64,000 bases of DNA from Pseudofrankia sp. DC12 (lineage in GTDB: Bacteria; Actinomycetota; Actinomycetes; Frankiales; Frankiaceae): contig NZ_KQ031391.1 in the NCBI RefSeq assembly GCF_000966285.1, forward strand, positions 2,515,208-2,579,207, in the 5' to 3' direction. Every line of letters starts with the position of its first letter. The first letter of the stretch is position 1. Of this stretch, positions 1 through 64,000 are shown piece by piece. A model generated the notes under the pieces. It was not told where the DNA came from, did not search any database, and saw only the letters and a list, made by a program, of their open reading frames with translations. The translations under genes were made by a program, and so were the position numbers.

Positions 1-829
1 CGGTCGGCCGGGTCAAGATGTCGGGCAGCTGGTGGGGTAGATCGCGGGCGGCGAGCGCGGCGAGGGTGACCTGGGCGGTGTCGGCGGCCAGGGCGGGGTG
101 GTGGTGTCGCAGCAGCTGGTGCAGGTCAGTGGTGGGCAGGGCCATGGCGGCGAGGAGTTGGTCAGCGGGGACGGCGAGCCAGCCGTGGGCCGGGTCGCCG
201 ACGGTCGCGGTCGGGCCGTCGATGGACAGGGAGACGGCGGCGGGTGGTTGGCCGGGGTGGACGGGGAGCTGGCCGCCGGTGGGTGGTGCCGGTGGGCGCA
301 GGCGGCGCAGGAGGCCTTGTTGGGCGGCGCTGTGGGCGGCGGTTGCGTTGTCGAAAGGGCCGTGCAGGACGAGGGCGTCGCGTTCGATCGCGTGCAGGTA
401 GCCGAACCAGGTCCCGAGGAACACGGTCCGTACCGGAGGGGTGGATGCGGCGACCGCCTGGCGGCGGACGAAACCGCGCAGCCCGCTGTCGGCGGCGGCG
501 GGTGTGACCTGGCGGTAGGCGGTCAGCGCGATCGTGTCGCCGAGGTCGGTGACCGGCGGGACGAGGAAGCCACGGCCGTCGGGACCGCGCTGCCAGCCGC
601 GGCGGGCCCAGCCGTCGGGGCTCGCGGGTTCGGGCCAGAAGGTGTTGATCATCAGCTGTGCGCCGCGGGGTGCGGCGACGGGCGGGTCGAGCAGGATGCC
701 GGCGGGGTGCAGCCGGCAGGAGAACAACCCCGCGCCGTCCGCCGTCGCCGGCCATGGAGGCGTGGGTGCCACGGGGCGCGCCGTGGAGTTCGGGACGCGC
801 GGCGACGACGGGGGCGGCGGGTCGGTCAC
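1..829 (-). CDS. Partial conjugation-linked paralogue, 332-aa-protein type (3' end off window)
   Basis: About 276 codons are visible; the gene continues past the left edge. It starts with GTG at 829, whose GTGA overlaps the TGA of the upstream 582-aa gene, so the two are translationally coupled. It is a clear paralogue of the 332-aa protein at 4685-5683: LFSCRL (residues 35-40) matches LVSCRL there, a GYLHAIE...LHGPF...AAHSAAQQ block matches GYVHAVE...LRGPF...AAHGAAQQ, and GDPAHGWLAVP matches GDPAHGWMTVP. The last block is also related to the DPTHG/DPVHG block near the C-termini of the large paralogues. No catalytic motif, signal peptide or membrane segment is visible. Function unknown; the position at the end of a conjugation operon suggests an accessory role in DNA transfer. 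Confidence 0.85.
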   Translation of the reverse strand, partial: MTDPPPPSSPRVPNSTARPVAPTPPWPATADGAGLFSCRLHPAGILLDPPVAAPRGAQLMINTFWPEPASPDGWARRGWQRGPDGRGFLVPPVTDLGDTIALTAYRQVTPAAADSGLRGFVRRQAVAASTPPVRTVFLGTWFGYLHAIERDALVLHGPFDNATAAHSAAQQGLLRRLRPPAPPTGGQLPVHPGQPPAAVSLSIDGPTATVGDPAHGWLAVPADQLLAAMALPTTDLHQLLRHHHPALAADTAQVTLAALAARDLPHQLPDILTRPT

Positions 830-2574
830 GGCAGCCCCCAGTCCGTCGGATCTGGGCCGGGTGGGGGGCCGTCGCGGGCGGCCGGGCCGTCGGCGCCGGC
901 TGGTGGGGCGCTGGCGGTGAGGGTCTGGAGGCCGTCGGGGGCGTGCAGGGCGGCCAGCGCCGCGGCGACGATCCGGGGATGCGGTCCGGCGGGTAGCCAG
1001 GGCCGGCGCGCGAGCAGGGCGGCGACCTGGTCCGGGTCGGCATGCAGCGCGGCGATCAGACGGGTTTGCGGGACGGTGATCGGGCCGTGGGTGGGGTCGT
1101 TGAGCCGGAACAAGCCGCCAGCGGCGGACAGGGTGGCCAGCGGTCGCGTGTCGGCGGCCGGTACGGGGAGCTCGACGGGGGTTGCCCGCCCGTCGGGGTC
1201 CAGCGCGGTGCCGGCGTCGGCGAGCGGGTAGCGGGTGTGCAGGCGGGGGCCGTGTGGGCTGTCGGTGACGATCCCGCAGTCGCGCAGCGCGGTGAGGACC
1301 TCGAAGGGGCGGATCGGCAGGTCGCCGGCGGCGCGGGCCAGCAGCAGGTCGTCCAGGCTGGCCCAGGCGGTGCCGGCCTGGCCGGCGACCTCGTGGGCGG
1401 CGATGTCGATCGGCCCACCGCCGCTGTCGTGGGGCTGGATCTCGTAGCGCGGGGTCGGGCCGTCGCCGGCGTAGGCGCGCAGGACCGTCGCGACGCTGAA
1501 CCGCGGGTCGTCGATCGCGGTGACCTGGGCGCCGGTTGCCAGGAACGCGGGTTGGCCGTCGGGGTTGGTGGTGCGCAGGTCGGGGGTGTCGAGGGTCGCT
1601 GTGACTTGATCGCGGGGTGTTTCCAGCGTCCAGCCGGGGTGGTCGCGCCAGGGGTGGCCGGGCAGGTCGGCGACGTCAGGCCGCCACCGGTAGAGCAAGG
1701 CGCCGGCCGGGGCGGCGGCGATCGTCACAACCGTGCCGGTCACCGGGCGGGCGACACCCGGCTCGGCGACGGTGACCCGGGTGCCCCGCAGGTAGGGGTG
1801 ATGGGCCGGGCGGGCGGCGGTGGCCAGTGTCGTGCCGTGCGCGGCAAACAGGTGCCGTTGGCGGTCGGTCAGCCGATCGTCGGCGGCGGTAGGCCGGGCG
1901 AGGATGGTGGCGAGGACGGCGCGCACGGCTTCTGTGGAGTCGGGCCGCTGGCCGTGGGCCCAGGGTGCGTCGTCGCCGGCGAACAGCACCTTCCCCTGCT
2001 GGGTGAGCCGGTAGGCCAGCCTCGGGCGCCCGCCCGTGGGGACGGGCGACCACGCCAGGTCGACGACGTCGACGTGCAGGTCGGCGTGCGACCAGCGCCG
2101 CGCGGGCGGGCTGTCATGGATCAGCCGGCCGTACGTCGCGGGTGTCCGTCCGGCCAGCAGGACGAGGCTCCCCCGCCAGGGCCGATACTGCGCCTGGTCA
2201 ATCGCGTCCGGCGGCGGGGCCGGCGCCGGTTCGCCGGGCGTCACCGGTCTGGTTGCGCCGGTCAGCAGCGCGTCGTGACCGGCGGGCGGCAGCGCCCAGC
2301 CGAGCCGTTCCTCCAGCTGCCAGACCGACGATGCCTCGGCGGTGAGGATCGGGGGCAGGGCCGGACCCGGTTCGCCGCTGACCAGTTCCGCGACGAGCCA
2401 AGGCCGGATGTGGCCGGGTCTGTTCTCGGATCGCAACCGCCACCAGCCGGCCCGAACCTGCACACAGACCGGGAACCGTGCCGCGTCCGCCCACAGCCTG
2501 CTTGTGGTTGGTGGCGGGTCGCCGGGTCCGGCGGGCGTGTCTCCGGGGGTGCCGCCCACGGTCATCGCGATCAT
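826..2574 (-). CDS. Large conjugation-linked paralogue A1 (582 aa), function unknown
   Basis: Member of a family present four times in this window (582, 596, 608 and a split 606 aa). Shared blocks in order: an N-terminal module with a LEERLGWALP-like box, a YGRLIH...RRW segment, a DRLTDRQ...HPYLRGTR segment, the signature WRPDVADLPGHPW, a DDPRFSVATVLRA box, YEIQPHD, an AW(P/A)(T/S)LDDLLLAR box, a variable proline-rich linker and a C-terminal DPTHGPITVP...ARRPWLP domain. The ATG at 2574 has a GAGGAGG ribosome site upstream. It follows the 596-aa paralogue by 22 bases and its stop overlaps the next start (GTGA). No nuclease, ATPase or membrane motif is apparent. It is encoded in the coupling-protein operon, so a cytoplasmic role in conjugation or element maintenance is plausible but unproven. 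Confidence 0.88.
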   Translation of the reverse strand: MIAMTVGGTPGDTPAGPGDPPPTTSRLWADAARFPVCVQVRAGWWRLRSENRPGHIRPWLVAELVSGEPGPALPPILTAEASSVWQLEERLGWALPPAGHDALLTGATRPVTPGEPAPAPPPDAIDQAQYRPWRGSLVLLAGRTPATYGRLIHDSPPARRWSHADLHVDVVDLAWSPVPTGGRPRLAYRLTQQGKVLFAGDDAPWAHGQRPDSTEAVRAVLATILARPTAADDRLTDRQRHLFAAHGTTLATAARPAHHPYLRGTRVTVAEPGVARPVTGTVVTIAAAPAGALLYRWRPDVADLPGHPWRDHPGWTLETPRDQVTATLDTPDLRTTNPDGQPAFLATGAQVTAIDDPRFSVATVLRAYAGDGPTPRYEIQPHDSGGGPIDIAAHEVAGQAGTAWASLDDLLLARAAGDLPIRPFEVLTALRDCGIVTDSPHGPRLHTRYPLADAGTALDPDGRATPVELPVPAADTRPLATLSAAGGLFRLNDPTHGPITVPQTRLIAALHADPDQVAALLARRPWLPAGPHPRIVAAALAALHAPDGLQTLTASAPPAGADGPAARDGPPPGPDPTDWGLP

Positions 2575-2596
2575 CGAGCGCCTCCTCGGGGCACGG

Positions 2597-4387
2597 TCAC
2601 AGGCCGGGGTCGAACGGCGGATGGTTCTCCGGCGGTATGGCGGGCGCGCCGGCCGGGTTCGGCTGTGGCGGCGCGGGGCTGTCAGGGCCGGCCGTCCGCG
2701 GGCTGTTCGGGGCGGTGCCAGGCGTCGGTGCAGGGGTGAGGAGGCCGCGGTCGTCGGCGGCGTGTTGGGCGGCCAGGGCGGCGACGACGAACAGCGGCCG
2801 GCCTTCGCCGGTCGGTAGCCAGGGGCGGCGGGCCAGCATCGCGGTCAGCTCGGCGCCGGGACAACGCATCGCCGTGTGGAACGCGGTCGCGCTCACGACC
2901 AGGCGGCCGTGTGTCGGGTCATCGACCTGGATCACGTCGCCGTCCTGCCGCAACGTCGGGGTGTGCCGGCCGGACGCGGTCGGGGAGGGGCCGGCGGTTC
3001 GGTGCAGGCCGGCCGGGACCGGGGTGGGCGTGGCGTCGTCGGTCGGGTCAGGCGCTGCTCGCGCCATCGCGATCCCCGCGGGAGCCTTGATGAGGTGGGT
3101 CTCGCCGTCGACGACGGCGGCCATCGCCCACTCATGGCGGGTGGCGAGTACCTCACCATCGAGGACGGGGAGGTCGGCGGCCGTCCGCGCGGCGAGCAGG
3201 TCATCCAGGGTTGGCCAGGCCGCGGCGCGCAGTGGCACGACGGTGAGCGCGTCGAGCACGATCGGGGGCAGCGCGGCATCCAGCGGCTGGATTTCGTAGG
3301 CCAGGTCCGGGCCCGCGTCGAGCAACGCGCGCAGGACAGTGCCGGTGGCGAAGCGGGGATCGTCGAGCGGGGTGACCAGCGCGCCAGTCGCTTGGATGAC
3401 CGCGCCACGCGGCCCGTCGACGCCGGTGTCGGGGGTGGCGAGGGTGGCCTGTGCGTCGTGGTTTGCGGCGCGCAGTGCCCAGGTGGGGTGGTGCTGCCAG
3501 GGATGTCCGGCCAGGTCGGCGATGTCGGGTCGCCACAGGTAGTCGGGGCCGGTCGGGCCGTCAACAACAGCGAGAACCGTGCCGGTGGCGGTGCGGGTGG
3601 GGTCGCCGTCGTGGACGGCAATGCGGGTGCCACGCGGGTAGGGATGATCGGGCGGGTCGAGCGCGGCGGCAGCCAGCAGGTGGCTGTGTCGGTGCAGGAA
3701 GCCATGCTGGCGGCCGGTCAGGCTGTCGTCAGCGACAGCACGTAGCGCCAGATGTCGAGCGACGGTGTGGATCGCGTCGTCGCTGCGCACCGACTCCGGG
3801 GTGGGCAGGCCGGTCACCACGCCAGTGAGGACCACGGTCGGCGGCCGGCCGGGGACGGTGGTCTCCGACATCCGGTAGAGCACGGCCGCACCGTCGTCGC
3901 TCTGCAGGCCGAACAGGTCGAGCTCGACCGGGCCGGGCCGCCATCGGCGGGCCGTGGGTTCGGCGTGGATCAGGGAGCCGTAGCTGACCGGCGGCTCGTC
4001 GGGGACGCGGACCTCGCTGGCGCGCTCCGGCCGGTAGGAGGATACGCCGACGGCCTCCTCGATCGGCGGATACCGACCGCCACCATCGCCGGGCGGGGAA
4101 GGGACGGCGCGCAACGCGGCGTCGTTGAGCATGTCCTGCACACCGATCGGAACCGCCCAACCCAGCGCTTCCTCCAAGGTCGCCAGATCAGGTCGGGTCG
4201 CGGCCCACAGCGGCCGGCCGCCCCGGTCGGTGAGCTCTGCGGTGAACCGGAACCCGTCGTCGCCCTCCGAGGCGCCGCGCAGGGTCCAGCGGCCCGCCGC
4301 GACGTCGATCTCGACGCCGTCGGCGGCCGTTCCACGCTGGTCGGTGCGCCTGGTCGTGGCTGCGCGCCCGGGCGGTGGCTGGCTCAT
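2597..4387 (-). CDS. Large conjugation-linked paralogue A2 (596 aa), function unknown
   Basis: Second member of the family. Landmarks: LEEALGWA (residues 71-78), PYPRGTR (249-255), YLWRPDIADLAGHPW (283-297), DDPRF (342-346), YEIQP (364-368), a linker rich in T and P (about 445-480), DDPTHGRLVV (489-498), AFHTAMR (502-508) and ARRPWLP (519-525), then a proline-rich tail. The regularly spaced W, P and H residues suggest a beta-rich fold, but I recognise no named domain. The ATG at 4387 is preceded by AAGGAGG and overlaps the stop of the small HTH gene (ATGA). Codon use matches its neighbours. Closest relatives in the window are the 608-aa protein (51670) and the split 606-aa gene (54538/58436) on the other arm. 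Confidence 0.88.
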   Translation of the reverse strand: MSQPPPGRAATTRRTDQRGTAADGVEIDVAAGRWTLRGASEGDDGFRFTAELTDRGGRPLWAATRPDLATLEEALGWAVPIGVQDMLNDAALRAVPSPPGDGGGRYPPIEEAVGVSSYRPERASEVRVPDEPPVSYGSLIHAEPTARRWRPGPVELDLFGLQSDDGAAVLYRMSETTVPGRPPTVVLTGVVTGLPTPESVRSDDAIHTVARHLALRAVADDSLTGRQHGFLHRHSHLLAAAALDPPDHPYPRGTRIAVHDGDPTRTATGTVLAVVDGPTGPDYLWRPDIADLAGHPWQHHPTWALRAANHDAQATLATPDTGVDGPRGAVIQATGALVTPLDDPRFATGTVLRALLDAGPDLAYEIQPLDAALPPIVLDALTVVPLRAAAWPTLDDLLAARTAADLPVLDGEVLATRHEWAMAAVVDGETHLIKAPAGIAMARAAPDPTDDATPTPVPAGLHRTAGPSPTASGRHTPTLRQDGDVIQVDDPTHGRLVVSATAFHTAMRCPGAELTAMLARRPWLPTGEGRPLFVVAALAAQHAADDRGLLTPAPTPGTAPNSPRTAGPDSPAPPQPNPAGAPAIPPENHPPFDPGL

Positions 4388-4647
4388 CGGGGCCTCCTTG
4401 CGGTGGGGCCGGCGCTGTGCTCGGTCGCTGCGGGCTGGGCGGGTCGGTCACGGCGCAGGGCGGCGAGGATGTCGGCGGTGTACACGCGGTAGGCCCGGCC
4501 GTGGCGGTGCACCGGGACCGGAAAGGTCCCGGCGCGGGCGAGGGTGTAGGCGAGGGTCCGGCCGATGTTCAACGCCCGGCCGGCGGTCGGAAGGTCGACC
4601 GATGCCGGCAGCTGCTCGATCTCGGCGAGCGTCAGCGGCGTACGCAT
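4384..4647 (-). CDS. Small excisionase-like helix-turn-helix protein (87 aa)
   Basis: The sequence LPTAGRALNIGRTLAYTLAR is a MerR/excisionase-type helix-turn-helix (helix, turn, recognition helix), followed by a VPVHRHGRAYRVYTADILAAL wing, as in the helix-turn-helix proteins of actinobacterial integrative elements. I chose the ATG at 4647 because AGGAG lies 7 bases upstream; an open frame extends 17 codons further without a ribosome site. It sits between the 332-aa gene and the 596-aa paralogue and overlaps the latter by ATGA. Proteins of this type either assist integrase-mediated excision or regulate the transfer operon. No integrase is adjacent in the window, so a regulator of the conjugation operon is equally likely. 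Confidence 0.85.
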   Translation of the reverse strand: MRTPLTLAEIEQLPASVDLPTAGRALNIGRTLAYTLARAGTFPVPVHRHGRAYRVYTADILAALRRDRPAQPAATEHSAGPTARRPR

Positions 4648-4684
4648 AGCCACTCCTGGCGGCTGGGGCGGGTCAAAGCGGCGT

Positions 4685-5683
4685 TCACGGCAGGACACCG
4701 CCCAGGTCGGGGCCGGGTTCGGGAAGATCCGGCACCCAGCCGCCGCCGGCGGCGGCTGGCCAAGCGGGCTGCAGCGCGGCGCGGTCCGGCGGGTCGGCGA
4801 AGCTGGTGTCGGGCACCCAGCCGGTGGCCGCCGGTTGGGTGCCGGGCGGCCGGTGAATGTCGGGAAGCCGGTCGGGAGCGCGGATGGCCGTCAGCGCCGC
4901 GAGCGTCACCTGGGCGGTCCCCGCGGGCAGTGGGCCGAGAGAGGGGCGCAGCAGCGTCCGCAGCTGGTCGGCGGGAATCGCCATCGCCGCGAGCAGCCGC
5001 ACCGTCGGGACGGTCATCCAGCCATGCGCCGGGTCGCCGACGGTCGCGCTGGGCCCGCCGATCGTCACGGTGACCGACGCGGGCGGCCGAGCCCGCCCCG
5101 CCAGGCGCCGTGCTGGGCCCGGGTCTGGGCTAGGGGGCTGATGGCGCTGGCTGACCAGCGCCTGCTGGGCCGCGCCGTGCGCGGCCAGCACACCCTCGAA
5201 CGGTCCGCGCAGCACCACCGCGCCCGGCTCGACCGCATGCACATAGCCACACCAGGTCGCCGCCACCACCAGCACGCCGGCGTCCGGCCCGTCTGGCGAG
5301 GCGGACAGGGAGGGCTCGTCGCTGGATGCGGGATAGACAGAGGCCTGCTCGACGGCGACCGCGACCAGGTCACCGAGCGCTGTCCCCGCTGGCAGCCCGA
5401 AGCCGACCGGGCCCGGCCGCCACGCCCGCCGCGACCAGCCCCCATCGGCACGGGTGTCCGCGCGGACCGTCGCGACCCGCGCCCAACCGCCGACCGGCAC
5501 CTGAACCGGCAGGTCCACCACCAGATCGCCGCCAGACAGGCGGCAGGACACCAGACCAGGCCGGCCCGGCGGCCACGGCGGCACCTCCAGGCGGCTGAGG
5601 CGCAACGCCCGGCCCGCCACCTCCGCCGCGGCGGGCGGCGGCCCCACGGGCGGCCCGCCTGGCACGGTCTTCCCGCCACTCAC
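4685..5683 (-). CDS. Conjugation-linked 332-aa protein with GWVPDL motifs
   Basis: Paralogue of the partial protein at 1-829. Landmarks: LVSCRL (44-49), a GYVHAVE...VVLRGPF...AAHGAAQQALV block (about 146-177), GDPAHGWMTVP (216-226) and a C-terminal tail with two copies of a short motif, GWVPDTS (288-294) and GWVPDLP (315-321). The same motif occurs twice in the disordered insert of the coupling ATPase encoded immediately upstream. The ATG start lies inside the ATGA that ends that ATPase gene (5680-5683), so the two proteins are made in a coupled way and may interact. No transmembrane segment or catalytic motif is visible. Function unknown. Confidence 0.87.
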   Translation of the reverse strand: MSGGKTVPGGPPVGPPPAAAEVAGRALRLSRLEVPPWPPGRPGLVSCRLSGGDLVVDLPVQVPVGGWARVATVRADTRADGGWSRRAWRPGPVGFGLPAGTALGDLVAVAVEQASVYPASSDEPSLSASPDGPDAGVLVVAATWCGYVHAVEPGAVVLRGPFEGVLAAHGAAQQALVSQRHQPPSPDPGPARRLAGRARPPASVTVTIGGPSATVGDPAHGWMTVPTVRLLAAMAIPADQLRTLLRPSLGPLPAGTAQVTLAALTAIRAPDRLPDIHRPPGTQPAATGWVPDTSFADPPDRAALQPAWPAAAGGGWVPDLPEPGPDLGGVLP

Positions 5684-8208
5684 CGCGACCGCCTACCGGA
5701 CCTACCTGAGACCGGCGAGGCCGGCGCTCGAAGCCGAGCCGGCGGCGCGAACGAGCCGGACCCGGCCCCGCGCAGGCCTGCGGTCGCCCGGCTCCACCAG
5801 CCGACCCGCGGCGGCTCGCCGCTGGCCAGGCGCCGCAGGCCCGGGTCCCGGAACCAGTACCGGCCGCGCAGATGGGCAGGCGGCAGGGTGCGATGGACCA
5901 GCAGCGCCTCCCCCGGCGCGACCTGGCGCAGCAGCGGCGCCGGCAGCAGCTCCAGACGCGTCGGCGCCTCCGACGTCCCGGCGCGGCCACCGCCAGGGCT
6001 GCTGTCCGCCGACACGCTGCGCGCGGCGACATGCTCCTGGCCGAGCAGCGACGCCGCGTAGTCCAGCGACGAGCGGTCGGACAGGCCGGAAAAGAACACC
6101 TTCGTCGGCGCGTTCGACACCACGATGTCGGCCTTCGGCCCGTAGGCCGCGTCGATTTGGGCCTTCGACTGGTAAAGCAGCAGCAGGACGACACCCATCC
6201 CCGCGCAGGTCGAGATCCGCGCCGGCAGGGAGCGCATCGGCCAGTTCCCCGCCTCGTCGATCACCACCAGCAGCGGCGGGTCCAACGGTTTCCCGGTGCG
6301 TCCGACGCGGGCGTAGACGTCGCGCAGCAGCTCGTCGACCAACCCGCCGAGTACTGGCGCGAGCCGTTCCGCGTCATCCAGGTCCGCGCACAGGTACAGG
6401 CTGTTCGCCCGAGCCGGCGCGGGCAGGGCCACCGCCAGACCAGACCGGCCCCGCCGAGCCGGGCGCCGGCGTGGCTCGGCGCGCTCCCGTGTGGCTCGTG
6501 GCGGCCCGCCCTCGGCGTCTGTTCCTGGCTCGTGCCACCGGCTCGCGGGCCAGGCCACGCGGCTCGCGCCACCAGCCGGCTCGGGCGAGCCAGCCTGGTG
6601 GTCGGCTCGGCGTGCAGCCGCCGGCCCCGCGCTCGCTGCGCCGTCGGGCAAGCCGGCCGACGAGCCGTACGCAGACGAGCCGGTCGTCCACGTGCCACTC
6701 CCCCGGCCCGAGCCCGCGGCATTCCAAGCCACGCCGCCGGGCTCCTGGCCGGCCGGCTCGGGGCCACTGGAGCCGGCCGGGCCGTCCGTCCGAGCGCCGC
6801 GATCGGCCTCGGTGAACGTGGCCTCACCGTGAGGGCCAGGGTCCGCCCGCGGGTAAGCAGAAAGGTCCGGAATCCATCCGCTGGCCGCACTCGGCTCGGC
6901 CTGCGTCACGTCGTACGGCGACAGGTCGGGAAGCCACTCGCCGCTCGGCCCCGCACCGACCGGATCGACCCCCGCCGCGGCCGGGGTGCTGCCCAGCAGC
7001 CAGTCGAGGTCGACCGACACCCCGCCAGAGGCGCTCGCCTGAACAGCGGGTTCCTGCCAGGGCCGGATCATCTGGCGGGCCACCAGGTACAGCGAGGACA
7101 GCTGTCGGCTGTCCGCCCGCCACACCGCCTGCAGCGCCGCGTCGACCTGCCGTCCCTCCGCCGCGACCGCCGGTTCAAGGTGCGTCGCGTACACGCCGGA
7201 CAGGGCGAGAACGGTGTCCTTGTCCTGCGTGGTCACCCAGGCCACGACGCTGTCCATGCCCAGGCCCGAGCGGGCGGCCAGCCAGAACAGCAGACCGACG
7301 AGGTCCTCCCCCGCGGACGCCCAGAACGCCATGTCCCCCGAGCCGGCCGCGTTCCAGTCCGTCGAGGCCGCGACCGACCGCGCCGCCCGCCGCGCCCCGG
7401 CCAGCCGGCCCGACACCGCCAGCGGCGACCACACCGCGCCCTCGTCCCGGCCGGTCGCGCCAGCAGGGTCGAACACCCGCACCTCACCGACCGCCTGGCG
7501 GCGGGCCTCGGTGGCGCCCAGCAGGTCCGTCTTCACCGACACCGCGACCAGCGGCCCCTGCCACTCGAGAATCGCCGGGACCGCGAGCGCCGCCGTCTTC
7601 CCGCACCGGGTCGGGCCCAACGCCAGCACCGCGCCCCGGTCCGACTGCAGCCGGCGGGCGCCACGACGCAGCACCCACGGCACCGCGGCGTCCAACGGCC
7701 GGGCGGCGTCCTCCGTCGCGACCAGCCGCGACCGTCCGCCCGCCCGCACCGTGCCCAACACGAGCCGGCCCGGCCGCGGGCCGGCGACCAGCAGCGGCGC
7801 AAGGTCCCGCAGCCGCGCGAACCGCGCCTCCGGGTCCAGACCCATCCGCCGCCGCCGCGCCACCCCCACCCGCCGGCCCGTCACCGCCAGCAGCACCCCG
7901 ACGGCCGCGACCGCGAACGCCAGCGGCGGCACCGTCGCCGCCCAATAGCCCACCGCCCCTGGCAGCCCGCCAGCGGCCGCCGCCGGCCAGGCGTCCCGCG
8001 GCCGCGACGGATGCGCCACCAGCCCCGGCAACGCCAGCGCCGCGTCGCGCACCCCGACCGGCAGCAGACGATGCCCACCGAAGACCAGCGCGCCCAGCTG
8101 CGCGCCCACCCACACCGCGACCGCCGACGCCCCGGTCGCCACGGCGCCCGCCAGCACCAGGCCCTCGACGCTCAGCGCGCTGGCGGGCTGCGACGGGCCG
8201 GCCATCAC
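5680..8208 (-). CDS. VirD4/TraG-type conjugative coupling ATPase (842 aa)
   Basis: Type IV coupling protein expected to bring the DNA-relaxase complex to the secretion channel at the inner face of the membrane. Two hydrophobic N-terminal segments (about 12-45 and 81-111) form a membrane anchor. Walker A is GPTRCGKT (198-205), followed by VAVSVKTDLL as in VirD4-family proteins; Walker B is LLVVIDEAGN (646-655), followed by an LLLLYQSKAQ segment typical of TraG/TraD. An unusual low-complexity insert of about 190 residues (405-600), rich in G, A, S and P, splits the ATPase domain and carries SGEWLPDLS (422-430) and SGWIPDLS (443-450). The stop overlaps the 332-aa gene and the start overlaps the upstream regulator (both ATGA). 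It probably serves the type IV secretion genes at the right end of the window. Confidence 0.93.
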   Translation of the reverse strand: MMAGPSQPASALSVEGLVLAGAVATGASAVAVWVGAQLGALVFGGHRLLPVGVRDAALALPGLVAHPSRPRDAWPAAAAGGLPGAVGYWAATVPPLAFAVAAVGVLLAVTGRRVGVARRRRMGLDPEARFARLRDLAPLLVAGPRPGRLVLGTVRAGGRSRLVATEDAARPLDAAVPWVLRRGARRLQSDRGAVLALGPTRCGKTAALAVPAILEWQGPLVAVSVKTDLLGATEARRQAVGEVRVFDPAGATGRDEGAVWSPLAVSGRLAGARRAARSVAASTDWNAAGSGDMAFWASAGEDLVGLLFWLAARSGLGMDSVVAWVTTQDKDTVLALSGVYATHLEPAVAAEGRQVDAALQAVWRADSRQLSSLYLVARQMIRPWQEPAVQASASGGVSVDLDWLLGSTPAAAGVDPVGAGPSGEWLPDLSPYDVTQAEPSAASGWIPDLSAYPRADPGPHGEATFTEADRGARTDGPAGSSGPEPAGQEPGGVAWNAAGSGRGSGTWTTGSSAYGSSAGLPDGAASAGPAAARRADHQAGSPEPAGGASRVAWPASRWHEPGTDAEGGPPRATRERAEPRRRPARRGRSGLAVALPAPARANSLYLCADLDDAERLAPVLGGLVDELLRDVYARVGRTGKPLDPPLLVVIDEAGNWPMRSLPARISTCAGMGVVLLLLYQSKAQIDAAYGPKADIVVSNAPTKVFFSGLSDRSSLDYAASLLGQEHVAARSVSADSSPGGGRAGTSEAPTRLELLPAPLLRQVAPGEALLVHRTLPPAHLRGRYWFRDPGLRRLASGEPPRVGWWSRATAGLRGAGSGSFAPPARLRAPASPVSGRSGRRSR

Positions 8209-9059
8209 GCCACCGCGGGCAGCAACGCGACCCGCATCGCGCCGACCGCGGCGTCGCGCCGCGCCCGGACCGCCCGTTCGGACACGCCCGCCCGCGCGGC
8301 GACCTCCCGCTGCGAAAGGCCGACGATCCCCAGCTCGGCCAGCACCCGCAGCCGCTCCACCGGAACCCCCGCCGCCCGGCCGTCGAGCAGCACCGCGAAC
8401 AGCTCCGCTCCCCGGCTCGAAGCCGCAGGCACCGCCCCACCGGTCGCGACCTGCCCGGCCGCGGCCGACATCGCCACGCGCCGGTCACCAGCGCCCTGGC
8501 CGTCCGTCCGGACCGCGCCGCGGCGCTGAGGGGCGAGGCCGCCCGGGACCGTCCGCGCCTGCACCACCGGCACGTAGCCGAACACCAGACCGACCGTGTC
8601 CCGGACCAGGTTCGCGGCCACCTTCACCGGCCGCCGCTCCAGCGGATAGCAACGGATCACGATCCACGCCGCGCCGACCAGCTCGGCGAACACATCCCCG
8701 AACGACACACCGCCGTTCCCGCAGCGCCGGCGTGCCTGGCCGGTCAACGCCGGCGCGAGCCGCTCCAACACCACCCGCGACGCCGCCAGATCCCCCACCC
8801 GCGCCCGACCCACCAGCGCGGCCAGCACCCGGTCCGCAGCGGCGACCGGGAACGCCGTGTCCCGGCCGCACGCCGCCAGCAGCGTGCTGACCGACGCGGC
8901 ATGAGGGGCGAGCGTCGAGTCGTGCGACCAGCACTCCAGACCGGCGGCGGCCTCAGCCGAGTCCGCCCACCGCTCCCACTCGCTCTGCCAACGCCGCAGC
9001 ACCACCGTGCGCGGCACGAACCTGTCCGGACCGGGGCACGGCCCGCTCTGCGTCTCCAT
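8205..9059 (-). CDS. Sigma-like/HTH regulator heading the conjugation operon (284 aa)
   Basis: First gene of the left-arm operon. The C-terminal segment GLSQREVAARAGVSERAVRARRD is a region-4-like helix-turn-helix as found in sigma-70 family and LuxR-type regulators. The middle part (LVGRARVGDLAASRVVLERL ... LVGAAWIVIRCYPLERRPVK) resembles actinobacterial plasmid and element proteins whose genes precede transfer genes. No receiver or kinase domain is present. The ATG at 9059 has no strong ribosome site. The first ~70 codons and part of the upstream sequence are duplicated in inverted orientation at 51404. It probably controls transcription of the operon it leads. Confidence 0.82.
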   Translation of the reverse strand: METQSGPCPGPDRFVPRTVVLRRWQSEWERWADSAEAAAGLECWSHDSTLAPHAASVSTLLAACGRDTAFPVAAADRVLAALVGRARVGDLAASRVVLERLAPALTGQARRRCGNGGVSFGDVFAELVGAAWIVIRCYPLERRPVKVAANLVRDTVGLVFGYVPVVQARTVPGGLAPQRRGAVRTDGQGAGDRRVAMSAAAGQVATGGAVPAASSRGAELFAVLLDGRAAGVPVERLRVLAELGIVGLSQREVAARAGVSERAVRARRDAAVGAMRVALLPAVA

Positions 9060-9231
9060 GGAACCGCACGGTCCAGGCCAGCGACACCAGCACCGACACG
9101 GCGAACGTCACCAGCACCGACCTCGCCGAACGCCGGTCACCCGCGACGTCACCGTTGCCTTCACACCTGGGGGCGGCCCCCGGGGGCGCCGAACACAGGC
9201 CGCGCACGGGGAGCCACACCGCGACGGTCAC
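8953..9231 (-). CDS. Possible small single-pass membrane protein overlapping the regulator start
   Basis: A 92-codon frame begins upstream of the regulator and overlaps its 5' end in another frame. It contains a hydrophobic stretch, SVLVTFAVSVLVSLAWTV, followed by HGDAERA. The decayed duplicate at 51313-51510 keeps the same frame, with VTFAV, TV and HGDAERA conserved and a difference of three whole codons between the copies. That suggests coding selection at least for the part before the regulator start. Small Spd-like membrane proteins are common in actinobacterial transfer loci. The start codon is uncertain and the C-terminal third may be only an overlap artefact. Confidence 0.3.
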   Translation of the reverse strand: MTVAVWLPVRGLCSAPPGAAPRCEGNGDVAGDRRSARSVLVTFAVSVLVSLAWTVRFHGDAERAVPRSGQVRAAHGGAAALAERVGAVGGLG

Positions 9232-9419
9232 CGTCGCAGGTCAGCGGTCCGTGAGGCCCGCTGCGCAAGGGAGCATCGCGCGCCCAACGGACGGAGTTCG
9301 AGAGACCCAGCACGTGATCAGGCGCGGCATCGGCACGCGCGGCGTCTGACGAACGGCCCGCGCGACCATGTCCACGACGACACCCAACGGCACCCCGCCC
9401 ACACCCTCACGCCGCTGCG

Positions 9420-10793
9420 TTACACAGCGGTCGCCGAGGCCCTGACCGAGCGCGGGAGCTCAGCGGACAGGTCCCGGACAGCGGACAGGTGCGCCCAGTC
9501 CCGGCGGGCTATAAGGTGACGGTGAATACCCGCCGCGCGGCTCACGGTCAGGCCGTCACCGCTGGCCCGCGCCGTGCCGATGGCGTCGCGCAGTGCCGCG
9601 GCCGCCTGTTCCGGATCGGGATTCTCACGGCGGAGAAACGCGCGGGCCAGCGCGAGCTGGCTGCCAGCGATCTGGACGTAACGGCCGCCGCCCGCGAGCA
9701 GGGTGAGCGAGGAACGCGCATGCACCTCGGATTCCTCCCCGCGTCCGAGGTACCCGAGGGTTACCGCGCTGAAGGCCTCATAGGTCTCCTCGTCGCCAGG
9801 TTCGGCACCGGGAAGCTGCCCCCCGGTCCACAGGTGTTCACGCATGGTCCTCAGCGCGTCGAGGGCTCCTTCGGCGTCGCCAGTCTGGGCGAGTGCACGC
9901 GCCAGTGCGCTGGCCAGCGTGGGCACGACGTACGGATGGGCACCAGGCTGGGCCTTGCAGGCGATGGTCGCAGCGGCGGTGAACTCGCCGGCGAAAAACG
10001 CAACCGCTGACCGGAGGACCGCGACCGAGCCGGCCAGCAGGCTGTCACCCGCCGCGTCAGCATGCTGGCCCGCGAGGACCAGAAACGTCAACGCCGTCCG
10101 GTCCTCACCCAGGTCGAACGCCAGATGCCCCCGGTAGAACGCCCACTGGCCGGCGACGAGCTCGAGATCGGTGCGCGTCCGGCCGGCAACGCGGGTGTCC
10201 AGGAGGGCTTCGGCCGTCATCCAGCCCTGCTCGACCGGTGCGACCAGCTCGGCATGGGGGGTGACGGCGTAACGGGCCGCGAGCTGATGGATGTCCTGCT
10301 GGAGCTGGGCGAGCGTCAGCGGGTCAGGGGCGGCTGCGGCGATGGCGCGGGAAATCCGGACGGCCTGGTCAATCGGCCCGAGCGCGGTGGTCGTCGTGAA
10401 CAGCAGGCCGGTGGTCAGAAGGTCGCGGCGGTCCACGGCACTCACCTCCTCGTCGAGGGGGACCTTCCCATCGTCACCCCCACCACCAGCTGAGATCAGC
10501 CCGTCCGGATGACTCGCCGCGTCCGCCTCGTGTCCGCCCGGGGGCGCAAGGAGGGCTGCCACGTCGGTGTCGAACATCGCCTCCAGGACACGGCAGGACG
10601 CCGGCTGCGGGAGCGCCGCCAGTCGCCCGGCGGTCCAGCGGGTGGCCTGCCGGTGGCTGATCACGTGGTCTCGGCGGTCGGGGCCGGAGCGGCGGCCGGC
10701 TCGGTTGAACTGGCGGACGAACTCCTCGACCGTCCAGTGCTTCTCGGCGAGCCGCTGGGCGAGCAGGGTCCGGGCGATCGGGACCGAGGACAC
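9420..10793 (-). CDS. XRE-like regulator with C-terminal TPR-type helices (457 aa)
   Basis: The N-terminus (about residues 5-80) is a divergent helix-turn-helix of the kind found in many actinomycete regulators: TLLAQRLAEKHWTVEEFVRQ, then HRQATRWTAGRL, then a short alpha-helical segment. The rest (from about 170) is an alanine-rich helical repeat region resembling TPRs (AGQHADAAGDSLLAGS, ALRTMREHLW). The GTG at 10793 is chosen because AGGAGG lies 6 bases upstream; an open frame extends 41 codons further without support. It resembles the regulator at 26583 in overall plan but lacks that protein's zinc ribbon. Its divergent neighbour is the gene at 11123. Target unknown; autoregulation is the usual pattern for such proteins. 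Confidence 0.85.
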   Translation of the reverse strand: MSSVPIARTLLAQRLAEKHWTVEEFVRQFNRAGRRSGPDRRDHVISHRQATRWTAGRLAALPQPASCRVLEAMFDTDVAALLAPPGGHEADAASHPDGLISAGGGGDDGKVPLDEEVSAVDRRDLLTTGLLFTTTTALGPIDQAVRISRAIAAAAPDPLTLAQLQQDIHQLAARYAVTPHAELVAPVEQGWMTAEALLDTRVAGRTRTDLELVAGQWAFYRGHLAFDLGEDRTALTFLVLAGQHADAAGDSLLAGSVAVLRSAVAFFAGEFTAAATIACKAQPGAHPYVVPTLASALARALAQTGDAEGALDALRTMREHLWTGGQLPGAEPGDEETYEAFSAVTLGYLGRGEESEVHARSSLTLLAGGGRYVQIAGSQLALARAFLRRENPDPEQAAAALRDAIGTARASGDGLTVSRAAGIHRHLIARRDWAHLSAVRDLSAELPRSVRASATAV

Positions 10794-11122
10794 GGGGCGC
10801 CTCCTAGAGGCAGGTGGAACCGGACATCCCGCATGATCCGGACCTGTCTGCCCGCTGTCACGGCACTGCCGCCCTGGCGTGGCGCACCACCTCGGGACGT
10901 CCGTGACGTCTTCCAAACGGCGTCACCTGTCACCGCCAGAGTCACGCCGACGAGCCGCGGCGTCACGTCACCGTGAAGGCACCGGCCTGTCCACAGGACG
11001 TCGCCGACAAGGCACTGGGAACGGCTAGGCCTGCCCGGCGATCGTGACCGCGACCCCCAGCAGGGCGTCCCGCGACCCGGGCCTTCCGGGACGTCGCGCA
11101 GCGCCAGGATCGGAGAACCCCC
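10794..11122. other. Divergent intergenic region between XRE-like regulator and interrupted gene
   Basis: The 329 bases between the regulator at 9420-10793 (minus) and the gene beginning at 11123 (plus) contain no convincing open frame. They should hold promoters for both directions. Several GTCAC/GTGAC half-sites occur between about 10850 and 10975, but I could not define a clean operator. Confidence 0.4.
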
Positions 11123-11473
11123 ATGCCAACAATGATCGATATCGACGGCGGCCCCGACGGGATGATCGCCGTCAAGCTGGCGTCGTTCACGCTGCCAGCC
11201 GTCGACGGGGTGCTGCTGCCGGCCATGAACTCCGGCCGGTTTCCCGACCTGCCCGAGTTCGTGGACGCCAGAGGCACCCCGGAAGCCACCGCGCGGACAC
11301 TCGCTCAGAGCCTGCGGCCTCGCCTGCTGGTGCTATGCCCACAGCTGGCCTCGCCGGCCCAGACCCGGCTCGCCTTCGCGGTCGCCGAGGTGCTCGCCAA
11401 ACGCCGTCGAGCAAATCCAGCGCCGGTCGTGACCTGCGGGACACGGCCACGCTGCGCCTGGTTCTCCGAACCA
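11123..11473 (+). pseudogene. 5' fragment of a gene of unknown function, interrupted by the Tn554-like element
   Basis: The first 117 codons, from ATG at 11123 to the CCA at 11471-11473, form the N-terminal part of an unrecognised protein (MIAVKLASFTLPAVDGVLLP, RPRLLVLCPQLASPAQTR). After GAACCA the sequence becomes AT-rich and continues into the transposon, antisense to tnpC, so the frame beyond 11473 is not genuine. The C-terminal 52 codons lie at 15685-15843. Joining the two at the shared AACCA restores one uninterrupted 169-codon frame (…WFSEP / GQDGAVIIPHLITVV…). I recognise no family; the intact protein would be about 18 kDa and soluble. Confidence 0.72.
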
Positions 11474-11494
11474 ACTACCTTTAGTAATTTTCAG

Positions 11495-11869
11495 CTACCA
11501 CTTGTCGCTGGCTGTGCGGTTGATCGCCTGGATGAGGTTCTGGCGGTTGGTGTCGTCGAGGCTGGTGACGGCGTCGCCGAGGCGGACGGTGGCCTGGTCG
11601 GCGAGGCTGGCGGCGAGGCGGAGCATGTGGCGTTCGCCGGTGGAGCAGGGTAGGGCGCCGGCGTCGAGGGCGCTGATGGCGGCGGGCCAGTCGACGATGG
11701 CGAGTTGCTCCGTCGGGTCGAGGACGTTTTGGATGGTGACGACGAAATCGGTGAAGTCCGCGCGGTCGAGCCAGTGGGCGTGGGTAATGAGCATGTCGAC
11801 GGCGGCGGCCTCGGTCAGGAGGCCACGGGCGCCGGCGCGCAGCATCTCCGACAGCGGAGCGAGGTTCAT
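11495..11869 (-). CDS. tnpC: TnpC-like accessory protein of Tn554-type transposon (124 aa)
   Basis: A small acidic, mostly helical protein (LLTEAAAVDMLITHAHWLDR, ALPCSTGERHMLRLAASLAD) directly downstream of tnpB, with ATG overlapping the TGA of tnpB (11866-11869). In Tn554 the third gene product (about 125 aa) is not a recombinase but affects the frequency and orientation of transposition. Length, order and coupling match. No DNA-binding motif is obvious. The stop lies only about 20 bases from the inferred transposon end. Confidence 0.75.
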   Translation of the reverse strand: MNLAPLSEMLRAGARGLLTEAAAVDMLITHAHWLDRADFTDFVVTIQNVLDPTEQLAIVDWPAAISALDAGALPCSTGERHMLRLAASLADQATVRLGDAVTSLDDTNRQNLIQAINRTASDKW

Positions 11870-14364
11870 GAGGGCTTTCCTCCGAGGCCGGGAGTGACGG
11901 TGCCGGCGGCGACGTCGCGGAAGGCGGGTATGCCGAGGTTGGCACCGCCGGCGCGGCGGGCGGCGGCGAGTTCGAGTTGGGCGAGCTTGTTGTTGGTGGC
12001 GGCGAGGCTGACCTTGAGACCCTCGACCTCGCCGGCCCAGCCCTGGGCCTGGGCCTCGGTGATGCGGGCGAGCAGGTTGTCGCGGATCTCGACGAGGCGG
12101 TGGCGCTGGGCGGGGTCGACGCGCAGCATCGGGCAGCGGATGCAGCTGTGCTCGTGAATGCAACTGGTGCCGTAGGCGCGGCCGCAGTCGCCGAGTTCGA
12201 GGCGGCGGCGCTCGAAGTGGCCGAGGAACTCGTCCCATTCCTGGTCGGTCGGGGTGCGGTACTCGAGCGAGGGGCGCGTCTCGCGGCGGCGGGCGATGAA
12301 GGCGCGGTGGCCGTTGATGGCTTCCTCGGGGTAGACGGCCTTGTAGCCCATCGTGGTGTTGATGTCCTTGTGTCCCAGGATCAGCTGGCAGATATGCGGC
12401 GGCATCCCGTTCATGATCGCGTCAGTGGCGAAGATCCTTCGGAGATCGTGGGGGGCGAACCGCAGCGGTTCGCCCCCGGCGTCGGTCAGGCCGGTGCCGG
12501 CTAGCACATCATTGATCCATTCGCGGATGGTGGCGATGGAGATCGGACGTGGGTCGGCGCCGACGCGCCACTGGAACAGCGTGGGCATGGGCGATTGCCA
12601 GTCGCGCTGGTGGGGGTCGTAGGCCTCGACGAGCGGGACGGTGCCGTTGGTGCCGCGGACGCGGTGGATGAGGGCGGCGAGCACGTCGGCGAGTTCGGGC
12701 GAGACGACGAGCAGCCGCTCGATGTCGGCTTTGGACGGGGCGATGTGCAGCAGGGGGACCAGTTCCCCGGTGCCCGGGACCCGGTACTGGACCAGGCTGT
12801 GGTGGGACAGCTCGGTCAGTTCCTCGATGCGGATGCCGGTGGCGCGCAGGACCTCGATGGCGGCCCAGGTGAAGAACGCCTTGTCGTTCCCGCCGGTCAG
12901 GTCGCGGCGGCGGCGGGTGGCGCCCGGGTCCGTGGCCCAGACCCGGGACGACGCCTTGGCCTTGGAGCGGCGCAAGGTGATCTCACCGGCGGTGAACAGC
13001 GCGCCGGGCTCGGCCGCCGACGCCGCGGCGAGCAGCGCCTGGGCGCCTGCCAGCCGGCGGGCCGCGGTGGCGGTCAGGGTCGGCAGGGCAGGGAGCCGCT
13101 CGCGGGTGCGCTGGTCCATCCGTGACTTGACGCGCTGTCTCTCCTTCGCCACCGCCCGCTGGTCGATGCGGACCGGGCAGGGCACGGCCCAGGGGACCCA
13201 GCGGGGGTCCTCGAGCGCCCACTGGGCGATGTCCGCGTAGAACGCACGCACCACGACCAGGGTGGCCGTGGCGGAGAGCCGGGCGGTCGTGGCCGGCGCA
13301 GCCCCGTCGCCGGGCGCGGGCAGTGGCCTGGTCGTCAGCCGTTGCTGCCAGGCCGCGGCGACATCGGGCGGCAGGTGCAGCGAGTCGAGGCCGGGGTTGT
13401 GGGTCTCCAGATCCTTCCAGAACAGCTTGCCGAGGTGGTTGGCGATCTGCCGCAGCGTGTTGTAATCCAGGCCGGGGCGGCGTTCCTCGAGGTAGCCAGC
13501 CAGCAGATCGCGGACCGGCTGACAAGCCAGCGCGTACTGGTCGATCAGCTCGGCGGATGAGAGCTGCCCGTGGTAGCGGGGGTTGAGCATGCGCAGCGTC
13601 GTCGGCGCCCCGGCAGGGAAGAGCCCCATCCCGTGGAGGACCTGGTAGAAGCTGGTCCCTCTGTTGCTGCGCCCCACGGCCGGGTTGCAGACCGCGGGGC
13701 GGGTCTCGATCAGCTCGAGACAGTCCCCGACCGTGATGTCGGCGACGACGCCGCCTTTGGCCACGACCAGGAACGCGACCGACTGGACCACGTTGGCCTG
13801 CCCGATCTGGGCAAGGCCGCTGGCGGCCGCGCGCGCCCGCAGTTCCGCGAACCCCGCGGGGTCGCGCAGCCGGGGGATATCCAGGCCCCACGCGAACGTC
13901 ACCGAGCACGACAGCAGCCAGGAAAGGCCCGGCCGCAGCGCGTCACCGTAGATCATCTGGCTGACGCCGGCGGTGAGGCTGGGCTCAAGTTCGTCCGGGG
14001 CCATCGTGCCCCGGCCGGTCTCGATGAGCCACCGCGCGGCATCCGGCCGCCAGGCCAGGTGCCCGTCCTCGGCGGCGGGGCTGGCCTCCCAGCGCTGCTG
14101 CCAGGTCCCGCCCGGGAACTGCGACAACCAGTCCAGGAACTTCTCCAGCCCCCGTCGGCGTCTGTAGCGCGACGACCGGTTGCCGACCACCGTGAACGGC
14201 GGCGCGAGCAGCAGATCCATCAGGTCCTCGCGGGCCAGCGCGGTGGTCTCCCACCCGGCTGCCACCGACCGCGGCGGGAACCGGCCGAGCAGATCCGCGG
14301 AGCCCCCCCGCCGTGCCCCGGCCGGGGCCAGAACGGGCCGGGTGTCCTGGCCGATGCTCACCAT
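11866..14364 (-). CDS. tnpB: TnpB-like tyrosine recombinase of Tn554-type transposon (832 aa)
   Basis: Large tyrosine recombinase catalysing strand cleavage and exchange together with TnpA. Catalytic signature residues are visible in the C-terminal half: the first Arg in ATGIRIEEL (about 511), HxxR in PHDLRRIF (about 638), the second His in LILGHKD (about 665) and the tyrosine nucleophile in TTMGY (about 675). A Cys-rich segment follows (CGRAYGTSCIHEHSCIRCP), as in Tn554 TnpB, and the C-terminus is predicted coiled. The start ATG at 14364 overlaps the tnpA stop by seven bases. At 832 aa it is longer than the 630-aa Tn554 protein because of an extended N-terminal region. Confidence 0.9.
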   Translation of the reverse strand: MVSIGQDTRPVLAPAGARRGGSADLLGRFPPRSVAAGWETTALAREDLMDLLLAPPFTVVGNRSSRYRRRRGLEKFLDWLSQFPGGTWQQRWEASPAAEDGHLAWRPDAARWLIETGRGTMAPDELEPSLTAGVSQMIYGDALRPGLSWLLSCSVTFAWGLDIPRLRDPAGFAELRARAAASGLAQIGQANVVQSVAFLVVAKGGVVADITVGDCLELIETRPAVCNPAVGRSNRGTSFYQVLHGMGLFPAGAPTTLRMLNPRYHGQLSSAELIDQYALACQPVRDLLAGYLEERRPGLDYNTLRQIANHLGKLFWKDLETHNPGLDSLHLPPDVAAAWQQRLTTRPLPAPGDGAAPATTARLSATATLVVVRAFYADIAQWALEDPRWVPWAVPCPVRIDQRAVAKERQRVKSRMDQRTRERLPALPTLTATAARRLAGAQALLAAASAAEPGALFTAGEITLRRSKAKASSRVWATDPGATRRRRDLTGGNDKAFFTWAAIEVLRATGIRIEELTELSHHSLVQYRVPGTGELVPLLHIAPSKADIERLLVVSPELADVLAALIHRVRGTNGTVPLVEAYDPHQRDWQSPMPTLFQWRVGADPRPISIATIREWINDVLAGTGLTDAGGEPLRFAPHDLRRIFATDAIMNGMPPHICQLILGHKDINTTMGYKAVYPEEAINGHRAFIARRRETRPSLEYRTPTDQEWDEFLGHFERRRLELGDCGRAYGTSCIHEHSCIRCPMLRVDPAQRHRLVEIRDNLLARITEAQAQGWAGEVEGLKVSLAATNNKLAQLELAAARRAGGANLGIPAFRDVAAGTVTPGLGGKPS

Positions 14365-15608
14365 GCCCGGCCGCCGAACAGCACCTCAAGGCTCTCAGGC
14401 CGGTAGCCCCCCGTTCCGGGCGGCGGAGGTAGCGGCCCCTGCGCCCGGCGGCGATGGTGCGCCAGCACCCCTTCGACCACGTCTTCCGCCGTCGGGTTCA
14501 CGTAGATCTGCGTGGTCGTCAGGTGCGCGTGGCCGAGAACCCACTGCACGTCGGTCAGCGGCATCAGCGGGTCCCGGGCCATCCGGTAGGACGCCGTGTG
14601 CCGAAGATGATGCAAGGTCCAGTTCGCGCCCAGCAGGCCATTCGCCCGGCCGAACATCGCCCGCGCCGCGTCGTATCCCAGCGGGCGCACCGGCGCACGC
14701 CGCGTCCACCACACCGGGTCATCCGGCCCGGCCGGCACCAGGCCCGCGGTCCGGGCCTGATAGAGCCGCAGCCACACGAACGCATCCGTCGACGCCGGCA
14801 GCGGCTGGACCGCCCGGCTGCCCTTGCGCACCACCCGCACCGTCTGGCACCCCGGATCCGCATCCGCGACCGTCAGGCCGAGCAGCTCCGAAGCGCGCGC
14901 CCCGGTCGACACCCAGAACGCCAGCAGCGCCCGGTCCCGGTCCGAACGCAGCCGGGCGAACAACTCGTCGAACATCCCGTCCGGGATCTGCTTGGGCACC
15001 CGCCGCGCCCCCCGCGGCCGGTAGAGCCCCGCCCGCTCCCGGCCGAACGGCTCCATCGGGTTGTGATGCGCGTGCGCCCGCCGGCCGGGCCGGGCCAGCG
15101 GGAACGGGTTCACGACCGGCCCGGAGCCGGCGTGCAGGTGGTAGTCATAGAACTCCCGCGCCACCGTCTCGGTGTGCGCCACAGTCGACGCCGCGTACTT
15201 CACCCCGGGCGAACGCCGGCCCGTGACCGCGTTCGCCGTCCCCGGAGCCACCGCCCCCGGCGCGGGGACGGCGCCAGTCCGCCAGTGTGGCCGCCGCGGC
15301 TTATCCGCGACCTGCAGCCAGCGCACGAAGTCCCGGGCCTCGATCCGTGTGGCCTGCGCCCAGGGCACCTCCAGCGCCCAGACGAACCGGAACCAGCGCA
15401 GCAGGTCCCTCCCGTAGGACTCCTGCGTGCCCTCCGCCCGGCCCCGCCCCTGCAACTCCCGCAGGAACTCCGTGACCGCGCCGACCCGCTCGCCAGCTGC
15501 GTCCACCAACTCGAACGGGTCGAACAGCGAGCCCGTCGCCCGCAACGCCCCCACCAGCGGGACCTGTAACCCGGCCAGGTCCCCGCCGCCCTCAACTGAT
15601 CCATCCAT
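14358..15608 (-). CDS. tnpA: TnpA-like tyrosine recombinase of Tn554-type transposon (416 aa)
   Basis: Tyrosine recombinase with an N-terminal SAM-like core-binding region (about 35-170) and a C-terminal catalytic domain: Arg in STGARASELLG (about 235), LHHLRHTASYR with HxxR (about 330) and VLGHAHLTTTQIYV with the second His and the nucleophilic Tyr (about 357-367). First gene of the tnpABC operon, nearest the right end of the element. The ATG at 15608 lacks a clear ribosome site; a perfect 7-base inverted repeat about 45 bases upstream may be an operator or recombinase site. Slightly longer than Tn554 TnpA (361 aa). Confidence 0.9.
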   Translation of the reverse strand: MDGSVEGGGDLAGLQVPLVGALRATGSLFDPFELVDAAGERVGAVTEFLRELQGRGRAEGTQESYGRDLLRWFRFVWALEVPWAQATRIEARDFVRWLQVADKPRRPHWRTGAVPAPGAVAPGTANAVTGRRSPGVKYAASTVAHTETVAREFYDYHLHAGSGPVVNPFPLARPGRRAHAHHNPMEPFGRERAGLYRPRGARRVPKQIPDGMFDELFARLRSDRDRALLAFWVSTGARASELLGLTVADADPGCQTVRVVRKGSRAVQPLPASTDAFVWLRLYQARTAGLVPAGPDDPVWWTRRAPVRPLGYDAARAMFGRANGLLGANWTLHHLRHTASYRMARDPLMPLTDVQWVLGHAHLTTTQIYVNPTAEDVVEGVLAHHRRRAQGPLPPPPGTGGYRPESLEVLFGGRAW

Positions 15609-15650
15609 GAGGGGCGACCGTAGGGCACAACCCGGATATTTGTCGCATCA

Positions 15651-15667
15651 GGAGATCAGCGATCTCC
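15651..15667. promoter_or_regulatory. Perfect inverted repeat upstream of tnpA
   Basis: GGAGATC AGC GATCTCC: a perfect 7-base palindrome with a 3-base spacer, 43 bases upstream of the tnpA start and about 20 bases inside the right end of the Tn554-like element. It could be a binding site for a transposition protein or an operator for the tnpABC promoter. Function inferred only from symmetry and position. Confidence 0.4.
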
Positions 15668-15684
15668 GCTAGTTCGGTTAACCA

Positions 15685-15843
15685 GGGCAGGACGGCGCCG
15701 TCATCATTCCCCACCTCATCACAGTCGTCGCCGGCCCCGCCGTGCAGCAACGAGTCGTGTGGGAGCTCACCGACCCCCACCACGCCCTTACCTGGCCCGG
15801 TCCCAGCCACCTGTTCGCCGGCTGGCCGGGGCCGCCCGTCTGA
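15685..15843 (+). pseudogene. 3' fragment of the gene interrupted by the Tn554-like element
   Basis: 52 codons plus a TGA, with no start codon or ribosome site of their own and an in-frame TAA just upstream inside the transposon end. The peptide GQDGAVIIPHLITVVAG continues through VWELTDPHHALTWPG to a TGA at 15841-15843. Its frame is exactly that of the 5' fragment at 11123-11473 when the two are joined at AACCA. The protein-like composition and frame agreement support a single ancestral gene of unknown function. Confidence 0.68.
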
Positions 15844-16112
15844 CCCATCAAGGGGCGGGGACGGGCCGCCCACCACCCGCGCCGACCGACCAGATGACTA
15901 ATCGCCGGCCCACCCCGCAAGCCATATGCCATGCCCATCGCGGGTCAGGCACGGCCCGACGTAGGCCACCCGCCCCAACCGCTGCCGAAGTCCTATCGGT
16001 CAATGCCACCGACGGTCTGGAGCCGTCGCCTACCGGGCGACCCGCAGTCGCCGGCACGGAACCGCCCCCGTCGCCGTCGCCGTCGAGATTCGATCTCTCA
16101 AGGAGACCTCGA

Positions 16113-16478
16113 ATGACCACACCCGCCCAGGTCTACGCCGTCGTCAGCCTCCCTGACCCCGAACTCACCGCTGCCAGCGAAGCCGGTAACGCCGTGGTGT
16201 ACGTCGCGTTCGAGTCACCCCACGCCGCCGAGGCCTTCGCGCGTCGCAACAACCTGGTTCGCCATCTCGTCAGCCCGCTCGTCTTCGACATCCCACCGGC
16301 AGCGGAACTGGTGAACCCGCTCGCAGCCGAGCCTGCCGGCCCGCCCCGGTCACGCCAGGGGCGAGCCCCTGATCCGACCGTGACCGGTGGGCGGACGGCG
16401 TCGTCGCCAACCGTCGGCCAGGGCACAGGCACGGCCGCGCCGCCCATGATGACGGAGCCCTGGCATGGCGATCAGTGA
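16113..16478 (+). CDS. Hypothetical protein (121 aa)
   Basis: ATG at 16113 with AAGGAG eight bases upstream; the open frame upstream of this is unsupported. The first ~70 residues look folded (VYAVVSLPDPELTAASEAG, VVYVAFESPHAAEAFARR, with alternating strands and helices), and the rest is a P/G/T-rich tail. I recognise no family. It ends 38 bases before the convergent methyltransferase gene, with a hairpin between them. The 269 bases before it (15844-16112) hold no other gene that I can support. Confidence 0.6.
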   Translation: MTTPAQVYAVVSLPDPELTAASEAGNAVVYVAFESPHAAEAFARRNNLVRHLVSPLVFDIPPAAELVNPLAAEPAGPPRSRQGRAPDPTVTGGRTASSPTVGQGTGTAAPPMMTEPWHGDQ

Positions 16479-16494
16479 CACTGGCGCTGAGATG

Positions 16495-16512
16495 CGCCGC
16501 CCCGCGGCGGCG
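16495..16512. terminator. Hairpin between convergent genes
   Basis: CGCCGCC (16495-16501), a 4-base loop, then GGCGGCG (16506-16512): a perfect 7-base G+C stem starting 4 bases after the stop of the minus-strand methyltransferase gene and 16 bases after the stop of the plus-strand gene. There is no T-tract, as is usual for high-GC actinobacteria. Candidate bidirectional terminator. Confidence 0.4.
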
Positions 16513-16516
16513 GAGT

Positions 16517-17377
16517 CTAGGTGCGGGCGACGGTGGCATAGCAGCTGACCTGGGCGTCGCGGGTGGTCCTGCGACTTGGGCGGGTGCCCGGGGGTTGCCA
16601 GCGGTGGCAGGAGGTCAGCCCGGTGCCGAGGAGGTCCAGGCCGGCGGTGAAGCGGGCGATCTCGTCGCGGCTGCGGGGTTGGATGGTGAGGCCGGCGTCC
16701 TGCCAGGTCGTGGCGAGGGCAGCGACCTGGTCGGGGGCTGCGTCGGCGGTGAGGTGGCTGAGGATCAGCGCGCTGCCCGCCGGGAGCGCGGCGCGCAGCT
16801 CGGCGACGATCGCGTGCGGGTCGTCGGCGTCGGGAAGCAGGTGCAGGATGCCGGTGAGGCTGAGGGCTATGGGCTGGTCGGGGTAGCAGAAAGCCTCGTC
16901 CTCGATACGGCGCACGAGGGGCCAGGGGTCGCGCAGGTCGGCGTCGAGGTACTCGATCCGCTGGGTCGCGCGGCCTTTCAGCAGCGCGCGGGCGTGCAGG
17001 AGGACTCGTAGGTCGTTGTCGACGTAGATCACCCGCGTGTCCGGGGTGATGTCCTGGATGACCTCGTGCAGAGGCGGGCGGTCCGGGAAGCCGATCCCCA
17101 CGTCGAGGAACGTTCGGAACCCGAGTTGGGCGATGTAGGCGACGGCCCGGCGGGCGAAGGCACGGTTCTCCCGGACGCTGGCCCGCAGGCTCGGGAACAC
17201 CGCGAGGGCCTGTTCCCCAGCGACCCGGTCGACGGTGAGGAGGTCCTTGCCGTCCAGGAGGTAGTCGCAGATCCCGGCAGAGGTGACCTGATCGAGGCTG
17301 ACGTCCCAGGGGCGTTCCGGGACCGGTCGGCGCGGCAGACCGTCGATCGGGCCAGGGACGAGACGTGCCGGTGGCAT
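16517..17377 (-). CDS. SAM-dependent methyltransferase, DUF574 family (286 aa)
   Basis: DUF574 (Methyltransf_19) hallmarks: ICDYLLDGKDLLTVDR near the N-terminus, FLDVGIGFPDRPPLHEV as the SAM-binding glycine loop, RVIYVDNDLRVLLHARALL as motif II, and an LSLTGILHLLPD segment. Proteins of this family are numerous in Frankia and Streptomyces; their substrates are mostly unknown. The ATG at 17377 has a GGAG site upstream. It is the last gene of the methyltransferase cluster in transcription direction and is separated by 114 bases from the small membrane gene. A second DUF574 protein is at 19943. They share fold and motifs but are not recent duplicates. Confidence 0.9.
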   Translation of the reverse strand: MPPARLVPGPIDGLPRRPVPERPWDVSLDQVTSAGICDYLLDGKDLLTVDRVAGEQALAVFPSLRASVRENRAFARRAVAYIAQLGFRTFLDVGIGFPDRPPLHEVIQDITPDTRVIYVDNDLRVLLHARALLKGRATQRIEYLDADLRDPWPLVRRIEDEAFCYPDQPIALSLTGILHLLPDADDPHAIVAELRAALPAGSALILSHLTADAAPDQVAALATTWQDAGLTIQPRSRDEIARFTAGLDLLGTGLTSCHRWQPPGTRPSRRTTRDAQVSCYATVART

Positions 17378-17491
17378 GACGTGCGCTCCAAGACAGTGCG
17401 GGAAGAGTGGAACGGTCGGGTTGCTGCTACGCCCGTGAGATGCCTCGCGGCTTCGCGGAAGCCCGATGGGCGCGGCAGCCGGTGGCCGGAG

Positions 17492-17773
17492 TCAGGGCGT
17501 TGTGGGCGCCGGGGCTCGCCGCCGCCGACGGGTGCGTGGCGGCCGGGTGCGCCACCAGTCCCCCAGAGCTGCCACCCCGACCGCGACGCCCAGCGCCTCA
17601 CCGCCCGGGGTACCGACCTGGGCACTGGCGACCGCGAGCAGCAGACCGCTGACCGCCGCACAGCCGGCCCAGCGGTGCCGCACGGATCGCGGGCCACGGG
17701 CCGCCGCGACCCGCCAGGCAGCGACGATCACACCGTGGCTGGATCCCACGGCGAGGGCGAGGACGGTCGTCAC
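17492..17773 (-). CDS. Small two-segment membrane protein (93 aa)
   Basis: GTG at 17773 overlaps the TGA of the ATPase-domain gene (GTGA). Two hydrophobic segments are visible, TVLALAVGSSHGVIVAAW and CAAVSGLLLAVASAQV, followed by a moderately hydrophobic ALGVAVGVAALGDWW and an Arg-rich tail (WWRTRPPRTRRRRR) expected to stay in the cytoplasm. No family recognised. Coupled translation suggests it works with the anti-sigma-like protein upstream, perhaps as a membrane anchor, but this is inference. Confidence 0.62.
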   Translation of the reverse strand: MTTVLALAVGSSHGVIVAAWRVAAARGPRSVRHRWAGCAAVSGLLLAVASAQVGTPGGEALGVAVGVAALGDWWRTRPPRTRRRRRAPAPTTP

Positions 17774-18507
17774 CGGACACCACCCCCACCGGTTCCGGCC
17801 GCTTCGCGACTGAGCGCCTGCGTGTCTGTCCGATCCGCGCACGGCAGATCAGACCGGTGGCCCGAGTCGGTCGCGCTGCTCACGGGCGCCGGGCCGACCG
17901 GCGCTTGCCCGGCGGGGTGGGGCCAGTCGTCGAGCGCTCGTAGGCGCGCGCAGACCCGGGTGATGACCGCCGGGTCGGTGCTGTAGCCCGTGTAGACGGT
18001 CAGGGGCATCAGCGGCTCGTCCACGGGTTGTGGCCGCCGGGTCGGCATCGGCGGCTCATCGGCACCGCCACGCGGGACCGGCAGCAGCCGGCCGGGGAAC
18101 TGCGCCAACACGGCGACGCCGCCCGACGGCGTCCGGTACCACGACCATCGGCTACACAGCGCCTCGACCATCAGCAGACCACGGCCGGTCTCGCTGTCCG
18201 GGTCGGGACGGGTCACGGACGGAACAGTGCTGTCGTCGCGGTTCCAGACCTCGATGGTGACCATGCAGCCCGTCACAGACAGCCGGACCGCCACGAACTC
18301 ATCCCCAGGCCCACTTGCGCGCACAGCGTTCGTGGCCAACTCGGCCACGACAATCTCCGCGAGCTCGACGGCTTCCGGGTCCAGGGACCAGCCGGTGAGG
18401 GTCGCCACGGTGCTCGCGCGTATCCGCGGAATGGCTTCGGTGGTCGGGGGGAACTGGGCCGCCGCGATCGGGGCGACCGGCACGGCCGAGGCCAGGGTGC
18501 CGCTCAC
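17770..18507 (-). CDS. HATPase_c (RsbW/anti-sigma-like) regulatory protein (245 aa)
   Basis: The first ~140 residues form a GHKL ATPase domain of the serine-kinase/anti-sigma type: AEIVVAELATNAVRAS carries the N-box Asn, and ETGRGLLMVEALC is the ATP-lid G-box. The remaining ~100 residues are proline-rich and of unknown function. Such stand-alone HATPase proteins are abundant in actinomycetes beside XRE regulators and bind anti-anti-sigma or regulatory partners. GTG start at 18507 overlapping the 134-aa gene (GTGA). It lies inside the methyltransferase cluster and may link it to a partner-switching control. Confidence 0.83.
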   Translation of the reverse strand: MSGTLASAVPVAPIAAAQFPPTTEAIPRIRASTVATLTGWSLDPEAVELAEIVVAELATNAVRASGPGDEFVAVRLSVTGCMVTIEVWNRDDSTVPSVTRPDPDSETGRGLLMVEALCSRWSWYRTPSGGVAVLAQFPGRLLPVPRGGADEPPMPTRRPQPVDEPLMPLTVYTGYSTDPAVITRVCARLRALDDWPHPAGQAPVGPAPVSSATDSGHRSDLPCADRTDTQALSREAAGTGGGGVR

Positions 18508-18908
18508 GCGGACGGAAGCTCGTCGAGGCGCACCGCCCGAAACGGCCAGCCACCGCCCCCAGCCGCGGCAGCCAACCGCCAGACGCCAACCCAGGACGGC
18601 GGGCGCGGCCGGGGAATCGCCAGGGCGAGCAACGCCGCGGAAAGGCTGTCGGCGATCTCCGCGGCCAGCGCCTCGCGGGCGCGGCGGCGGTCCTCGTCCA
18701 CGGCCTCCGACCCGGCTGCGCTGTCGTGGGTCTCGTCCGCGGACGGCTCACCATAGAAGCCAAGCCCCTGGTCCCAGACCCGCACCCGGATCACCCCGGG
18801 CACCACCGCCAGCAGGCCACGGGCGACATCAACAGCTGCCACGCCACGGTCATCGGACACCGGCGCCTCGATCTCACCGCCGCTCGCGTGATCCAGTTTC
18901 ACGATCAC
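18504..18908 (-). CDS. Hypothetical protein (134 aa)
   Basis: GTG start at 18908 with GGAGG upstream. The N-terminal half includes VDVARGLLAVVPGVIRVRVWDQGLGFYG and the middle a helix rich in A, E and R (DEDRRRAREALAAEIADSLS). No family recognised and no membrane segment. It is coupled to the ATPase-domain protein by GTGA and follows the LanB-like gene by 49 bases. Function unknown. Confidence 0.7.
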   Translation of the reverse strand: MIVKLDHASGGEIEAPVSDDRGVAAVDVARGLLAVVPGVIRVRVWDQGLGFYGEPSADETHDSAAGSEAVDEDRRRAREALAAEIADSLSAALLALAIPRPRPPSWVGVWRLAAAAGGGGWPFRAVRLDELPSA

Positions 18909-18957
18909 AGGTCGCTCCTCCCATTCGGTTGCTGGTCGGGTTGGTGCCCGCCGGGTT

Positions 18958-19887
18958 TCACTGGCCGTAGGCGTCGTGCGCGGCGAGAGCGAGGACAGCC
19001 TGCACGGTCGAGGACAACCCGAGGCGCGCCCACTGCGCCCGCACGACAGCCGCCAACACGTCGATCAGCCCACGCGACAGCAGCCCGGCAGCGTCCATCG
19101 CCGCGAACTGGCCCCCCGCGGCCACGCAGGCATCCGCCCAGGGCCCGACGGCAGCCGCCTTGCGCACGTTCGGGTTAGTAAGGACCTCGTGCAGCTTCGC
19201 GGCCAGCATCCGGGCGCCCGCAGGCTCGACCGCCTCGTTGTGACGTCCCAGGGCGATTGCCTGCGCGTAGACGCCACCGCGGGCCACGAAGCTCAGGCCC
19301 GCCGCGGCCAGCAGCACGTCCACCACGAGGATCGACAGATCGCGGCGTTCCAGCGGCAGACTGGAACGCGCGTAGGCCAGGATGCCGTGGCTCTCGGCGA
19401 CGAACAGCTGGTAGGCGATCGCCAGACCAGCCGGCCCGCCGTACGGCCGCATGTCCGGGTCGTGGACCAGCGGCTGCGTCGCCGCGACAGGCCGCCCTCT
19501 GCCCAGGTCATGCAGGAACACGCCGAGCACGGCCGGGTCCGGATGACGCAGGTACACCCGCCAGTCACTCTCCCGGCGGGTGAACCACCAGTCGACCGGC
19601 ATCGGCCCGACGCACAACGTGTCCAACAGCGGGCCGACCACGGTGGCCATCGTCTTCTCCGCGCGCCGCTGATCGGCGAAAGCCAACCGGGTCGTGTACC
19701 AGCGGTCCGTCGACCGTGTCACCGCCGCCGTCCCCGCCGCGTGATACGTCGTGAGCGCGGCCTCGAGCTGGTCGGCGGGCAGGCCGTAGCTGGCCGCGAT
19801 CGCGGATACCTCGCCGCCGGCGAGCGCGGCGTGAACGGCCTCGACGAGTTGTTCCGGCGACGCGTCAGGCAAACGTTGAGCAGTCAC
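18958..19887 (-). CDS. Stand-alone LanB C-terminal-domain (thiopeptide-type bacteriocin biosynthesis) protein (309 aa)
   Basis: Matches the pattern of the Lant_dehydr_C family (PF14028, SpaB C-terminal): WWFTRRESDWRVYLRHP, then VHDPDMRPYGGPAGLAIAYQ, LERRDLSILVVDVLLAAAGL and ARGGVYAQAIALG, in the family's order. In lanthipeptide and thiopeptide synthesis this domain eliminates glutamate from glutamylated Ser/Thr or carries related chemistry. Here it is a separate ~300-aa protein, as in split LanB systems, but no large tRNA-dependent LanB N-terminal protein is visible nearby. GTG start at 19887 preceded by a GGGGGA-type site. Neighbours are four methyltransferases, a GNAT enzyme and a SAHH-like enzyme. 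The identification rests on recognisable motif order only. Confidence 0.78.
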   Translation of the reverse strand: MTAQRLPDASPEQLVEAVHAALAGGEVSAIAASYGLPADQLEAALTTYHAAGTAAVTRSTDRWYTTRLAFADQRRAEKTMATVVGPLLDTLCVGPMPVDWWFTRRESDWRVYLRHPDPAVLGVFLHDLGRGRPVAATQPLVHDPDMRPYGGPAGLAIAYQLFVAESHGILAYARSSLPLERRDLSILVVDVLLAAAGLSFVARGGVYAQAIALGRHNEAVEPAGARMLAAKLHEVLTNPNVRKAAAVGPWADACVAAGGQFAAMDAAGLLSRGLIDVLAAVVRAQWARLGLSSTVQAVLALAAHDAYGQ

Positions 19888-19942
19888 AGGTCCCCCGGGA
19901 TATCGACGAACGGGCTCGGGAACGAGGGCGAGGCGACGGGTT

Positions 19943-20830
19943 TTAGGGCTTCCATCCGACTGCCGCCCAGCAGGACACGTCCACGTCGGTCAGCCCGATG
20001 TCCGCACCGTCAGCGGGGCGTTCGGCGACGTCGTCTGTCAGGTCGGGCCGCCAGCGATGCGCCAGGGCGATCCCCGGGGCGACCAGGTCCAGGCCGTCGA
20101 AGAAGAACTCGACCTCGGCACGGCTACGCGCCTGGGCAGGGATACCGCGGGCTCGGTAGATCTCGGCGGCCTGGTCGGCTTGTTCCCGAGCGAAGTCAGC
20201 GGTGGCGTGCGTGGCCGTCAGATAGCTACCGGGCGCCAGCGCGTCCAGCAGCTTGACGACTAGGCCGTACGGGTCGGTGTCATCGGGCAAAAAGTGCAGG
20301 ACCGCGATCAGGGACAGGCCGACCGGGCGGGTCAGGTCCAGGGTGCCCATGACCTCCTCAGAGTTGAGGATCGTCGCGGGGTCGAGGAGGTCCGCGTCCA
20401 GGTAGGCGGTTCTCCCTTCCGGGTCGCTGGTCAACAGGGCGCGGGCGTGCGCCAGAACAATGGGATTATTGTCGACGTAAACGACCCGCGTTTCCGGCGC
20501 GATTTTCTGCGCGACCTCGTGCAGGTTGGGCGACGTCGGAATGCCAGTACCGATATCGAGGAACTGGCGGATTCCCGCCTCGGCCGCGAGGAACCTGGTG
20601 GCACGGCGCAGAAAGGCCCTGTTTGACAGGGCCACGGTTCTGGCCTGTGGGAACTCGTCCAGGACCTGTTCGGCGGCTTCCCGGTCGGCGGGGAAATTGT
20701 CCTTGCCGCCGAGGAAATAGTCATACATCCGCGCCGAGTGCGGCATATCCGTCCGCAGATCGACAGGAGAGCGCCGCTGCTCGGATTCGTTCAGGATCAC
20801 TGTTTCCGCGGTCCTTCGCGTGTCGGTCAT
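19943..20830 (-). CDS. SAM-dependent methyltransferase, DUF574 family (295 aa)
   Basis: Textbook DUF574 layout: ARMYDYFLGGKDNFPADREA, then LSNRAFLRRATRFLA, FLDIGTGIPTSPNLHEVA (SAM loop), RVVYVDNNPIVLAHARALL, VGLSLIAVLHFLPDD and a C-terminal RSRAEVEFFFDGLDLV...WRP. The ATG at 20830 overlaps the stop of the GNAT gene (ATGA), which rules out the longer open frame upstream. Substrate unknown. Cytoplasmic. It probably shares product or pathway with the other methyltransferases of this cluster. Confidence 0.93.
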   Translation of the reverse strand: MTDTRRTAETVILNESEQRRSPVDLRTDMPHSARMYDYFLGGKDNFPADREAAEQVLDEFPQARTVALSNRAFLRRATRFLAAEAGIRQFLDIGTGIPTSPNLHEVAQKIAPETRVVYVDNNPIVLAHARALLTSDPEGRTAYLDADLLDPATILNSEEVMGTLDLTRPVGLSLIAVLHFLPDDTDPYGLVVKLLDALAPGSYLTATHATADFAREQADQAAEIYRARGIPAQARSRAEVEFFFDGLDLVAPGIALAHRWRPDLTDDVAERPADGADIGLTDVDVSCWAAVGWKP

Positions 20831-21780
20831 GACGTTGTGGGCGGGGTGTAGAGGGTGAAGCGATCGCGGCGGGTCACGCCGGCGGCGTCGAGCGCTGCGA
20901 TGGCCTGGGCCCGGTGGGCGGGCAGGACAGCGCGGGCGACGGTCGCGCCGTGCCCGGCGCCATGGAGAAGCGCTGCGCGTACGAGATCGCGGCAGGTAGT
21001 GAACTGCTCGACGGCCGTAAGGCACCGGTCGGTGAGAAGGTCGGCGATGAGTAGCTCCGACGGCTCGTCGTCGACGTGGTGGTTGGTGAGCGGGTAGAGC
21101 AGGGCCGCGGCGGTGGGCTGGTCGGCGGAGCCGGTGAGCAGGAGTCCCGAGGGGTGGTAGCGGTGGTCGGTGCTCCAGCGCCGCAGGGTGTCGTGGGCGG
21201 TGCGGGGGTCGTGGTCGGGGTAGGTCGCGGCGTAGAGCCTGCTGATCTGTGCGGCCAGGTCTGTTGGCGTGGTGGTCTGCGCGGTGTGGACCGCCGCGGG
21301 TGGTGGGGTGCCGAGGTCGGGAGGGATCGGGCCGCGTAGTAGCAGTGGGCCGTCGAGGCGGGCCCAGCGTGCTCGGGTGAACAGGGCGTGCGCGGCGGTG
21401 GCCGCGCTGGGGATCTCGGTCGTGGTGACGGCCGGCAGCCCGCTGGGATCGCCAAAGCGCTGGCTGATGGCGGCGAGCAGGCCGGTGCCCAGCCGGTGGC
21501 CTTGGCGGTGGGGGTGGACGACGGGTCCCCAGAGCCGGCCGATGCCGGTGCGGACGTAGGGCCAGCGCAACGCGGCGGCGGCGATCAGCCGGCGGTCGGG
21601 GTCACGGACCGCGGCAAGGAGGGTCACCGGTTGGCCCGCGCCGGCGGCGAGCCGGGACGCGACCAGGTCAGCGGTGACCGGCCGTCGGTCGGTCCGGCCG
21701 TGGAGGGCCTGGGAGCACAACCGGGCGAGTTCGTCCTCCAGCCCGCAGCCCGCCTGGTAGACGCTGAAGGTGACGGTCAT
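20827..21780 (-). CDS. GNAT-family N-acetyltransferase (317 aa)
   Basis: The N-terminal half shows a GNAT core: LLAAVRDPDRRLIAAAALRW (strands), WGPVVHPHRQGHRLGTGLL with the R/Q-x-x-G-x-G acetyl-CoA loop, and a following AISQRF helix. The C-terminal half (from about 165) repeats a similar length and may be a second, degenerate GNAT domain (LYPLTNHHVDDEPSELLIADL). ATG start at 21780 overlapping the 305-aa methyltransferase gene. Likely acylates an amine on the cluster's product or on a self-resistance target; the substrate cannot be told from sequence. Confidence 0.78.
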   Translation of the reverse strand: MTVTFSVYQAGCGLEDELARLCSQALHGRTDRRPVTADLVASRLAAGAGQPVTLLAAVRDPDRRLIAAAALRWPYVRTGIGRLWGPVVHPHRQGHRLGTGLLAAISQRFGDPSGLPAVTTTEIPSAATAAHALFTRARWARLDGPLLLRGPIPPDLGTPPPAAVHTAQTTTPTDLAAQISRLYAATYPDHDPRTAHDTLRRWSTDHRYHPSGLLLTGSADQPTAAALLYPLTNHHVDDEPSELLIADLLTDRCLTAVEQFTTCRDLVRAALLHGAGHGATVARAVLPAHRAQAIAALDAAGVTRRDRFTLYTPPTTS

Positions 21781-22694
21781 CGACGATCCGGGAGAACGTC
21801 GCCGCGGAGTCGCACGATCTTGCTCCCAGCGGACAGGCGGCGTGGGTGCGCGGCGAGCAGGACCGACGGCGGGCGCCGGACGTGGACGTCGGTCATGGTG
21901 AGGCCGGCGGCGGCGAGAGCGTCGAACAGGTCATCAGCGCTGCGGAACGCGGCGGTGCGCGCGGGCCGTGACCAGGTCCGGCGGGCGGCGTCCCAGCGGC
22001 CGGCAGGCGGAGCGGGCAGGAAGCTCAGGGTGATCGCGGCCTGTAGGAGCCGTCCGGTCCGGTCGTATTCGAGGCGCTGGCCGGGACGGGCGGTCAGCCG
22101 CGTGGTGTAGCAGAACCGGCCGCCCGGCCGCAGCAGGCCGGTCACCTCAGCGAGGACGCCGGTCACGGCGGCTCGTGACGCCAGCAGCGAGAGCAGCCCG
22201 TCGGTGACGACGAGATCCGCGCTGGCCGCCGGCAACCCCAACGGCGCGTCGAACCGCTTCTCCCCTGGCGGCCCTGGAAGGTCTCGCTGGTCGGTGGTGA
22301 GGTGCAGGCCGAGCCGGCTCGCGATGGCGGCGTTACGGGCCAGCGGCGTGGGGCAGCGATCGATCAGGTGGAACCGCGGCGGGTAGTCGAGCGGGACCTG
22401 GGCGAGGGTGGTCAACATGCGGTCATCGGCGGCACCAGCGAGGACAATGTCGAGCGGTCGGGTCGCCGCGGCCGGATGGCTGGTCAGGGCTGCCGTCAGG
22501 AAGTCGCGGTGCCAGCCGGGATGGCTTTTGATCCCGAGACGGCGGCAGGCCGGCCAGGCCGCGTGGTAGCCGAAGCAGCCCGCCGCGCAGGTGCGCCGCG
22601 CCTGCCGGAGTTGCCCGGCAGGCCGGCGTGGCTGCCCGGTCTGCGCAGGTCGGGCCGGGTCGACCTCGACCGTCGAGGGGCGGTCGACGGTCAT
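21777..22694 (-). CDS. Class I SAM-dependent methyltransferase-like protein (305 aa)
   Basis: A Rossmann-type methyltransferase core is visible: LDIVLAGAADDRMLTTLAQV (motif I region), RFHLIDRCPTPLARNAAIAS (motif II), ADLVVTDGLLSLL (motif IV) and VTGLLRPGGRFCYTTRLTA (post-motif, typical LRPGG). An N-terminal segment with Cys residues, CAAGCFGYHAAWPACRRLG, precedes it and may bind metal. The Gly-rich loop is atypical (AGAADD), so binding of SAM is inferred. ATG overlap with the preceding gene (22691-22694). Part of the same co-translated run of genes. Confidence 0.75.
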   Translation of the reverse strand: MTVDRPSTVEVDPARPAQTGQPRRPAGQLRQARRTCAAGCFGYHAAWPACRRLGIKSHPGWHRDFLTAALTSHPAAATRPLDIVLAGAADDRMLTTLAQVPLDYPPRFHLIDRCPTPLARNAAIASRLGLHLTTDQRDLPGPPGEKRFDAPLGLPAASADLVVTDGLLSLLASRAAVTGVLAEVTGLLRPGGRFCYTTRLTARPGQRLEYDRTGRLLQAAITLSFLPAPPAGRWDAARRTWSRPARTAAFRSADDLFDALAAAGLTMTDVHVRRPPSVLLAAHPRRLSAGSKIVRLRGDVLPDRR

Positions 22695-23524
22695 GGCCGG
22701 CGCTGGTGGATCAGATGGAAGAGGCGGGCGACTCCCCGGTACGGGTCACGTTCCCCAGCGCGCCACTCGGCCTCGACCACGGTGTCGAGATCGGGGCCGG
22801 GTGGGGTGTCCCCGAGATGGGCAGTGAACATGCGGATGCCGTACCAGGCGAGAGGCTCCGTGCCTGCAGCGGCGAGGAGGTCCTGGATCTGGCGGGGGTC
22901 GTCGCCGCGGCTGCGTACGCCGAGGTTCCCGATCTCGGTCGCCGTGCCCGCGGCGTGCGGCTCCTCGTCGAGGAGGCTGAGGGTGTCGTGCCAGCGGCCC
23001 TGCAGCCCCGCGCGCAGCGCGAGCGCGGTGCCGTTCTTCCCGACGACCGAGATCACCCCACCGGCCCCGGTCACCTCGGCCAGGACGCGCAGCAAGGCGG
23101 CCGGGTCGGTCAGGTACATCAGCACGCCGTGACACAGCACGCCATCCCAGCCGCCGCCGACAAGGGAGGCGGCGTCATGGCCGTCGCCGCAGACCAGCGT
23201 GATCCGGTCGCGGACGGCCGCGTCGCCGGCGGACAGCCGCTCGTCGGCCTGGCGCAGCATCGCCGGGTCCGGGTCGCAGATCGTGACCTCATAGCCGAGC
23301 CGGGCGAGCGCGGCGGCCTGGGTGCCCTCCCCACCGCCGACATCGAGAATCCGTCCCGGCGGGGTCGGGAGGTGCGCGAGCAGCGCGCGCGTAACCAAGC
23401 GCTGACGGACGACGCCCCGCAGCGTCGCGGTGTGGGCCTGGTAGCTGGGCGCGAGGGCGTGCTCGACAGCGCCCTGTACCCAACTGTTGTCGCCAGGGCG
23501 GGATCCGGGTGCGGTCATCAGCAC
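22691..23524 (-). CDS. Class I SAM-dependent methyltransferase (277 aa)
   Basis: Clear SAM-binding motifs: GRILDVGGGEGTQAAALARL (motif I), YEVTICDPDPAMLRQADERL (motif II with the acidic residue), WDGVLCHGVLMYLTDP (motif IV) and LAEVTGAGGVISVV. It resembles CmoM/SmtA-type methyltransferases in motif spacing. The start is GTG at 23524 or ATG at 23518; the latter overlaps the TGA of the 171-aa gene and would give MTAPG. The stop overlaps the next methyltransferase gene. Substrate unknown; likely a tailoring step in the cluster. Confidence 0.88.
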   Translation of the reverse strand: MLMTAPGSRPGDNSWVQGAVEHALAPSYQAHTATLRGVVRQRLVTRALLAHLPTPPGRILDVGGGEGTQAAALARLGYEVTICDPDPAMLRQADERLSAGDAAVRDRITLVCGDGHDAASLVGGGWDGVLCHGVLMYLTDPAALLRVLAEVTGAGGVISVVGKNGTALALRAGLQGRWHDTLSLLDEEPHAAGTATEIGNLGVRSRGDDPRQIQDLLAAAGTEPLAWYGIRMFTAHLGDTPPGPDLDTVVEAEWRAGERDPYRGVARLFHLIHQRRP

Positions 23525-24033
23525 GACTCCGTCAGACGGGGATGGGGCAGCGAGGGACGGTGCGCGGCGGCACGGGCCACGGCGGCGAGGACGACCTGCG
23601 GATGCTGGTGGGCGATCCGGGCAGACAGGTACCGGCCATCGAGCAGCGCGGCGAGATCAGTCAGACCCAGCTCGGGCAGGCGGCCTTCGCGGTGCACAGC
23701 GCGCAGCCGCAGCAGGCCCGGCACAGCGGCCTCAAGCACAGCCCGATCAGGCACAGGCGCGCCGGCGAGCCAGGCGCGGTAACCGGCGGCCGGCAGACGT
23801 TCCCAGACAGCCCTGTCCCCGATCCGCCCGGACGCGTCGATCGTCGCGACCAGGTGGGCCACCCACACCAGGTCGTCGTCGGCCAGCTCGCCCCAAGCTG
23901 GCCGGCGGACCGCGACGTACCCGGTCGGTAGCGCGAGCCGGCCGCGGATCTCGCGGAGATGCCTGACGAAGCGGGCCGCCAACGGCGACGCCCCGGGCAG
24001 CGGGAACACCGGTTCGGTGCGAAGGGCGGTCAC
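23518..24033 (-). CDS. Hypothetical cluster protein (171 aa)
   Basis: GTG start at 24033 overlapping the stop of the SAHH-like gene (GTGA). Mostly helical, with LAARFVRHLREIRGRLALP and DDDLVWVAHLVATIDASGRI, and an A/L/R-rich C-terminal half (LLRLRAVHREGRLPELGLTD). No family recognised, no membrane segment. Its position between SAHH-like and methyltransferase genes, with overlaps on both sides, implies co-function with them. Confidence 0.72.
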   Translation of the reverse strand: MTALRTEPVFPLPGASPLAARFVRHLREIRGRLALPTGYVAVRRPAWGELADDDLVWVAHLVATIDASGRIGDRAVWERLPAAGYRAWLAGAPVPDRAVLEAAVPGLLRLRAVHREGRLPELGLTDLAALLDGRYLSARIAHQHPQVVLAAVARAAAHRPSLPHPRLTESC

Positions 24034-25595
24034 GTCGCGGGTCCGTGCAGCGCGTAGTACCGCTCCAGCAGACCGCTGGACTCCAGCATCTTGTCGGTCA
24101 GCGCCACCTGGTGACCGACCGGGTAGCCGTCGCGGTGCGCGGACAGCGTGACCGCGCCGAGAGCAAGGGCAGCCATCACGACGTCGGCGTAGCTGTTCGG
24201 CAGCGACTCGGCGTGGTGAAAGTTCAGCGGGAAGCCATCGGCGAGCACCGTCACCGTCACACCCGAGGCCAGTCGGTAGCGCAGTCCGTCCGGGCCGGCG
24301 AGGGTGGTGGCGTCGTCGGCGATCTCGTCGAGGGCCAGCTCCCGGCCGCGGGAGGTGACGCTCGCGAGATAGCAGTCCCCGCGCAGCGCGTCGAGGTGAT
24401 CCGCGCGTAGCGACGTGTGCCCGGTCGCGCCGACGACGAGGACCGGCTGATGCACGCCGAGCAGGCGGCGCACGGAACGGCCGGTGGTGAAGCCGGTCTC
24501 GTGGGCGGCGACGAGCCGGACGAGTTCGCTGTCGTGGACCGCGACCCGCATCCGCCGGCTACGCAGCACGCGAGCGACCTGCTCGCCGATCCGGCCGTAG
24601 CCAAGGACCAGCGCGGGTTTGCCTTCCCACTTCTCCTGCGGGACGAGCGCGAGCAGGTTCCGGATCGCGGCGTCCGCGACACCGTAGGACTCGATCGTCG
24701 CCTTCAGCCGGGACTCCGCGACGGAGAACACCGGCACCGGGAGCCGCGCGCCGAACCGGGCGAGCTTCGCGATCCCGGACGTCGTCTGCTCCACCAGGCC
24801 GAGAAGCTCGCGGACCAGCCGGGGATGCTCATCCAGCAGCACCGGCAGCAGATAGCCGCCGTCATCGATCAGGACCGGCCGGCGGCCCGCGTCGGCCGCG
24901 CGGGCGAAGTGCTCGGCGATCGCTGGCGATGCCTCCCGCCAGTCGGCCACGGTGACCCCGCCCGCGCGCAGATGCGCGTCGACGCGGCGGGTGTGCTGGT
25001 AGGCGTAGCGCTTGTCGAGGACCGTCATCGCCGCTGGGTCGACCCCCAGGGCGCGCAACGTGTCGACGAGCACGAGGAAGTCGGTCATGTGGTGCACCGC
25101 GAGCATCGGCGCCACGTCGGACAGCACCCCGGACGGCTGCCACCCGGGCAACCCCGAGGTCAACTGCATCTCGGCGTGCAACCCCGCCATTTCGGCCTCG
25201 GTGAACGGCAGCGCGGCAACAGCCGCCAGCAGCCGGCCGCGCTCCCGCTCCCCCAACACCCCCGGCGCGAGGATCGCGGCCGTCAACGTCAATTCCAGGT
25301 CGCCGGGCTCGGTCATCGCCGCGAGCACGGCGACCCCGCTTCCTGGCAGCCCCAGAACGCGTGTCCCGGGCAGCGACTGCCCGAGCTGGGCGCCCGGCAC
25401 GATCGTGACTACCCGGCCGGCCGCCTCGTCGAGGTGGCGCTCCAGGTCCGCGACGCCGGCACGGCAGCGGACGGTGAGCTGCTCGCAGCCACGTCTGGCA
25501 GTCTCGCGGTCCGGCTGTTCGCGTCGTCCCACCGGCACCAGCAGCGGCGCAATCATCGGTTCGGCGGCAAGCGGGCTCAATGCAGAACACCCCAC
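24030..25595 (-). CDS. S-adenosylhomocysteine hydrolase-like protein (521 aa)
   Basis: The NAD-binding part is clear: KPALVLGYGRIGEQVARVLR (about 325-345, GxGxxG Rossmann loop) followed by RVAVHDSELVRLVAAHETGF, and a C-terminal region with LNFHHAESLPNSYADVVMAA like the adenosylhomocysteinase C-terminus. The N-terminal half (HHMTDFLVLVDTLRAL, LDKRYAYQHTRRVDAHL) is divergent from housekeeping enzymes, and the protein is longer than the usual 420-490 aa. Known family members cleave S-adenosylhomocysteine, relieving product inhibition of methyltransferases, which fits the four methyltransferases in this operon. The start may be GTG 25595 or an internal ATG; no strong ribosome site decides it. A different NAD-dependent reaction is possible. 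Confidence 0.8.
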   Translation of the reverse strand: MGCSALSPLAAEPMIAPLLVPVGRREQPDRETARRGCEQLTVRCRAGVADLERHLDEAAGRVVTIVPGAQLGQSLPGTRVLGLPGSGVAVLAAMTEPGDLELTLTAAILAPGVLGERERGRLLAAVAALPFTEAEMAGLHAEMQLTSGLPGWQPSGVLSDVAPMLAVHHMTDFLVLVDTLRALGVDPAAMTVLDKRYAYQHTRRVDAHLRAGGVTVADWREASPAIAEHFARAADAGRRPVLIDDGGYLLPVLLDEHPRLVRELLGLVEQTTSGIAKLARFGARLPVPVFSVAESRLKATIESYGVADAAIRNLLALVPQEKWEGKPALVLGYGRIGEQVARVLRSRRMRVAVHDSELVRLVAAHETGFTTGRSVRRLLGVHQPVLVVGATGHTSLRADHLDALRGDCYLASVTSRGRELALDEIADDATTLAGPDGLRYRLASGVTVTVLADGFPLNFHHAESLPNSYADVVMAALALGAVTLSAHRDGYPVGHQVALTDKMLESSGLLERYYALHGPAT

Positions 25596-25668
25596 GTCCG
25601 CTCAGGCCTGCGCACATCGGATCGTTGAGCTAGCCAGCCATGTGCGCCGGCGGAAAGTGGGGGGATCA

Positions 25669-26340
25669 TCAGCTGGTACTCCTCGCGGCTATGAGCGCGG
25701 TCAGTGCGGCGGCGGTCTCCTCGACGCTGGCGGCACAGTCACAGGAGCCGACCGCGATGCCGGCCGCGCGAAACGCGCCGCGGACAGCCGCCGCCTGGTC
25801 CCGATACCGCCGCAGGCGGGCCGCGAGCAGGCTCGGGGCGTCCCCCCGGCGCGGATGCAGCACTCCCCCGCACCGGCCACACCGCTGCCGATCCGCAAGA
25901 CTTGGCTGCGCGGGCAGCCGAGGATCATGCGCAGGGTCACGCTCACACCGATGACACACCCGCCGCTGGACTGCCCGCCGACGCAGCGTCACCGCATCCA
26001 CCGACAACTCGACCGGCACCACCGTCGAGGCGGGCGCGTGGGCGGCGAGCCTGCCCAGCAGGAGGACGACCTGGCTTGGCGTGCCCGGGAAGTTGTCGAA
26101 CACGACGCAGCGTGCCGCCCCGGCCCGCGTGATCTCCGCCAGGTAGCGGTCCAGCGCTGTGGCGACGGTGGCCTCGTCCATCCACCCCAGCGCCCCGGCG
26201 CTCCCCGCTGCTTCAAGGCGGGCCGCAGGCACTTGCTCACGCAGCCGGAACACGACACAGCCCGCCGCCGCACCGAGCCGGATCGCCAACGTCGACTTCC
26301 CGACCCCAGGCGGCCCCAACAGTGGGACCACGACGGACAT
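25669..26340 (-). CDS. Adenylate-kinase-like P-loop protein with zinc lid (223 aa)
   Basis: Walker A GPPGVGKSTLA (residues 9-19), then an adenylate-kinase-like helix pattern, and AARCVVFDNFPGTPSQV, matching the DGFPRT region of nucleoside monophosphate kinases. The lid contains two Cys pairs (CHRC and CGRC, about residues 128-158), as in zinc-lid adenylate kinases. At 223 aa the length fits the family. It could phosphorylate a nucleotide or a cluster intermediate. First gene of the minus-strand cluster, divergent from the XRE/TPR regulator at 26583; 73 bases separate it from the SAHH-like gene. Confidence 0.78.
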   Translation of the reverse strand: MSVVVPLLGPPGVGKSTLAIRLGAAAGCVVFRLREQVPAARLEAAGSAGALGWMDEATVATALDRYLAEITRAGAARCVVFDNFPGTPSQVVLLLGRLAAHAPASTVVPVELSVDAVTLRRRAVQRRVCHRCERDPAHDPRLPAQPSLADRQRCGRCGGVLHPRRGDAPSLLAARLRRYRDQAAAVRGAFRAAGIAVGSCDCAASVEETAAALTALIAARSTS

Positions 26341-26582
26341 CGCTGTCAGTCACCTCCAGCCGTCGTCGTCACCCGGCCTCGGCGGCGGGTTGCCGACGTC
26401 GCCCGCCCAGGCAGGGGTGATGGATGTTGTGTCCCGAGCGTCGACCCGGCGGAACGCGAAGGCCATGCCACGGACCGATAAACCGCATACGCGTGACGTA
26501 TGGACATCGCTACCCGCAGTGCTAGCTTTCGTCTGTTGACCGCGCGCGACCGCCGCGCATAGACCCGGGGGGACGGCCTGGG
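26341..26582. promoter_or_regulatory. Divergent promoter region of the methyltransferase cluster and its regulator
   Basis: 242 bases between the kinase-like gene (minus) and the XRE/TPR regulator (plus). It includes an inverted repeat, CATACG (26486-26491), 5-base spacer, CGTATG (26497-26502), about 80 bases before the regulator start and 146 before the kinase start. The position suits an operator bound by the XRE regulator and controlling both directions. No other gene is visible here. Confidence 0.5.
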
Positions 26583-28100
26583 ATGACCACCCCACGCCCG
26601 CGACGCCACTGCGCGAGTTGCGGCCAGCGACTCGCCGCCGACAACCCCGGCCGCCACTGCGGCCCCTGCCAACGCGCCCAGAACCAGTCAGCGCCACCGA
26701 TCGTGCCCGCCGGGTTCTGGGACACCGACCAGATCCGCGACGCCCTCGCCAGCTGGCACATCGGCCGCGTCATCCACGCCTACCGCACCCACCCCCACCA
26801 CCAGCGCCCGCTCACCCAAGAACAAGTCGGCCGCTGGCTCGGACTCACCCAAGCCCAACTCAGCCGCATCGAAAACGGCCGCGCCCCCGAAGAACTCACC
26901 AAACTCATCCACTACAGCCGCACCCTCCACATCCCCGCCCACCTCCTCTGGTTCGACCTCCCCGGCGAAACACGCGTTCGAGAACCGACGCTCGATGACT
27001 CCACCGACCAAAACCCGGCCTATTCGCCGGAAGGCACCGATGGGTCCTGGGATGGTGGCCTCGGCTCCGCGGGTCGAGCGGGGTCAGGTGAGCCCGGTGC
27101 CCAGGCGCGCGCCGCCAAGACCGCGAACGCGCCAGCTGGACTGCGGTTTCGTGCGGCGACGCACGTCGATGGGTTGCTCGATCCCAGGCCCCGCCGGGAC
27201 GACACCGATTTGCGTCTGGATGGCGACGGGCTCGTCGCCATCGTGTGCGAGCTCGATCGGTGCAAGGCCGACGACGGCAGAGTTGGGCCCGCCCAGGTGC
27301 TTCCCCCCGTGCTGGCGATCCTGAAGGTAGTCACCCGACATGCACGGGACGCGCGTTCAGGTCTGCGCCGCGGCCTGCTCACAGTGGGCGCGGATGCTGC
27401 CGAGTTCGCTGGCTGGCTGTACCGCGACCTGCACGACCAAGTTTCGGCCGGCTATTGGTATGACCGCGCAATGGAATGGGCGCAAGCCGCTCAGGATCTT
27501 CCGATGCAGGGGTACATCCTTCTCCGTAAGTCGCAGATGGCATACAGCGAGCGGGACGCGGGTCAGGTCTTGGCTCTGGCTCAGGCCGCGTATGCGGGTC
27601 CGTGGCAGCTTCCGCGCCGGGTCCGGGCCGAGGTGCTCCAGCAGGAGGCCCGCGGGCTGGCGATGACCGGCGAGCCGATCGACCTGGTCGAGCGGAAGCT
27701 GGAGGAGGCTCGCGCCTTACTTGCGGTTGCCGACGAGGGACCTACCTCGCCGCTGGGCGCTGGCTACGACGAAGGGACTTGGCGTCTGCGCTCGGCGAGC
27801 TGTTACGTCGAGGCCGGCAAGCCACGGCTCGCTGCCGCGTTCTTCGCCGACGTCCTCGCCGGGGGCACACTCGCTCAACGAGACGAGGCGTACTACCGGG
27901 CGCGCAGGGCCGTGGCTTGTGCGCTTGCGGGCGAGCCGGACGACGCCTCGCAGGAAGCACTCCTCGCGCTGACCCTTGCGGGGTCGACAAGCTCGGAGCG
28001 CACGAGGTGCGAGGTGGCGCGTGTCGTCCGCATCCTGACGCCATGGCAGAGCCACCCGGGGCCGCAGGCGCTGCGTTCGGCCTTGCACGCCAAGGGATAG
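26583..28100 (+). CDS. Zinc-ribbon XRE regulator with TPR-like C-terminus (505 aa)
   Basis: Four parts are visible. Residues 9-29 form a Cys-rich zinc ribbon (CASCG...CGPC). A helix-turn-helix follows at about 75-105 (LTQEQVGRWLGLTQAQLSRIENG), a canonical XRE recognition helix. Then comes a proline/charged linker, and from about 200 a helical repeat region of TPR type (YDRAMEWAQAAQDLPMQGYI). Actinomycete regulators of this plan often control biosynthetic or differentiation genes and sense a ligand via the helical domain. The ATG follows a GGGGGGA site. It is divergent from the twelve-gene methyltransferase cluster and ends one base from the convergent hydrolase gene. Confidence 0.87.
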   Translation: MTTPRPRRHCASCGQRLAADNPGRHCGPCQRAQNQSAPPIVPAGFWDTDQIRDALASWHIGRVIHAYRTHPHHQRPLTQEQVGRWLGLTQAQLSRIENGRAPEELTKLIHYSRTLHIPAHLLWFDLPGETRVREPTLDDSTDQNPAYSPEGTDGSWDGGLGSAGRAGSGEPGAQARAAKTANAPAGLRFRAATHVDGLLDPRPRRDDTDLRLDGDGLVAIVCELDRCKADDGRVGPAQVLPPVLAILKVVTRHARDARSGLRRGLLTVGADAAEFAGWLYRDLHDQVSAGYWYDRAMEWAQAAQDLPMQGYILLRKSQMAYSERDAGQVLALAQAAYAGPWQLPRRVRAEVLQQEARGLAMTGEPIDLVERKLEEARALLAVADEGPTSPLGAGYDEGTWRLRSASCYVEAGKPRLAAAFFADVLAGGTLAQRDEAYYRARRAVACALAGEPDDASQEALLALTLAGSTSSERTRCEVARVVRILTPWQSHPGPQALRSALHAKG

Positions 28101-28101
28101 A

Positions 28102-28926
28102 TCAGTTGCGGGCTTGCAGCCAGTCGCGGACCGTGCCGATCACCGACGCTTGCCATTCCTGGCTCCGCGGGTGCGCGTAGCTCGGATCGTCGTGCACCGC
28201 GAAGCCGTGCTGGGCGCCGTCGATCTCGACCAGCCGGTGGGGAGCCGTCAGACGCTTGATGGCTGCTCTCGACGCGTCGATCGGCACGAAGGTGTCCGCC
28301 GTACCGTGGATGATCACCGTCGGTGCGGTGATCTCGCCGAGCACCTCGATGGGGCGGATCCAAAAGACCTCGTTGAGCATGGCGCGGCCGTGCCGGACCG
28401 TCGGTGAGTGACGCAGAAAGCCGTCGTATTCGAGCTGGTGTGCCGCATCGGCGTCGAGGTGTTCGTCAATCCAGTAGGGCTTCTGCTGGATGTACCGATT
28501 CTTGTAGTCGAGCTGAGGGTTCAACAGCACGAGTCGGGAGACCTCGGCCGGCCGCTTCGCCGCGTAGTAGGCCGCGAGGCCCCCGCCAAAGCTCGCACCA
28601 AGAAGATGCAGGATGACAGCACCGGATTCATCTCTCAGGCGATCGATCGACACGCGGATGTCGTTCAGGTGCGCAGTGAGCGTCGAGTCTTCCTGACGAC
28701 CCTCGCTCTTCCCGTGCCCACGAAGATCGAATCGCAGCGAGGCGATGCCCGCCCCCGCGAGGCCGGCGGCGACCCGGGTGAAGAACCCGCCCTCCTCGCG
28801 GGTTACTCCCCCGCCATGTACGAAGACCGCAGCCTGACGGGCAGGCTCACTGGGGAGCGTGATGCTGGCGGACAGCGTGAGGCCATCCAGCGCGCGTAGC
28901 GCGACCTCGGTCTCGTGAACGGTCAT
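28102..28926 (-). CDS. Alpha/beta hydrolase (274 aa)
   Basis: Serine hydrolase fold: oxyanion-side VFVHGGG, LRFDLRGHGKSEG, nucleophile elbow LLGASFGGGLAAYY (Ser in GASFG), acid in IIHGTADTFVP and catalytic His in DGAQHGF. I chose the ATG at 28926 (MTVHETEV) because AGGGAG lies about 5 bases ahead; the longer upstream frame is unsupported. Closest in plan to BAAT/dienelactone-hydrolase-like or acyl-thioesterase-like enzymes; substrate unknown. Cytoplasmic. The 297 bases between it and the next gene (28927-29223) show no supported feature. Confidence 0.9.
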   Translation of the reverse strand: MTVHETEVALRALDGLTLSASITLPSEPARQAAVFVHGGGVTREEGGFFTRVAAGLAGAGIASLRFDLRGHGKSEGRQEDSTLTAHLNDIRVSIDRLRDESGAVILHLLGASFGGGLAAYYAAKRPAEVSRLVLLNPQLDYKNRYIQQKPYWIDEHLDADAAHQLEYDGFLRHSPTVRHGRAMLNEVFWIRPIEVLGEITAPTVIIHGTADTFVPIDASRAAIKRLTAPHRLVEIDGAQHGFAVHDDPSYAHPRSQEWQASVIGTVRDWLQARN

Positions 28927-29223
28927 CATGCTCCCTGATCGTCGCGGGCCGGTCGACCCATCGTCGCAGGCCAATACCGCCAAAAAGGAGGCAGACACGG
29001 CGGCGGCGGCGCCCCCGTGCCCTGCGGATGCGTTCCCACGGATCGACCGCGCTACGTAGCGCTGCGATGACGGCCAAGGGTTGCCCGATGGCCAGTCTGT
29101 TCATTGGCCAGGCGGCTCTGGATGGCGGGCGACCACCCCGGACATCCTCGCAGGTACATACCTTCCGCGACGCCCTGAGCGCGCTTCCATGCAGCTTGAT
29201 CTAGGGCCAGGCAGGGGCAGTGT

Positions 29224-29562
29224 TCAGGTCACGTTGGGGCGTTGGGTGGGCCAGGTGCGGGTTTCGTTGAGGGCTTCCTTGGCGCGGATCGCGTCGGCGA
29301 GGTCGATGCCGAGGCGGTTGGCGATGGAGCACGCGAAGATCAGGATGTCGACGAGTTCCTCGTCGATGCTGCCCGTGACCTGGCCGGCTGGGGAGCGTTG
29401 TCCGTTGTTCTTGCGGACGGCGCGGGCGAGTTCGCCGGCTTCTTCGAGGAGGCGCCAGGTCTGGTCGTGCACCGTGCTTTCGGTGAAGCCGCGTTCGGCT
29501 TCCATCTTCGCTACGTAGCGCTGGAGGTCTTCCAGTGTGGCGCCGGGGGAAAGTGGCAGCAC
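29224..29562 (-). CDS. MazG-like nucleotide pyrophosphohydrolase (112 aa)
   Basis: Short all-helical MazG-type protein: WRLLEEAGELARAVRK carries the EExxE metal-binding motif and SIDEELVDILIFACSIANRL the ExxD motif. Members hydrolyse nucleoside triphosphates to monophosphates, clearing aberrant nucleotides. GTG at 29562 with AAAGGA about 10 bases upstream. It lies 31 bases downstream of the AlkZ-superfamily gene on the same strand, so both may be one transcription unit devoted to nucleotide or DNA damage. Confidence 0.88.
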   Translation of the reverse strand: MLPLSPGATLEDLQRYVAKMEAERGFTESTVHDQTWRLLEEAGELARAVRKNNGQRSPAGQVTGSIDEELVDILIFACSIANRLGIDLADAIRAKEALNETRTWPTQRPNVT

Positions 29563-29593
29563 TCTCGCAGGTCCTTTCGTCGGGCTGGCGGTT

Positions 29594-30787
29594 CTAGATG
29601 GCGAGGGCGAGCTGGCCCGCGTCGGTGGCGGTCTTGAGGGCGGTGGCGGAGCGCCAGCCGGCGCGTAGCGCCGCAGTGTGCTGGTCGGCGGCCTGCGCGG
29701 TCTGACGGTTCAGGCGTGCGCTGCTCCGGCCGGGGAGGAGTGTCGGGACGACGGTTCTGGTGGCGGGGTTCCAGGTCCAGGTGCCGTGGACCTCGCCGTC
29801 GACGAGGACGGTGGGAAGGGCCTCGCCGATCTGGTTGAAGGCGTTCCGTGGGGCGAGGTCTGCGAGGTAGCGGGCGCGGGTCTCGGCGTAGGCCTTCAGG
29901 GCAACGTCCTCGTGGGCGAGCAGCTGCAGCCCGCTGCTGTAGGTGTCGGGGTCCGCCGCGGTGAACTGCTCGTAGCGCCCGGCGGGCATGTAGGCGGGTG
30001 ACGGGCTCCACGGGGTGGCGACTTCGAGGAGCTCGACGGCCGGGTCGTCGAGGGCGTCGACGACGGCGGCGCGGGAGAGGGCCGACCACCAGGTCGCGTC
30101 GGCGAGCGTGACCGGCCCGTAGCGATCCACGTAGGCGCGGATCAGGAGGCGGGTCGCCGTCTTCGGATCGAGGGCGAGGTCGAGGTCGGGGTGGAGCTGG
30201 CTGGTCAGGCCGAACAGGCGGCGTTCGGCGTTCCAACAGCCAGAGGCGTTCAGGTAGGTGAGGCTGCCGGTCTCCCACGCGGTCTTGACCGTGGCGCGGA
30301 CCGCGGCCGTCCCGGCCGCTGCGAGCTCGGCCTCGATCTGCCGGTAGGGCATCGGCCCGTCGGCGAGCAGGCTGCGCAGGCAAGCGGTGAGCTGGTCGAT
30401 CAGCTGCTCGGTGACACCGGCGTTGTGGGCGCGGCGGGCGGCGTCGCGTAGCCGGTAGTGGATCGTGGCGCGGTGCGCCGCGGCGGCGAGGTCGACCGGC
30501 AGGGTGTGCAGTGTGCGGCGCATGCAGCGCAGCGTGATCAGCCCGGCTGGTTGGTCGAGCAGCGTGAGTGCGGCGTCTGGCCGTGTAGCGCGGGCGATGA
30601 CGGTGGCGAACGGCGATGGCAGGCGGGCGGCGTGTAGCCCGAGGGCCGCGTGGCTGATCTCGGTGGCCGCGGTAAGGCGGTCGCGGGGGTGCAGGCCCTG
30701 GCGGGACAGGGTCCAGTTCCACAGCTGGCGGGCGTGGTCGTCGGTGAGGGTGACGGTTCCGACGGTCCGCGGACGCCGGTTGATCAC
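29594..30787 (-). CDS. HTH_42/AlkZ-superfamily winged-helix protein (397 aa)
   Basis: Triple winged-helix protein of the DUF1006/HTH_42 superfamily, which includes AlkZ and YcaQ DNA glycosylases: opening LWNWTLSRQGLHPRDR, a GLHAARLPSPFATVIARA segment, YRQIEAELAA winged helix, TRLLIRAYVDRYGPVTLADATWW, and the late VLVDGEVHGTWTWN strand pair. Where active AlkZ-type enzymes have a QxQ (or QxD) pair, this protein appears to have H-A-A in GLHAARL, so base-excision activity is uncertain. GTG start at 30787; a TAGCGT hexamer just upstream would suit a leaderless transcript. AlkZ relatives can be self-resistance genes in clusters for DNA-alkylating products. Confidence 0.85.
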   Translation of the reverse strand: MINRRPRTVGTVTLTDDHARQLWNWTLSRQGLHPRDRLTAATEISHAALGLHAARLPSPFATVIARATRPDAALTLLDQPAGLITLRCMRRTLHTLPVDLAAAAHRATIHYRLRDAARRAHNAGVTEQLIDQLTACLRSLLADGPMPYRQIEAELAAAGTAAVRATVKTAWETGSLTYLNASGCWNAERRLFGLTSQLHPDLDLALDPKTATRLLIRAYVDRYGPVTLADATWWSALSRAAVVDALDDPAVELLEVATPWSPSPAYMPAGRYEQFTAADPDTYSSGLQLLAHEDVALKAYAETRARYLADLAPRNAFNQIGEALPTVLVDGEVHGTWTWNPATRTVVPTLLPGRSSARLNRQTAQAADQHTAALRAGWRSATALKTATDAGQLALAI

Positions 30788-30824
30788 GTAGGCACGCTAC
30801 CAGCGGCCGGGGCTGGGTTTCCGG

Positions 30825-32138
30825 TCACCCCTGGGCGCCCCAGTGGTCTTCGATGAAGCCGCGCAGCCGCCGGTAGGAGTCGTCGAGCTCGGCCCAGTCC
30901 TCGGGGCTGCCCCACCAGTGCCGGTCGTTGTGGTGGATGTGGAACTTCGACCAGTCCCCGTCCCAGTCGGGCTGGGTGTGCAGGCCGCGAAGCCCATGGC
31001 GGGCCGGGTCGGCGTAGACCTGGGTGCCGGGTAGCGGCGTGAACCTGAACAATGACACGCGGGTCAGCGACGGTCCTAGCTCGCCGAGCAGGCTGATCGT
31101 CTCGTCGGTGGTCTGCCGGTTCTCGCCCGGGTAGCCGTGGATGATGAACGCCTTGGCGCCGATCCCGGCGTCCGCGGTCGCGGCGAACGCGGCTTTAATC
31201 TGGTCGCGGGTGGTGTTCTTCCGCATCGCACGCAGGAGCTGCTCGCTCCCGGACTCGACGCCGTACTTGATCTCGATACAGCCGGAGGCCGCCATCGTCT
31301 TCAGCAGGGCTCGGTTGACGGTGTCGACGCGGGACAGCGCGGACCAGGCCAGGTCGAGGTCCGCGACCGCGTCGCAGATGTCGGCGACCTTCCGCTTGTT
31401 CACGACGAAGTTGTCGTCCACGATCGCGAACCCGCCGACGCCGTACCGGTCGATGAGGTCGCTCAGTTCGGCGCGGGCGCTGGCGCCGGAACGGTACTGG
31501 ATGCGGGTCTGGCCGGCCGCGCAGAACGAGCACGGGAACGGGCAGCCCCGACTGAACATCACATGGGCCATATCCACGTCGCGGCCCGCGAGCCGATCGG
31601 ACATCACGACATCCTCGACCGGCAGCAGGTGCCGGGCGGGTAGCGGTAGCTGGTCGATGTCCCGCATCAGCACCCGCGGCGGGCCGTGACGGATCTCGCC
31701 GTCCTCGATCCAACGGGTGCCCGCGACACCTCGCACCGGGCCGCCGCCGACGGCCCGGTCGAGGACTTCGAGGATCGTCTCCTCCGACTCCCCCTCACAG
31801 ACAACGTCGGCCCCGAAGTCGCGCAGCGCGTCATTGGGATAGAAGTTCGCGTGCACTCCCCCGACCATCACCAGCGTGCCCTCGCTGATCTGGCTGGACG
31901 CTCGGGCGGCGGTCATGAACCCGTAGGTCGCCGACGACGCGACACTGAATCCGACCGCGTCGAAGCCGCGCAAGTCGAGGGTCAGGTGGTCAGGCCGGAT
32001 CTGGAGGACCACGGCCTCGTGACCGGCGCCTTCGAGCACCGAGGCCAGGTAGAGGACCCCGAATGGCGGGAACTCGCGCCGGCGCTCGCGAAACCGCGCC
32101 ATGTCGTAGACCTCGGGATACAGCAAGGCAACACGCAT
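30825..32138 (-). CDS. B12-binding-domain radical SAM enzyme (437 aa)
   Basis: The N-terminal ~150 residues form a cobalamin-binding Rossmann domain (FGVLYLASVLEGAGHEAVVL, VGFSVASSATYGFMTAARA, LVMVGGVHANFYP), but without the DxHxxG motif. The radical SAM core begins at about residue 195 with FSRGCPFPCSFC, i.e. CxxxCxxC for the 4Fe-4S cluster, followed by IVDDNFVVNKRKV and an IKYGVESGSEQLL strand. The C-terminal TPLPGTQVY is typical of this class. Such enzymes methylate or rearrange unactivated carbons in natural products and cofactors. The ATG at 32138 has GGAGGTG upstream. The partner P-loop gene lies 54 bases upstream. Product unknown. Confidence 0.93.
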   Translation of the reverse strand: MRVALLYPEVYDMARFRERRREFPPFGVLYLASVLEGAGHEAVVLQIRPDHLTLDLRGFDAVGFSVASSATYGFMTAARASSQISEGTLVMVGGVHANFYPNDALRDFGADVVCEGESEETILEVLDRAVGGGPVRGVAGTRWIEDGEIRHGPPRVLMRDIDQLPLPARHLLPVEDVVMSDRLAGRDVDMAHVMFSRGCPFPCSFCAAGQTRIQYRSGASARAELSDLIDRYGVGGFAIVDDNFVVNKRKVADICDAVADLDLAWSALSRVDTVNRALLKTMAASGCIEIKYGVESGSEQLLRAMRKNTTRDQIKAAFAATADAGIGAKAFIIHGYPGENRQTTDETISLLGELGPSLTRVSLFRFTPLPGTQVYADPARHGLRGLHTQPDWDGDWSKFHIHHNDRHWWGSPEDWAELDDSYRRLRGFIEDHWGAQG

Positions 32139-32192
32139 ACCGGTACACCTCCGTGCAGTTAGGGGCTGGCCGTGGTGAGAGGGACAGCGGAA

Positions 32193-32897
32193 TCAAGACC
32201 TCGCGCGACTGGCGTCGTCGGAGGGCTCGGAGGAGACGCGGCGGCCAATGCGGATGATCTCGGCCGGATACACGTCCGCCAGCCGGTCAAGTTCGCCAAG
32301 GTGTGGGCGCTCCAGTAGCGCGGTCACGGCCTGGTGCACGACGGGCGCCAAGGTGGCGATGCCCCGCTGGGCGCAGGCGTGGTCCGCGGTCGGGATCAGA
32401 TGCGAGTTGCAGAGCACCAGGTCGTAGCGGTCCCGGTCGGTGAACAGGTCGAAACCGCGGCGGCGGCGCAACGAGTCGCGTGTGTGCTCGTCCTTCTCCT
32501 GGCACAGCGCCTCACAGCCAGGCAACGACAGACGGGTACGGGTCTGGGACACCAGGCACTTACGCGCCCGCGACGCAGGATCCGACTCGATCCAGATCCG
32601 GACGATCGGATCAGGAGCGAGCCAGGCCAGCGCCCACGTGTCGAACACCGTGCGCCGCCGGCTGGCCGCGAGCTCCAGCAGGCGCCGGTCGAGCTCGTCG
32701 TCCGCGGCGTCGCCCTCCCGGGCCGCCTGGATTTCGTCGTACCGCTGAAACCACGCGTCGCCGGCCGCGACGTCCAGCCCAAGAATTTCCAGCATCACCT
32801 CGGTCGCTGACACGTAGTCATAGCCCAGCTCGCGGGCCAACAGCCGCGCGTGCGTCGTCTTACCTGCCGCGGTAAGACCCGCGAACGCCACGTTCAC
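32193..32897 (-). CDS. Small P-loop (nucleotide/shikimate-kinase-like) protein (about 234 aa)
   Basis: VNVAFAGLTAAGKTTHARLL is a Walker A of the AAA_18/cytidylate-kinase class, followed by GYDYVSATEVMLEILGLD and RRTVFDTWALAWL (motif typical of NMP-binding cytidylate-like kinases) and DPASRARKCLVS (Arg-rich lid). I chose GTG at 32897, just ahead of the P-loop; GTG at 32975 or a longer frame to 33050 cannot be excluded. The C-terminal third (LCNSHLIPTADHACAQRG) resembles dCMP/CMP-kinase-like proteins found beside biosynthetic genes. Same strand as the radical SAM gene, 54 bases apart, so probably cotranscribed. Confidence 0.72.
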   Translation of the reverse strand: MNVAFAGLTAAGKTTHARLLARELGYDYVSATEVMLEILGLDVAAGDAWFQRYDEIQAAREGDAADDELDRRLLELAASRRRTVFDTWALAWLAPDPIVRIWIESDPASRARKCLVSQTRTRLSLPGCEALCQEKDEHTRDSLRRRRGFDLFTDRDRYDLVLCNSHLIPTADHACAQRGIATLAPVVHQAVTALLERPHLGELDRLADVYPAEIIRIGRRVSSEPSDDASRARS

Positions 32898-33406
32898 ACC
32901 GGAGACCTGAGCTCTACTGGCCGTAGCGCCTGAGTCGCCCGGTGGCGGGCGGCCCAGTCCGGTCCGGTCAGTCACAGCGAGACCCGGACCTCGACGGACG
33001 CCGAGAGGGTGGTCGATGACCGACTTCCCGTCGAGGCAACGCCGACGCAATCAGATGGCCATGCAAAGTCGAGACCGACACGGCACCCTCCCTTTCATAC
33101 GGTGGGCCGCGTTTCTCGATGGTTGCCCCATGAGGGCGAAGAGGCTATGCCGAAAGCGAGTGGTCGATATGCAAGATATGTATTGACCACCGAACTGCCG
33201 TCCAGGTCAGATGCCCGAAGCAACATCCGGGCATTTCCGCCGAGGAGGGTGACCTCCCATGGCCGAGTACCGTCCCGCTGCGCGGCGCTGTGCCTGCTGG
33301 CCGGGCTCGACGATCGAACGACCGACAGGATCAGGGCATGGGCGCGGCTCTGGAGCGGCCACGAGTCGGGTCACTGACCGCTGGACGCCGAACGGCGACG
33401 GTCAAG
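32898..33406. other. Intergenic stretch with no strongly supported gene
   Basis: About 500 bases between the P-loop gene (minus) and the small gene split by the IS701 element (plus). A possible short frame (ATG 33147 to 33377, plus; RCAALCLLAGLDDRTTDRIR) has a weak GAAGAGG site but no recognisable family, and I do not call it. AT-richer sequence near 33170-33190 (GATATGCAAGATATGTATTG) could hold a promoter reading right. Confidence 0.35.
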
Positions 33407-33535
33407 ATGTCTGACGAGGAGATGGGCGCCGACCCACAGATCGGGTCGTTCGAGCGGCTACGGGCCACCGCGCTTCGCGCCCTCAACACCCACCTCGACG
33501 CCGACGGCAGATGCGCCCACTGCGGCGGCACCTAG
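33407..33535 (+). pseudogene. 5' part of a small actinobacterial gene split by the IS701-family element
   Basis: ATG at 33407 opens MSDEEMGADPQIGSFERL and continues to GRCAHCGGT, then the TAG of the CTAG target sequence. The frame is taken up again, unchanged, right after the element: PCTIALLTDSNLPLL at 35004. Small actinomycete proteins with a CxxCG...WPC...L..NLALL ending are common hypothetical genes; here the expected Trp position coincides with TAG. Either the insertion altered this codon or the target already carried a nonsense mutation. Function unknown. Confidence 0.6.
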
Positions 33536-34999
33536 TACGGCAGCCGCTGTTCTGTGATCAGTTGTGATAGCTGTCCGCGTGGTGGGTGGCCGGGCCGGCA
33601 TGAGGGGCGTGGCGGGGCAGACATGGAACGGCCACCGGCTGATCGTCGCGGGTTGTGTCGACTCTCGAAGATCTACCGGTGGCCGCGGGCCACAGCATAG
33701 ACAGTGATCGTTGGCAGGCCGAGTTCGAGGTCCTTGTGGGCCGGATCAGCGGCCGGTTCGCGCGGTTCGCGACCCGCGCTCGGGTCGCGTCGTTCCTGCT
33801 GGGGCTGATGGCGGGGCTGTCGCGGACGAACTGCTGGAGCATCGCCGAGCATGCCGGCGACACCAACCCGCATGGGATGCAACGGCTGTTGGCCCGGGCG
33901 GTGTGGGACGCCGACGCCGTCCGCGACGACCTGCGCGCCTACGTCGTCGAGCGGCTTGGCGATCCGGACGCGGTCCTGGTCATCGACGAGACCGGCGACC
34001 TGAAGAAAGGCGACCAGACCGTCGGAACGCAACGCCAGTACACCGGCACCGCCGGCCGCATCGAGAATTCCCAGGTCGCGGTCTATCTCGTCTACGCCGC
34101 CGACCGGGGCCACACCTTCCTCGACAGGGCGCTCTACCTGCCGAAGTCCTGGACCGCCGACCCTGACCGGTGCGCGGCGGCGGGCGTTCCCGATCCGGTG
34201 GGGTTCGCGACGAAACCCGCCCTGGCCCGCCGTCTGCTCATCCGGGCGCTGGACGCCGGCGTGCCCGCGAGCTGGGTCGCCGCCGATGAGGTTTATGGCA
34301 ACGACCCGGCGCTGCGCGGCGAGCTGGCCCGCCGCGGGGTCGGCTACGTCCTGGCCATCGCGAAGGACCACACGATCGTGACCGGGATCGGGCCGCGCAA
34401 GGCCATCGAACTCGCCGTCCGCCTCCCCGCCCGCTCCTGGCAGCGGATCTCCGCCGGCCCCGGCTCCAAAGGACAGCGGTTCTACGACTGGGCGCTGATC
34501 GACACCCACGACCGCGACTTCCCCGGCCGGCACTGGCTGCTCGTCCGCCGTAACCGCCGCACCGGTGAGCTGGCGTTCTACCGCGCACACGCCCCCAGGT
34601 CCGTCCCGCTGGCCGCGCTCGTCCGCGTCGCCGGACGGCGCTGGACGGTGGAGGAATCGTTCCAGACCGGAAAGGAACTCACCGCCCTCGACGAACACCA
34701 GCTACGCCGCTGGACGTCCTGGCACCGCTGGACCGTGCTCGCCATGCTCGCGCACGCCTTCCTCACCGTCCTCGCCGCCGACGAACACGACCAACCCACC
34801 CACACCGACGACCTGCTTCCCATCACCGTCAACGAGATCCGCCGCCTGTTCACCGCCACCCTCACCCGACCAGCGGCCACCCTCGCCCACATCCTGCACT
34901 GGTCCACCTGGCGCCGCCGCCACCAAACCAACGCCCGCGCCAGCCACTACCGCCGACGAGACCACGAACCCAACTGATCACAAAACGACGGCTGCCGTA
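33536..34999 (+). mobile_element. IS701-family insertion sequence, complete (1464 bp)
   Basis: Bounded by 29-base imperfect inverted repeats and CTAG flanks, with one transposase gene filling it. The transposase stop lies inside the right inverted repeat. Intact ends, intact gene and a perfect target duplication suggest recent insertion. It separates the radical SAM/kinase region from the defence island and interrupts a small gene. Confidence 0.92.
33655..34977 (+). CDS. IS701-family DDE transposase (440 aa)
   Basis: Typical IS701 transposase: DAVLVIDETGDLKKGDQTVG with the first catalytic Asp (about 109), RQYTGTAGRIENSQVAVYL, SWVAADEVYGNDPALR with the second Asp (about 210) and RRWTVEESFQTGKELTALDE with the catalytic Glu (about 331). 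C-terminal ITVNEIRRLFTATL region is also conserved in the family. GTG start at 33655. The frame is open over its full length, so the enzyme is probably functional. It acts on the inverted repeats at 33536-33564 and 34971-34999. Confidence 0.95.
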   Translation: MSTLEDLPVAAGHSIDSDRWQAEFEVLVGRISGRFARFATRARVASFLLGLMAGLSRTNCWSIAEHAGDTNPHGMQRLLARAVWDADAVRDDLRAYVVERLGDPDAVLVIDETGDLKKGDQTVGTQRQYTGTAGRIENSQVAVYLVYAADRGHTFLDRALYLPKSWTADPDRCAAAGVPDPVGFATKPALARRLLIRALDAGVPASWVAADEVYGNDPALRGELARRGVGYVLAIAKDHTIVTGIGPRKAIELAVRLPARSWQRISAGPGSKGQRFYDWALIDTHDRDFPGRHWLLVRRNRRTGELAFYRAHAPRSVPLAALVRVAGRRWTVEESFQTGKELTALDEHQLRRWTSWHRWTVLAMLAHAFLTVLAADEHDQPTHTDDLLPITVNEIRRLFTATLTRPAATLAHILHWSTWRRRHQTNARASHYRRRDHEPN

Positions 35000-35003
35000 C
35001 TAG

Positions 35004-35090
35004 CCCTGCACGATCGCGCTCCTCACGGACAGCAACCTGCCCCTCCTCAACGAGGTCACGTCGATCCCCGCACAGCCCGCCGGCCCGCGC
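35004..35090 (+). pseudogene. 3' fragment of the small gene split by the IS701 element
   Basis: In the same frame as the fragment at 33407-33535: PCTIALLTDSNLPLLNEV, matching the usual C-terminal part of small CxxCG...WPC actinobacterial proteins. Where the native gene ended is unclear, since the frame stays open for long into sequence that no longer looks protein-like. It has no start of its own. Confidence 0.45.
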
Positions 35091-35729
35091 GGCCAGCCCG
35101 CCGTACGCTGCTACCCGCCCTTACCGGACATAGCACCAGCCATCCGCAGCCGCCGAGCGCGACCGAAGACCATCCGGCCGCTGCGCCCTTGGCGGTCGCT
35201 CGCGAGCCGCTATCCGCGTGGAGTTCCGTGCCTCGAACGGCACAGCAGCCGGGATCGCCGCCGACTCGGGCATGTAGGCACTGGCCTTGTTCTCCCGGCT
35301 CCGCGACTTCGAGCACCTCCTCGACAGATGAGGATCTTTAGCCTGCGTGGAGGATCATGCTCGTCTGGCGAGCCGTGCAGTGGTCACCACCGTCAGGCCG
35401 TCGGCGCTCAGCCGCATAGACGCTGCCGGACAGATGCGCCGACAGCGCTGGCGAGGGCCGCGCGGTGCTTTCGCAGCGCGCGGCGGTCCGCTCGCTCGGC
35501 GCAGACGTGTCCTCCACGGTTACCTGCGCGCCGAGCACCTGGGCATTCGCTTCGATCGCGCCCTGCTGCCCCTCCGATGTGACCAGAGTCAGATCCAGGC
35601 TTAGGAGCTGGTGGTCGGCAGGTTCTCAGGGTCGATGACCTTTCGCAGCTCTTGGAGGAGCCGCCACGCCCGTTCACGGGCCCGGGCACGGAACTTGCGA
35701 TGAAGTCTTCGTTTATGTTTTATGTGATC
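35091..35729. other. Degenerate intergenic sequence before the defence island
   Basis: About 640 bases without a gene that I can support. Protein-like remnants occur: on plus, RVEFRASNGTAAGIAADSGM, then TAG, then ALALFSRLRDFEHLLDR ending at 35331; on minus, DLTLVTSEGQQGAIEANAQV followed by a Ser/Arg-rich frame ending at 35338, without a start codon. These look like decayed gene ends. The last 30 bases before 35730 are AT-rich (TTTATGTTTTATGTG) and probably contain the promoter of the XRE gene. Confidence 0.4.
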
Positions 35730-36989
35730 ATGCCGCCGCCGCTTCGTACGATCGATCCTTCGCGATTGGAGCTGCGGCGCGCTGAGCTTGGGTTGACGCG
35801 TGCCGCGCTGGCCACGCGGGCTGGAGTCTCAGCCAGGATGATCTTTTTCTATGAGGAAGGTAGGCACACTCCGACGCCAGCGCGTCTTGAGCGGTTGGCG
35901 GCGGCCTTGGGTTGCTCCGTGGATGCGCTGACCGGGTCCGAACGCGGTCGCGAAACCCTGGTCGACCTGCGATACGCGGCGGGCCTGACCCTCGACAGGG
36001 CGGCCGGCCTTCTGCGCGACTTTCCGGCGGGACGCCAGCTGTGCGTGTCGGCGGTGAAGCTGTCTGCCTTGGAGAACGGCCGGCCCGTAACGGGGTCGCC
36101 ATGGCGGGATCCGGCATCCACGGGGCTGTTGGTCGAGCCGCTGGCCAAGGTGTATGGCGTGCCGATGCGGATGGTGCTGGATGCCTGGATGCGGACACGG
36201 CCCGATGAGCCGGCGCCGGCTCTCTCGGGCGCGAGGCCGCAGGCGGCGTCGGCCGCGGCGCTGGCCGCCTGGGAATCGCTGAACGAGCGCCAACAGATCT
36301 ATCTCGGCGAGATACTGCGGGATGACCGGATGGTCGAGACCGAGGTCTGGATGCGGCGGGTGCAGCGCCTGCCGGTACCGCGGCCGGCGGAGTGGCGCAG
36401 GCTGCCGCTGACGCTCAGATCTGCGCCATCGCTCGTCGGCTACACCCGCCTTCAGGAACGTCTGCGGGCGCGCGGGGTGCACGATCCTGGGGCCGGGCCA
36501 ACCGTGCATGCACTGGAGCGGCGGGGCCTGGTGAAGGTCAGCGAGGACACTGTGGTGCATCCGGCAGTCGGCGAGGTAGGCCGGGTCCTCGTGGAGGTCA
36601 CCCGGCGAGGTCGAGCGGCGGCGCGCGCCGGACTGAGCGAGCCGCGCGACCCCGACCCGCCAGCCCATCTGCTCTCGGAGTGGCTGTGGGGAGTGCTGGC
36701 CCGGGTCGCCAACGCCGGGCCTGACGGTCTTGGCGACGACGAGTTGGCAGGCAGGTCGTTGTTCTTCATCGGAGTGGGCTATCAGACGAAGGCCGGGGGG
36801 CGGCCGAGCCGGGGGTTCGTGGACTCCGTGCCGGTGATGGCACCGGGGGACACTCATGTCGCCGAGTACCGGTGGCGCCTGACGCAACTGGGCCGGCAGC
36901 ACATCCAGGAATACGCTGACGTGTACCGGGAACTCTACCCGCACGTTTCCGTCATCGGTCTCGACTCCCCACCCACCCCTGCGCCATAG
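35730..36989 (+). CDS. XRE-family regulator with long C-terminal domain, beside the pPIWI-RE genes (419 aa)
   Basis: Residues about 10-65 form a canonical XRE helix-turn-helix (LRRAELGLTRAALATRAGVS, ending LERLAAALGCSVDALTG). The rest is unrecognised, with LYHVS-like end replaced by ELYPHVSVIGLDSP and a helical RQQIYLGEILRDDRMVETEV-like segment (as NERQQIYLGEILRDDRM). Starts at ATG 35730, 35715 or 35700 are possible; no ribosome site stands out, and a TATGTG hexamer just before 35730 would suit a leaderless mRNA. It lies 72 bases upstream of the nuclease gene on the same strand and is a likely transcriptional controller of the defence module. Confidence 0.82.
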   Translation: MPPPLRTIDPSRLELRRAELGLTRAALATRAGVSARMIFFYEEGRHTPTPARLERLAAALGCSVDALTGSERGRETLVDLRYAAGLTLDRAAGLLRDFPAGRQLCVSAVKLSALENGRPVTGSPWRDPASTGLLVEPLAKVYGVPMRMVLDAWMRTRPDEPAPALSGARPQAASAAALAAWESLNERQQIYLGEILRDDRMVETEVWMRRVQRLPVPRPAEWRRLPLTLRSAPSLVGYTRLQERLRARGVHDPGAGPTVHALERRGLVKVSEDTVVHPAVGEVGRVLVEVTRRGRAAARAGLSEPRDPDPPAHLLSEWLWGVLARVANAGPDGLGDDELAGRSLFFIGVGYQTKAGGRPSRGFVDSVPVMAPGDTHVAEYRWRLTQLGRQHIQEYADVYRELYPHVSVIGLDSPPTPAP

Positions 36990-37061
36990 TTGCGCCATAA
37001 TCATGGGGATTGGTGCGCCCCTCTCTGGGGTTGTCGGAGGTAGGGCCTATCCTCTCGATCT

Positions 37062-38306
37062 GTGACGAGTTCCACGGACAACGACGTCCGGACCTTCGAC
37101 GGCACTAGGGTCCGCTACCTGGTGACCCGGGCGGCACTTCGCGCGGCGACCACGATGACCAACCCGACGCTTTCACCGAGGCAACGGCTCGCGGCACTCA
37201 TGGAATGCCATGGCACGCTGTTGGCGGCCCGGGGCCCAGGGGATCCGCTGTCGTTCGGCGATTTCCGCCGAGCGCTGAAGAATGACCTGGCCAGGCTGCT
37301 GCCCGCCGGGATCGACTCTCCCGACCTCGAGGGTCTGCCAGTCGTCGATGGTGAGGACCGCGTCGCCGAGGACGCCTTCGACCTCGCCTTCGAGCAGCGG
37401 GTACTCCTCAAGGCCCTCGACAAGCCCGGCAACTCTGCACTGCTTATCAATGACCAGGAACTCCAGGATGAGATCGACCAGGAGACGGCTTTCGAAATCC
37501 TGTACAAGGGCGGCGAGCAGGCTGGCTACGTGGCCGGCCGGTCAGATCTGATCCGGTACCCGGCCGGGCCGGTCAGCGACCTGTGTGAACTCAGGCTGCC
37601 GCCCCGGGTCGTCGACCTCTACCAGGACATCCCCTACAACTCCGTTTACCAGGTCCATTGGTTCCCGTGCCCTGCCTGCCGCTGGCCGATGCGCGTCGCC
37701 ATCCGGAGAAGCGCTGGCAGCCGGGTAGGCACGGCCCGCTGCTGGCACGGCGCCCATGCCGAGATGGGCGCCTCCTATCTGTTCCCACTGCCCGCGGACG
37801 GCGGTGTGCCCGAACTCGTGCCCGAGGCGTCGCCTCGGCGGCCGGGCTTGCGGGAGTCCGTGCTGTTCCCGTCGATCTCGGAGGTCCCTCGTGCGCTGCC
37901 AGCTGCTGGATACAAGGCTGTCGCACGCGGGATCTGGAGGTACACCACCATCCCTGGCCTTCCCGAGCTGGCGCTGTATGACCGGCTGTCCGAACGCGGG
38001 CTGACGGTGGAGCTGTGGCCCGCGCTGGACGCCTATGACCTGCGGGTCGAGGCCGGTCCCCGGAAGGGCCGGAAGGAGACCTTCAAGGTCGACGTCAAGG
38101 ACTACACCTCGGCGATGACCCTGGGGAAGCTCATCGACGCCCAGGAGGGCGACCGGGGCGGTGCCGGCTGGCTGGTCGTGCCGGACTACCGGGCCGGTCA
38201 GCTGCCGCTGCTGTCCGGGGTCTGCGCGAAGTGGGACATGAAGGTGGCCACCGCGTCCGAGTTCGGCGCCATGGTCTGCGCGAAGGCCGGGGTGAGCTGG
38301 GCGTGA
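37062..38306 (+). CDS. pPIWI-RE module PD-(D/E)xK nuclease (pPIWI_RE_Y type, 414 aa)
   Basis: The C-terminal part carries a restriction-endonuclease fold signature: LWPALDAYDLRVEAGP with the acidic residue, then FKVDVKDYTSAMTLGKLI with DxK (about residues 320-350). A treble-clef or zinc-ribbon-like segment in the middle has PCPAC (202 and 205) and ARCWHGAH (about 224-231). N-terminal half is helical. Known pPIWI-RE loci encode such a nuclease with a DinG-type helicase and a PIWI protein, predicted to act as RNA- or DNA-guided restriction against invading replicons. GTG start at 37062; a TATCCT hexamer 8 bases upstream suggests a leaderless transcript. Its stop overlaps the helicase start (GTGA). 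Confidence 0.85.
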   Translation: MTSSTDNDVRTFDGTRVRYLVTRAALRAATTMTNPTLSPRQRLAALMECHGTLLAARGPGDPLSFGDFRRALKNDLARLLPAGIDSPDLEGLPVVDGEDRVAEDAFDLAFEQRVLLKALDKPGNSALLINDQELQDEIDQETAFEILYKGGEQAGYVAGRSDLIRYPAGPVSDLCELRLPPRVVDLYQDIPYNSVYQVHWFPCPACRWPMRVAIRRSAGSRVGTARCWHGAHAEMGASYLFPLPADGGVPELVPEASPRRPGLRESVLFPSISEVPRALPAAGYKAVARGIWRYTTIPGLPELALYDRLSERGLTVELWPALDAYDLRVEAGPRKGRKETFKVDVKDYTSAMTLGKLIDAQEGDRGGAGWLVVPDYRAGQLPLLSGVCAKWDMKVATASEFGAMVCAKAGVSWA

Positions 38307-41300
38307 ACGACAAGCCGATCAGGGAAATCACGATCCTCGCGTCGCTCGCGCTCGCCGCCCACTACTTCCCGATCAGCATCGAGGGCGACGACCGGGTCGC
38401 CGCGCCGTTCAACCAGGCGTCGTTCCTGCTCACCGGGAAGTACCGGGCCTGGTCACGCTGGACGGCGCTTCCCCACGACGAGAAGCAACGGATCGCACTG
38501 GTGTGCCGGTCCGCCCCGGCCGACCTGGCGGACCCGCGGTTCTTCGCCACCGCGGCGCGAACCCTGCTGGCCCGGCCTCCGGAGACGGGCGCCGACGACG
38601 TGCCCACGCCGCTGGCGCAGTTCGACCTCGTCGGGGAGAACCCGTACACGGCGCAGGCCGCGTTCCCGCGCGTCGGCGGCGACCTGCTCGGCTACGTGGA
38701 TCGGCAGACCGCCCGCTTCCGCCGGCCCAGCGCCCGGCCCAAGCCGCCCGCGTTCGCCGGTCCCGGGGCCTGGACCACCCGGGAGATCTTCGTCAAGGGC
38801 GCCGGGCAGGTCCAGGGCCGGCTGACGATCCCGGCCTACGCCCAGTTCACCGAGCCGCTCGGCCACGACCAGCTCCCCACGGTCACCACCGCGCCCTACC
38901 AGGAGACCCTGAGGATCCCGACCGGCGAACTACTCGCCCTGGCCGAACAGCTCGACCGCCGGCCGCCCCTGGCGGACGCGCCCTACCTGCACGCGACGCT
39001 GACGCAGCTGTTCGGCGCGCTAAACACTAACGACGCTGTCTCGCCCCAGGAGGCACTGATCCTGACCGCCGGCGGCCTGGAGATCTTCCACGCGCCGACC
39101 GGCACCGGCAAGAGCATCCTGGTCCGGGTGATGGCCTCCTGGTTCGCCATCAACCACCGCCGGGTTGCCATCGTCCTGCCAGACATCAAGGCCTGTCTGA
39201 ACCTGACCTGGGACGTCCGCGGCGACCTCGCGCACCTGCGCCAGCTGGGCGTCCTCGACCATCCCGCGACCTGCGCGCACCTGATGTCCTCGTCCGGGAT
39301 GCACGACAAGGCGCTCAAGCACGCCTCCCTGCTCACCGAGGATCCCGGCGCCCCGGGCGATTGGGGTGAACACGCCGAACGCGACGTGGATCCGCTCGCC
39401 TATGGCTGCGCGCAGAAGACCTTTCTCCAAACCAGCGGCGGCGACTACCCTCCCGGCGAGGAGCCGTGCCTGTCGCTGCGCGGCAAGGGCACGGAGAGCA
39501 CGGCCTGCCCATGGATTCCGACCTGCGGCAAGTTCACCCCCGTCTACGATGCCTGCGCCGCGGACGTCGTCATCCTGAACCACCACATGTTCCTCCAGGG
39601 CAGCGTCAAGATCGGGGTGACCCTCGACGGCCACTCCGTCAGGGGCATGAAGGCCGCGGAGCTGACGCTGCGTGCCTGCGAGGCCGTCCTCGTCGACGAA
39701 GTCGACCTGTTCCAGTCCACCGCCGTCGGCAACTGCGCCAGCGATGTCGTGCTGCACTCTCGCCGCCACTGGTCCGCGGCCCCTCAGGAGATCGACACGG
39801 ATGCGAAGCGGCTCCCGCTCGATGACGAGAACAACCTGCTGGCCGCCATCAGCCACACCCGGCTCATGGCCGAGTCCCTCCTGCTGGGTATCTGCCGGAA
39901 CGCGCTCCGCCTGCATGCCACCGAGGACGAACGAGCCCAGACCCGGATCCCCGACCGAACCAGCACCCGCTGGCATCTGGCCCAGGCCCGCGACCGCGCA
40001 CTGATCCGGCTGCTCTGGTCCGACGCCCCCGTCGACGACGACCAGCCGATCCCGGGCGACCTGTACGACCGGCTCAACGCCCTGATGCCCAGCCGCTACC
40101 GCCGCGACCCGGCGGCCGGCCAGGGCCCATTGCCCGAGGCCGACTGGCCCGCGGCGCGGCGCGCGCTCGAAGCACTCGTCACGCCCCGCGGCGAAGACCT
40201 CCTCGACGAGGTGAAACTCGATCTCCACGCCATCCTCGAGGACACGGTCAAAGACGTTCACCGGCGCACCCAGGCGATCAATCTCCTTACCCTGCGCACC
40301 GTCATGCTCGAACTGGACGACGCGCTCGCCCTGCTCCAGGACAAGGCCCACGGCTATCGGTCCATCGGCCTGCGCTCGGCCCAGCGGATCCTCGACAACC
40401 TGCACCAGAGCGCCGTCTCGTCGGTCCTCCCGCAGGGGATGCTCGGCTACCCGATCACCGGCTACCGGGTGACCGGGCTTGAGGACACCGAGAAGAACGC
40501 CCAGCTGGCCGCCCAGACCCTCACCGGTGACCCGCACACCTTCGCCGCGGAACTCGGCGGCATCGTCTCCCTGCTCCTCGCCGGGCTGGAACGGCCGGTC
40601 CTGGGCCTCTCAGCGACCGCCTACTTCCCCCAGGCCGTGCGTGAGCACCTCCACGCTCCGGTCCGCTGGTGGATGACCGACGCCCAGGCCAAGTCGATCC
40701 GGGCGCGCAAGCACCGCGTCACTTACGGCGACGACCACCCGCTAGCCGGACAGGCCATCAGGATTTCCGGCACCCACAAGACGCAGAAGAAGGAAGCCGC
40801 CCTCGAACTCGGCGCCAAGCTGTACGACGAGCACATCCACGCCGAACTGGAGCGTACGACCCGCAAGGACCCGGACCGCGCCCACGTCCTAGTCGTCGCC
40901 AACTCCTACGAGCAGTGCGCCCAGCTCGCGACCGGCATCACCCGGGCGGGCACGTTCGACGGAGGCCTTTGCGTGGCCGTCCGCGACGCCGACCCACGCA
41001 ACGCCCACCAGGACCTGCCGCGAGCCAGCCTCGCCAAACGCCTAACGCCGGAGCAGTTCGAGGACTTTCCCCGTCACGGCAAGATCTTGGTCGTACCGCT
41101 CCAGCGCATCGCCCGCGGTCTGAACATCGTTAAGGGCACTCGGTCTGCGGTCCGCTCCGTCTATCTATGCGTACGCCCCCTCGCGCTCGTCGGCGAGCCT
41201 GACGAGATGTACGGCAGCATCAACGCCGCGGGCCTGCGCGCCCTGCCCCCGGGCGGCAGCGACGACCCCGCCAAGGCCCTCGCCGAGGCACGCTCAGCGG

Positions 41301-41623
41301 CCCGGGAACGGCTCACGGTCCTCCTGCGCACCGCGCCACAGTTCACCGCCATGCACAAGTCACTGCAAGAAGAGATCGTCGCCGGCGTCATCGTCGACCT
41401 CATCCAGCTCGCCGGCCGCGCCCGCCGCGGCGGCACCGAAGCGGTCCTGCACCTCGTCGACTACGCCTTCCACGACGACACGTGGAGCTCCGACCTGGAG
41501 ACCATCCTCGGCCGCATCCACTCCCAGTGGGACCCCGAGGTTCGCCAACACATGAACGACCTGTACGGCGAGGCGCTGCGTGCGTTCCTCTCCTACGCCG
41601 GTATCGACCCTGACCAGCCGTGA
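38303..41623 (+). CDS. pPIWI-RE module DinG-like superfamily 2 helicase (1106 aa)
   Basis: Helicase of the XPD/DinG class. Walker A is HAPTGTGKSILVRV (about 262-275); DEAH-box-like motif II is VLVDEVDLFQS (about 461-470); ILNHHMFLQGS precedes it as in DinG. Four Cys between motifs I and II (GCAQKTF, PCLSL, ACPWIPTC; about 368-407) match the 4Fe-4S cluster of this class. C-terminal VVPLQRIARGLNIV and LIQLAGRARRGG are motifs V and VI. The GTG at 38303 overlaps the nuclease stop, so the upstream frame from 38231 is rejected. It would unwind duplex DNA or R-loops for the PIWI protein and nuclease. An intact motif set implies an active ATPase. Confidence 0.92.
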   Translation: MNDKPIREITILASLALAAHYFPISIEGDDRVAAPFNQASFLLTGKYRAWSRWTALPHDEKQRIALVCRSAPADLADPRFFATAARTLLARPPETGADDVPTPLAQFDLVGENPYTAQAAFPRVGGDLLGYVDRQTARFRRPSARPKPPAFAGPGAWTTREIFVKGAGQVQGRLTIPAYAQFTEPLGHDQLPTVTTAPYQETLRIPTGELLALAEQLDRRPPLADAPYLHATLTQLFGALNTNDAVSPQEALILTAGGLEIFHAPTGTGKSILVRVMASWFAINHRRVAIVLPDIKACLNLTWDVRGDLAHLRQLGVLDHPATCAHLMSSSGMHDKALKHASLLTEDPGAPGDWGEHAERDVDPLAYGCAQKTFLQTSGGDYPPGEEPCLSLRGKGTESTACPWIPTCGKFTPVYDACAADVVILNHHMFLQGSVKIGVTLDGHSVRGMKAAELTLRACEAVLVDEVDLFQSTAVGNCASDVVLHSRRHWSAAPQEIDTDAKRLPLDDENNLLAAISHTRLMAESLLLGICRNALRLHATEDERAQTRIPDRTSTRWHLAQARDRALIRLLWSDAPVDDDQPIPGDLYDRLNALMPSRYRRDPAAGQGPLPEADWPAARRALEALVTPRGEDLLDEVKLDLHAILEDTVKDVHRRTQAINLLTLRTVMLELDDALALLQDKAHGYRSIGLRSAQRILDNLHQSAVSSVLPQGMLGYPITGYRVTGLEDTEKNAQLAAQTLTGDPHTFAAELGGIVSLLLAGLERPVLGLSATAYFPQAVREHLHAPVRWWMTDAQAKSIRARKHRVTYGDDHPLAGQAIRISGTHKTQKKEAALELGAKLYDEHIHAELERTTRKDPDRAHVLVVANSYEQCAQLATGITRAGTFDGGLCVAVRDADPRNAHQDLPRASLAKRLTPEQFEDFPRHGKILVVPLQRIARGLNIVKGTRSAVRSVYLCVRPLALVGEPDEMYGSINAAGLRALPPGGSDDPAKALAEARSAARERLTVLLRTAPQFTAMHKSLQEEIVAGVIVDLIQLAGRARRGGTEAVLHLVDYAFHDDTWSSDLETILGRIHSQWDPEVRQHMNDLYGEALRAFLSYAGIDPDQP

Positions 41624-41644
41624 AATGGCGGAGGAGAACAACCC

Positions 41645-44440
41645 ATGGACCCGCGCGAGCCGGGCAAGTACCTCAACACCCTCGCCTTCCGCTGCACCCC
41701 TGACCTCGTAGGCGACGCCGCTGTCCACGTCCGTCATCTGGACTCCGAGACCCGGAAGCTCTGGGAGGACTTCGACCGGGACTGCAAGAAGGCGTACAGG
41801 AACGACGACGCCCAAGCCCCTTACAGCATCGCCACCACGGTGCTGTCCGTCATGACCGGCGGATACGTCTACTTCGACCCAAGCTGGAACGAACCGTTCC
41901 TCGCCTCCCGGGAGCCGCTCGACGACCAGATGCTCTGCCGCGCCTTCACCCTGACCCAAGGGCTCGCCCAAGGCCAGAAGGTCGACGCCATCGATCTGAA
42001 GAGGCCCCCTGAGCTCGCCCGCCGACTCGCGGAACTTCCGGAACGTGCCCTTCTCCTCGCGGACCACCTCAGGCCCACTGCCGGCGCCCAGCCCAAAGCC
42101 CCTAGCTGGGTCTATAAGACGGTCGGCTGGGACCTCGCGCGGCGCCTGGCCGCCGTTCCCTGGAAAATCTCCGACAGCAGGACTGTCTCCTTGCGACCCG
42201 ACACGGCCGGAGGGCTGGTCGCTCTTGACGACCCCTGGGACAACGACCAGCGGGAAAGTCGGTTCGCCATCTCCCGCACGGCGCTCGTCCTCAAGACCCT
42301 TCCCAACCTCATCAGCCCGGTCCTGCTCCTGACCTCACACGTCACCCGCATCTCACCCTCATTGATCTTCAGCCGGACCGTGTTCGCCCGGCAGCCCGGC
42401 GAGGGCCATCCGGTGCTGCGGGTAAGACTCGACGGCCAACGCGGCGTCCGTACCGTCAACCGCCTCGCGCTGCAGGCCCTCGGCCGCCTCCGGATGGACT
42501 ACTCCATCCTCACCTCAATCGACGACAGGTCCCGCCGAGAGCGGGCGCTCCGCTCCGCGGCCGTAGCCGCAGGCACCAGGGTCGAGTGGCCCAAGACGCC
42601 GCCTGGCCAGATCTGGCCCATCCGGGCGGACAACACCGGCAAGTTCCCGATCGGAACCGGTGTCGGCATGCACCACCTCCGCCTGCTTCACGATCACGTC
42701 CACGCAGTGTTCCAGGACGCGGCCGAACCGCTCGAAATGCGCGAGGTCGCCATGCGGCTCCCGAGCCGACCAACCGATCCCGAGAGGAACCTTTCCGAGG
42801 AGGAACGAGCCCGGCGCAAGGCGAACGGCATGAGCACGCGCGGAAACGCGTTCCCCTCGGCCGAGTCCGTCGCGGCCTCCATCGAAACGACCGGCCACGA
42901 CAAACTGCGCCTCGTCTGCCTGTGGTACCGGGACGAGACCCGACTGCGCATGCTCAGCACCCTCCGCCAGGCCTTCCAGCTACCGGCTGCTGGCCTCGAC
43001 CCCCACGACGGCGAGGAAGTCCCCCTCCACGGCGACAAGATCACGGCGGTCTTCCACGAAGCGGCAGACTTCCTCGCCCCGGGCCGGCCCGAACACCGCG
43101 AAGAGGCATGGGCGCGACTCCGCCCGTCACTGCCCGCCGACGGTGGTGTCCTCACCGCTGCCTGGTGCGAGACCGAGATCCCCGTGGCCGACGCCGACGA
43201 GGACGCCGAAGCCAAGAACGATCGCGACGACCTGGACGCCAAGCACCACACCCGGCAGATCCTCGCCAGCCACGGCGTGCCCAGTCAGTACCTCAGGGGC
43301 ACCGACGACCGGGGCGTGGTCATCCCTGAGGCGAAAGACCATCCGGCCGAGGCCGCGCTCCTCGACCTGTACCGCTCGCTGGGCGTCATCGACGCCCGCA
43401 TCGCCAACGCGCTCCGACCCGCCAAATCTGGCCACTTCCGCGCCGACCGAGTCGCCCACGTCGGCGTTCACGTCCGGCGGCAGAACAAGCGCCCCGGCGA
43501 GACCAGCCGGCCCAGGATCGTCATCACCGCCGCGGCGATCATCCCGCCGGCCACGGACGACGGCACCTGGACGATGCTCGGCTGGAGTTCCAGCCGTCCC
43601 GGCTGGCAGCTCTACCAGCGCGCACAGACCAGCTTCCACAGCACTCGATACCCACGAAGCACCGAAGCCGCGAAGACCGACCGGCAGCGCTGGGACGAGG
43701 CAGCCGAACTCGTCGAAAAGGCTCTCGGCGACCTCGCCGACGAACTCGACGGCACCCCCTACATCGTCACGGTCGACCAGCAGGCAACCCGGCGGATGTG
43801 GAGCGGACTGCAGAACTCCCACCAGGGCGAGAAGCAACCCGGCGGCGGCAAGAGCCGACACTGGCTCCCCGGCGCCACTCTGAGTCTGGAGGACCGCCCG
43901 CAAGCCGTCGTTCGCGTCGGCACTGCCGACGACGAGGTACCGCAACCCGTCAGCGTCACGCACATCAAGAGGAACGGCGAGTCCAAGAACCAGCAGACCG
44001 CGACCACACTCTTCAAGATCGCAACGGACTTCGGTACACCCGTCTGGATCCTGAGCAATGTCCCTCGCAACTACGACGGCGGAACCGGCGGCGGTCCCCG
44101 ACGCCCCGGCGCTACGCGCACCCGATGGGACGCCCAGCGCTCCGTCAGCTCGGACGACAAGAAGGAACGCCGCAGGAGCGAGATCCCGCTGCCCTGGTAC
44201 TCCATGACCGCGACCGAGATCTACCCGGTCTCCTTCACCCTCGACGTCCCCGAGGAAACGCTCGCCATCGCGACCGCGAGCCTGTGCCACCAGACCCAGT
44301 TCTGGTCCGATCGCGCCCGTTACCCGGTTCCACTCCACGCCGCGAAGCAGATGGACCTCGACCATCCCCAGTACCGCCGCTCCGCACAGGCAGAGAACAG
44401 CGACCTCGCCAGGTCAGACACCGACCCCGGCACGGACTGA
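41645..44440 (+). CDS. pPIWI-RE family PIWI/RNase H-fold protein (931 aa)
   Basis: Length and layout fit the pPIWI-RE family (an N-terminal DUF3962-like region, a MID-like X region and a C-terminal RNase H-fold PIWI domain). In the C-terminal domain I see YIVTVDQQATRRMWSGLQN (about 706), PQAVVRVGTADDEVPQP (about 750), TPVWILSNVPRNYDGG (about 798) and WYSMTATEIYPVSF (about 851), the order expected for this family. The ATG at 41645 has GGAGGAG 11 bases upstream, 21 bases after the helicase stop. The protein probably binds a guide nucleic acid and target; whether its RNase H residues are all catalytic cannot be settled by eye. Confidence 0.87.
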   Translation: MDPREPGKYLNTLAFRCTPDLVGDAAVHVRHLDSETRKLWEDFDRDCKKAYRNDDAQAPYSIATTVLSVMTGGYVYFDPSWNEPFLASREPLDDQMLCRAFTLTQGLAQGQKVDAIDLKRPPELARRLAELPERALLLADHLRPTAGAQPKAPSWVYKTVGWDLARRLAAVPWKISDSRTVSLRPDTAGGLVALDDPWDNDQRESRFAISRTALVLKTLPNLISPVLLLTSHVTRISPSLIFSRTVFARQPGEGHPVLRVRLDGQRGVRTVNRLALQALGRLRMDYSILTSIDDRSRRERALRSAAVAAGTRVEWPKTPPGQIWPIRADNTGKFPIGTGVGMHHLRLLHDHVHAVFQDAAEPLEMREVAMRLPSRPTDPERNLSEEERARRKANGMSTRGNAFPSAESVAASIETTGHDKLRLVCLWYRDETRLRMLSTLRQAFQLPAAGLDPHDGEEVPLHGDKITAVFHEAADFLAPGRPEHREEAWARLRPSLPADGGVLTAAWCETEIPVADADEDAEAKNDRDDLDAKHHTRQILASHGVPSQYLRGTDDRGVVIPEAKDHPAEAALLDLYRSLGVIDARIANALRPAKSGHFRADRVAHVGVHVRRQNKRPGETSRPRIVITAAAIIPPATDDGTWTMLGWSSSRPGWQLYQRAQTSFHSTRYPRSTEAAKTDRQRWDEAAELVEKALGDLADELDGTPYIVTVDQQATRRMWSGLQNSHQGEKQPGGGKSRHWLPGATLSLEDRPQAVVRVGTADDEVPQPVSVTHIKRNGESKNQQTATTLFKIATDFGTPVWILSNVPRNYDGGTGGGPRRPGATRTRWDAQRSVSSDDKKERRRSEIPLPWYSMTATEIYPVSFTLDVPEETLAIATASLCHQTQFWSDRARYPVPLHAAKQMDLDHPQYRRSAQAENSDLARSDTDPGTD

Positions 44441-44686
44441 GCTGACGCGCGGCGCCGGCGCGAGGCCACCGAGTGGCTTGCCGCGGACCGCGACCGCATT
44501 GCTGGGGGCGGTGCCGTGCCGTGGTCGCGGTCGTCGGCGGCTGCGCGAGGTCGGTCTCGCCAGTAGTCGGTGGGCATTGCGTTTCATTCAAACAACACCT
44601 TGCGTACCGATGTTCTCACTGTCGCGACTGTTCCGGCGCTAGGCTTGGTCCTTCTTGGACGGGATGCGAGTCGTGGGGGACGGCAC

Positions 44687-47600
44687 GTGGACGGACGGCT
44701 GCGCGAGCTGGCGACGGCATCACCGAACTTCGGACGGCTGTTCGGGCTGAACCGGTTGCTGTCGCTGTGCGGCGCGCTCGCCGAGACGACGGTGTTCACG
44801 AACCCGAACGCCTCGCTCATGCACTCGGGCCAGTTCGGGGAGATCCTGGCCGAGGTGCTCGTGACCGCGACCGGCACCAGGGTCGGTGGTGACCGCCAGG
44901 TCGATCGGCTCAACGCGCTGGCCAGGACGGGCTTGTTGCATGCCGACAAGCGTCAGCTGTTCGACCAGATCCGGGTGGACCGCAATCTGGCGGTGCACGA
45001 GTTCCTGTTCGACCGGTCGCGGGCGTTGACCGCGGTCGAGATCTGTTACCAGCTCGGGCTGTGGTATCACGACGCGATCGCGGGCCGGAGCACGGTGCCT
45101 GAGTTCGTGCCGCCGACGGACCCAGCCGACAGCGTGGAGATCAGCGATCCGGCCGAGCTGGCCGAACTGCGGGGCACCCTAGGCGCCAAGCGGGCGGCGC
45201 TGACCGAGGCCAGGACCCGGCTGCGAGACGCTGCAGACGAGGTCGAAGCCGAGCGCCGAGCGCGGACAGCGGCTGAGAACCTCATCGCGAGTGCGGACAC
45301 CATCCGCCGCGAGTTGCAGGACCAGCTCGCGCACCTGACCGCGCAGATCGACGAGCTGCGCGCGGTGCAACGCGCCGAGTACGAATCGGCCCGCCGGGAG
45401 CCGAAGAGGGTTGACCCCGCCAGCCGGGACGCGATCATCCACCGGGCGGCCCGGCCGGCGCCGCTCAACGAGCTGCAGGCTCGCGGACGCATAGACGCGA
45501 TGCTCCGCCAGGCGGGCTGGGTGATCCAGGACCACCGCGACCTCAACCCGCGGGCCGCGCGCGGGGTGATCGTCCGCGAGTTCCCGCTGGCGACCGGCCG
45601 GGCCGACTACGTCATGTTCGTCGACCAGCGGATCGTCGGCGTGCTGGAGGCCAAGCGCGAGGGTGACCACCTCTCCACCGCGGTCGAGCAGAACGACCGC
45701 TACTCCTCCGGTGTGAACCGGGACTACCGGCTGGCCGTCTGGGACGAACGGGAGCCGTTCGCATTCCGGTACGCGACGACGGGCACCGAGACGTATTTCG
45801 TAAACCGGCTCGACCCCGACGCCCGCTCACGTGAGGTCTTCCACTTTCATCGGCCGGAGACCGTCGCCGAGTGGATGCGGCGTGCCGACGAGAACCCCGA
45901 CGTCCCGACCCTGCGGGCAGCGCTGCGCCGGTTGCCGCCGCTGGAGCGCAACGGGCTACGCGAGGCCCAGTTCGACGCGATCACCAACCTGGAGGAGTCG
46001 CTCGCCCACGACCGGCCGAAGGCTCTGATCCAGATGGCGACGGGCGCAGGCAAGACCTTCACCGCCGTCGCGCAGAGCTACCGGCTACTCAAGTACGCCG
46101 AGGCCAGCCGGGTGCTCTTCCTCGTCGACCGCAACAACCTCGGCAAGCAGGCCCTGGACGAGTTTCGCCGCTACGTCACCCCGGACGACGGCCGGAAGCT
46201 CTCCGATCTCTACGGCATTGATCGGCTCGGCCGGACCGGGCTGCAGGACACCTCGTCGGTGGCCATCTGCACGATCCAACGGATGTACCGCCTGCTCCAA
46301 GGCGAGGCGCCGTTCGACGAAGATGATGACGCTGGCGACGACTTCGACGCCGACGCTCCAGTCGAGGTCGCCTACAACCCGGACGTGCCGATCGAGTCCT
46401 TCGACCTGATCATCATCGACGAGTGCCACCGGTCCATCTACGGCCTGTGGAGGGCCGTGCTCGACTACTTCGACGCCCATCTCGTCGGTCTCACCGCCAC
46501 CCCGACCCTGCAAGCCCTCGGCTTCTTCGACCGCAACCTGGTCTCCGAGTACACCTACCCCCAAGCCGTCGCCGATGGCGTCAACGTCGACTTCGACGTC
46601 GTCCGGATTCACAACACGCTGCGCGAACAGGGATCGGCGACGATCGAGGAGGGCACCACCGTCCAGGTCCGTGACCGTGCCACCCGCGCGAAGCGCTACG
46701 AACAGCTCGACGACGACTTCACCTACTCCACCCGCCAGATCGGCCGTTCCGTCGTCGCCGTCGACGAGATCCGCTCGGTCCTCGTCGCGTTCCGCGACAA
46801 CTGGAAGCACTGGTTCCCAGACCGGGCAGTCCTCCCCAAGACCCTGATCTTCGCGGTCGGCGAGGACCACGCCGAGGACGTCCTCGCCCAGGTCAAGGAG
46901 GTCTTCGGCAAGGGCGACGGATTTGCCAAGAAGATCACCTACAAGAGTCGGCAGGCCGGAGACGACCCCGACCAGCTCATCCGCGAGATGCGCACCTCGC
47001 CCGACCTCCGGGTCGCCGTCACTGTCGACATGATCGCTACCGGGACGGACATCAAGGCGCTCGAATGTGTCCTGTTCTTGCGTGAGGTCCGCAGCGCCGT
47101 CCTTTTCGAGCAGATGAAGGGCCGCGGTGCTCGCACCATCGACCCGACCGAACTCGCTGAAGCCACCCCCGGCGCCACCGAGATCACCCGCAAGACCCGG
47201 TTCGTCCTCCTCGACGCCGTCGGCGTCACGGACTCCCCGCTTGTCGACGCCAAGCCCCTCGCTCCCGCCGGCCCGCGACAGATCGCCTTGTCGAAGCTGC
47301 TCGACAAGGCCGGGACGGGATCGATCAACGCCGAGGAAGCCGAGATCCTCGCCGGCCGGCTCGCCCGGCTCAACCAGCAGCTCACCGACGACGAACGCGA
47401 CCTGCTCACCCACGCCGCCGACGGACAGACCCTCTCCTCCATCGCCGGGGCGATTGTCCGCGCCGTCGACCCCGACCGGCAGGAAGAAGCCACCCTCGCC
47501 GGAGGCAAGGCTGCCGCCCACCGACTCGTCACCGACGCGGTCGCCCCGCTCACCACCCACCCCGAACTGCGCCGCCAGATCCTTGAGATCCGCCGCGCCA

Positions 47601-48223
47601 AGGACTACGTCTACGACGAGGCCACCGCCGTCCAGGTCACCGAGATCCGGGAGATCCCCCGCCAGGAACGGGCCCGTGAGCAGATCGGCCGCTGGAGCAA
47701 GCTCCTCACTGACGAACGCGACCGCATCACGGCGATCAGCCTCGCCCTCGCCCGTCCTCGGTCCAGCTCACCGGCCGACGCCTACGCCTCGCTCAAGGAA
47801 CTTGCGGCCTCCATCGAACGGCCCCCGCTGCACTGGACACCGATGACCCTGTGGGCCTACTACGAGGACCTGGGCGTCGGCGTCACTTTGGGTGGCCGCG
47901 ACGCGGGCGTCCCCGACCTCATCTCCCTCATCAGGTATGAGTTGGGAGTGGACGACGAACTCCGCCCCTACCGGGACACCGTCGAGGAGCGCTACCAGGG
48001 CTGGCTCCTCCGACAGCACCATGCAGGCGCCACCTTCACCCCTGACCAGCTGCGCTGGCTCGACGCCATCCGCGACGTCGTCTCCACCGACATCGGCATC
48101 ACCCCCCGCGAGTTCCGACGAGAACCGTTCCGCGCCTGGGGCGAAGGCCGCGGCTTCCGCGCCGCCTTCCCCAACCGCGACGTCCGCTCGCTGCTGGACG
48201 AGCTGAACCGGGAACTGGCTTGA
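44687..48223 (+). CDS. hsdR: Type I restriction enzyme R subunit (HsdR, 1178 aa)
   Basis: Motor and nuclease subunit of a type I restriction-modification complex. N-terminal DUF4145-like helical region (FGLNRLLSLCGALAE), coiled coil (about 165-245), then the nuclease centre with GRADYVMFVDQRIVGVLEAK (D...ExK, about 304-320). SF2 helicase motifs: ATGAGKT (about 450), DECHRS (about 577), GLTATPT (about 600) and MKGRGART (about 810). GTG at 44687 with GGGGGA seven bases upstream is preferred over an upstream in-frame ATG at 44570, whose extra 39 residues look noncoding. The stop overlaps hsdS (TTGA). All key residues are present, so it is probably active. The 246 bases before it contain no other gene. 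Confidence 0.95.
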   Translation: MDGRLRELATASPNFGRLFGLNRLLSLCGALAETTVFTNPNASLMHSGQFGEILAEVLVTATGTRVGGDRQVDRLNALARTGLLHADKRQLFDQIRVDRNLAVHEFLFDRSRALTAVEICYQLGLWYHDAIAGRSTVPEFVPPTDPADSVEISDPAELAELRGTLGAKRAALTEARTRLRDAADEVEAERRARTAAENLIASADTIRRELQDQLAHLTAQIDELRAVQRAEYESARREPKRVDPASRDAIIHRAARPAPLNELQARGRIDAMLRQAGWVIQDHRDLNPRAARGVIVREFPLATGRADYVMFVDQRIVGVLEAKREGDHLSTAVEQNDRYSSGVNRDYRLAVWDEREPFAFRYATTGTETYFVNRLDPDARSREVFHFHRPETVAEWMRRADENPDVPTLRAALRRLPPLERNGLREAQFDAITNLEESLAHDRPKALIQMATGAGKTFTAVAQSYRLLKYAEASRVLFLVDRNNLGKQALDEFRRYVTPDDGRKLSDLYGIDRLGRTGLQDTSSVAICTIQRMYRLLQGEAPFDEDDDAGDDFDADAPVEVAYNPDVPIESFDLIIIDECHRSIYGLWRAVLDYFDAHLVGLTATPTLQALGFFDRNLVSEYTYPQAVADGVNVDFDVVRIHNTLREQGSATIEEGTTVQVRDRATRAKRYEQLDDDFTYSTRQIGRSVVAVDEIRSVLVAFRDNWKHWFPDRAVLPKTLIFAVGEDHAEDVLAQVKEVFGKGDGFAKKITYKSRQAGDDPDQLIREMRTSPDLRVAVTVDMIATGTDIKALECVLFLREVRSAVLFEQMKGRGARTIDPTELAEATPGATEITRKTRFVLLDAVGVTDSPLVDAKPLAPAGPRQIALSKLLDKAGTGSINAEEAEILAGRLARLNQQLTDDERDLLTHAADGQTLSSIAGAIVRAVDPDRQEEATLAGGKAAAHRLVTDAVAPLTTHPELRRQILEIRRAKDYVYDEATAVQVTEIREIPRQERAREQIGRWSKLLTDERDRITAISLALARPRSSSPADAYASLKELAASIERPPLHWTPMTLWAYYEDLGVGVTLGGRDAGVPDLISLIRYELGVDDELRPYRDTVEERYQGWLLRQHHAGATFTPDQLRWLDAIRDVVSTDIGITPREFRREPFRAWGEGRGFRAAFPNRDVRSLLDELNRELA

Positions 48224-49695
48224 GCAAGCCGAACGCCTCGGACCTGCCGAATGGCTGGGCATGGGCAACACTCGACGAGCTCGCAGCGGCCGAGCCGCGC
48301 GCGATCACGGACGGCCCGTTTGGCTCAAACCTCGCATCACGCCACTACACCTCAACCGGCGCACGCGTCATCCGCCTGCAAAATATCGGCGACGGAAGGT
48401 TCGTTGACGGGAAAGCATACATAAGTCTCGATCATTTTAACACGCTCCGCGCCCACGAGGTCCGCGAGGGCGATGTGCTCGTGGCGTCACTCGGTGAGGC
48501 CTTGCCACGGGCTTGTCTCACGCCCGCAGGCATCGAGCCCGCGATCGTCAAAGCCGACTGCATCCGAGTCAGGCCACACCCCGCGATCAATCCAAAGTGG
48601 CTCGTCTACACGCTGAACGCCCCAGAGACTCGCGCATACGCAGGTGCGCGCATTCGGGGAGTCGGCAGACCGCGTCTAGGGCTTGGCGAGCTTAGGAAAG
48701 TGCCACTCCCGGTACCTCCGCTTGCAGAGCAGCACCGCATCGTCGACGCCCTCGAAGACCACCTCTCCCGCCTCGACGCGGCCCAGCGGGCAGCGGAACA
48801 GGCACTCGCGAGGACAGCCGCTCTCCGCGAGAGAATAACGTCGATCACGTTCGGCATCGACGTGCCTGATGACCGCCCACGCGCACGGATTCTTGAGCCG
48901 GCTGGCACCGACGATGGCCTTCTCGCCAGGATCCCCGCGACTTGGAGGTGGCGCCGGCTCGATGAGATCGCAGACGTGGTCGGGGGCATCACCAAGGACG
49001 CGAAGAAGCAGGCGGACCCGCTGATCCCGGAGGTTCCCTACCTGCGCGTTGCCAATGTTCAACGCGGCAGGCTCGACCTTTCGCATGTCGCCCTGGTACG
49101 GGTTCCAGCGAAGAAGGCTGACCAACTCGCGCTGCAGCCGGGCGACGTGCTTCTCAATGAGGGTGGCGACCGCAACAAACTCGGGCGCGGCTGGATCTGG
49201 GAGGGGCAGATCCCGGGAGCGATCCACCAGAACCACGTCTTCCGCGCCCGGCCACGCCCGGACAGCATGCACCCAAAACTGCTGTCCTGGTACGCAAACA
49301 GCATGGCTCACTGGTTTGAGGTCAATGGAAAACAGAGCGTGAACCTCGCGTCGATCAGCCTGTCGAAAATCAAGAAGCTACCCGTGCCCGTTCCACCGCC
49401 CGACGAGCAGCAGGCCATCGTCGACCGTATCGAGACGCAACTCTCCGCGCTTGACGCCGCGGCCCAAACCGCGCAGGCAGCGCTACTGAAGGCGACGGCT
49501 CTTCGGCGATCGCTGCTCGCCGCCGCCTTTTCTGGGCGGCTCGTGTCGCAGGATCCGGCCGACGAACCGGCCGCCGCGCTTCTCGACCGTCTGGCAAGCC
49601 CGACCCCAACTCCTCGTCCCAGTCGCAGACTAAAGAGCGCCACTGTCGGTCGCAGGGCGACATCGATCCCCGTCCCCCAGGAGCTTCCGCTATGA
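48220..49695 (+). CDS. hsdS: Type I restriction-modification specificity subunit (HsdS, 491 aa)
   Basis: DNA-recognition subunit with two target-recognition domains separated by helical spacers: TRD1 (about 10-165), spacer with LPVPPLAEQHRIVDALEDHL, TRD2 (about 225-400), spacer with KLPVPVPPPDEQQAIVDRIE. Each TRD opens with a WxW-type segment (GWAWATLDEL; TWRWRRLDEI). TTG start at 48220 overlapping the hsdR stop. The TRD1 coding stretch (about 48370-48450) is noticeably richer in A+T than its surroundings, as expected for recognition domains exchanged by recombination. The target sequence cannot be predicted. Confidence 0.95.
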   Translation: MSKPNASDLPNGWAWATLDELAAAEPRAITDGPFGSNLASRHYTSTGARVIRLQNIGDGRFVDGKAYISLDHFNTLRAHEVREGDVLVASLGEALPRACLTPAGIEPAIVKADCIRVRPHPAINPKWLVYTLNAPETRAYAGARIRGVGRPRLGLGELRKVPLPVPPLAEQHRIVDALEDHLSRLDAAQRAAEQALARTAALRERITSITFGIDVPDDRPRARILEPAGTDDGLLARIPATWRWRRLDEIADVVGGITKDAKKQADPLIPEVPYLRVANVQRGRLDLSHVALVRVPAKKADQLALQPGDVLLNEGGDRNKLGRGWIWEGQIPGAIHQNHVFRARPRPDSMHPKLLSWYANSMAHWFEVNGKQSVNLASISLSKIKKLPVPVPPPDEQQAIVDRIETQLSALDAAAQTAQAALLKATALRRSLLAAAFSGRLVSQDPADEPAAALLDRLASPTPTPRPSRRLKSATVGRRATSIPVPQELPL

Positions 49696-51263
49696 CCACC
49701 GTTGCCCCTGCCCAGGCGCATGCGCACACGAACACGCTGGTCGCGAAGCTGTGGAATTACTGCAATGTGCTGCGCGACGACGGCCTATCTACGATCGAGT
49801 ACGTCGAGCAACTGTCGTACCTACTGTTCCTGAAGATGGCCGACGAGATCGCCGGAGACCCGTTTTTCGAGGAGGACGCCCGCGAAATCGTGCCGGCCGT
49901 CTACAACTGGCAGTCACTCGTTCGGCTGACCGCGGACGCTCTGGAGACGCACTACAAGCGGACGCTCGAAGCGCTCGGCAAAGGCAGTGGGACGACGCTC
50001 AGCACGATCTTCGCGGGCGCCCAATGCCGGATCACCAAGCCGGCGTTGTTGGAAAAGCTGGTGAAGAATCTGATCGGTGAGTTCACCTGGACGGTCGAGG
50101 GCTCCGACCTCAAGGGTGACGCCTACGAGGGCCTGCTAGCCAAGGGCGCTGAGGACACCAAGACCGGCGCCGGCCAGTACTTCACGCCGCGGGCCCTGAT
50201 CGATGCCATGGTCGAGGTCACCCAGCCCCGCCCGGACGACACGATCAGCGACCCGGCCTGCGGGACCGGTGGCTTCCTCATCGCCGCGCACCGCTACATC
50301 CGCGAACATCACCTACGCACCCTCAGCCGAGATGAGCGCCTTGCGTTCGGCACGGAGAGGAACGTCTGGGGAACCGAGTTGGTCGCTGGCACGGCCCGGC
50401 TCGCCGCGATGAACATGCTGCTTCACGGCATCGGCGACGCGGACGGCCCATCGCTGATCACCGTCGACGACGCCCTTGCTGCTAGGCCCACCAAGCACGC
50501 CTCATTGGTGTTGGCGAACCCGCCGTTCGGCCGCAAGTCGTCGATCACGGTCATCGGCAACGACGGCACCGCCGAGAACGACGACATCGCCTACGAGCGC
50601 GAGGACTTCCGCGTCTCGACGACGAACAAGCAACTCAACTTCCTCCAGCACATTATGTCGCTACTGGAGATGGACGGCCGCGCCGCTGTAGTCCTACCCG
50701 ACAACGTCCTCTTCGAGGGCGGCGCCGGTGAGAAGATCCGACGCCGCCTGCTCGACGAGTTCGACCTGCACACGATCCTGCGCCTGCCGACTGGCATCTT
50801 CTACGCTGGCGGAGTCAAGGCCAACGTGCTCTTCTTCGACAAGAAGGCCCCCCGGGTCGACGGACAGCCGAACACGACTGTCGTCTGGGTCTACGACTTC
50901 CGCACAGCCAAGCACTTCACCCTCCGCCAGCGCCCCCTACGCCGCGCCGACCTCGACGAGTTCATCGCTGCCTACCTGCCCGGCAAAGATCGTCGGGAGC
51001 GGGTCGAGTCCGAACGGTTCCGCCCATTCACTCACGCCGAGCTGATCGCCCGCGACAAGGTCAACCTCGACATCACCTGGCTGAAGGACCCCGCCCTCGA
51101 CGACGCCGACAGCCTCCTACCACCCGGCGTCATCGCCCGCGAAATCGTCGAAGACCTCCAGTCCGCCCTCGCAGAGTTCGCCGCCATCGCGCAGGCTCTC
51201 GACGACGAGCCGGCCGAAGCACCAACGGCGTTCGTTCCGGATCCTCCCTTCGCGATCGACTAG
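49692..51263 (+). CDS. hsdM: Type I restriction-modification DNA methyltransferase subunit (HsdM, 523 aa)
   Basis: N6-adenine methyltransferase. N-terminal HsdM_N helical domain (TLVAKLWNYCNVLRDDGLS, LSYLLFLKMADE), AGQYFTPRALIDAMVE, SAM-binding DPACGTGGFL (about 187-196) and catalytic NPPFG (about 276-280), an N6-adenine signature. ATG overlaps the hsdS stop (ATGA). With hsdS it forms the modification enzyme; with hsdR, the restriction complex. The order R-S-M is less common than R-M-S. No frame damage, so the system appears complete. Confidence 0.96.
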   Translation: MTTVAPAQAHAHTNTLVAKLWNYCNVLRDDGLSTIEYVEQLSYLLFLKMADEIAGDPFFEEDAREIVPAVYNWQSLVRLTADALETHYKRTLEALGKGSGTTLSTIFAGAQCRITKPALLEKLVKNLIGEFTWTVEGSDLKGDAYEGLLAKGAEDTKTGAGQYFTPRALIDAMVEVTQPRPDDTISDPACGTGGFLIAAHRYIREHHLRTLSRDERLAFGTERNVWGTELVAGTARLAAMNMLLHGIGDADGPSLITVDDALAARPTKHASLVLANPPFGRKSSITVIGNDGTAENDDIAYEREDFRVSTTNKQLNFLQHIMSLLEMDGRAAVVLPDNVLFEGGAGEKIRRRLLDEFDLHTILRLPTGIFYAGGVKANVLFFDKKAPRVDGQPNTTVVWVYDFRTAKHFTLRQRPLRRADLDEFIAAYLPGKDRRERVESERFRPFTHAELIARDKVNLDITWLKDPALDDADSLLPPGVIAREIVEDLQSALAEFAAIAQALDDEPAEAPTAFVPDPPFAID

Positions 51264-51312
51264 CCCGGGCGCCACGGCCCCGCGACGTGCGCGTGGGAGT
51301 GACCTTTGCGGT

Positions 51313-51510
51313 GTGGGTGTCTGTGACAGGCCGTCCGCAGTGACTTTCGCCGTGTGGTTCGCGGTGTCGGTGGCGGTGTCGTCGGCTCGCACCGTGTCGT
51401 GTCATGGAGACGCAGAGCGGGCCGCGATCCGGACCCGGCGATTTCGTGCTGCGTACCGCTGTGTCGCGGTGCTGCCGTGGCGAGCGGACGCGGTGGACGT
51501 ATTCCGCTGA
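51313..51510 (+). pseudogene. Remnant of the small membrane-protein frame (duplicate of 8953-9231)
   Basis: A 65-codon frame whose VTFAVWFAVSVAVSSARTV and HGDAERA match the possible small membrane protein at the left arm (VTFAVSVLVSLAWTV, HGDAERA), with a three-codon length difference. It overlaps the start of the decayed regulator copy in another frame, the same arrangement as on the left arm. Probably a decayed duplicate. Confidence 0.3.
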
Positions 51511-51673
51511 GACGACGGCCGGTCTGGCGCGTCGGTCGACCGACCCGGTTGCTCACACGCACAGCACATCGACGGGCACGTTCCTGGCCGCCTGCGGCCC
51601 TACCCACGCGGGTGGGCCTGGGACGGCCCCCGCCATTCCAGCAACACGGCAAGCCCTGGTAGAAGGGCGATGA
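51404..51673 (+). pseudogene. Truncated duplicate of the conjugation-operon regulator (5' part only)
   Basis: The 89-codon frame begins METQSGPRSGPGDFVLRTAV, against METQSGPCPGPDRFVPRTVV at the start of the 284-aa regulator (8205-9059). Further matches: RW..SAE..AGL, then a ...TFLAACG against ...TLLAACG. The first 20 bases of both genes are identical (ATGGAGACGCAGAGCGGGCC). The C-terminal two-thirds, including the helix-turn-helix, is missing. It ends in an ATGA overlap with the 608-aa paralogue, so it could still act as a leader for translation of that gene. Confidence 0.75.
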
Positions 51674-53496
51674 CCGAGCCCGACGCCGACACGGGCCCGG
51701 CACTCCAAGCCCGCGCGGGCGGCGGACCCGGGAGTGGGCCGCGGCATCCCGTCGAGATCCAGGTGGCAGCAGGCCTCTGGCAGCTCGACGCCGTCACCGA
51801 CGGCACGGGCGAGGTGATGTTCACCGCCGACCTGCTCATCGGCGCCGCGGGGGCCAGTCCGCGTCGAGTCTGGAGTGCCGCCCAGCCCGAGATGTGGATG
51901 TTGGAGGAGGAGCTCGGCTGGGCGATCCCGCACCCGGCGCAGAACGTTCTGCTCAACCACGCTACCGCCGGCCCGCCGCCCGGCGCCGTGGTAGGTCCGG
52001 ACAGGTTGGCCGACGACGCGGTCCGCGGGGCGGCGTTCCGTCCAACGAGGGCCAGCGTCGTGGGCGGCGCCGAGATCGCGGCGGCCCGCTACGGCCGGCT
52101 GCTGCACGTCGAGCCGCGCGTCCGCCGCTGGCGCAACGGCTCCGTCCAGATGGACCTCTACCGCGCCGAGGTCGACGGCCGCCTCACCGCGGCCTACCGC
52201 ATCAGCGAGATCACCGCCGGCCCGAGCCCGACGGAGACCGTCGTGTTCTCCGGCCTGCTCATCGGCTTCCCCGACGTCGCGGCCCTCACCAGCGACGCCA
52301 CCATCCGCTACGTCCTACTCGCCGTCCTACGGCGCGGCATGCGCGAGGACGGCTTCTCCGACCGGCAACTGGCCTTCGTCCTCGACCACTCCGAACGCAT
52401 CGCCGAAGCGGCCGCGGACCTGCTTGAACACCCCTACCCGCGCGGCACCCGCGTCGTCGTCCACGACGACGACCCGACCCGCACCGCCACCGGCACGATC
52501 CTCGGCGTAGCCGACACCTCGGCCGGCCCGGCCTACCTGTGGCGACCCGACGTCGCCGAACTGCCCGGCCACCCCTGGTACAGCCATCCCACCCGCGCCC
52601 TGCGTACCCCCGCCCACCGGGTCACCCCCACCCTCAACGGACCCGACACCAACTCCGGCCGGGACAGCCCGATGCTCCTGGCCACCGGCGCGATCGTCGC
52701 CCCCATCGAGGACCTCCGGTTCACCGTCGCCACCGTGTTACGCGCCTTCGACGACGACACCCACATCGTCAGCTACGAGATCCAGCCCCACGACGGCGCC
52801 CTACCCCCACAACGCCTGCCCGCCGGCGACGTCACTCCGCTGCGCGGCACCGCTTGGCCCACCGTCGACGCCCTTCTCGCCGCCCGCGCCCTCGCCGAGC
52901 TACCCCCGCAACCCGGGGAGATCCTCGCCACCAGCCATGAGGTTGCCGTCGTCCTCGACGCCCCCAGCGGCGTGCACGTCAGCTTCCCCAAACCCACCCG
53001 CCAGCCACCCCGCCCAGACCCCACCGTCACCGACACCCCGTCGAGCCTCGTCCCCGACGCAGGCCGACGGCCAGTCGATCCAGCCATCAGCACCGGGGCG
53101 ACCGCGCCATCGCAGGGACCGCGTCACGCCGGAGGCACGGTCCACATCGACGACCCCATCCACGGCCACCTCGAAGTCCCCGCCACCGCATTCCACACGG
53201 CCATGCGCCAGCCCCCCGGCATCCTCACCGCGCTGCTCACCCGCTGCCCCTGGCTACCACCGCCCACTCCCGACCAGCCGCTCCACCTCACTGCAGCCCT
53301 CACCGTCCTGCACACCCCCCTCCACCTCGCCGCCCTCACCGCGACGCCGGCCGCCCCGACGGCGCCGGAGTCCGCAGCCGTCCCCACATCGCTCGACCCG
53401 GTCGCCACGCCCAACAGCCAGGCCCGGCTCCAGGCACTTCCACACCCTGCGAGCGCGCCCGCGACCGACAGTCCGACGACCGATCCCGGGCTGTGA
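51670..53496 (+). CDS. Large conjugation-linked paralogue A3 (608 aa), function unknown
   Basis: Third member of the family and the best conserved on the right arm. Blocks: LEEELGWAIPHPAQNVLL (about 78-95), YGRLLHVEPRVRRWR, FSGLLIGFPDVAALTSD, HPYPRGTRVVVHDDDPTRTA, YLWRPDVAELPGHPW (about 288), DLRFTVATVLRAF, YEIQPHDGALPPQ, GTAWPTVDALLAARALAEL, a proline-rich linker and IDDPIHGHLEVPATAFHTAM (about 492-511), then CPWLPPPTPDQP. The ATG overlaps the truncated regulator copy (ATGA). No enzyme motif. It shares more with the split gene at 54538/58436 than with the left-arm pair. Confidence 0.88.
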   Translation: MTEPDADTGPALQARAGGGPGSGPRHPVEIQVAAGLWQLDAVTDGTGEVMFTADLLIGAAGASPRRVWSAAQPEMWMLEEELGWAIPHPAQNVLLNHATAGPPPGAVVGPDRLADDAVRGAAFRPTRASVVGGAEIAAARYGRLLHVEPRVRRWRNGSVQMDLYRAEVDGRLTAAYRISEITAGPSPTETVVFSGLLIGFPDVAALTSDATIRYVLLAVLRRGMREDGFSDRQLAFVLDHSERIAEAAADLLEHPYPRGTRVVVHDDDPTRTATGTILGVADTSAGPAYLWRPDVAELPGHPWYSHPTRALRTPAHRVTPTLNGPDTNSGRDSPMLLATGAIVAPIEDLRFTVATVLRAFDDDTHIVSYEIQPHDGALPPQRLPAGDVTPLRGTAWPTVDALLAARALAELPPQPGEILATSHEVAVVLDAPSGVHVSFPKPTRQPPRPDPTVTDTPSSLVPDAGRRPVDPAISTGATAPSQGPRHAGGTVHIDDPIHGHLEVPATAFHTAMRQPPGILTALLTRCPWLPPPTPDQPLHLTAALTVLHTPLHLAALTATPAAPTAPESAAVPTSLDPVATPNSQARLQALPHPASAPATDSPTTDPGL

Positions 53497-53591
53497 CTGG
53501 CGGCCGGCGCCGCCCACCGCTCCAGCGCCGCGATCAACCAGCACCGGCCTTCCCGCTCTCCTCAAGCCCCCTCGTCATGGCTGGAGCCCCG

Positions 53592-54275
53592 ATGACCGAC
53601 CTGTCTCCGACCAAGCCACCTCCCGTCACCCCCGCCGAGCCCGCGGACCCGCCGACGTGGTGGAGGCGCCTGCGCCACCGCCGCGCCGACCGCGACGCCC
53701 GCCTGCTCGCCGCCCACCACGCCTGGACCACCGACCGCGCCCGCCACGCCCAGATCGCACTCGTGCGCGCCGGCTACCACCTCGGCCCCGTCCCCTACGG
53801 CTACCAGGCCCTACACGACCTCCCGACCCACTCCGGCACGCGGCGCCACATCCGGCTCGCGACCAACCCCCGAACCGCCTGCGTGGTGGCGCAGATCTAC
53901 CGCTGGCGGGTCGAGGACAACCTCACCGACCGATCGATCATGACCCGGCTGCGCGGCATCGCCGACCTGGCCCTCATCCCGATCGATCCGACCACTGGCC
54001 TCCCCCGACCGTGGACCCTCGCCGCGGTCAGCCGCGTCCTGGCCAACCCCGTCTACACGGGCGCCACCGTCTGGGGCCGCACCCGCCACGGCCAGCCCGT
54101 TCCACCCGACCAGTGGACGATCCACCCCGGCGCCCACGAACCGATCATCGACGGTCACACGTTCCACCAGGCCCAGCTCCTCGCCCCAGGCGGCCACGGC
54201 GTGTTCAGCCCTCTCCTCCCACCCTGGAAATTCCCCAGCACCACCACCCCGACCGAGCAGCGACCGGTGCAGTAA
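53592..54275 (+). CDS. Stand-alone recombinase-domain protein, no serine catalytic domain (227 aa)
   Basis: Contains the middle Recombinase domain (PF07508) of large serine recombinases: GPVPYGYQALHDL, VAQIYRWRVEDNLTDRSIMT, then WTLAAVSRVLANPVYTGATV and WTIHPGAHEPIIDGHTF. The N-terminal resolvase domain with the nucleophilic Ser is absent and no coiled coil or zinc ribbon follows, so it cannot recombine DNA on its own. It may bind DNA as a regulator or be a remnant. ATG at 53592 with CTGGAG upstream; GTG 53493, overlapping the paralogue stop (GTGA), is an alternative start with a low-complexity N-terminus. Placed between two large paralogues. Confidence 0.78.
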   Translation: MTDLSPTKPPPVTPAEPADPPTWWRRLRHRRADRDARLLAAHHAWTTDRARHAQIALVRAGYHLGPVPYGYQALHDLPTHSGTRRHIRLATNPRTACVVAQIYRWRVEDNLTDRSIMTRLRGIADLALIPIDPTTGLPRPWTLAAVSRVLANPVYTGATVWGRTRHGQPVPPDQWTIHPGAHEPIIDGHTFHQAQLLAPGGHGVFSPLLPPWKFPSTTTPTEQRPVQ

Positions 54276-54537
54276 ACCCGAGGGCCCCACGCGCGACTGC
54301 GGCCACGGACACCCGCCCGGTGGCCTGGCCGTGTCCGCGACGAGGGCCGAGCGCCGCTGGCTGAGGACAGGTCATATCCCCCGGCACCGCGCCGTCCCCG
54401 GCCGGGTTCGCAACCCACCGAGTCCGCCGAGGTCCCGAGGCCGCCACCACCCGCCCCCCGCGGGGCATCCACCTGCACGCGACCGCGGCCACCACCTGTT
54501 CTCCCCGCGCGTCCGTCAACCTCGGAAAGGAACATCC

Positions 54538-55037
54538 GTGCCCCAGCACGACGGCCACACCAACCCGGCTGTCCCACCGCCCCGCACGCCCGGCCAGACC
54601 GCGGGGACGCCGCCCCGCCCGGTGGAGATCGAGGTCGCAGGCGGCTGCTGGCGCCTGGACACCCTCGCCGACAAGGCAGGCGACGAGGTCTACGCGGCCG
54701 AGCTGATCGCCAGCCCGAGCCCCCACCAGCCGTCGCGGCGACTGTGGAACACCACCCAGCCCGACCCGGCGTCACTCGAGGAAGCATTGGGCTGGGCGAT
54801 CCCCCACGGCGCCCTCAACGTCCTCGTAGATCGATCCCCCTCCGGCCCCGCGCCCGACAAGACCACCCGCGAGCACCCCACCCTCCCCGACGACGCGATC
54901 CACTCCCCCGCCTACCGGCCCACCCGCACCAGCACCGTCCGCCGCACCGGAGCCCCCACCACCAGCTACGGCCGGCTCCTCCACACCGACAACCAAGCCA
55001 CCCGCCGACGCTGGACCGACGGACCGATCCAGATCGA
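54538..55037 (+). pseudogene. 5' part of large paralogue A4, split by the TniA-like transposon
   Basis: GTG at 54538 with AAAGGA upstream. Encodes the N-terminal module of the family: VEIEVAGGCWRLDTLADKAG, LEEALGWAIPHGALNVL, YGRLLHTDNQATRRRW and GPIQID, then the transposon begins at 55038. The frame continues at 58436 (LFGGETASTVAAY). Joining over one copy of the 5-base duplication ATCGA gives RWTDGPIQIDLFGG, colinear with RWRNGSVQMDLYRA in A3. Intact length would be about 606 aa. The N-terminal fragment alone would stop 7 codons into the transposon. Confidence 0.9.
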
Positions 55038-55067
55038 TGTTAGGCGCCGCGCTGGATGTCCATGATG

Positions 55068-55088
55068 GCGTCGTTGACGGTGGGCATG
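55068..55088 (+). repeat. Inner repeat near the left end of the TniA-like transposon
   Basis: GCGTCGTT, three bases, GGTGGGCA, then TG; found inverted at 58404-58424 with 17 of 21 positions equal. Such inner repeats are usual transposase-binding sites in Tn7/Tn5053-class elements. The left copy lies 30 bases and the right copy 6 bases from the terminus. Confidence 0.6.
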
Positions 55089-55101
55089 ATCTTGGATGAG
55101 G

Positions 55102-55134
55102 AAGGCCCCGTCGGCGGGGTGCCGGCGGGGCCTT
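55102..55134 (-). terminator. Hairpin terminator candidate after the transposon ATPase gene
   Basis: AAGGCCCCG (55102-55110) pairs with CGGGGCCTT (55126-55134): a perfect 9-base stem with an inner GGC/GCC pairing in the 15-base loop. It lies about 49 bases beyond the stop of the ATPase gene, in the right place to end the transposon operon. No T-tract. Confidence 0.5.
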
Positions 55135-55182
55135 GGTGCTCGGGTTGTCGTCGTGGTGCTCAGCTTGTCGCCGCCTTTGTGA

Positions 55183-55998
55183 TCATTCGGTGGTGACCTC
55201 GGTGATGGCGGTGCGGGCGGCGGCGTGGTCGACGATGGTCTTGTTCTGGGCGTAGGTGGCGATGAGGGCTTGGATGGCGAGGTTGTTGACGGCGCGGGGC
55301 AGGCCGCGGGCGGTGGTGTGGATGAGGTCGATGGCGTCGTCGGAGAACAGGGTGTCGGAGCGGCCGGCGAAGCGGACGTGGTGGGTGATGTAGGCGCGGG
55401 TCTCGTCGGGGTCGAGGCCGGGCATGGTGTAGCGCAGGGTGATGCGCTGGTCGAGGGCGGCCATGTCGCCGAGTTTGAGGCGGCGCCGCAGGGTGGGCTG
55501 GCCGATCAGGAGGCAGGTCAGGGGGCTTGCGGAGTCCATGTCGGCGTTGGTGATCATGCGGACGGCCTCGAGTTGGGTGGTGTCGAGGAGGTGGGCCTCG
55601 TCGATGATCAGGATGACGTGGCGGCCGCGTTCGGTGGTTTCGGCGGCGAGGGCGTCGGCGGTCTGGGGGACGAGGGTGGCGTGGTGGAAGCGGGGGGTGA
55701 CGCCGAGGGCGGTGACGATGGCGTTGTGGATGCCGCGGACGCCGACGGCGGGGTTGGGCAGGTAGACGACGGTGTTCCGCGACGGGTCGAGGGTGGCGGT
55801 GGCGGCGCGGGTGGCGGCGGTCTTGCCGGCGCCGACCTCGCCGGTGAGTACGCCGAGGCCGTGGGTGTGGATGAGCCAGCCGATACGGGCGACGGCCTCG
55901 TTGTGGGCGCGGTGGCGGTGCAGCGCGGAGATGGGTAGGTCGCGGCCGAAGGGCATGCGGGTGAAGCCGTAGTGGGCCTGCATCCGGTCGATGCTCAC
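55183..55998 (-). CDS. ExeA/TniB-type AAA+ ATPase of the transposon (271 aa)
   Basis: Target-selection ATPase like TniB or TnsC: Walker A GEVGAGKTAATRAA (about 50-63), Walker B HVILIIDEAHLLDTTQLEAV (about 127-146), a sensor region CLLIGQPTLRRRLKL and ARGLPRAVNNLAIQALIAT at the C-terminus. The GTG at 55998 overlaps the stop of the small gene (GTGA). In related elements the ATPase binds target DNA and activates the transposase. Typical length for ExeA-like members (about 270 aa). Confidence 0.9.
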   Translation of the reverse strand: MSIDRMQAHYGFTRMPFGRDLPISALHRHRAHNEAVARIGWLIHTHGLGVLTGEVGAGKTAATRAATATLDPSRNTVVYLPNPAVGVRGIHNAIVTALGVTPRFHHATLVPQTADALAAETTERGRHVILIIDEAHLLDTTQLEAVRMITNADMDSASPLTCLLIGQPTLRRRLKLGDMAALDQRITLRYTMPGLDPDETRAYITHHVRFAGRSDTLFSDDAIDLIHTTARGLPRAVNNLAIQALIATYAQNKTIVDHAAARTAITEVTTE

Positions 55999-56216
55999 CG
56001 GCTGGGTCCTTCCTGGTCGGGGTTTGGGTCCTCGATGCACTGGTCGATGAGGGTGGTGGCGAGGCGTTCGACGGCGAGGGCGGTGGTCAGGACGGTTTCG
56101 GCGATGAGGAGCTGGTCGTCGGTGTGGTAGGGGTCGGCGAGGGTGGCGGCGGCGTGGGCGAGGTCGGCGGCGCGGTGCGCGAGGGCGAGGGCGTCGTCGA
56201 GGTGGGCGCCGGTCAC
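55995..56216 (-). CDS. Small helical protein of the transposon (73 aa)
   Basis: GTG at 56216 overlaps the transposase stop and its own stop overlaps the ATPase start (both GTGA), so it is a real coupled gene rather than a gap. Sequence is helical, with alternating A/L/D: DDALALAHRAADLAHAAATL and ETVLTTALAVERLATTLIDQ. No family recognised. It may be an adaptor between transposase and ATPase. Confidence 0.72.
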   Translation of the reverse strand: MTGAHLDDALALAHRAADLAHAAATLADPYHTDDQLLIAETVLTTALAVERLATTLIDQCIEDPNPDQEGPSR

Positions 56217-57577
56217 GGGGTGTCCTGGCCGGTGGGGGCGGTGGCCGCCGCGTAGCTGATGGTCGCGGCGGCGAGCTCGGTGTCGTGGGCGGCGGTGAGC
56301 AGGTCGACGTAGTCGATGCCGGTCGCCGCCGGTGGTGGGGTGGGCGGGGTCTCGGGGCGGGCTTTCGGGTGCGCGTGGCGGCCGATCACGGCGGGGATCG
56401 CGACCCCGGCGGGGCGGCCCTGCCAGCGGATCTCGACGTGTGACAGGTCGAACGGGTCGTAGACGGCGGCGACGGTGCGCCCGACGAGGTGCGGTTCGAC
56501 CTGGTAGGTGTTGCCGTGCAGGGAGATCGTCGCGGTCTTGCGGACCTTGCGGTGTTCCTCCCACTTGAACGCCTCGGCCAGGGCGGCGTCGCTGGGATGG
56601 GTGAACGGGCCGCCGGCCTCGAAGCGGGCCAGCGGCGCCATCTGTGTTTCGGAATGCACCCGGCGGTGATAGACCGTCTCCACCCAGGCGGTGAACGCGT
56701 TGTTCAACGCCGACAGGTCACCGAACACATGGGTGCCGACCGGGGCGATCTCGACGAGGAACTCGCCCCGAACAGTCTCGAAGAAACGTTCGATTTTCCC
56801 CCGGCCCTCGGGCCGGCCCGGGGTGGAATGTATGAGTCTGATCCCGAGGACTGCGCAGGCCCGGCGCAGCGCCGCGTCCACGAACGCCGAGCCGTTATCC
56901 ACGTAGACAGCGGCGGGAACACCGCGCGAGGCCAGCGCCCACCGCAACGCTACCGCGAGACGGACGGAGTCCTCGGCATAGCCGAACCGGTAGCCCACCA
57001 GCGCCCTGGAACGGTCGTCAATGAAAGCGAAAAGGTAGGTCTTGCGGCCGGCGACCGGCGGCCCGTGCAACGCATCCCCGATCCACAGGTCGTTGGGACG
57101 ATCGGCCTCGAACCGGCCGAACGCCGCCGGCGCCGTCCCGTCGGGCCGGGTATTGAGCTCCAGGGCTTCGAAATGCCGCTGCAGCGTGCGGTCCGACGGC
57201 GCCCACCCCGAACTCGCGCGCAGTAGCCGCCCGACCTGCGCCGCGGTGCGCGCCGGGTTCTCCCGCTTGAGCGCGGCGGCCAACGCCAACACCTCGGCCG
57301 GGGTGCGCGCCTCCACCCGCCTGGGCGCGGGCACCAGCGCGTCGAACCCCCCGACCCGCCACGCCCGGATCCACCGGTCAAGCGTCTTGCGCGACACCCG
57401 CACCGGCGTCCCGTCCGGCCCGGCATGCTCCCCAGCCGCCAACTGGCGCACCAGCCGGCCCCGCGCCCGCGCCGAGAGCCCCGGGTCCGCCGCCTCCCGC
57501 ACCAGCCCGTAGCGGAACAGGCCCACCGCACGCGCCCGCTCCGCCCGCCGCGCCATCTCGGCGTCCGACACCGACAT
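56213..57577 (-). CDS. DDE transposase, TniA/Mu-like (454 aa)
   Basis: N-terminal helix-turn-helix region (VSRKTLDRWIRAWRVGGFDA), then an rve integrase core with catalytic acids DLWIGDALHG (Asp about 167), VYVDNGSAF (Asp about 228) and PEGRGKIERFFETVR (Glu about 262), and a Mu-transposase-like C-terminal beta domain (HGNTYQVEPHLVGRTV). The ATG at 57577 has GGAGG 10 bases upstream. Second gene of the transposon operon. It cuts at TGT...ACA ends and makes the 5-base duplication seen at the borders. Confidence 0.93.
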   Translation of the reverse strand: MSVSDAEMARRAERARAVGLFRYGLVREAADPGLSARARGRLVRQLAAGEHAGPDGTPVRVSRKTLDRWIRAWRVGGFDALVPAPRRVEARTPAEVLALAAALKRENPARTAAQVGRLLRASSGWAPSDRTLQRHFEALELNTRPDGTAPAAFGRFEADRPNDLWIGDALHGPPVAGRKTYLFAFIDDRSRALVGYRFGYAEDSVRLAVALRWALASRGVPAAVYVDNGSAFVDAALRRACAVLGIRLIHSTPGRPEGRGKIERFFETVRGEFLVEIAPVGTHVFGDLSALNNAFTAWVETVYHRRVHSETQMAPLARFEAGGPFTHPSDAALAEAFKWEEHRKVRKTATISLHGNTYQVEPHLVGRTVAAVYDPFDLSHVEIRWQGRPAGVAIPAVIGRHAHPKARPETPPTPPPAATGIDYVDLLTAAHDTELAAATISYAAATAPTGQDTP

Positions 57578-57629
57578 CCACCACCTCCACAAGACGGTTG
57601 ACAGCAACATCAACAGCCTTGCGGAACGA

Positions 57630-58235
57630 TCACCAGGTGGGCAGACGCGGACCCGTGTTGATCGACTCGGGGGCGAACGCAGGCAGAAGCAGACCGCCGG
57701 CCGTCACGAACGACACCAACTCCCAGGCCGACAACGTGGGCACCGCCCAGCGGCCCGCCGCCGCGTCGCGTACCGCGACGACCAGCGCCACCAGACCCGC
57801 GAACAGCCCACCGCCGATCTCCAGGACCCGGGGGTCGACGGCCACCGCCCGCAGCCGCACCGCCAGCGCCGCCCGCAGCCGCGGCGCCCGCCCGGTCAGC
57901 CGGCCAAGCCAGCCCCGCACTGTCGAGGGCGCCCGGCCAACCGCCGCCGCGACCCGGCGCACCCCCATCCCCCCGGCCGCGAGCCCGACCGCCTCACCGA
58001 TCACCGCCACCGCGTCCGCCCGCCGCGCCAGGCACGACACCGGCAGCAGCACATGCGTCACCAGACAGCCCGAACACCGCCCCCGCCGCGGCCGGATCTC
58101 CCCGTCGATCCCCCGCACCCGGCGCACCCGCGCCCACCCCCAGCCAGCCAGACCACTCCCGCACCCCGGACAGGTCAAGCCACCCACCGCCAACCGCCGT
58201 TCGACCTCGACCAGATCCACGTCTACGGTGAACAC
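57630..58235 (-). CDS. DUF6431-like zinc-ribbon/HTH protein of the transposon (201 aa)
   Basis: Two Cys pairs (C22, C25 in TCPGCGSGL; C54, C57 in RCSGCL) form a zinc ribbon, followed by a helix-turn-helix GMGVRRVAAAVGRAPSTVRG (about 88-107) and a hydrophobic helical C-terminus (LEIGGGLFAGLVALVVAV). Resembles DUF6431 proteins beside actinobacterial DDE transposases. First gene of the transposon operon; GTG start at 58235. Likely DNA-binding accessory or regulator, possibly for target choice; not shown. Confidence 0.75.
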   Translation of the reverse strand: MFTVDVDLVEVERRLAVGGLTCPGCGSGLAGWGWARVRRVRGIDGEIRPRRGRCSGCLVTHVLLPVSCLARRADAVAVIGEAVGLAAGGMGVRRVAAAVGRAPSTVRGWLGRLTGRAPRLRAALAVRLRAVAVDPRVLEIGGGLFAGLVALVVAVRDAAAGRWAVPTLSAWELVSFVTAGGLLLPAFAPESINTGPRLPTW

Positions 58236-58435
58236 CAGCGCCTCCGCGCGCCTCGCACGGCCCTCCCCGAACCGGCCAAGGTGATCAGGGGAGGGCCGTC
58301 GCCATTTCCGACGTGCTCACCCTGTCGTCGCGCACCAACAAGAAACCCACCACAAGATCACAGTTGGCACATGCCCACGCACGATGGCGCCGACCCGCCT
58401 CGCCGTGCCCACCTAGAACGACGCGTGACAATCGA

Positions 58436-59756
58436 CCTGTTCGGCGGCGAAACCGCGTCGACCGTCGCCGCCTACTTCCGCGTCAGCGACACCTCCGCCG
58501 GCCCGACACCGGCGTTGATGTTCTCCGGCCTGATGATCGGCCTACCCGACCTGGCGGCGCTGACCAGCGACGACGCGATCCGCAACGTCGTCGCCGGTGT
58601 CTTCATCCGCGCCCGCAGGGACAACACCCTCACCGCTCGGCAGCACACGTTCTGGACCGATCACGTCGAACGCCTCACCGAGACCATGTTCCGCCCGCGA
58701 GAACGCCCCTACGCCCCCGGCACACGGATCGCCGTCCACCACGGAGACCCGCGCCAGACCACCACCGGACGGATCCTCGCCGTAGCCGACGAGCCCACCG
58801 GTCCGGCCTACCTGTGGCGCCCCGACCTCGCAGACCTCCCCGGCCACCCCTGGTTCACCCACCCCACCTGGGCACTACGCACCCCTGCCCACCACGTCAC
58901 TCCCACCCTCGCCGGCCCTGACACCAACATCAACCCCGACGAACCCCTCATGACCACCGGCGCGCTCGTCGCCACCATCGACGACCCCCGATTCACCGTC
59001 GGCACCGTCCTGCGCGCCTTCCACGACGACGAACACCACCTCACCTACGAGATCCAGCCCCACGACGGCGCCCTACCCCCGCAACGCATCCCCCTCGACG
59101 ACGTCACCCCGCTCCGCGGCACCGCCTGGCCTACCGTCGAGGCCCTCCTCGAAGCCCGCGCCCTCGCGAACCTCTCCCCACAACCCGGCGAAATCCTCGC
59201 CACGACTCGCGAAATGTCCTTCGTCATCGACACACCCCTCGGCGCCGGCGTCACCTTCCCCAGTTCCGCCCGCTATCTCCGCCCCTCTCTCACCGTCACC
59301 GACACCACACCCATCCTCATCTCCGAAAACGCCACCCCACCCGCCGAAACCCCACCCGCCGCGAGCAGCACCACCCAGACACCGCGACTGCGTTACACCG
59401 GCGACACGATCCACATCGACGACCCCGTCCACGGCCACCTCGAAGTCGCCGCCGCGGCATTCCACACCGCCATGCGCCAGCACCACGACACCCTCGCCAC
59501 GGCCCTCGCCTGCCGCCCGTGGCTCGCCACGATCCCCGACCAGCCCAAGCACGTCACCGCCGCTCTCACTGCGATCCACGCCCCCCACGACCTCGCCGCC
59601 CTCGACACGGCCTTCACGCGGCACACGCCCGGCCGCCCGACCAGCTCCTCACCGCCCAACCCGCCCGGCCCAGACATCACCACCCCGCCCCAAACCCCAA
59701 CTGAAGACCCGACCGCACCCCCGCCCGACGGTCCGACCTTCGACACAGGCCCATGA
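58436..59756 (+). pseudogene. 3' part of large paralogue A4, split by the TniA-like transposon
   Basis: 440 codons resuming the family sequence at LFGGETASTVAAY and running through FSGLMIGLPDLAALTSDDAI, RPYAPGTRIAVHHGDPRQTT, YLWRPDLADLPGHPW, DDPRFTVGTVLRAF, YEIQPHDGALPPQRIP, GTAWPTVEALLEARALANL and IDDPVHGHLEVAAAAFHTAM to a TGA at 59754-59756. No frameshift within. An open frame reaches back into the transposon, so a chimeric protein could start inside the element (ATG near 58370), but there is no ribosome site. Directly follows the duplicate ATCGA at 58431-58435. Confidence 0.9.
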
Positions 59757-60028
59757 CCGGCCAGCGACCCCGAACCTGACCTGCGGCGCCACAGGGCAGA
59801 GGCAGTACCCGGCCGGCACAACCCGATCCATCCATACATCTCAGACAGCGATGAACGAACGAATGCTCGGGCGAGGTGGGTCATCGCCGGCCCCAACGGG
59901 CGAGAGACAGGCCCGAGAGAGCCGGTGATCGGCAGGCCGTCTGGGCCGGGGCAGCGGAACCGTCACGAGCCCGGATCGACTTGCGAGAACGCGCCGCACG
60001 AGGCCGGTGCCGCGGCGACCATTGCCGT

Positions 60029-60682
60029 ATGCAACCAGACGACCGCGTCCTGCTCATCGACGTGGAGAACGTCGTCGGCTCCGTACGACCGCGCCCCGAT
60101 CTCGTACGCCACCGCGTCGCGCGACTTCTAGAGGCCGCCGGCCCTGTCCACCACAGCGTCGCCTGCTAGGCCCGCCAACAACCCGCCCCCGACGCTCTCA
60201 TGTCCCTTCTCGCCGAGCTCGGCGTCGCGCCCTGGCCCGTACCGGCCAAACCCGACGCCGCCGACGACGCCCTGCTCCAGCACGCCCGCTACATCCACGA
60301 ACGCGGCGGGCGGACCTTCACCGTTGCCTCCGCCGACCGCCAGTTCGCGGACCTGGCCAAGCTCGGCGACCTGGAAGTCATCGCCTGGGAGAACCAGCCG
60401 GTGGCACGCGCCTTGGAAAAGGCCGCGACCCGAGTACGACGCCTGCCGTACCCAACCACCGGCGCACCCACCGAGCCTGCCCCCACAGCGCCGCGGGAAC
60501 CCACCCCCACGCATGGCACCACAGCGACCTCCCCGGCCCGCCCGGAGGCCAGGCCAACAGTGTCCTCCGCATTTCCCGGACCGATGTCCGCGCTTCTCGC
60601 CGGCCTCGGGATCGGAGTCGGCCAACGCCTCGCAACCGCAATACTCGACCGTCACCACCTGCCGCGCTCGCCTCCTCCATGA
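60029..60682 (+). pseudogene. NYN/PIN-like ribonuclease gene with an in-frame amber stop
   Basis: Frame from ATG 60029 to 60682 is broken only by TAG at 60167-60169. The protein would have RVLLIDVENVVGSVRPRPDL (first acid), KPDAADDALLQHARYIH (second) and TVASADRQFADLAKLGDLEV (third), the three acid blocks of NYN/PIN-type RNases. A Pro/Thr-rich linker and a short hydrophobic end (MSALLAGLGIGVGQRL) follow. The codon before TAG (VAC) and after (ARQQPAPDALMSLL) stay in register, so a single base change explains the stop. An ATG at 60200 could produce a truncated form lacking the first acid. It sits just upstream of the secretion genes. Confidence 0.72.
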
Positions 60683-60875
60683 CCCCGCGATTCCGGCGAC
60701 AGATGGGGACGAGCGGCCCTCTCATGATTGTGCGACGGCCGGCAACCGGGGGTGCTGCCGCGTCGGCGAACGGGTGCGCCCCTCGGCGGTGAAAGCTTTT
60801 CGGCAATGGCTTCCGGTTGGAGGGTCGAAATTCGCACTGCGGAAGTAGAGACCTTTCTACGTCCGGAGGTACGCG

Positions 60876-61301
60876 ATGGCTCCCAAAAGATGGTGGCAGC
60901 GGGTCGGGGTGTGGTGGCGTCGGGCCCGTCGCCTGGCCGCGGCGGCGGGCGCGGCATTGCTGCTGATGGTCGGCGGTTCGGATTCGCCCGCGCGGGCCGC
61001 GGTGTCCCCGTCTCCGGCAAGTCCGGTGCCAGGAGGTGGGGTGCCGGGGATCGTGGTGCATCCAGGCTGGCAGGACATGCCAGGGCAGGACAAGATCCAG
61101 ACGTTGCTGGATGTGGCGTCGCAGGTCGGCTTGGCGTGCTGCATCGGATCGGTCGTCATCGGTGGGGCAGCGCTCGGGGTGGGCCGGGCCACCGGCGCCG
61201 GGCAGGCCTCAGGCCGGGGCCTGGCGATGGTCCTGGGCGGTGGCGGTGGGGCGGTGCTGATTCTGCTGGCGCCGTCGCTGATCGGCTGGCTCAGCCGATG
61301 A
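60876..61301 (+). CDS. VirB2/pilin-like small membrane protein of the type IV secretion locus (141 aa)
   Basis: N-terminal signal-like sequence: basic RRARRLAAAAGAALLLMVGG followed by ARAAVS, a plausible signal peptidase site. After a short exposed segment (HPGWQDMPGQDKIQTLLDV) two transmembrane stretches follow, GLACCIGSVVIGGAALGVG and GLAMVLGGGGGAVLILLA. Size and topology match pilin-like or TrbC-like components that precede TrbL genes in actinobacterial elements. ATG at 60876 with GGAGGT upstream. The stop overlaps the next gene (ATGA). Confidence 0.78.
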   Translation: MAPKRWWQRVGVWWRRARRLAAAAGAALLLMVGGSDSPARAAVSPSPASPVPGGGVPGIVVHPGWQDMPGQDKIQTLLDVASQVGLACCIGSVVIGGAALGVGRATGAGQASGRGLAMVLGGGGGAVLILLAPSLIGWLSR

Positions 61302-61525
61302 GCACCCTGCGAGACCGGCCATCCCTACCAGGCGGAGGCGGTTGGCGGTCGCGGCTGGCCAGCTGGGCCGCGGCCGCCGTGCTGCTCGTCGCGGTAGGCC
61401 TGTGCGCGGTGATGGTCTGGCGGCTGGTCCGCCCGGTGCCGGATCGGGTGTGCCCGCCGGGGCCGGCGGTAGTGCGTTCGGTGCCACCGCCGGTCCTGGT
61501 CCTCACCGTGGGTGGGGTGAGTTGA
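61298..61525 (+). CDS. Small single-pass membrane protein of the type IV secretion locus (75 aa)
   Basis: ATG at 61298 overlaps the pilin-like gene stop. One transmembrane helix, ASWAAAAVLLVAVGLCAVMV, after a basic-polar N-terminus, then a short Pro/Val-rich tail probably outside the cell. Its stop is directly followed by the ATG of the TrbL-like gene. Small membrane proteins of this kind commonly lie between pilin and TrbL genes; no named family. Confidence 0.72.
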   Translation: MSTLRDRPSLPGGGGWRSRLASWAAAAVLLVAVGLCAVMVWRLVRPVPDRVCPPGPAVVRSVPPPVLVLTVGGVS

Positions 61526-62686
61526 ATGCCGAATCCGCTGCATCTGCTCGACCTGCCGTCCGACGGGGCCAAGACGCTGGTGTCGGCGCTGGTCGCCGTG
61601 TTTGTGAAGTCTTTCGGCGACCGGTTGCATGATCTGCTGGGCGCGGTGTTCACCGGGTCGACGCGGCCGCCGGTGACCGCGGCGAGCTTCGTCGCGGGCG
61701 ACGGGGCCTATCACACGGTCGCGATGTTCTCCACGGTCCTGCTGGTCGGGACGTTGGTGGTCGGAGTGATCCAGGGGGTGGTGTCGGGCGAGCCGGGGCA
61801 GGCGTTCGCCCGGCTCGGCCGCCAGGTGCCGGTCGCGGTCCTCGCGATCGGCGGGTTCCCGTGGCTGGTCGACCAGATGCTGACCCTCGCCGACGTGCTG
61901 TCGAACGCGGTTCTGCCGGCCTCCCAGGGCACCCAGCTTGCCGATGCGATGGCGACGCCGCCGACACTCGACGTCGCGGGACTGATGCTGACCCTGGTCG
62001 CGTTCGGCGCCGGAGTGTTGGTCGCGATGGAACTCGTCGTCCGTGACGGGCTCGTGCTCGTCGTCGTCGCGCTCGCGCCGCTGAGCTTCGCCGGATCCGT
62101 GATGCCGGCGGCGCGGGCGGCGGCGGGCGAGGCCGTCAAGCTCGCGGCGGCCGTGGTGCTCTCCAAACCGGCGATCTACGTCGCGTTGCGGATCGGGATC
62201 GACCAGCTTCACGACCACCAACCAGGCGATCTCGTCGCGACCGACTGGGGCCGCTACCTGACCGGGTTGACGGTGCTGGTCGTGGCCGGGTTCATGCCGT
62301 TCGTCGTGTGGCGCCTCATGCCGCTCGTCGAGGCGTACGCGCTCGCACAGGGAGTGACGCGGGCGCCGTTCCGGGCGGCGCAGCAGTCTGCCCAGCTCGC
62401 GTACTACAGCCGTTTCCTGACCGGCGGCGGACGCGGCGGTCTGCCCGGCGGCGGACGCCGTAGTGGGCAACAAGCCGGCCAGCCGGCGGGCCAGGGCGCC
62501 GCGCCCACGGGTCTCGGCCTCCCACGCCGCCTGCCGCCGCCACCCGCGGCCCGGCCAGCACAGGGCCGACGTCCCGATCCCGAATCCGCCGCCCCGCCAG
62601 CGTCTGAGCGCCCACGGACAGACAGGCAGCGGCCGCGCCGCCCCGGCGACCCAGGCGGCGCCGCCAGCCGGAGGCGCAACAGATGA
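61526..62686 (+). CDS. TrbL/VirB6-like integral membrane protein (386 aa)
   Basis: Polytopic protein with about six hydrophobic stretches (VAMFSTVLLVGTLVVGVIQG, PVAVLAIGGFPWLVDQML, LMLTLVAFGAGVLVAMELVV, GLVLVVVALAPLSFAGSV, AAVVLSKPAIYVALRIGI, LTGLTVLVVAGFMPFVVW) and a charged Pro/Gly/Arg-rich cytoplasmic tail (from about 310). Matches TrbL/VirB6-type subunits that form the inner membrane channel of type IV secretion. ATG immediately after the previous stop; its own stop overlaps the next start (ATGA). Confidence 0.88.
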   Translation: MPNPLHLLDLPSDGAKTLVSALVAVFVKSFGDRLHDLLGAVFTGSTRPPVTAASFVAGDGAYHTVAMFSTVLLVGTLVVGVIQGVVSGEPGQAFARLGRQVPVAVLAIGGFPWLVDQMLTLADVLSNAVLPASQGTQLADAMATPPTLDVAGLMLTLVAFGAGVLVAMELVVRDGLVLVVVALAPLSFAGSVMPAARAAAGEAVKLAAAVVLSKPAIYVALRIGIDQLHDHQPGDLVATDWGRYLTGLTVLVVAGFMPFVVWRLMPLVEAYALAQGVTRAPFRAAQQSAQLAYYSRFLTGGGRGGLPGGGRRSGQQAGQPAGQGAAPTGLGLPRRLPPPPAARPAQGRRPDPESAAPPASERPRTDRQRPRRPGDPGGAASRRRNR

Positions 62687-64000
62687 GTGACGGGCCGATC
62701 TACCGGCTGCCGCCGCAGCGGGCCGGGACTGGGTTCTACGGGCTGACCGTCGCCCAACTGGCCCTGGCTGGTTCCGGGGTGACACTGCTGGCAGTCGCGG
62801 CCTTGACCGTTCGCGGGCAGGCCGGGCTGCTCCTCGGTGCTACCGGCATGGTCGGGTCGGTGCTGCTCGCGGTCGTCCGCATCGACGGCGAGCCACTGCA
62901 CCAGCTGCTGCCGCTGTTGGCCCGCTACGCCCTCACCCACTGCCGGCCGCGCAGGCCCACCCGTTCGGACCGGCCGCCGGCCAGCCCGCACGGACGGGCG
63001 TGCCGCCAAAGACACCGCCCGTCGTTGGCAACGTCGCCGGCGGCGGGCGGCACCGGCTGGCCGCAGGACGGTCGGCTGGCGGGTGTGGACCTGCGTGACG
63101 TCGAACTGCTCGACGGGCCGCGCGGACTGCTACCCACGAGCGGCGACGGTCCGCCGGTGGTGATCCGCCACCGGGCTGGGGGCGCGGTCACGGTCGTCCT
63201 CGAGGTTCGGGGCGGCCCGTTCACGCTCCTGGACGCCGGCGACCAACACCGGGCGCTGGCGGCCTGGTCCCGGGTGCTGGCCCAGACCGCCCGCACCCCG
63301 GGCGTCGTCGCGTTCGGCTGGACCCTGCACACCCAGGAGACCCACCCCAACAGGCTGCAGCCCACCAGACCCGTGACGCACCCGCGGGGCGCCGAGCCCA
63401 GGGCCAGATCGGCACCGACCAGGGCGCGGGCCGACACGACCGGCAACCACCCGGCGGCACAACCCGCCGGCCGCCTTCCGCCGGCGGCCAGGCCCACGCG
63501 GACCCCGACCGATGCCGCACCCTCAGCCGGAGGCGCTGCGGCGGTCGCGTCCTATACCCGGCTGCTCGCCGCCACCCAGCTGCAGCAGCACGACCTCCGC
63601 CTCTGGATCACCATCGATCCACGCCGCGGTCAGCGTCGCGCCGGACACAGCGGCCGCCCCGAGCAGGTCGGCTTCGAGGCCGCGGCGTCACTCGCCGCCC
63701 GCGCCGCCGACGCCGGACTGACCATCCACGGCGCGCTGACCGCCGCCCAGCTCACCGCCGACCTCACCCGCCAGACCGACCCAGCTCCGTTCCGCCGACC
63801 CCAGAACCCGCGGGAACCGGTCGGCCTTGCCGCCCGCGCCGGCCTCCCCGGCGCCCTGACCACCGCCCCGGCCGCCGGTCACGACAGGCGACGCGTGCGC
63901 TGGGACGCGGTCCAGACGGGCGAGACCTGGCACCGCGTCTTCTCCGTCGCCACCTGGCCCACCGGGCCGCTGGCCCCCGGCTGGCTTGATCCGCTACTGC
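62683..64000 (+). CDS. SCO6880-family/PrgI-like type IV secretion protein (3' end off window)
   Basis: ATG at 62683 overlaps the TrbL stop; 439 codons are visible and the frame runs off the right edge. Two transmembrane helices near the N-terminus (LAGSGVTLLAVAALTV, GLLLGATGMVGSVLLAVV) and then a large soluble part: GAVTVVLEVRGGPFTLLDAG, QQHDLRLWITIDPRRG, AARAADAGLTIHGALTAAQL. This is the layout of SCO6880-like proteins, which follow TrbL and precede the VirB4-like ATPase in actinobacterial elements. An Arg/Pro-rich segment (about 225-285) interrupts the soluble part. A VirB4 gene is expected next, outside the window. Confidence 0.85.
   Translation, partial: MSDGPIYRLPPQRAGTGFYGLTVAQLALAGSGVTLLAVAALTVRGQAGLLLGATGMVGSVLLAVVRIDGEPLHQLLPLLARYALTHCRPRRPTRSDRPPASPHGRACRQRHRPSLATSPAAGGTGWPQDGRLAGVDLRDVELLDGPRGLLPTSGDGPPVVIRHRAGGAVTVVLEVRGGPFTLLDAGDQHRALAAWSRVLAQTARTPGVVAFGWTLHTQETHPNRLQPTRPVTHPRGAEPRARSAPTRARADTTGNHPAAQPAGRLPPAARPTRTPTDAAPSAGGAAAVASYTRLLAATQLQQHDLRLWITIDPRRGQRRAGHSGRPEQVGFEAAASLAARAADAGLTIHGALTAAQLTADLTRQTDPAPFRRPQNPREPVGLAARAGLPGALTTAPAAGHDRRRVRWDAVQTGETWHRVFSVATWPTGPLAPGWLDPLL

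What the first reader, a model, noticed from the sequence alone, without database searches (positions are those of the whole stretch)
37062..44440. Complete pPIWI-RE defence module
Nuclease (DxK), DinG-like Fe-S helicase and PIWI/RNase H-fold protein are consecutive with GTGA overlap or short spacing, the arrangement described computationally for pPIWI-RE systems. All key helicase and nuclease motifs are present, so it looks intact. Experimental knowledge of this class is thin, which makes an intact actinobacterial copy valuable.
Basis: partly seen in the sequence, partly recalled or inferred. Interest (0 to 1): 0.85.

Follow-up and report, generated by a model that had tools for sequence, protein, structure and literature searches.

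The report
pPIWI-RE defence operon with own regulator
This is an intact copy of a predicted but barely tested bacterial defence system in which an Argonaute-like protein, a helicase and a DNA-cutting enzyme are made together, and it comes with a fourth conserved gene, a DNA-binding protein with a matching control site, that the published three-gene description does not include.

Summary
REase (37062-38306), DinG-type helicase (38303-41623, GTGA overlap) and pPIWI-RE protein (41645-44440) are consecutive, intact and matched by family profiles, in the published order (PMC3702460). Such loci are not rare: 85 of 295 genomes of one genus of the same class match the PIWI domain. (1) The module here has four genes. 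The HTH gene upstream (35730-36989) belongs to a family beside 19 of 100 compared loci with all three genes; a PD-(D/E)XK nuclease (PADLOC's PprPDDEXK) takes the slot in 40, never both. Its promoter carries a dyad, exact in 12 of 16 loci and one base off here: very probably an autoregulatory operator. (2) The PIWI domain lacks the first catalytic Asp, as do all 96 sequences with a residue there, while MID residues and the REase active site are kept. Best reading: an autoregulated restriction system in which a non-cutting PIWI senses, DinG opens the duplex and the REase cuts. Defence, guide and target are untested. The adjacent type I R-M operon is a neighbour, not part.

The parts
35695..35723 (+). 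Promoter/operator: -35-like TTGCGA 35695-35700, dyad TGAAGTCTTCG 35701-35711 (one mismatch from the family dyad TGAAG-T-CTTCA), -10-like TTTTAT 35718-35723, 6 nt before the ATG (probably leaderless)
   Evidence: Dyad conserved in relatives; the hexamers are my reading, and the strict promoter scan found none
35730..36989 (+). Fourth gene: XRE-type HTH plus C-terminal winged-helix-like domain (ORF listed from TTG 35652; ATG 35730 preferred); predicted autoregulator
   Evidence: PF01381 51 bits; 72 and 74% identical in L013 and L014; family beside 19 of 100 loci with all three genes. The winged-helix reading is mine: no family covers the C-terminal half
37062..38306 (+). pPIWI-RE-associated REase: helical Y region with R160, zinc ribbon C203/C206/C227, catalytic E302, D326, D344-x-K346
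   Evidence: PF18154 94 bits; residue conservation
38303..41623 (+). DinG-type Fe-S helicase: Walker A G268-K269, Cys 368/388/401/407, DEVD 464-467, Q1034-G1037-R1038 (numbered from codon 2)
   Evidence: PprDinG 314 bits; conservation in 14 aligned sequences, window included
41645..44440 (+). pPIWI-RE protein: X domain 41684-42817, MID match 43142-43396, RNase H/PIWI domain 43457-44371
   Evidence: PF13111, PF18157, PF13032 all above cut-off; R757, E858 kept, H609 at the first catalytic Asp position
44570..51263 (+). Neighbour, not part of the module: type I R-M operon HsdR 44570-48223, HsdS 48220-49695, HsdM 49692-51263
   Evidence: an HsdM-like match above 300 bits in only 6 of 100 loci

Best explanation
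An autoregulated four-gene pPIWI-RE (Ppr) restriction operon. The XRE/winged-helix protein binds the dyad in its own promoter and holds the operon low until invasion or another signal relieves it. The pPIWI-RE protein binds an oligonucleotide (guide or RNA-DNA hybrid end) in its MID pocket and recognises hybrid or complementary foreign nucleic acid without cutting it. The DinG helicase unwinds or translocates on the hybrid/R-loop and delivers DNA to the REase, which makes the cut. Shown here: family identities, operon layout, intact REase and helicase motifs, missing first PIWI Asp, conserved fourth gene and dyad. Inferred: repression, guide loading, R-loop targeting, division of labour, and defence as the purpose.
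For: Profiles above curated cut-offs. Published order and spacing. REase E302/D326/D344/K346 intact in 62 of 62 loci without the extra PD-(D/E)XK nuclease, window included. In the 14 helicases aligned, G268-K269, four Cys, D464-E465, D467, Q1034 and R1038 are invariant and G1037 at least 90%. PIWI position 609 is Asp in 0 of the 96 sequences with a residue there, while D531, K533, Q548 in the MID part are kept in 96, 96 and 95 of 97. HTH family in 17 of 17 rows of the window's helicase clade and once, separately, in L018. Of 27 matches in 295 genomes the 17 strongest all lie at a pPIWI-RE locus. Dyad exact in 12 of 16 promoters, one mismatch in window and L121; arms change together (TGAAG/CTTCA, TGAAC/GTTCA, GGAAC/GTTCC); 12 exact dyads in 408 kb of 21 partner-bearing loci against 1 in 1556 kb of 81 others (patterns chosen after seeing the promoters). 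Patchy presence and plasmid carriage fit a transferred defence system.
Against: No defence phenotype, guide or target was tested, here or in the parts of papers read. In the HTH-bearing group H609 and D711 are both kept in 16 of 18, so an altered rather than dead PIWI active site is possible. PsPIWI-RE, the only member with biochemistry that my searches returned, cuts with its own PIWI domain, and its knockout was more sensitive to ciprofloxacin, which its authors link to DNA replication (PMC10991935). The C-terminal half of the fourth protein is the constant part, also found without the XRE half, so it may be more than a repressor. The window's own dyad has one mismatch; L115 and L139 have none. 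The A7 model used was built from triad-linked seeds, and 10 of its 27 matches are not at a triad.
Confidence: 0.6

Rival explanations
1. Guide-free hybrid surveillance: the PIWI protein loads no short guide but recognises RNA-DNA hybrid structures (R-loops, plasmid or phage replication intermediates) directly, and the helicase/REase destroys the DNA.
For: This is close to the 2013 proposal; no obvious guide-making gene lies among the four genes; PsPIWI-RE cleaved only when guide and target were of different kinds, RNA with DNA.
Against: MID residues D531, K533, Q548 are kept in 95-96 of 97 sequences, as expected for holding a strand end.
Confidence: 0.25
2. A replication or chromosome-maintenance factor rather than defence.
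For: Knockout of piwi-re in P. stutzeri raised ciprofloxacin sensitivity (abstract).
Against: Patchy presence (1 of 8 genomes of the window's genus, own included), plasmid carriage, flanking transposase/recombinase genes and neighbouring R-M operon.
Confidence: 0.1
3. A weapon of mobile elements: carried by plasmids or integrated elements mainly to exclude rival plasmids.
For: Helicase relatives on 14 Streptomyces plasmids, 7 typed mobilizable; one genome has copies with identical helicases near both ends of its contig (L141, L142).
Against: The window copy lies on a 6.88-Mb contig and 38 of the 80 places fetched lie on contigs above 1 Mb; no test of plasmid exclusion.
Confidence: 0.25

Closest known systems
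pPIWI-RE three-gene system (Burroughs, Iyer, Aravind 2013, PMC3702460; abstract, section 6 and passages read)
   Same: Same three families, strict order, overlap or short spacing, Y region with Arg, zinc ribbon, Cys-rich DinG, X-MID-RNase H protein
   Different: Separate, conserved XRE/winged-helix gene with its own operator; the parts read describe HTH domains only as fusions to the REase
PADLOC Ppr models (PprRE, PprDinG, PprPIWI, PprPDDEXK)
   Same: Three of the four named components match
   Different: PprPDDEXK is absent here; no Ppr model matched the HTH protein
PsPIWI-RE of Pseudomonas stutzeri (PMC10991935; abstract and first part of Results read)
   Same: PIWI-RE family; R and E residues
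   Different: Catalytically active PIWI (D525, D610); first Asp missing here
Inactive long-B and short pAgos with partner nucleases (PMC6299218, passages read)
   Same: Non-cutting PIWI with a separate nuclease in the operon
   Different: Different N-terminal domain, helicase type and nuclease family (family differences partly recalled)

Membership tests
pPIWI-RE three-gene system | Order REase, DinG, pPIWI-RE on one strand with overlap or close spacing | tested here: met
   GTGA overlap, 21 nt gap
pPIWI-RE three-gene system | pPIWI-RE protein with X, MID and RNase H domains | tested here: met
   three Pfam families above cut-off, in order
pPIWI-RE three-gene system | Signature Arg and Glu of the RNase H domain | tested here: met
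   R757 and E858 conserved (each 83 of 97); assigned by conservation and order, no structure
pPIWI-RE three-gene system | REase fold with Y region Arg and zinc ribbon | tested here: met
   PF18154; R160; C203, C206, C227; E302, D326, D344, K346
pPIWI-RE three-gene system | DinG-type helicase with Cys-rich region | tested here: met
   PprDinG; four Cys in 14 of 14
pPIWI-RE three-gene system | Large helical insert before the second helicase repeat | tested here: inconclusive
   Only the length between DEVD and motif VI was seen; no structure
pPIWI-RE three-gene system | RNase H catalytic residues (kept only in a subset of the family, not required) | tested here: not met
   H609 in place of the first Asp; D711 present
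pPIWI-RE three-gene system | Nucleic-acid-dependent restriction of foreign DNA | not testable with these tools
   Needs expression and challenge experiments
PADLOC Ppr with PprPDDEXK | Extra PD-(D/E)XK nuclease upstream of the REase | tested here: not met
   the slot holds the HTH gene; 0 loci hold both
Type I R-M system (neighbour) | hsdR, hsdS, hsdM together | tested here: met
   counted as separate

The most novel reading that the evidence does not exclude
The winged-helix partner is a working subunit, not only a repressor: it gives the PIWI-helicase-REase complex a DNA-reading part (self/foreign or target choice), and in other branches a Cas4-like nuclease fills the same slot, so pPIWI-RE systems would be four-part machines with an exchangeable fourth module. 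Hints: the winged-helix half is the constant part; no XRE half was found with it in L018, L135 and L143; in L018 and L143 it follows the PIWI gene instead of heading the operon; the tree needs at least two joinings to the triad.
Probability: 0.22. Interest if true: 0.75.

Novelty: new variant of a known kind. Interest (0 to 1): 0.5.

Why it matters
pPIWI-RE systems were predicted in 2013, and my searches returned one experimental paper with PIWI-RE in its title, on a single PIWI-RE protein with an active PIWI domain. The present analysis turns the window's copy into a testable unit: where the operon begins, what probably represses it, which subunit should cut and which should not. A mapped operator suggests how to switch the system on in the laboratory, a practical point, since a repressed operon would look silent in a heterologous host.

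Tried and rejected
Structure prediction of the PIWI protein from a two-row alignment gave mean pLDDT 30.6 and of the HTH protein from three rows 41.0; no fold search was run on such models, so the active-site assignment rests on alignment alone. Sequence search of solved structures found no convincing relative of PIWI, helicase or REase (the S11 hits at E 0.0025 or worse I take as chance). Two viral-contig scans (PIWI alignment, helicase) and the phage collection (PIWI) gave no relative.

Type I R-M as part of the module: rejected. HsdM lies within 10 kb in 3 of 8 genomes, far above density (P about 3e-6), but only 6 of 100 loci have an HsdM match above 300 bits in the stretch held, the closest relative L013 has none in its 22.7 kb, and L014's is a distantly related operon on the other strand.

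Nuclease replacement: REase active-site change occurs only with the extra PD-(D/E)XK nuclease (12 of 40 against 0 of 62, one of the 12 an alignment gap), but the tree needs only 3 changes and the paired test has no power. Kept as a hint.

A strict scan of 35300-37200 found no promoter-like and no terminator-like site. The shared reading MKSS before several HTH starts was first taken as protein; spacing of -29, -30 and -31 and symmetric changes point to a DNA element.

Dropped rows: the PIWI alignment (97 rows) left out L014, L039, L044, L100, L143, L144, L151 (broken or partial) and had no match in L020, L045, L047; the helicase tree (95 rows) left out L014, L017, L020, L044, L046, L047, L048. 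Of the 105 places listed I fetched 80: fragments were passed over, four were already held (L015, L016, L018, L019), and two full-length ones (G693, G696) were not fetched. Near-copies were not removed (for example L039-L043, L141/L142).
Full report
1. The observation. REase 37062-38306 (414 aa) ends in a TGA that overlaps the helicase start GTG 38303; the helicase frame ends at 41623; 21 nt later, after a purine-rich GGAGGAGAA, the 931-aa ORF runs 41645-44440. Pfam gives pPIWI_RE_REase (94.4 bits) for the first, nothing for the second, and pPIWI_RE_X, MID_pPIWI_RE and RNaseH_pPIWI_RE, all above cut-off and in order, for the third. PADLOC gives pPIWI_RE_REase (100.3 bits) and PprRE (44.5), PprDinG (313.6) and PprPIWI (317.5). 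NCBIfam has no match to any of the three at E 0.01. It is the only RNaseH_pPIWI_RE match in the host genome. This is not chance.

2. Residues. All counts include the window. REase: R160 of the helical Y region, zinc-ribbon C203, C206, C227, and E302, D326, D344, K346 are kept; C203 and C206 never vary in 102 sequences. Helicase: G268-K269, four Cys (368, 388, 401, 407), D464-E465, D467, Q1034 and R1038 are invariant in the 14 sequences aligned, G1037 in at least 90% (numbering from codon 2). PIWI: the family's Arg and Glu are most probably R757 and E858, each kept in 83 of 97 sequences. D531, K533 and Q548, inside the MID match, are kept in 96, 96 and 95 of 97. The position that should hold the first catalytic Asp (h-G-h-D strand; D525 in PsPIWI-RE, PMC10991935) is H609 here and His, Trp, Tyr or Lys in all 96 sequences with a residue; none has Asp. 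D711, in place of D610, is Asp in 39 of 97, and in 17 of 18 of the HTH-bearing group. So this PIWI is probably a binder, not a cutter; because H609 and D711 are both kept in 16 of 18 of that group, an altered metal site cannot be excluded. No usable model could be made, so this rests on alignment.

3. How common. RNaseH_pPIWI_RE matches 4 of 97 genomes (host included), 1 of 8 in the host's genus, the host itself; the REase family 7 of 396 genomes of the phylum, host included; RNaseH_pPIWI_RE 85 of 295 genomes of the genus of G051, some matches being fragments. Of 80 places fetched from that genus (of 105 listed), 76 have matches to all three genes; the other four are a short contig (L100), a PIWI-only locus (L143) and two fragments (L144, L151). 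The helicase has relatives on 14 Streptomyces plasmids. Relatives with about 60% identical PIWI proteins were found in a Saccharothrix (L013) and a Streptacidiphilus (L014; helicase and PIWI frames broken in that assembly).

4. A fourth gene. In L013 and L014 the gene upstream of the REase is a 72 and 74% identical homologue of the window's HTH gene, better conserved than REase or PIWI. A profile of its C-terminal half was run over 107 loci (window, 10 fetched loci, 16 plasmid loci, 80 regions), of which 100 have matches to all three triad genes, not all of them intact. In those 100, the slot beside the REase is the HTH family in 19, a PD-(D/E)XK nuclease in 40 (PF12705 in the three tested; PADLOC's PprPDDEXK in the two tested), a divergently transcribed PF08939-like gene in 9, and none of these in 32. 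No locus has both HTH family and nuclease. The HTH family is upstream of the REase on the same strand in 18 of 19; in L018 it follows the PIWI gene with a 4-nt overlap, and in L143 (PIWI-only locus) it also follows the PIWI gene. On the helicase tree (95 rows, FastTree) 17 HTH-family rows form one fully supported clade with the window; L018, a long branch, lies elsewhere; starred branches force at least two joinings. In a whole-genome scan of 295 genomes there were 27 matches; the 17 strongest (E below 1e-57) all lie at pPIWI-RE loci (16 with all three genes, one PIWI-only), the 10 weaker do not. That model was built from triad-linked seeds, so the split in score is partly built in. Before it, a search with the window sequence alone matched 2 of 296 genomes, the host and G269, and the G269 match was at its triad; a Nocardia plasmid has a homologue with no triad in the 18.6 kb seen. 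No Pfam or PADLOC family covers the window's C-terminal half, and NCBIfam matches only the XRE part.

5. An operator. Before the HTH start (ATG 35730) the window reads TTGCGA-TGAAGTCTTCG-TTTATG-TTTTAT-GTGATC-ATG (35695 on). The dyad TGAAG-T-CTTCA is exact and at -29 or -30 in L013, L014, L133, L116, L117 and L119; L118, L111, L110 and L122 have TGAAC-T-GTTCA at -29; L124 and L129 have GGAAC-T-GTTCC at -31 (L122 read by eye). That is 12 of 16 loci with an assigned start; window and L121 are one base off; L115 and L139 have none; L105, L135, L018, L143 and L045 were not counted. The arms change together, as a site for a symmetric dimer would. Chance of a perfect dyad at -29/-30 in a shuffled upstream of L013 is 0.0025. 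Exact dyads: 12 in 408 kb of 21 partner-bearing loci, 1 in 1556 kb of 81 other triad loci; the patterns were taken from the promoters themselves. The dyad sits between a -35-like and a -10-like hexamer, so binding should block transcription, and the transcript is probably leaderless; these hexamers are my reading (strict scan negative). I conclude that the HTH protein most probably represses its own operon.

6. Surroundings. Downstream on the same strand is a type I R-M operon; upstream a DDE transposase (33655-34977), further downstream a 260-aa protein with a Recombinase domain and a Mu-type transposase with an AAA ATPase. G+C of 34-52 kb is 65-70.5%, against 70-77% in 1-26 and 52-64 kb and 68-71% in 26-34 kb. 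This fits a transferred defence island. HsdM within 10 kb is far above density in 3 of 8 genomes, but the HsdM proteins are distantly related and the orientations differ.

7. Mechanism. The 2013 proposal (PMC3702460) has the PIWI protein sense RNA-DNA hybrids, DinG act on R-loops and the REase cut. The present data sharpen it for this branch: REase active site intact in 62 of 62 loci without the second nuclease, first PIWI Asp absent in 96 of 96, MID residues kept. Repression by the HTH protein would explain how a potentially toxic nuclease operon is held down. Guide type, target, trigger and phenotype are unknown.

8. Known and new. The triad is known since 2013 and modelled in PADLOC. Searches of the held library for pPIWI-RE, pPIWI, PIWI-RE and the PADLOC/Pfam names returned one paper on the system and one on a single PIWI-RE protein; 13 papers hold PIWI-RE as a whole word, of which I saw text in four (PMC3702460, PMC10991935; passages in PMC10573157 and PMC12564509) and only the listing of the rest. 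None of the text read describes a separate HTH gene or operator. Preprints and most subscription journals are not in that library. A 2025 DinG paper reports a DinG protein with an added Argonaute-like RNase H domain (PMC11981726, passage), which fits a physical helicase-PIWI partnership.

Noticed in passing
L015, L016, L021 and 37 further loci: A PD-(D/E)XK nuclease with ten Cys columns invariant in 40 of 40 (PADLOC PprPDDEXK in the two tested, weak Cas4 matches in one) heads 40 of 100 loci; the REase active site is altered only in such loci (12 of 40).
   Followed up: partly
L033 7191-7682, L034 7209-7757, L037 7161-7748, L044 6512-7087 and 5 more loci: A divergently transcribed Bles03-like gene (PF08939 in the one tested; annotated as phosphothreonine lyase domain in four plasmids) lies directly upstream of the REase in one helicase clade.
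   Followed up: partly
L141 and L142 (genome G641): Triads with identical helicases lie about 23 kb from both ends of one 9.12-Mb contig, as in long terminal inverted repeats.
   Followed up: no
G051 C1 7024565-7025083 (L003): A second, partial RNaseH_pPIWI_RE match about 13 kb from that genome's triad.
   Followed up: no
L045 8410-9636: A Nocardia plasmid carries a homologue of the winged-helix partner with no triad in the stretch seen, so the domain may also serve elsewhere.
   Followed up: partly
window 53493-57613: Recombinase-domain protein, AAA ATPase and Mu-type transposase in a row, a possible transposon next to the defence island.
   Followed up: no
L105 15946-17594: The XRE half and the winged-helix half lie in different ORFs, so the fourth gene seems split or frameshifted there.
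   Followed up: no
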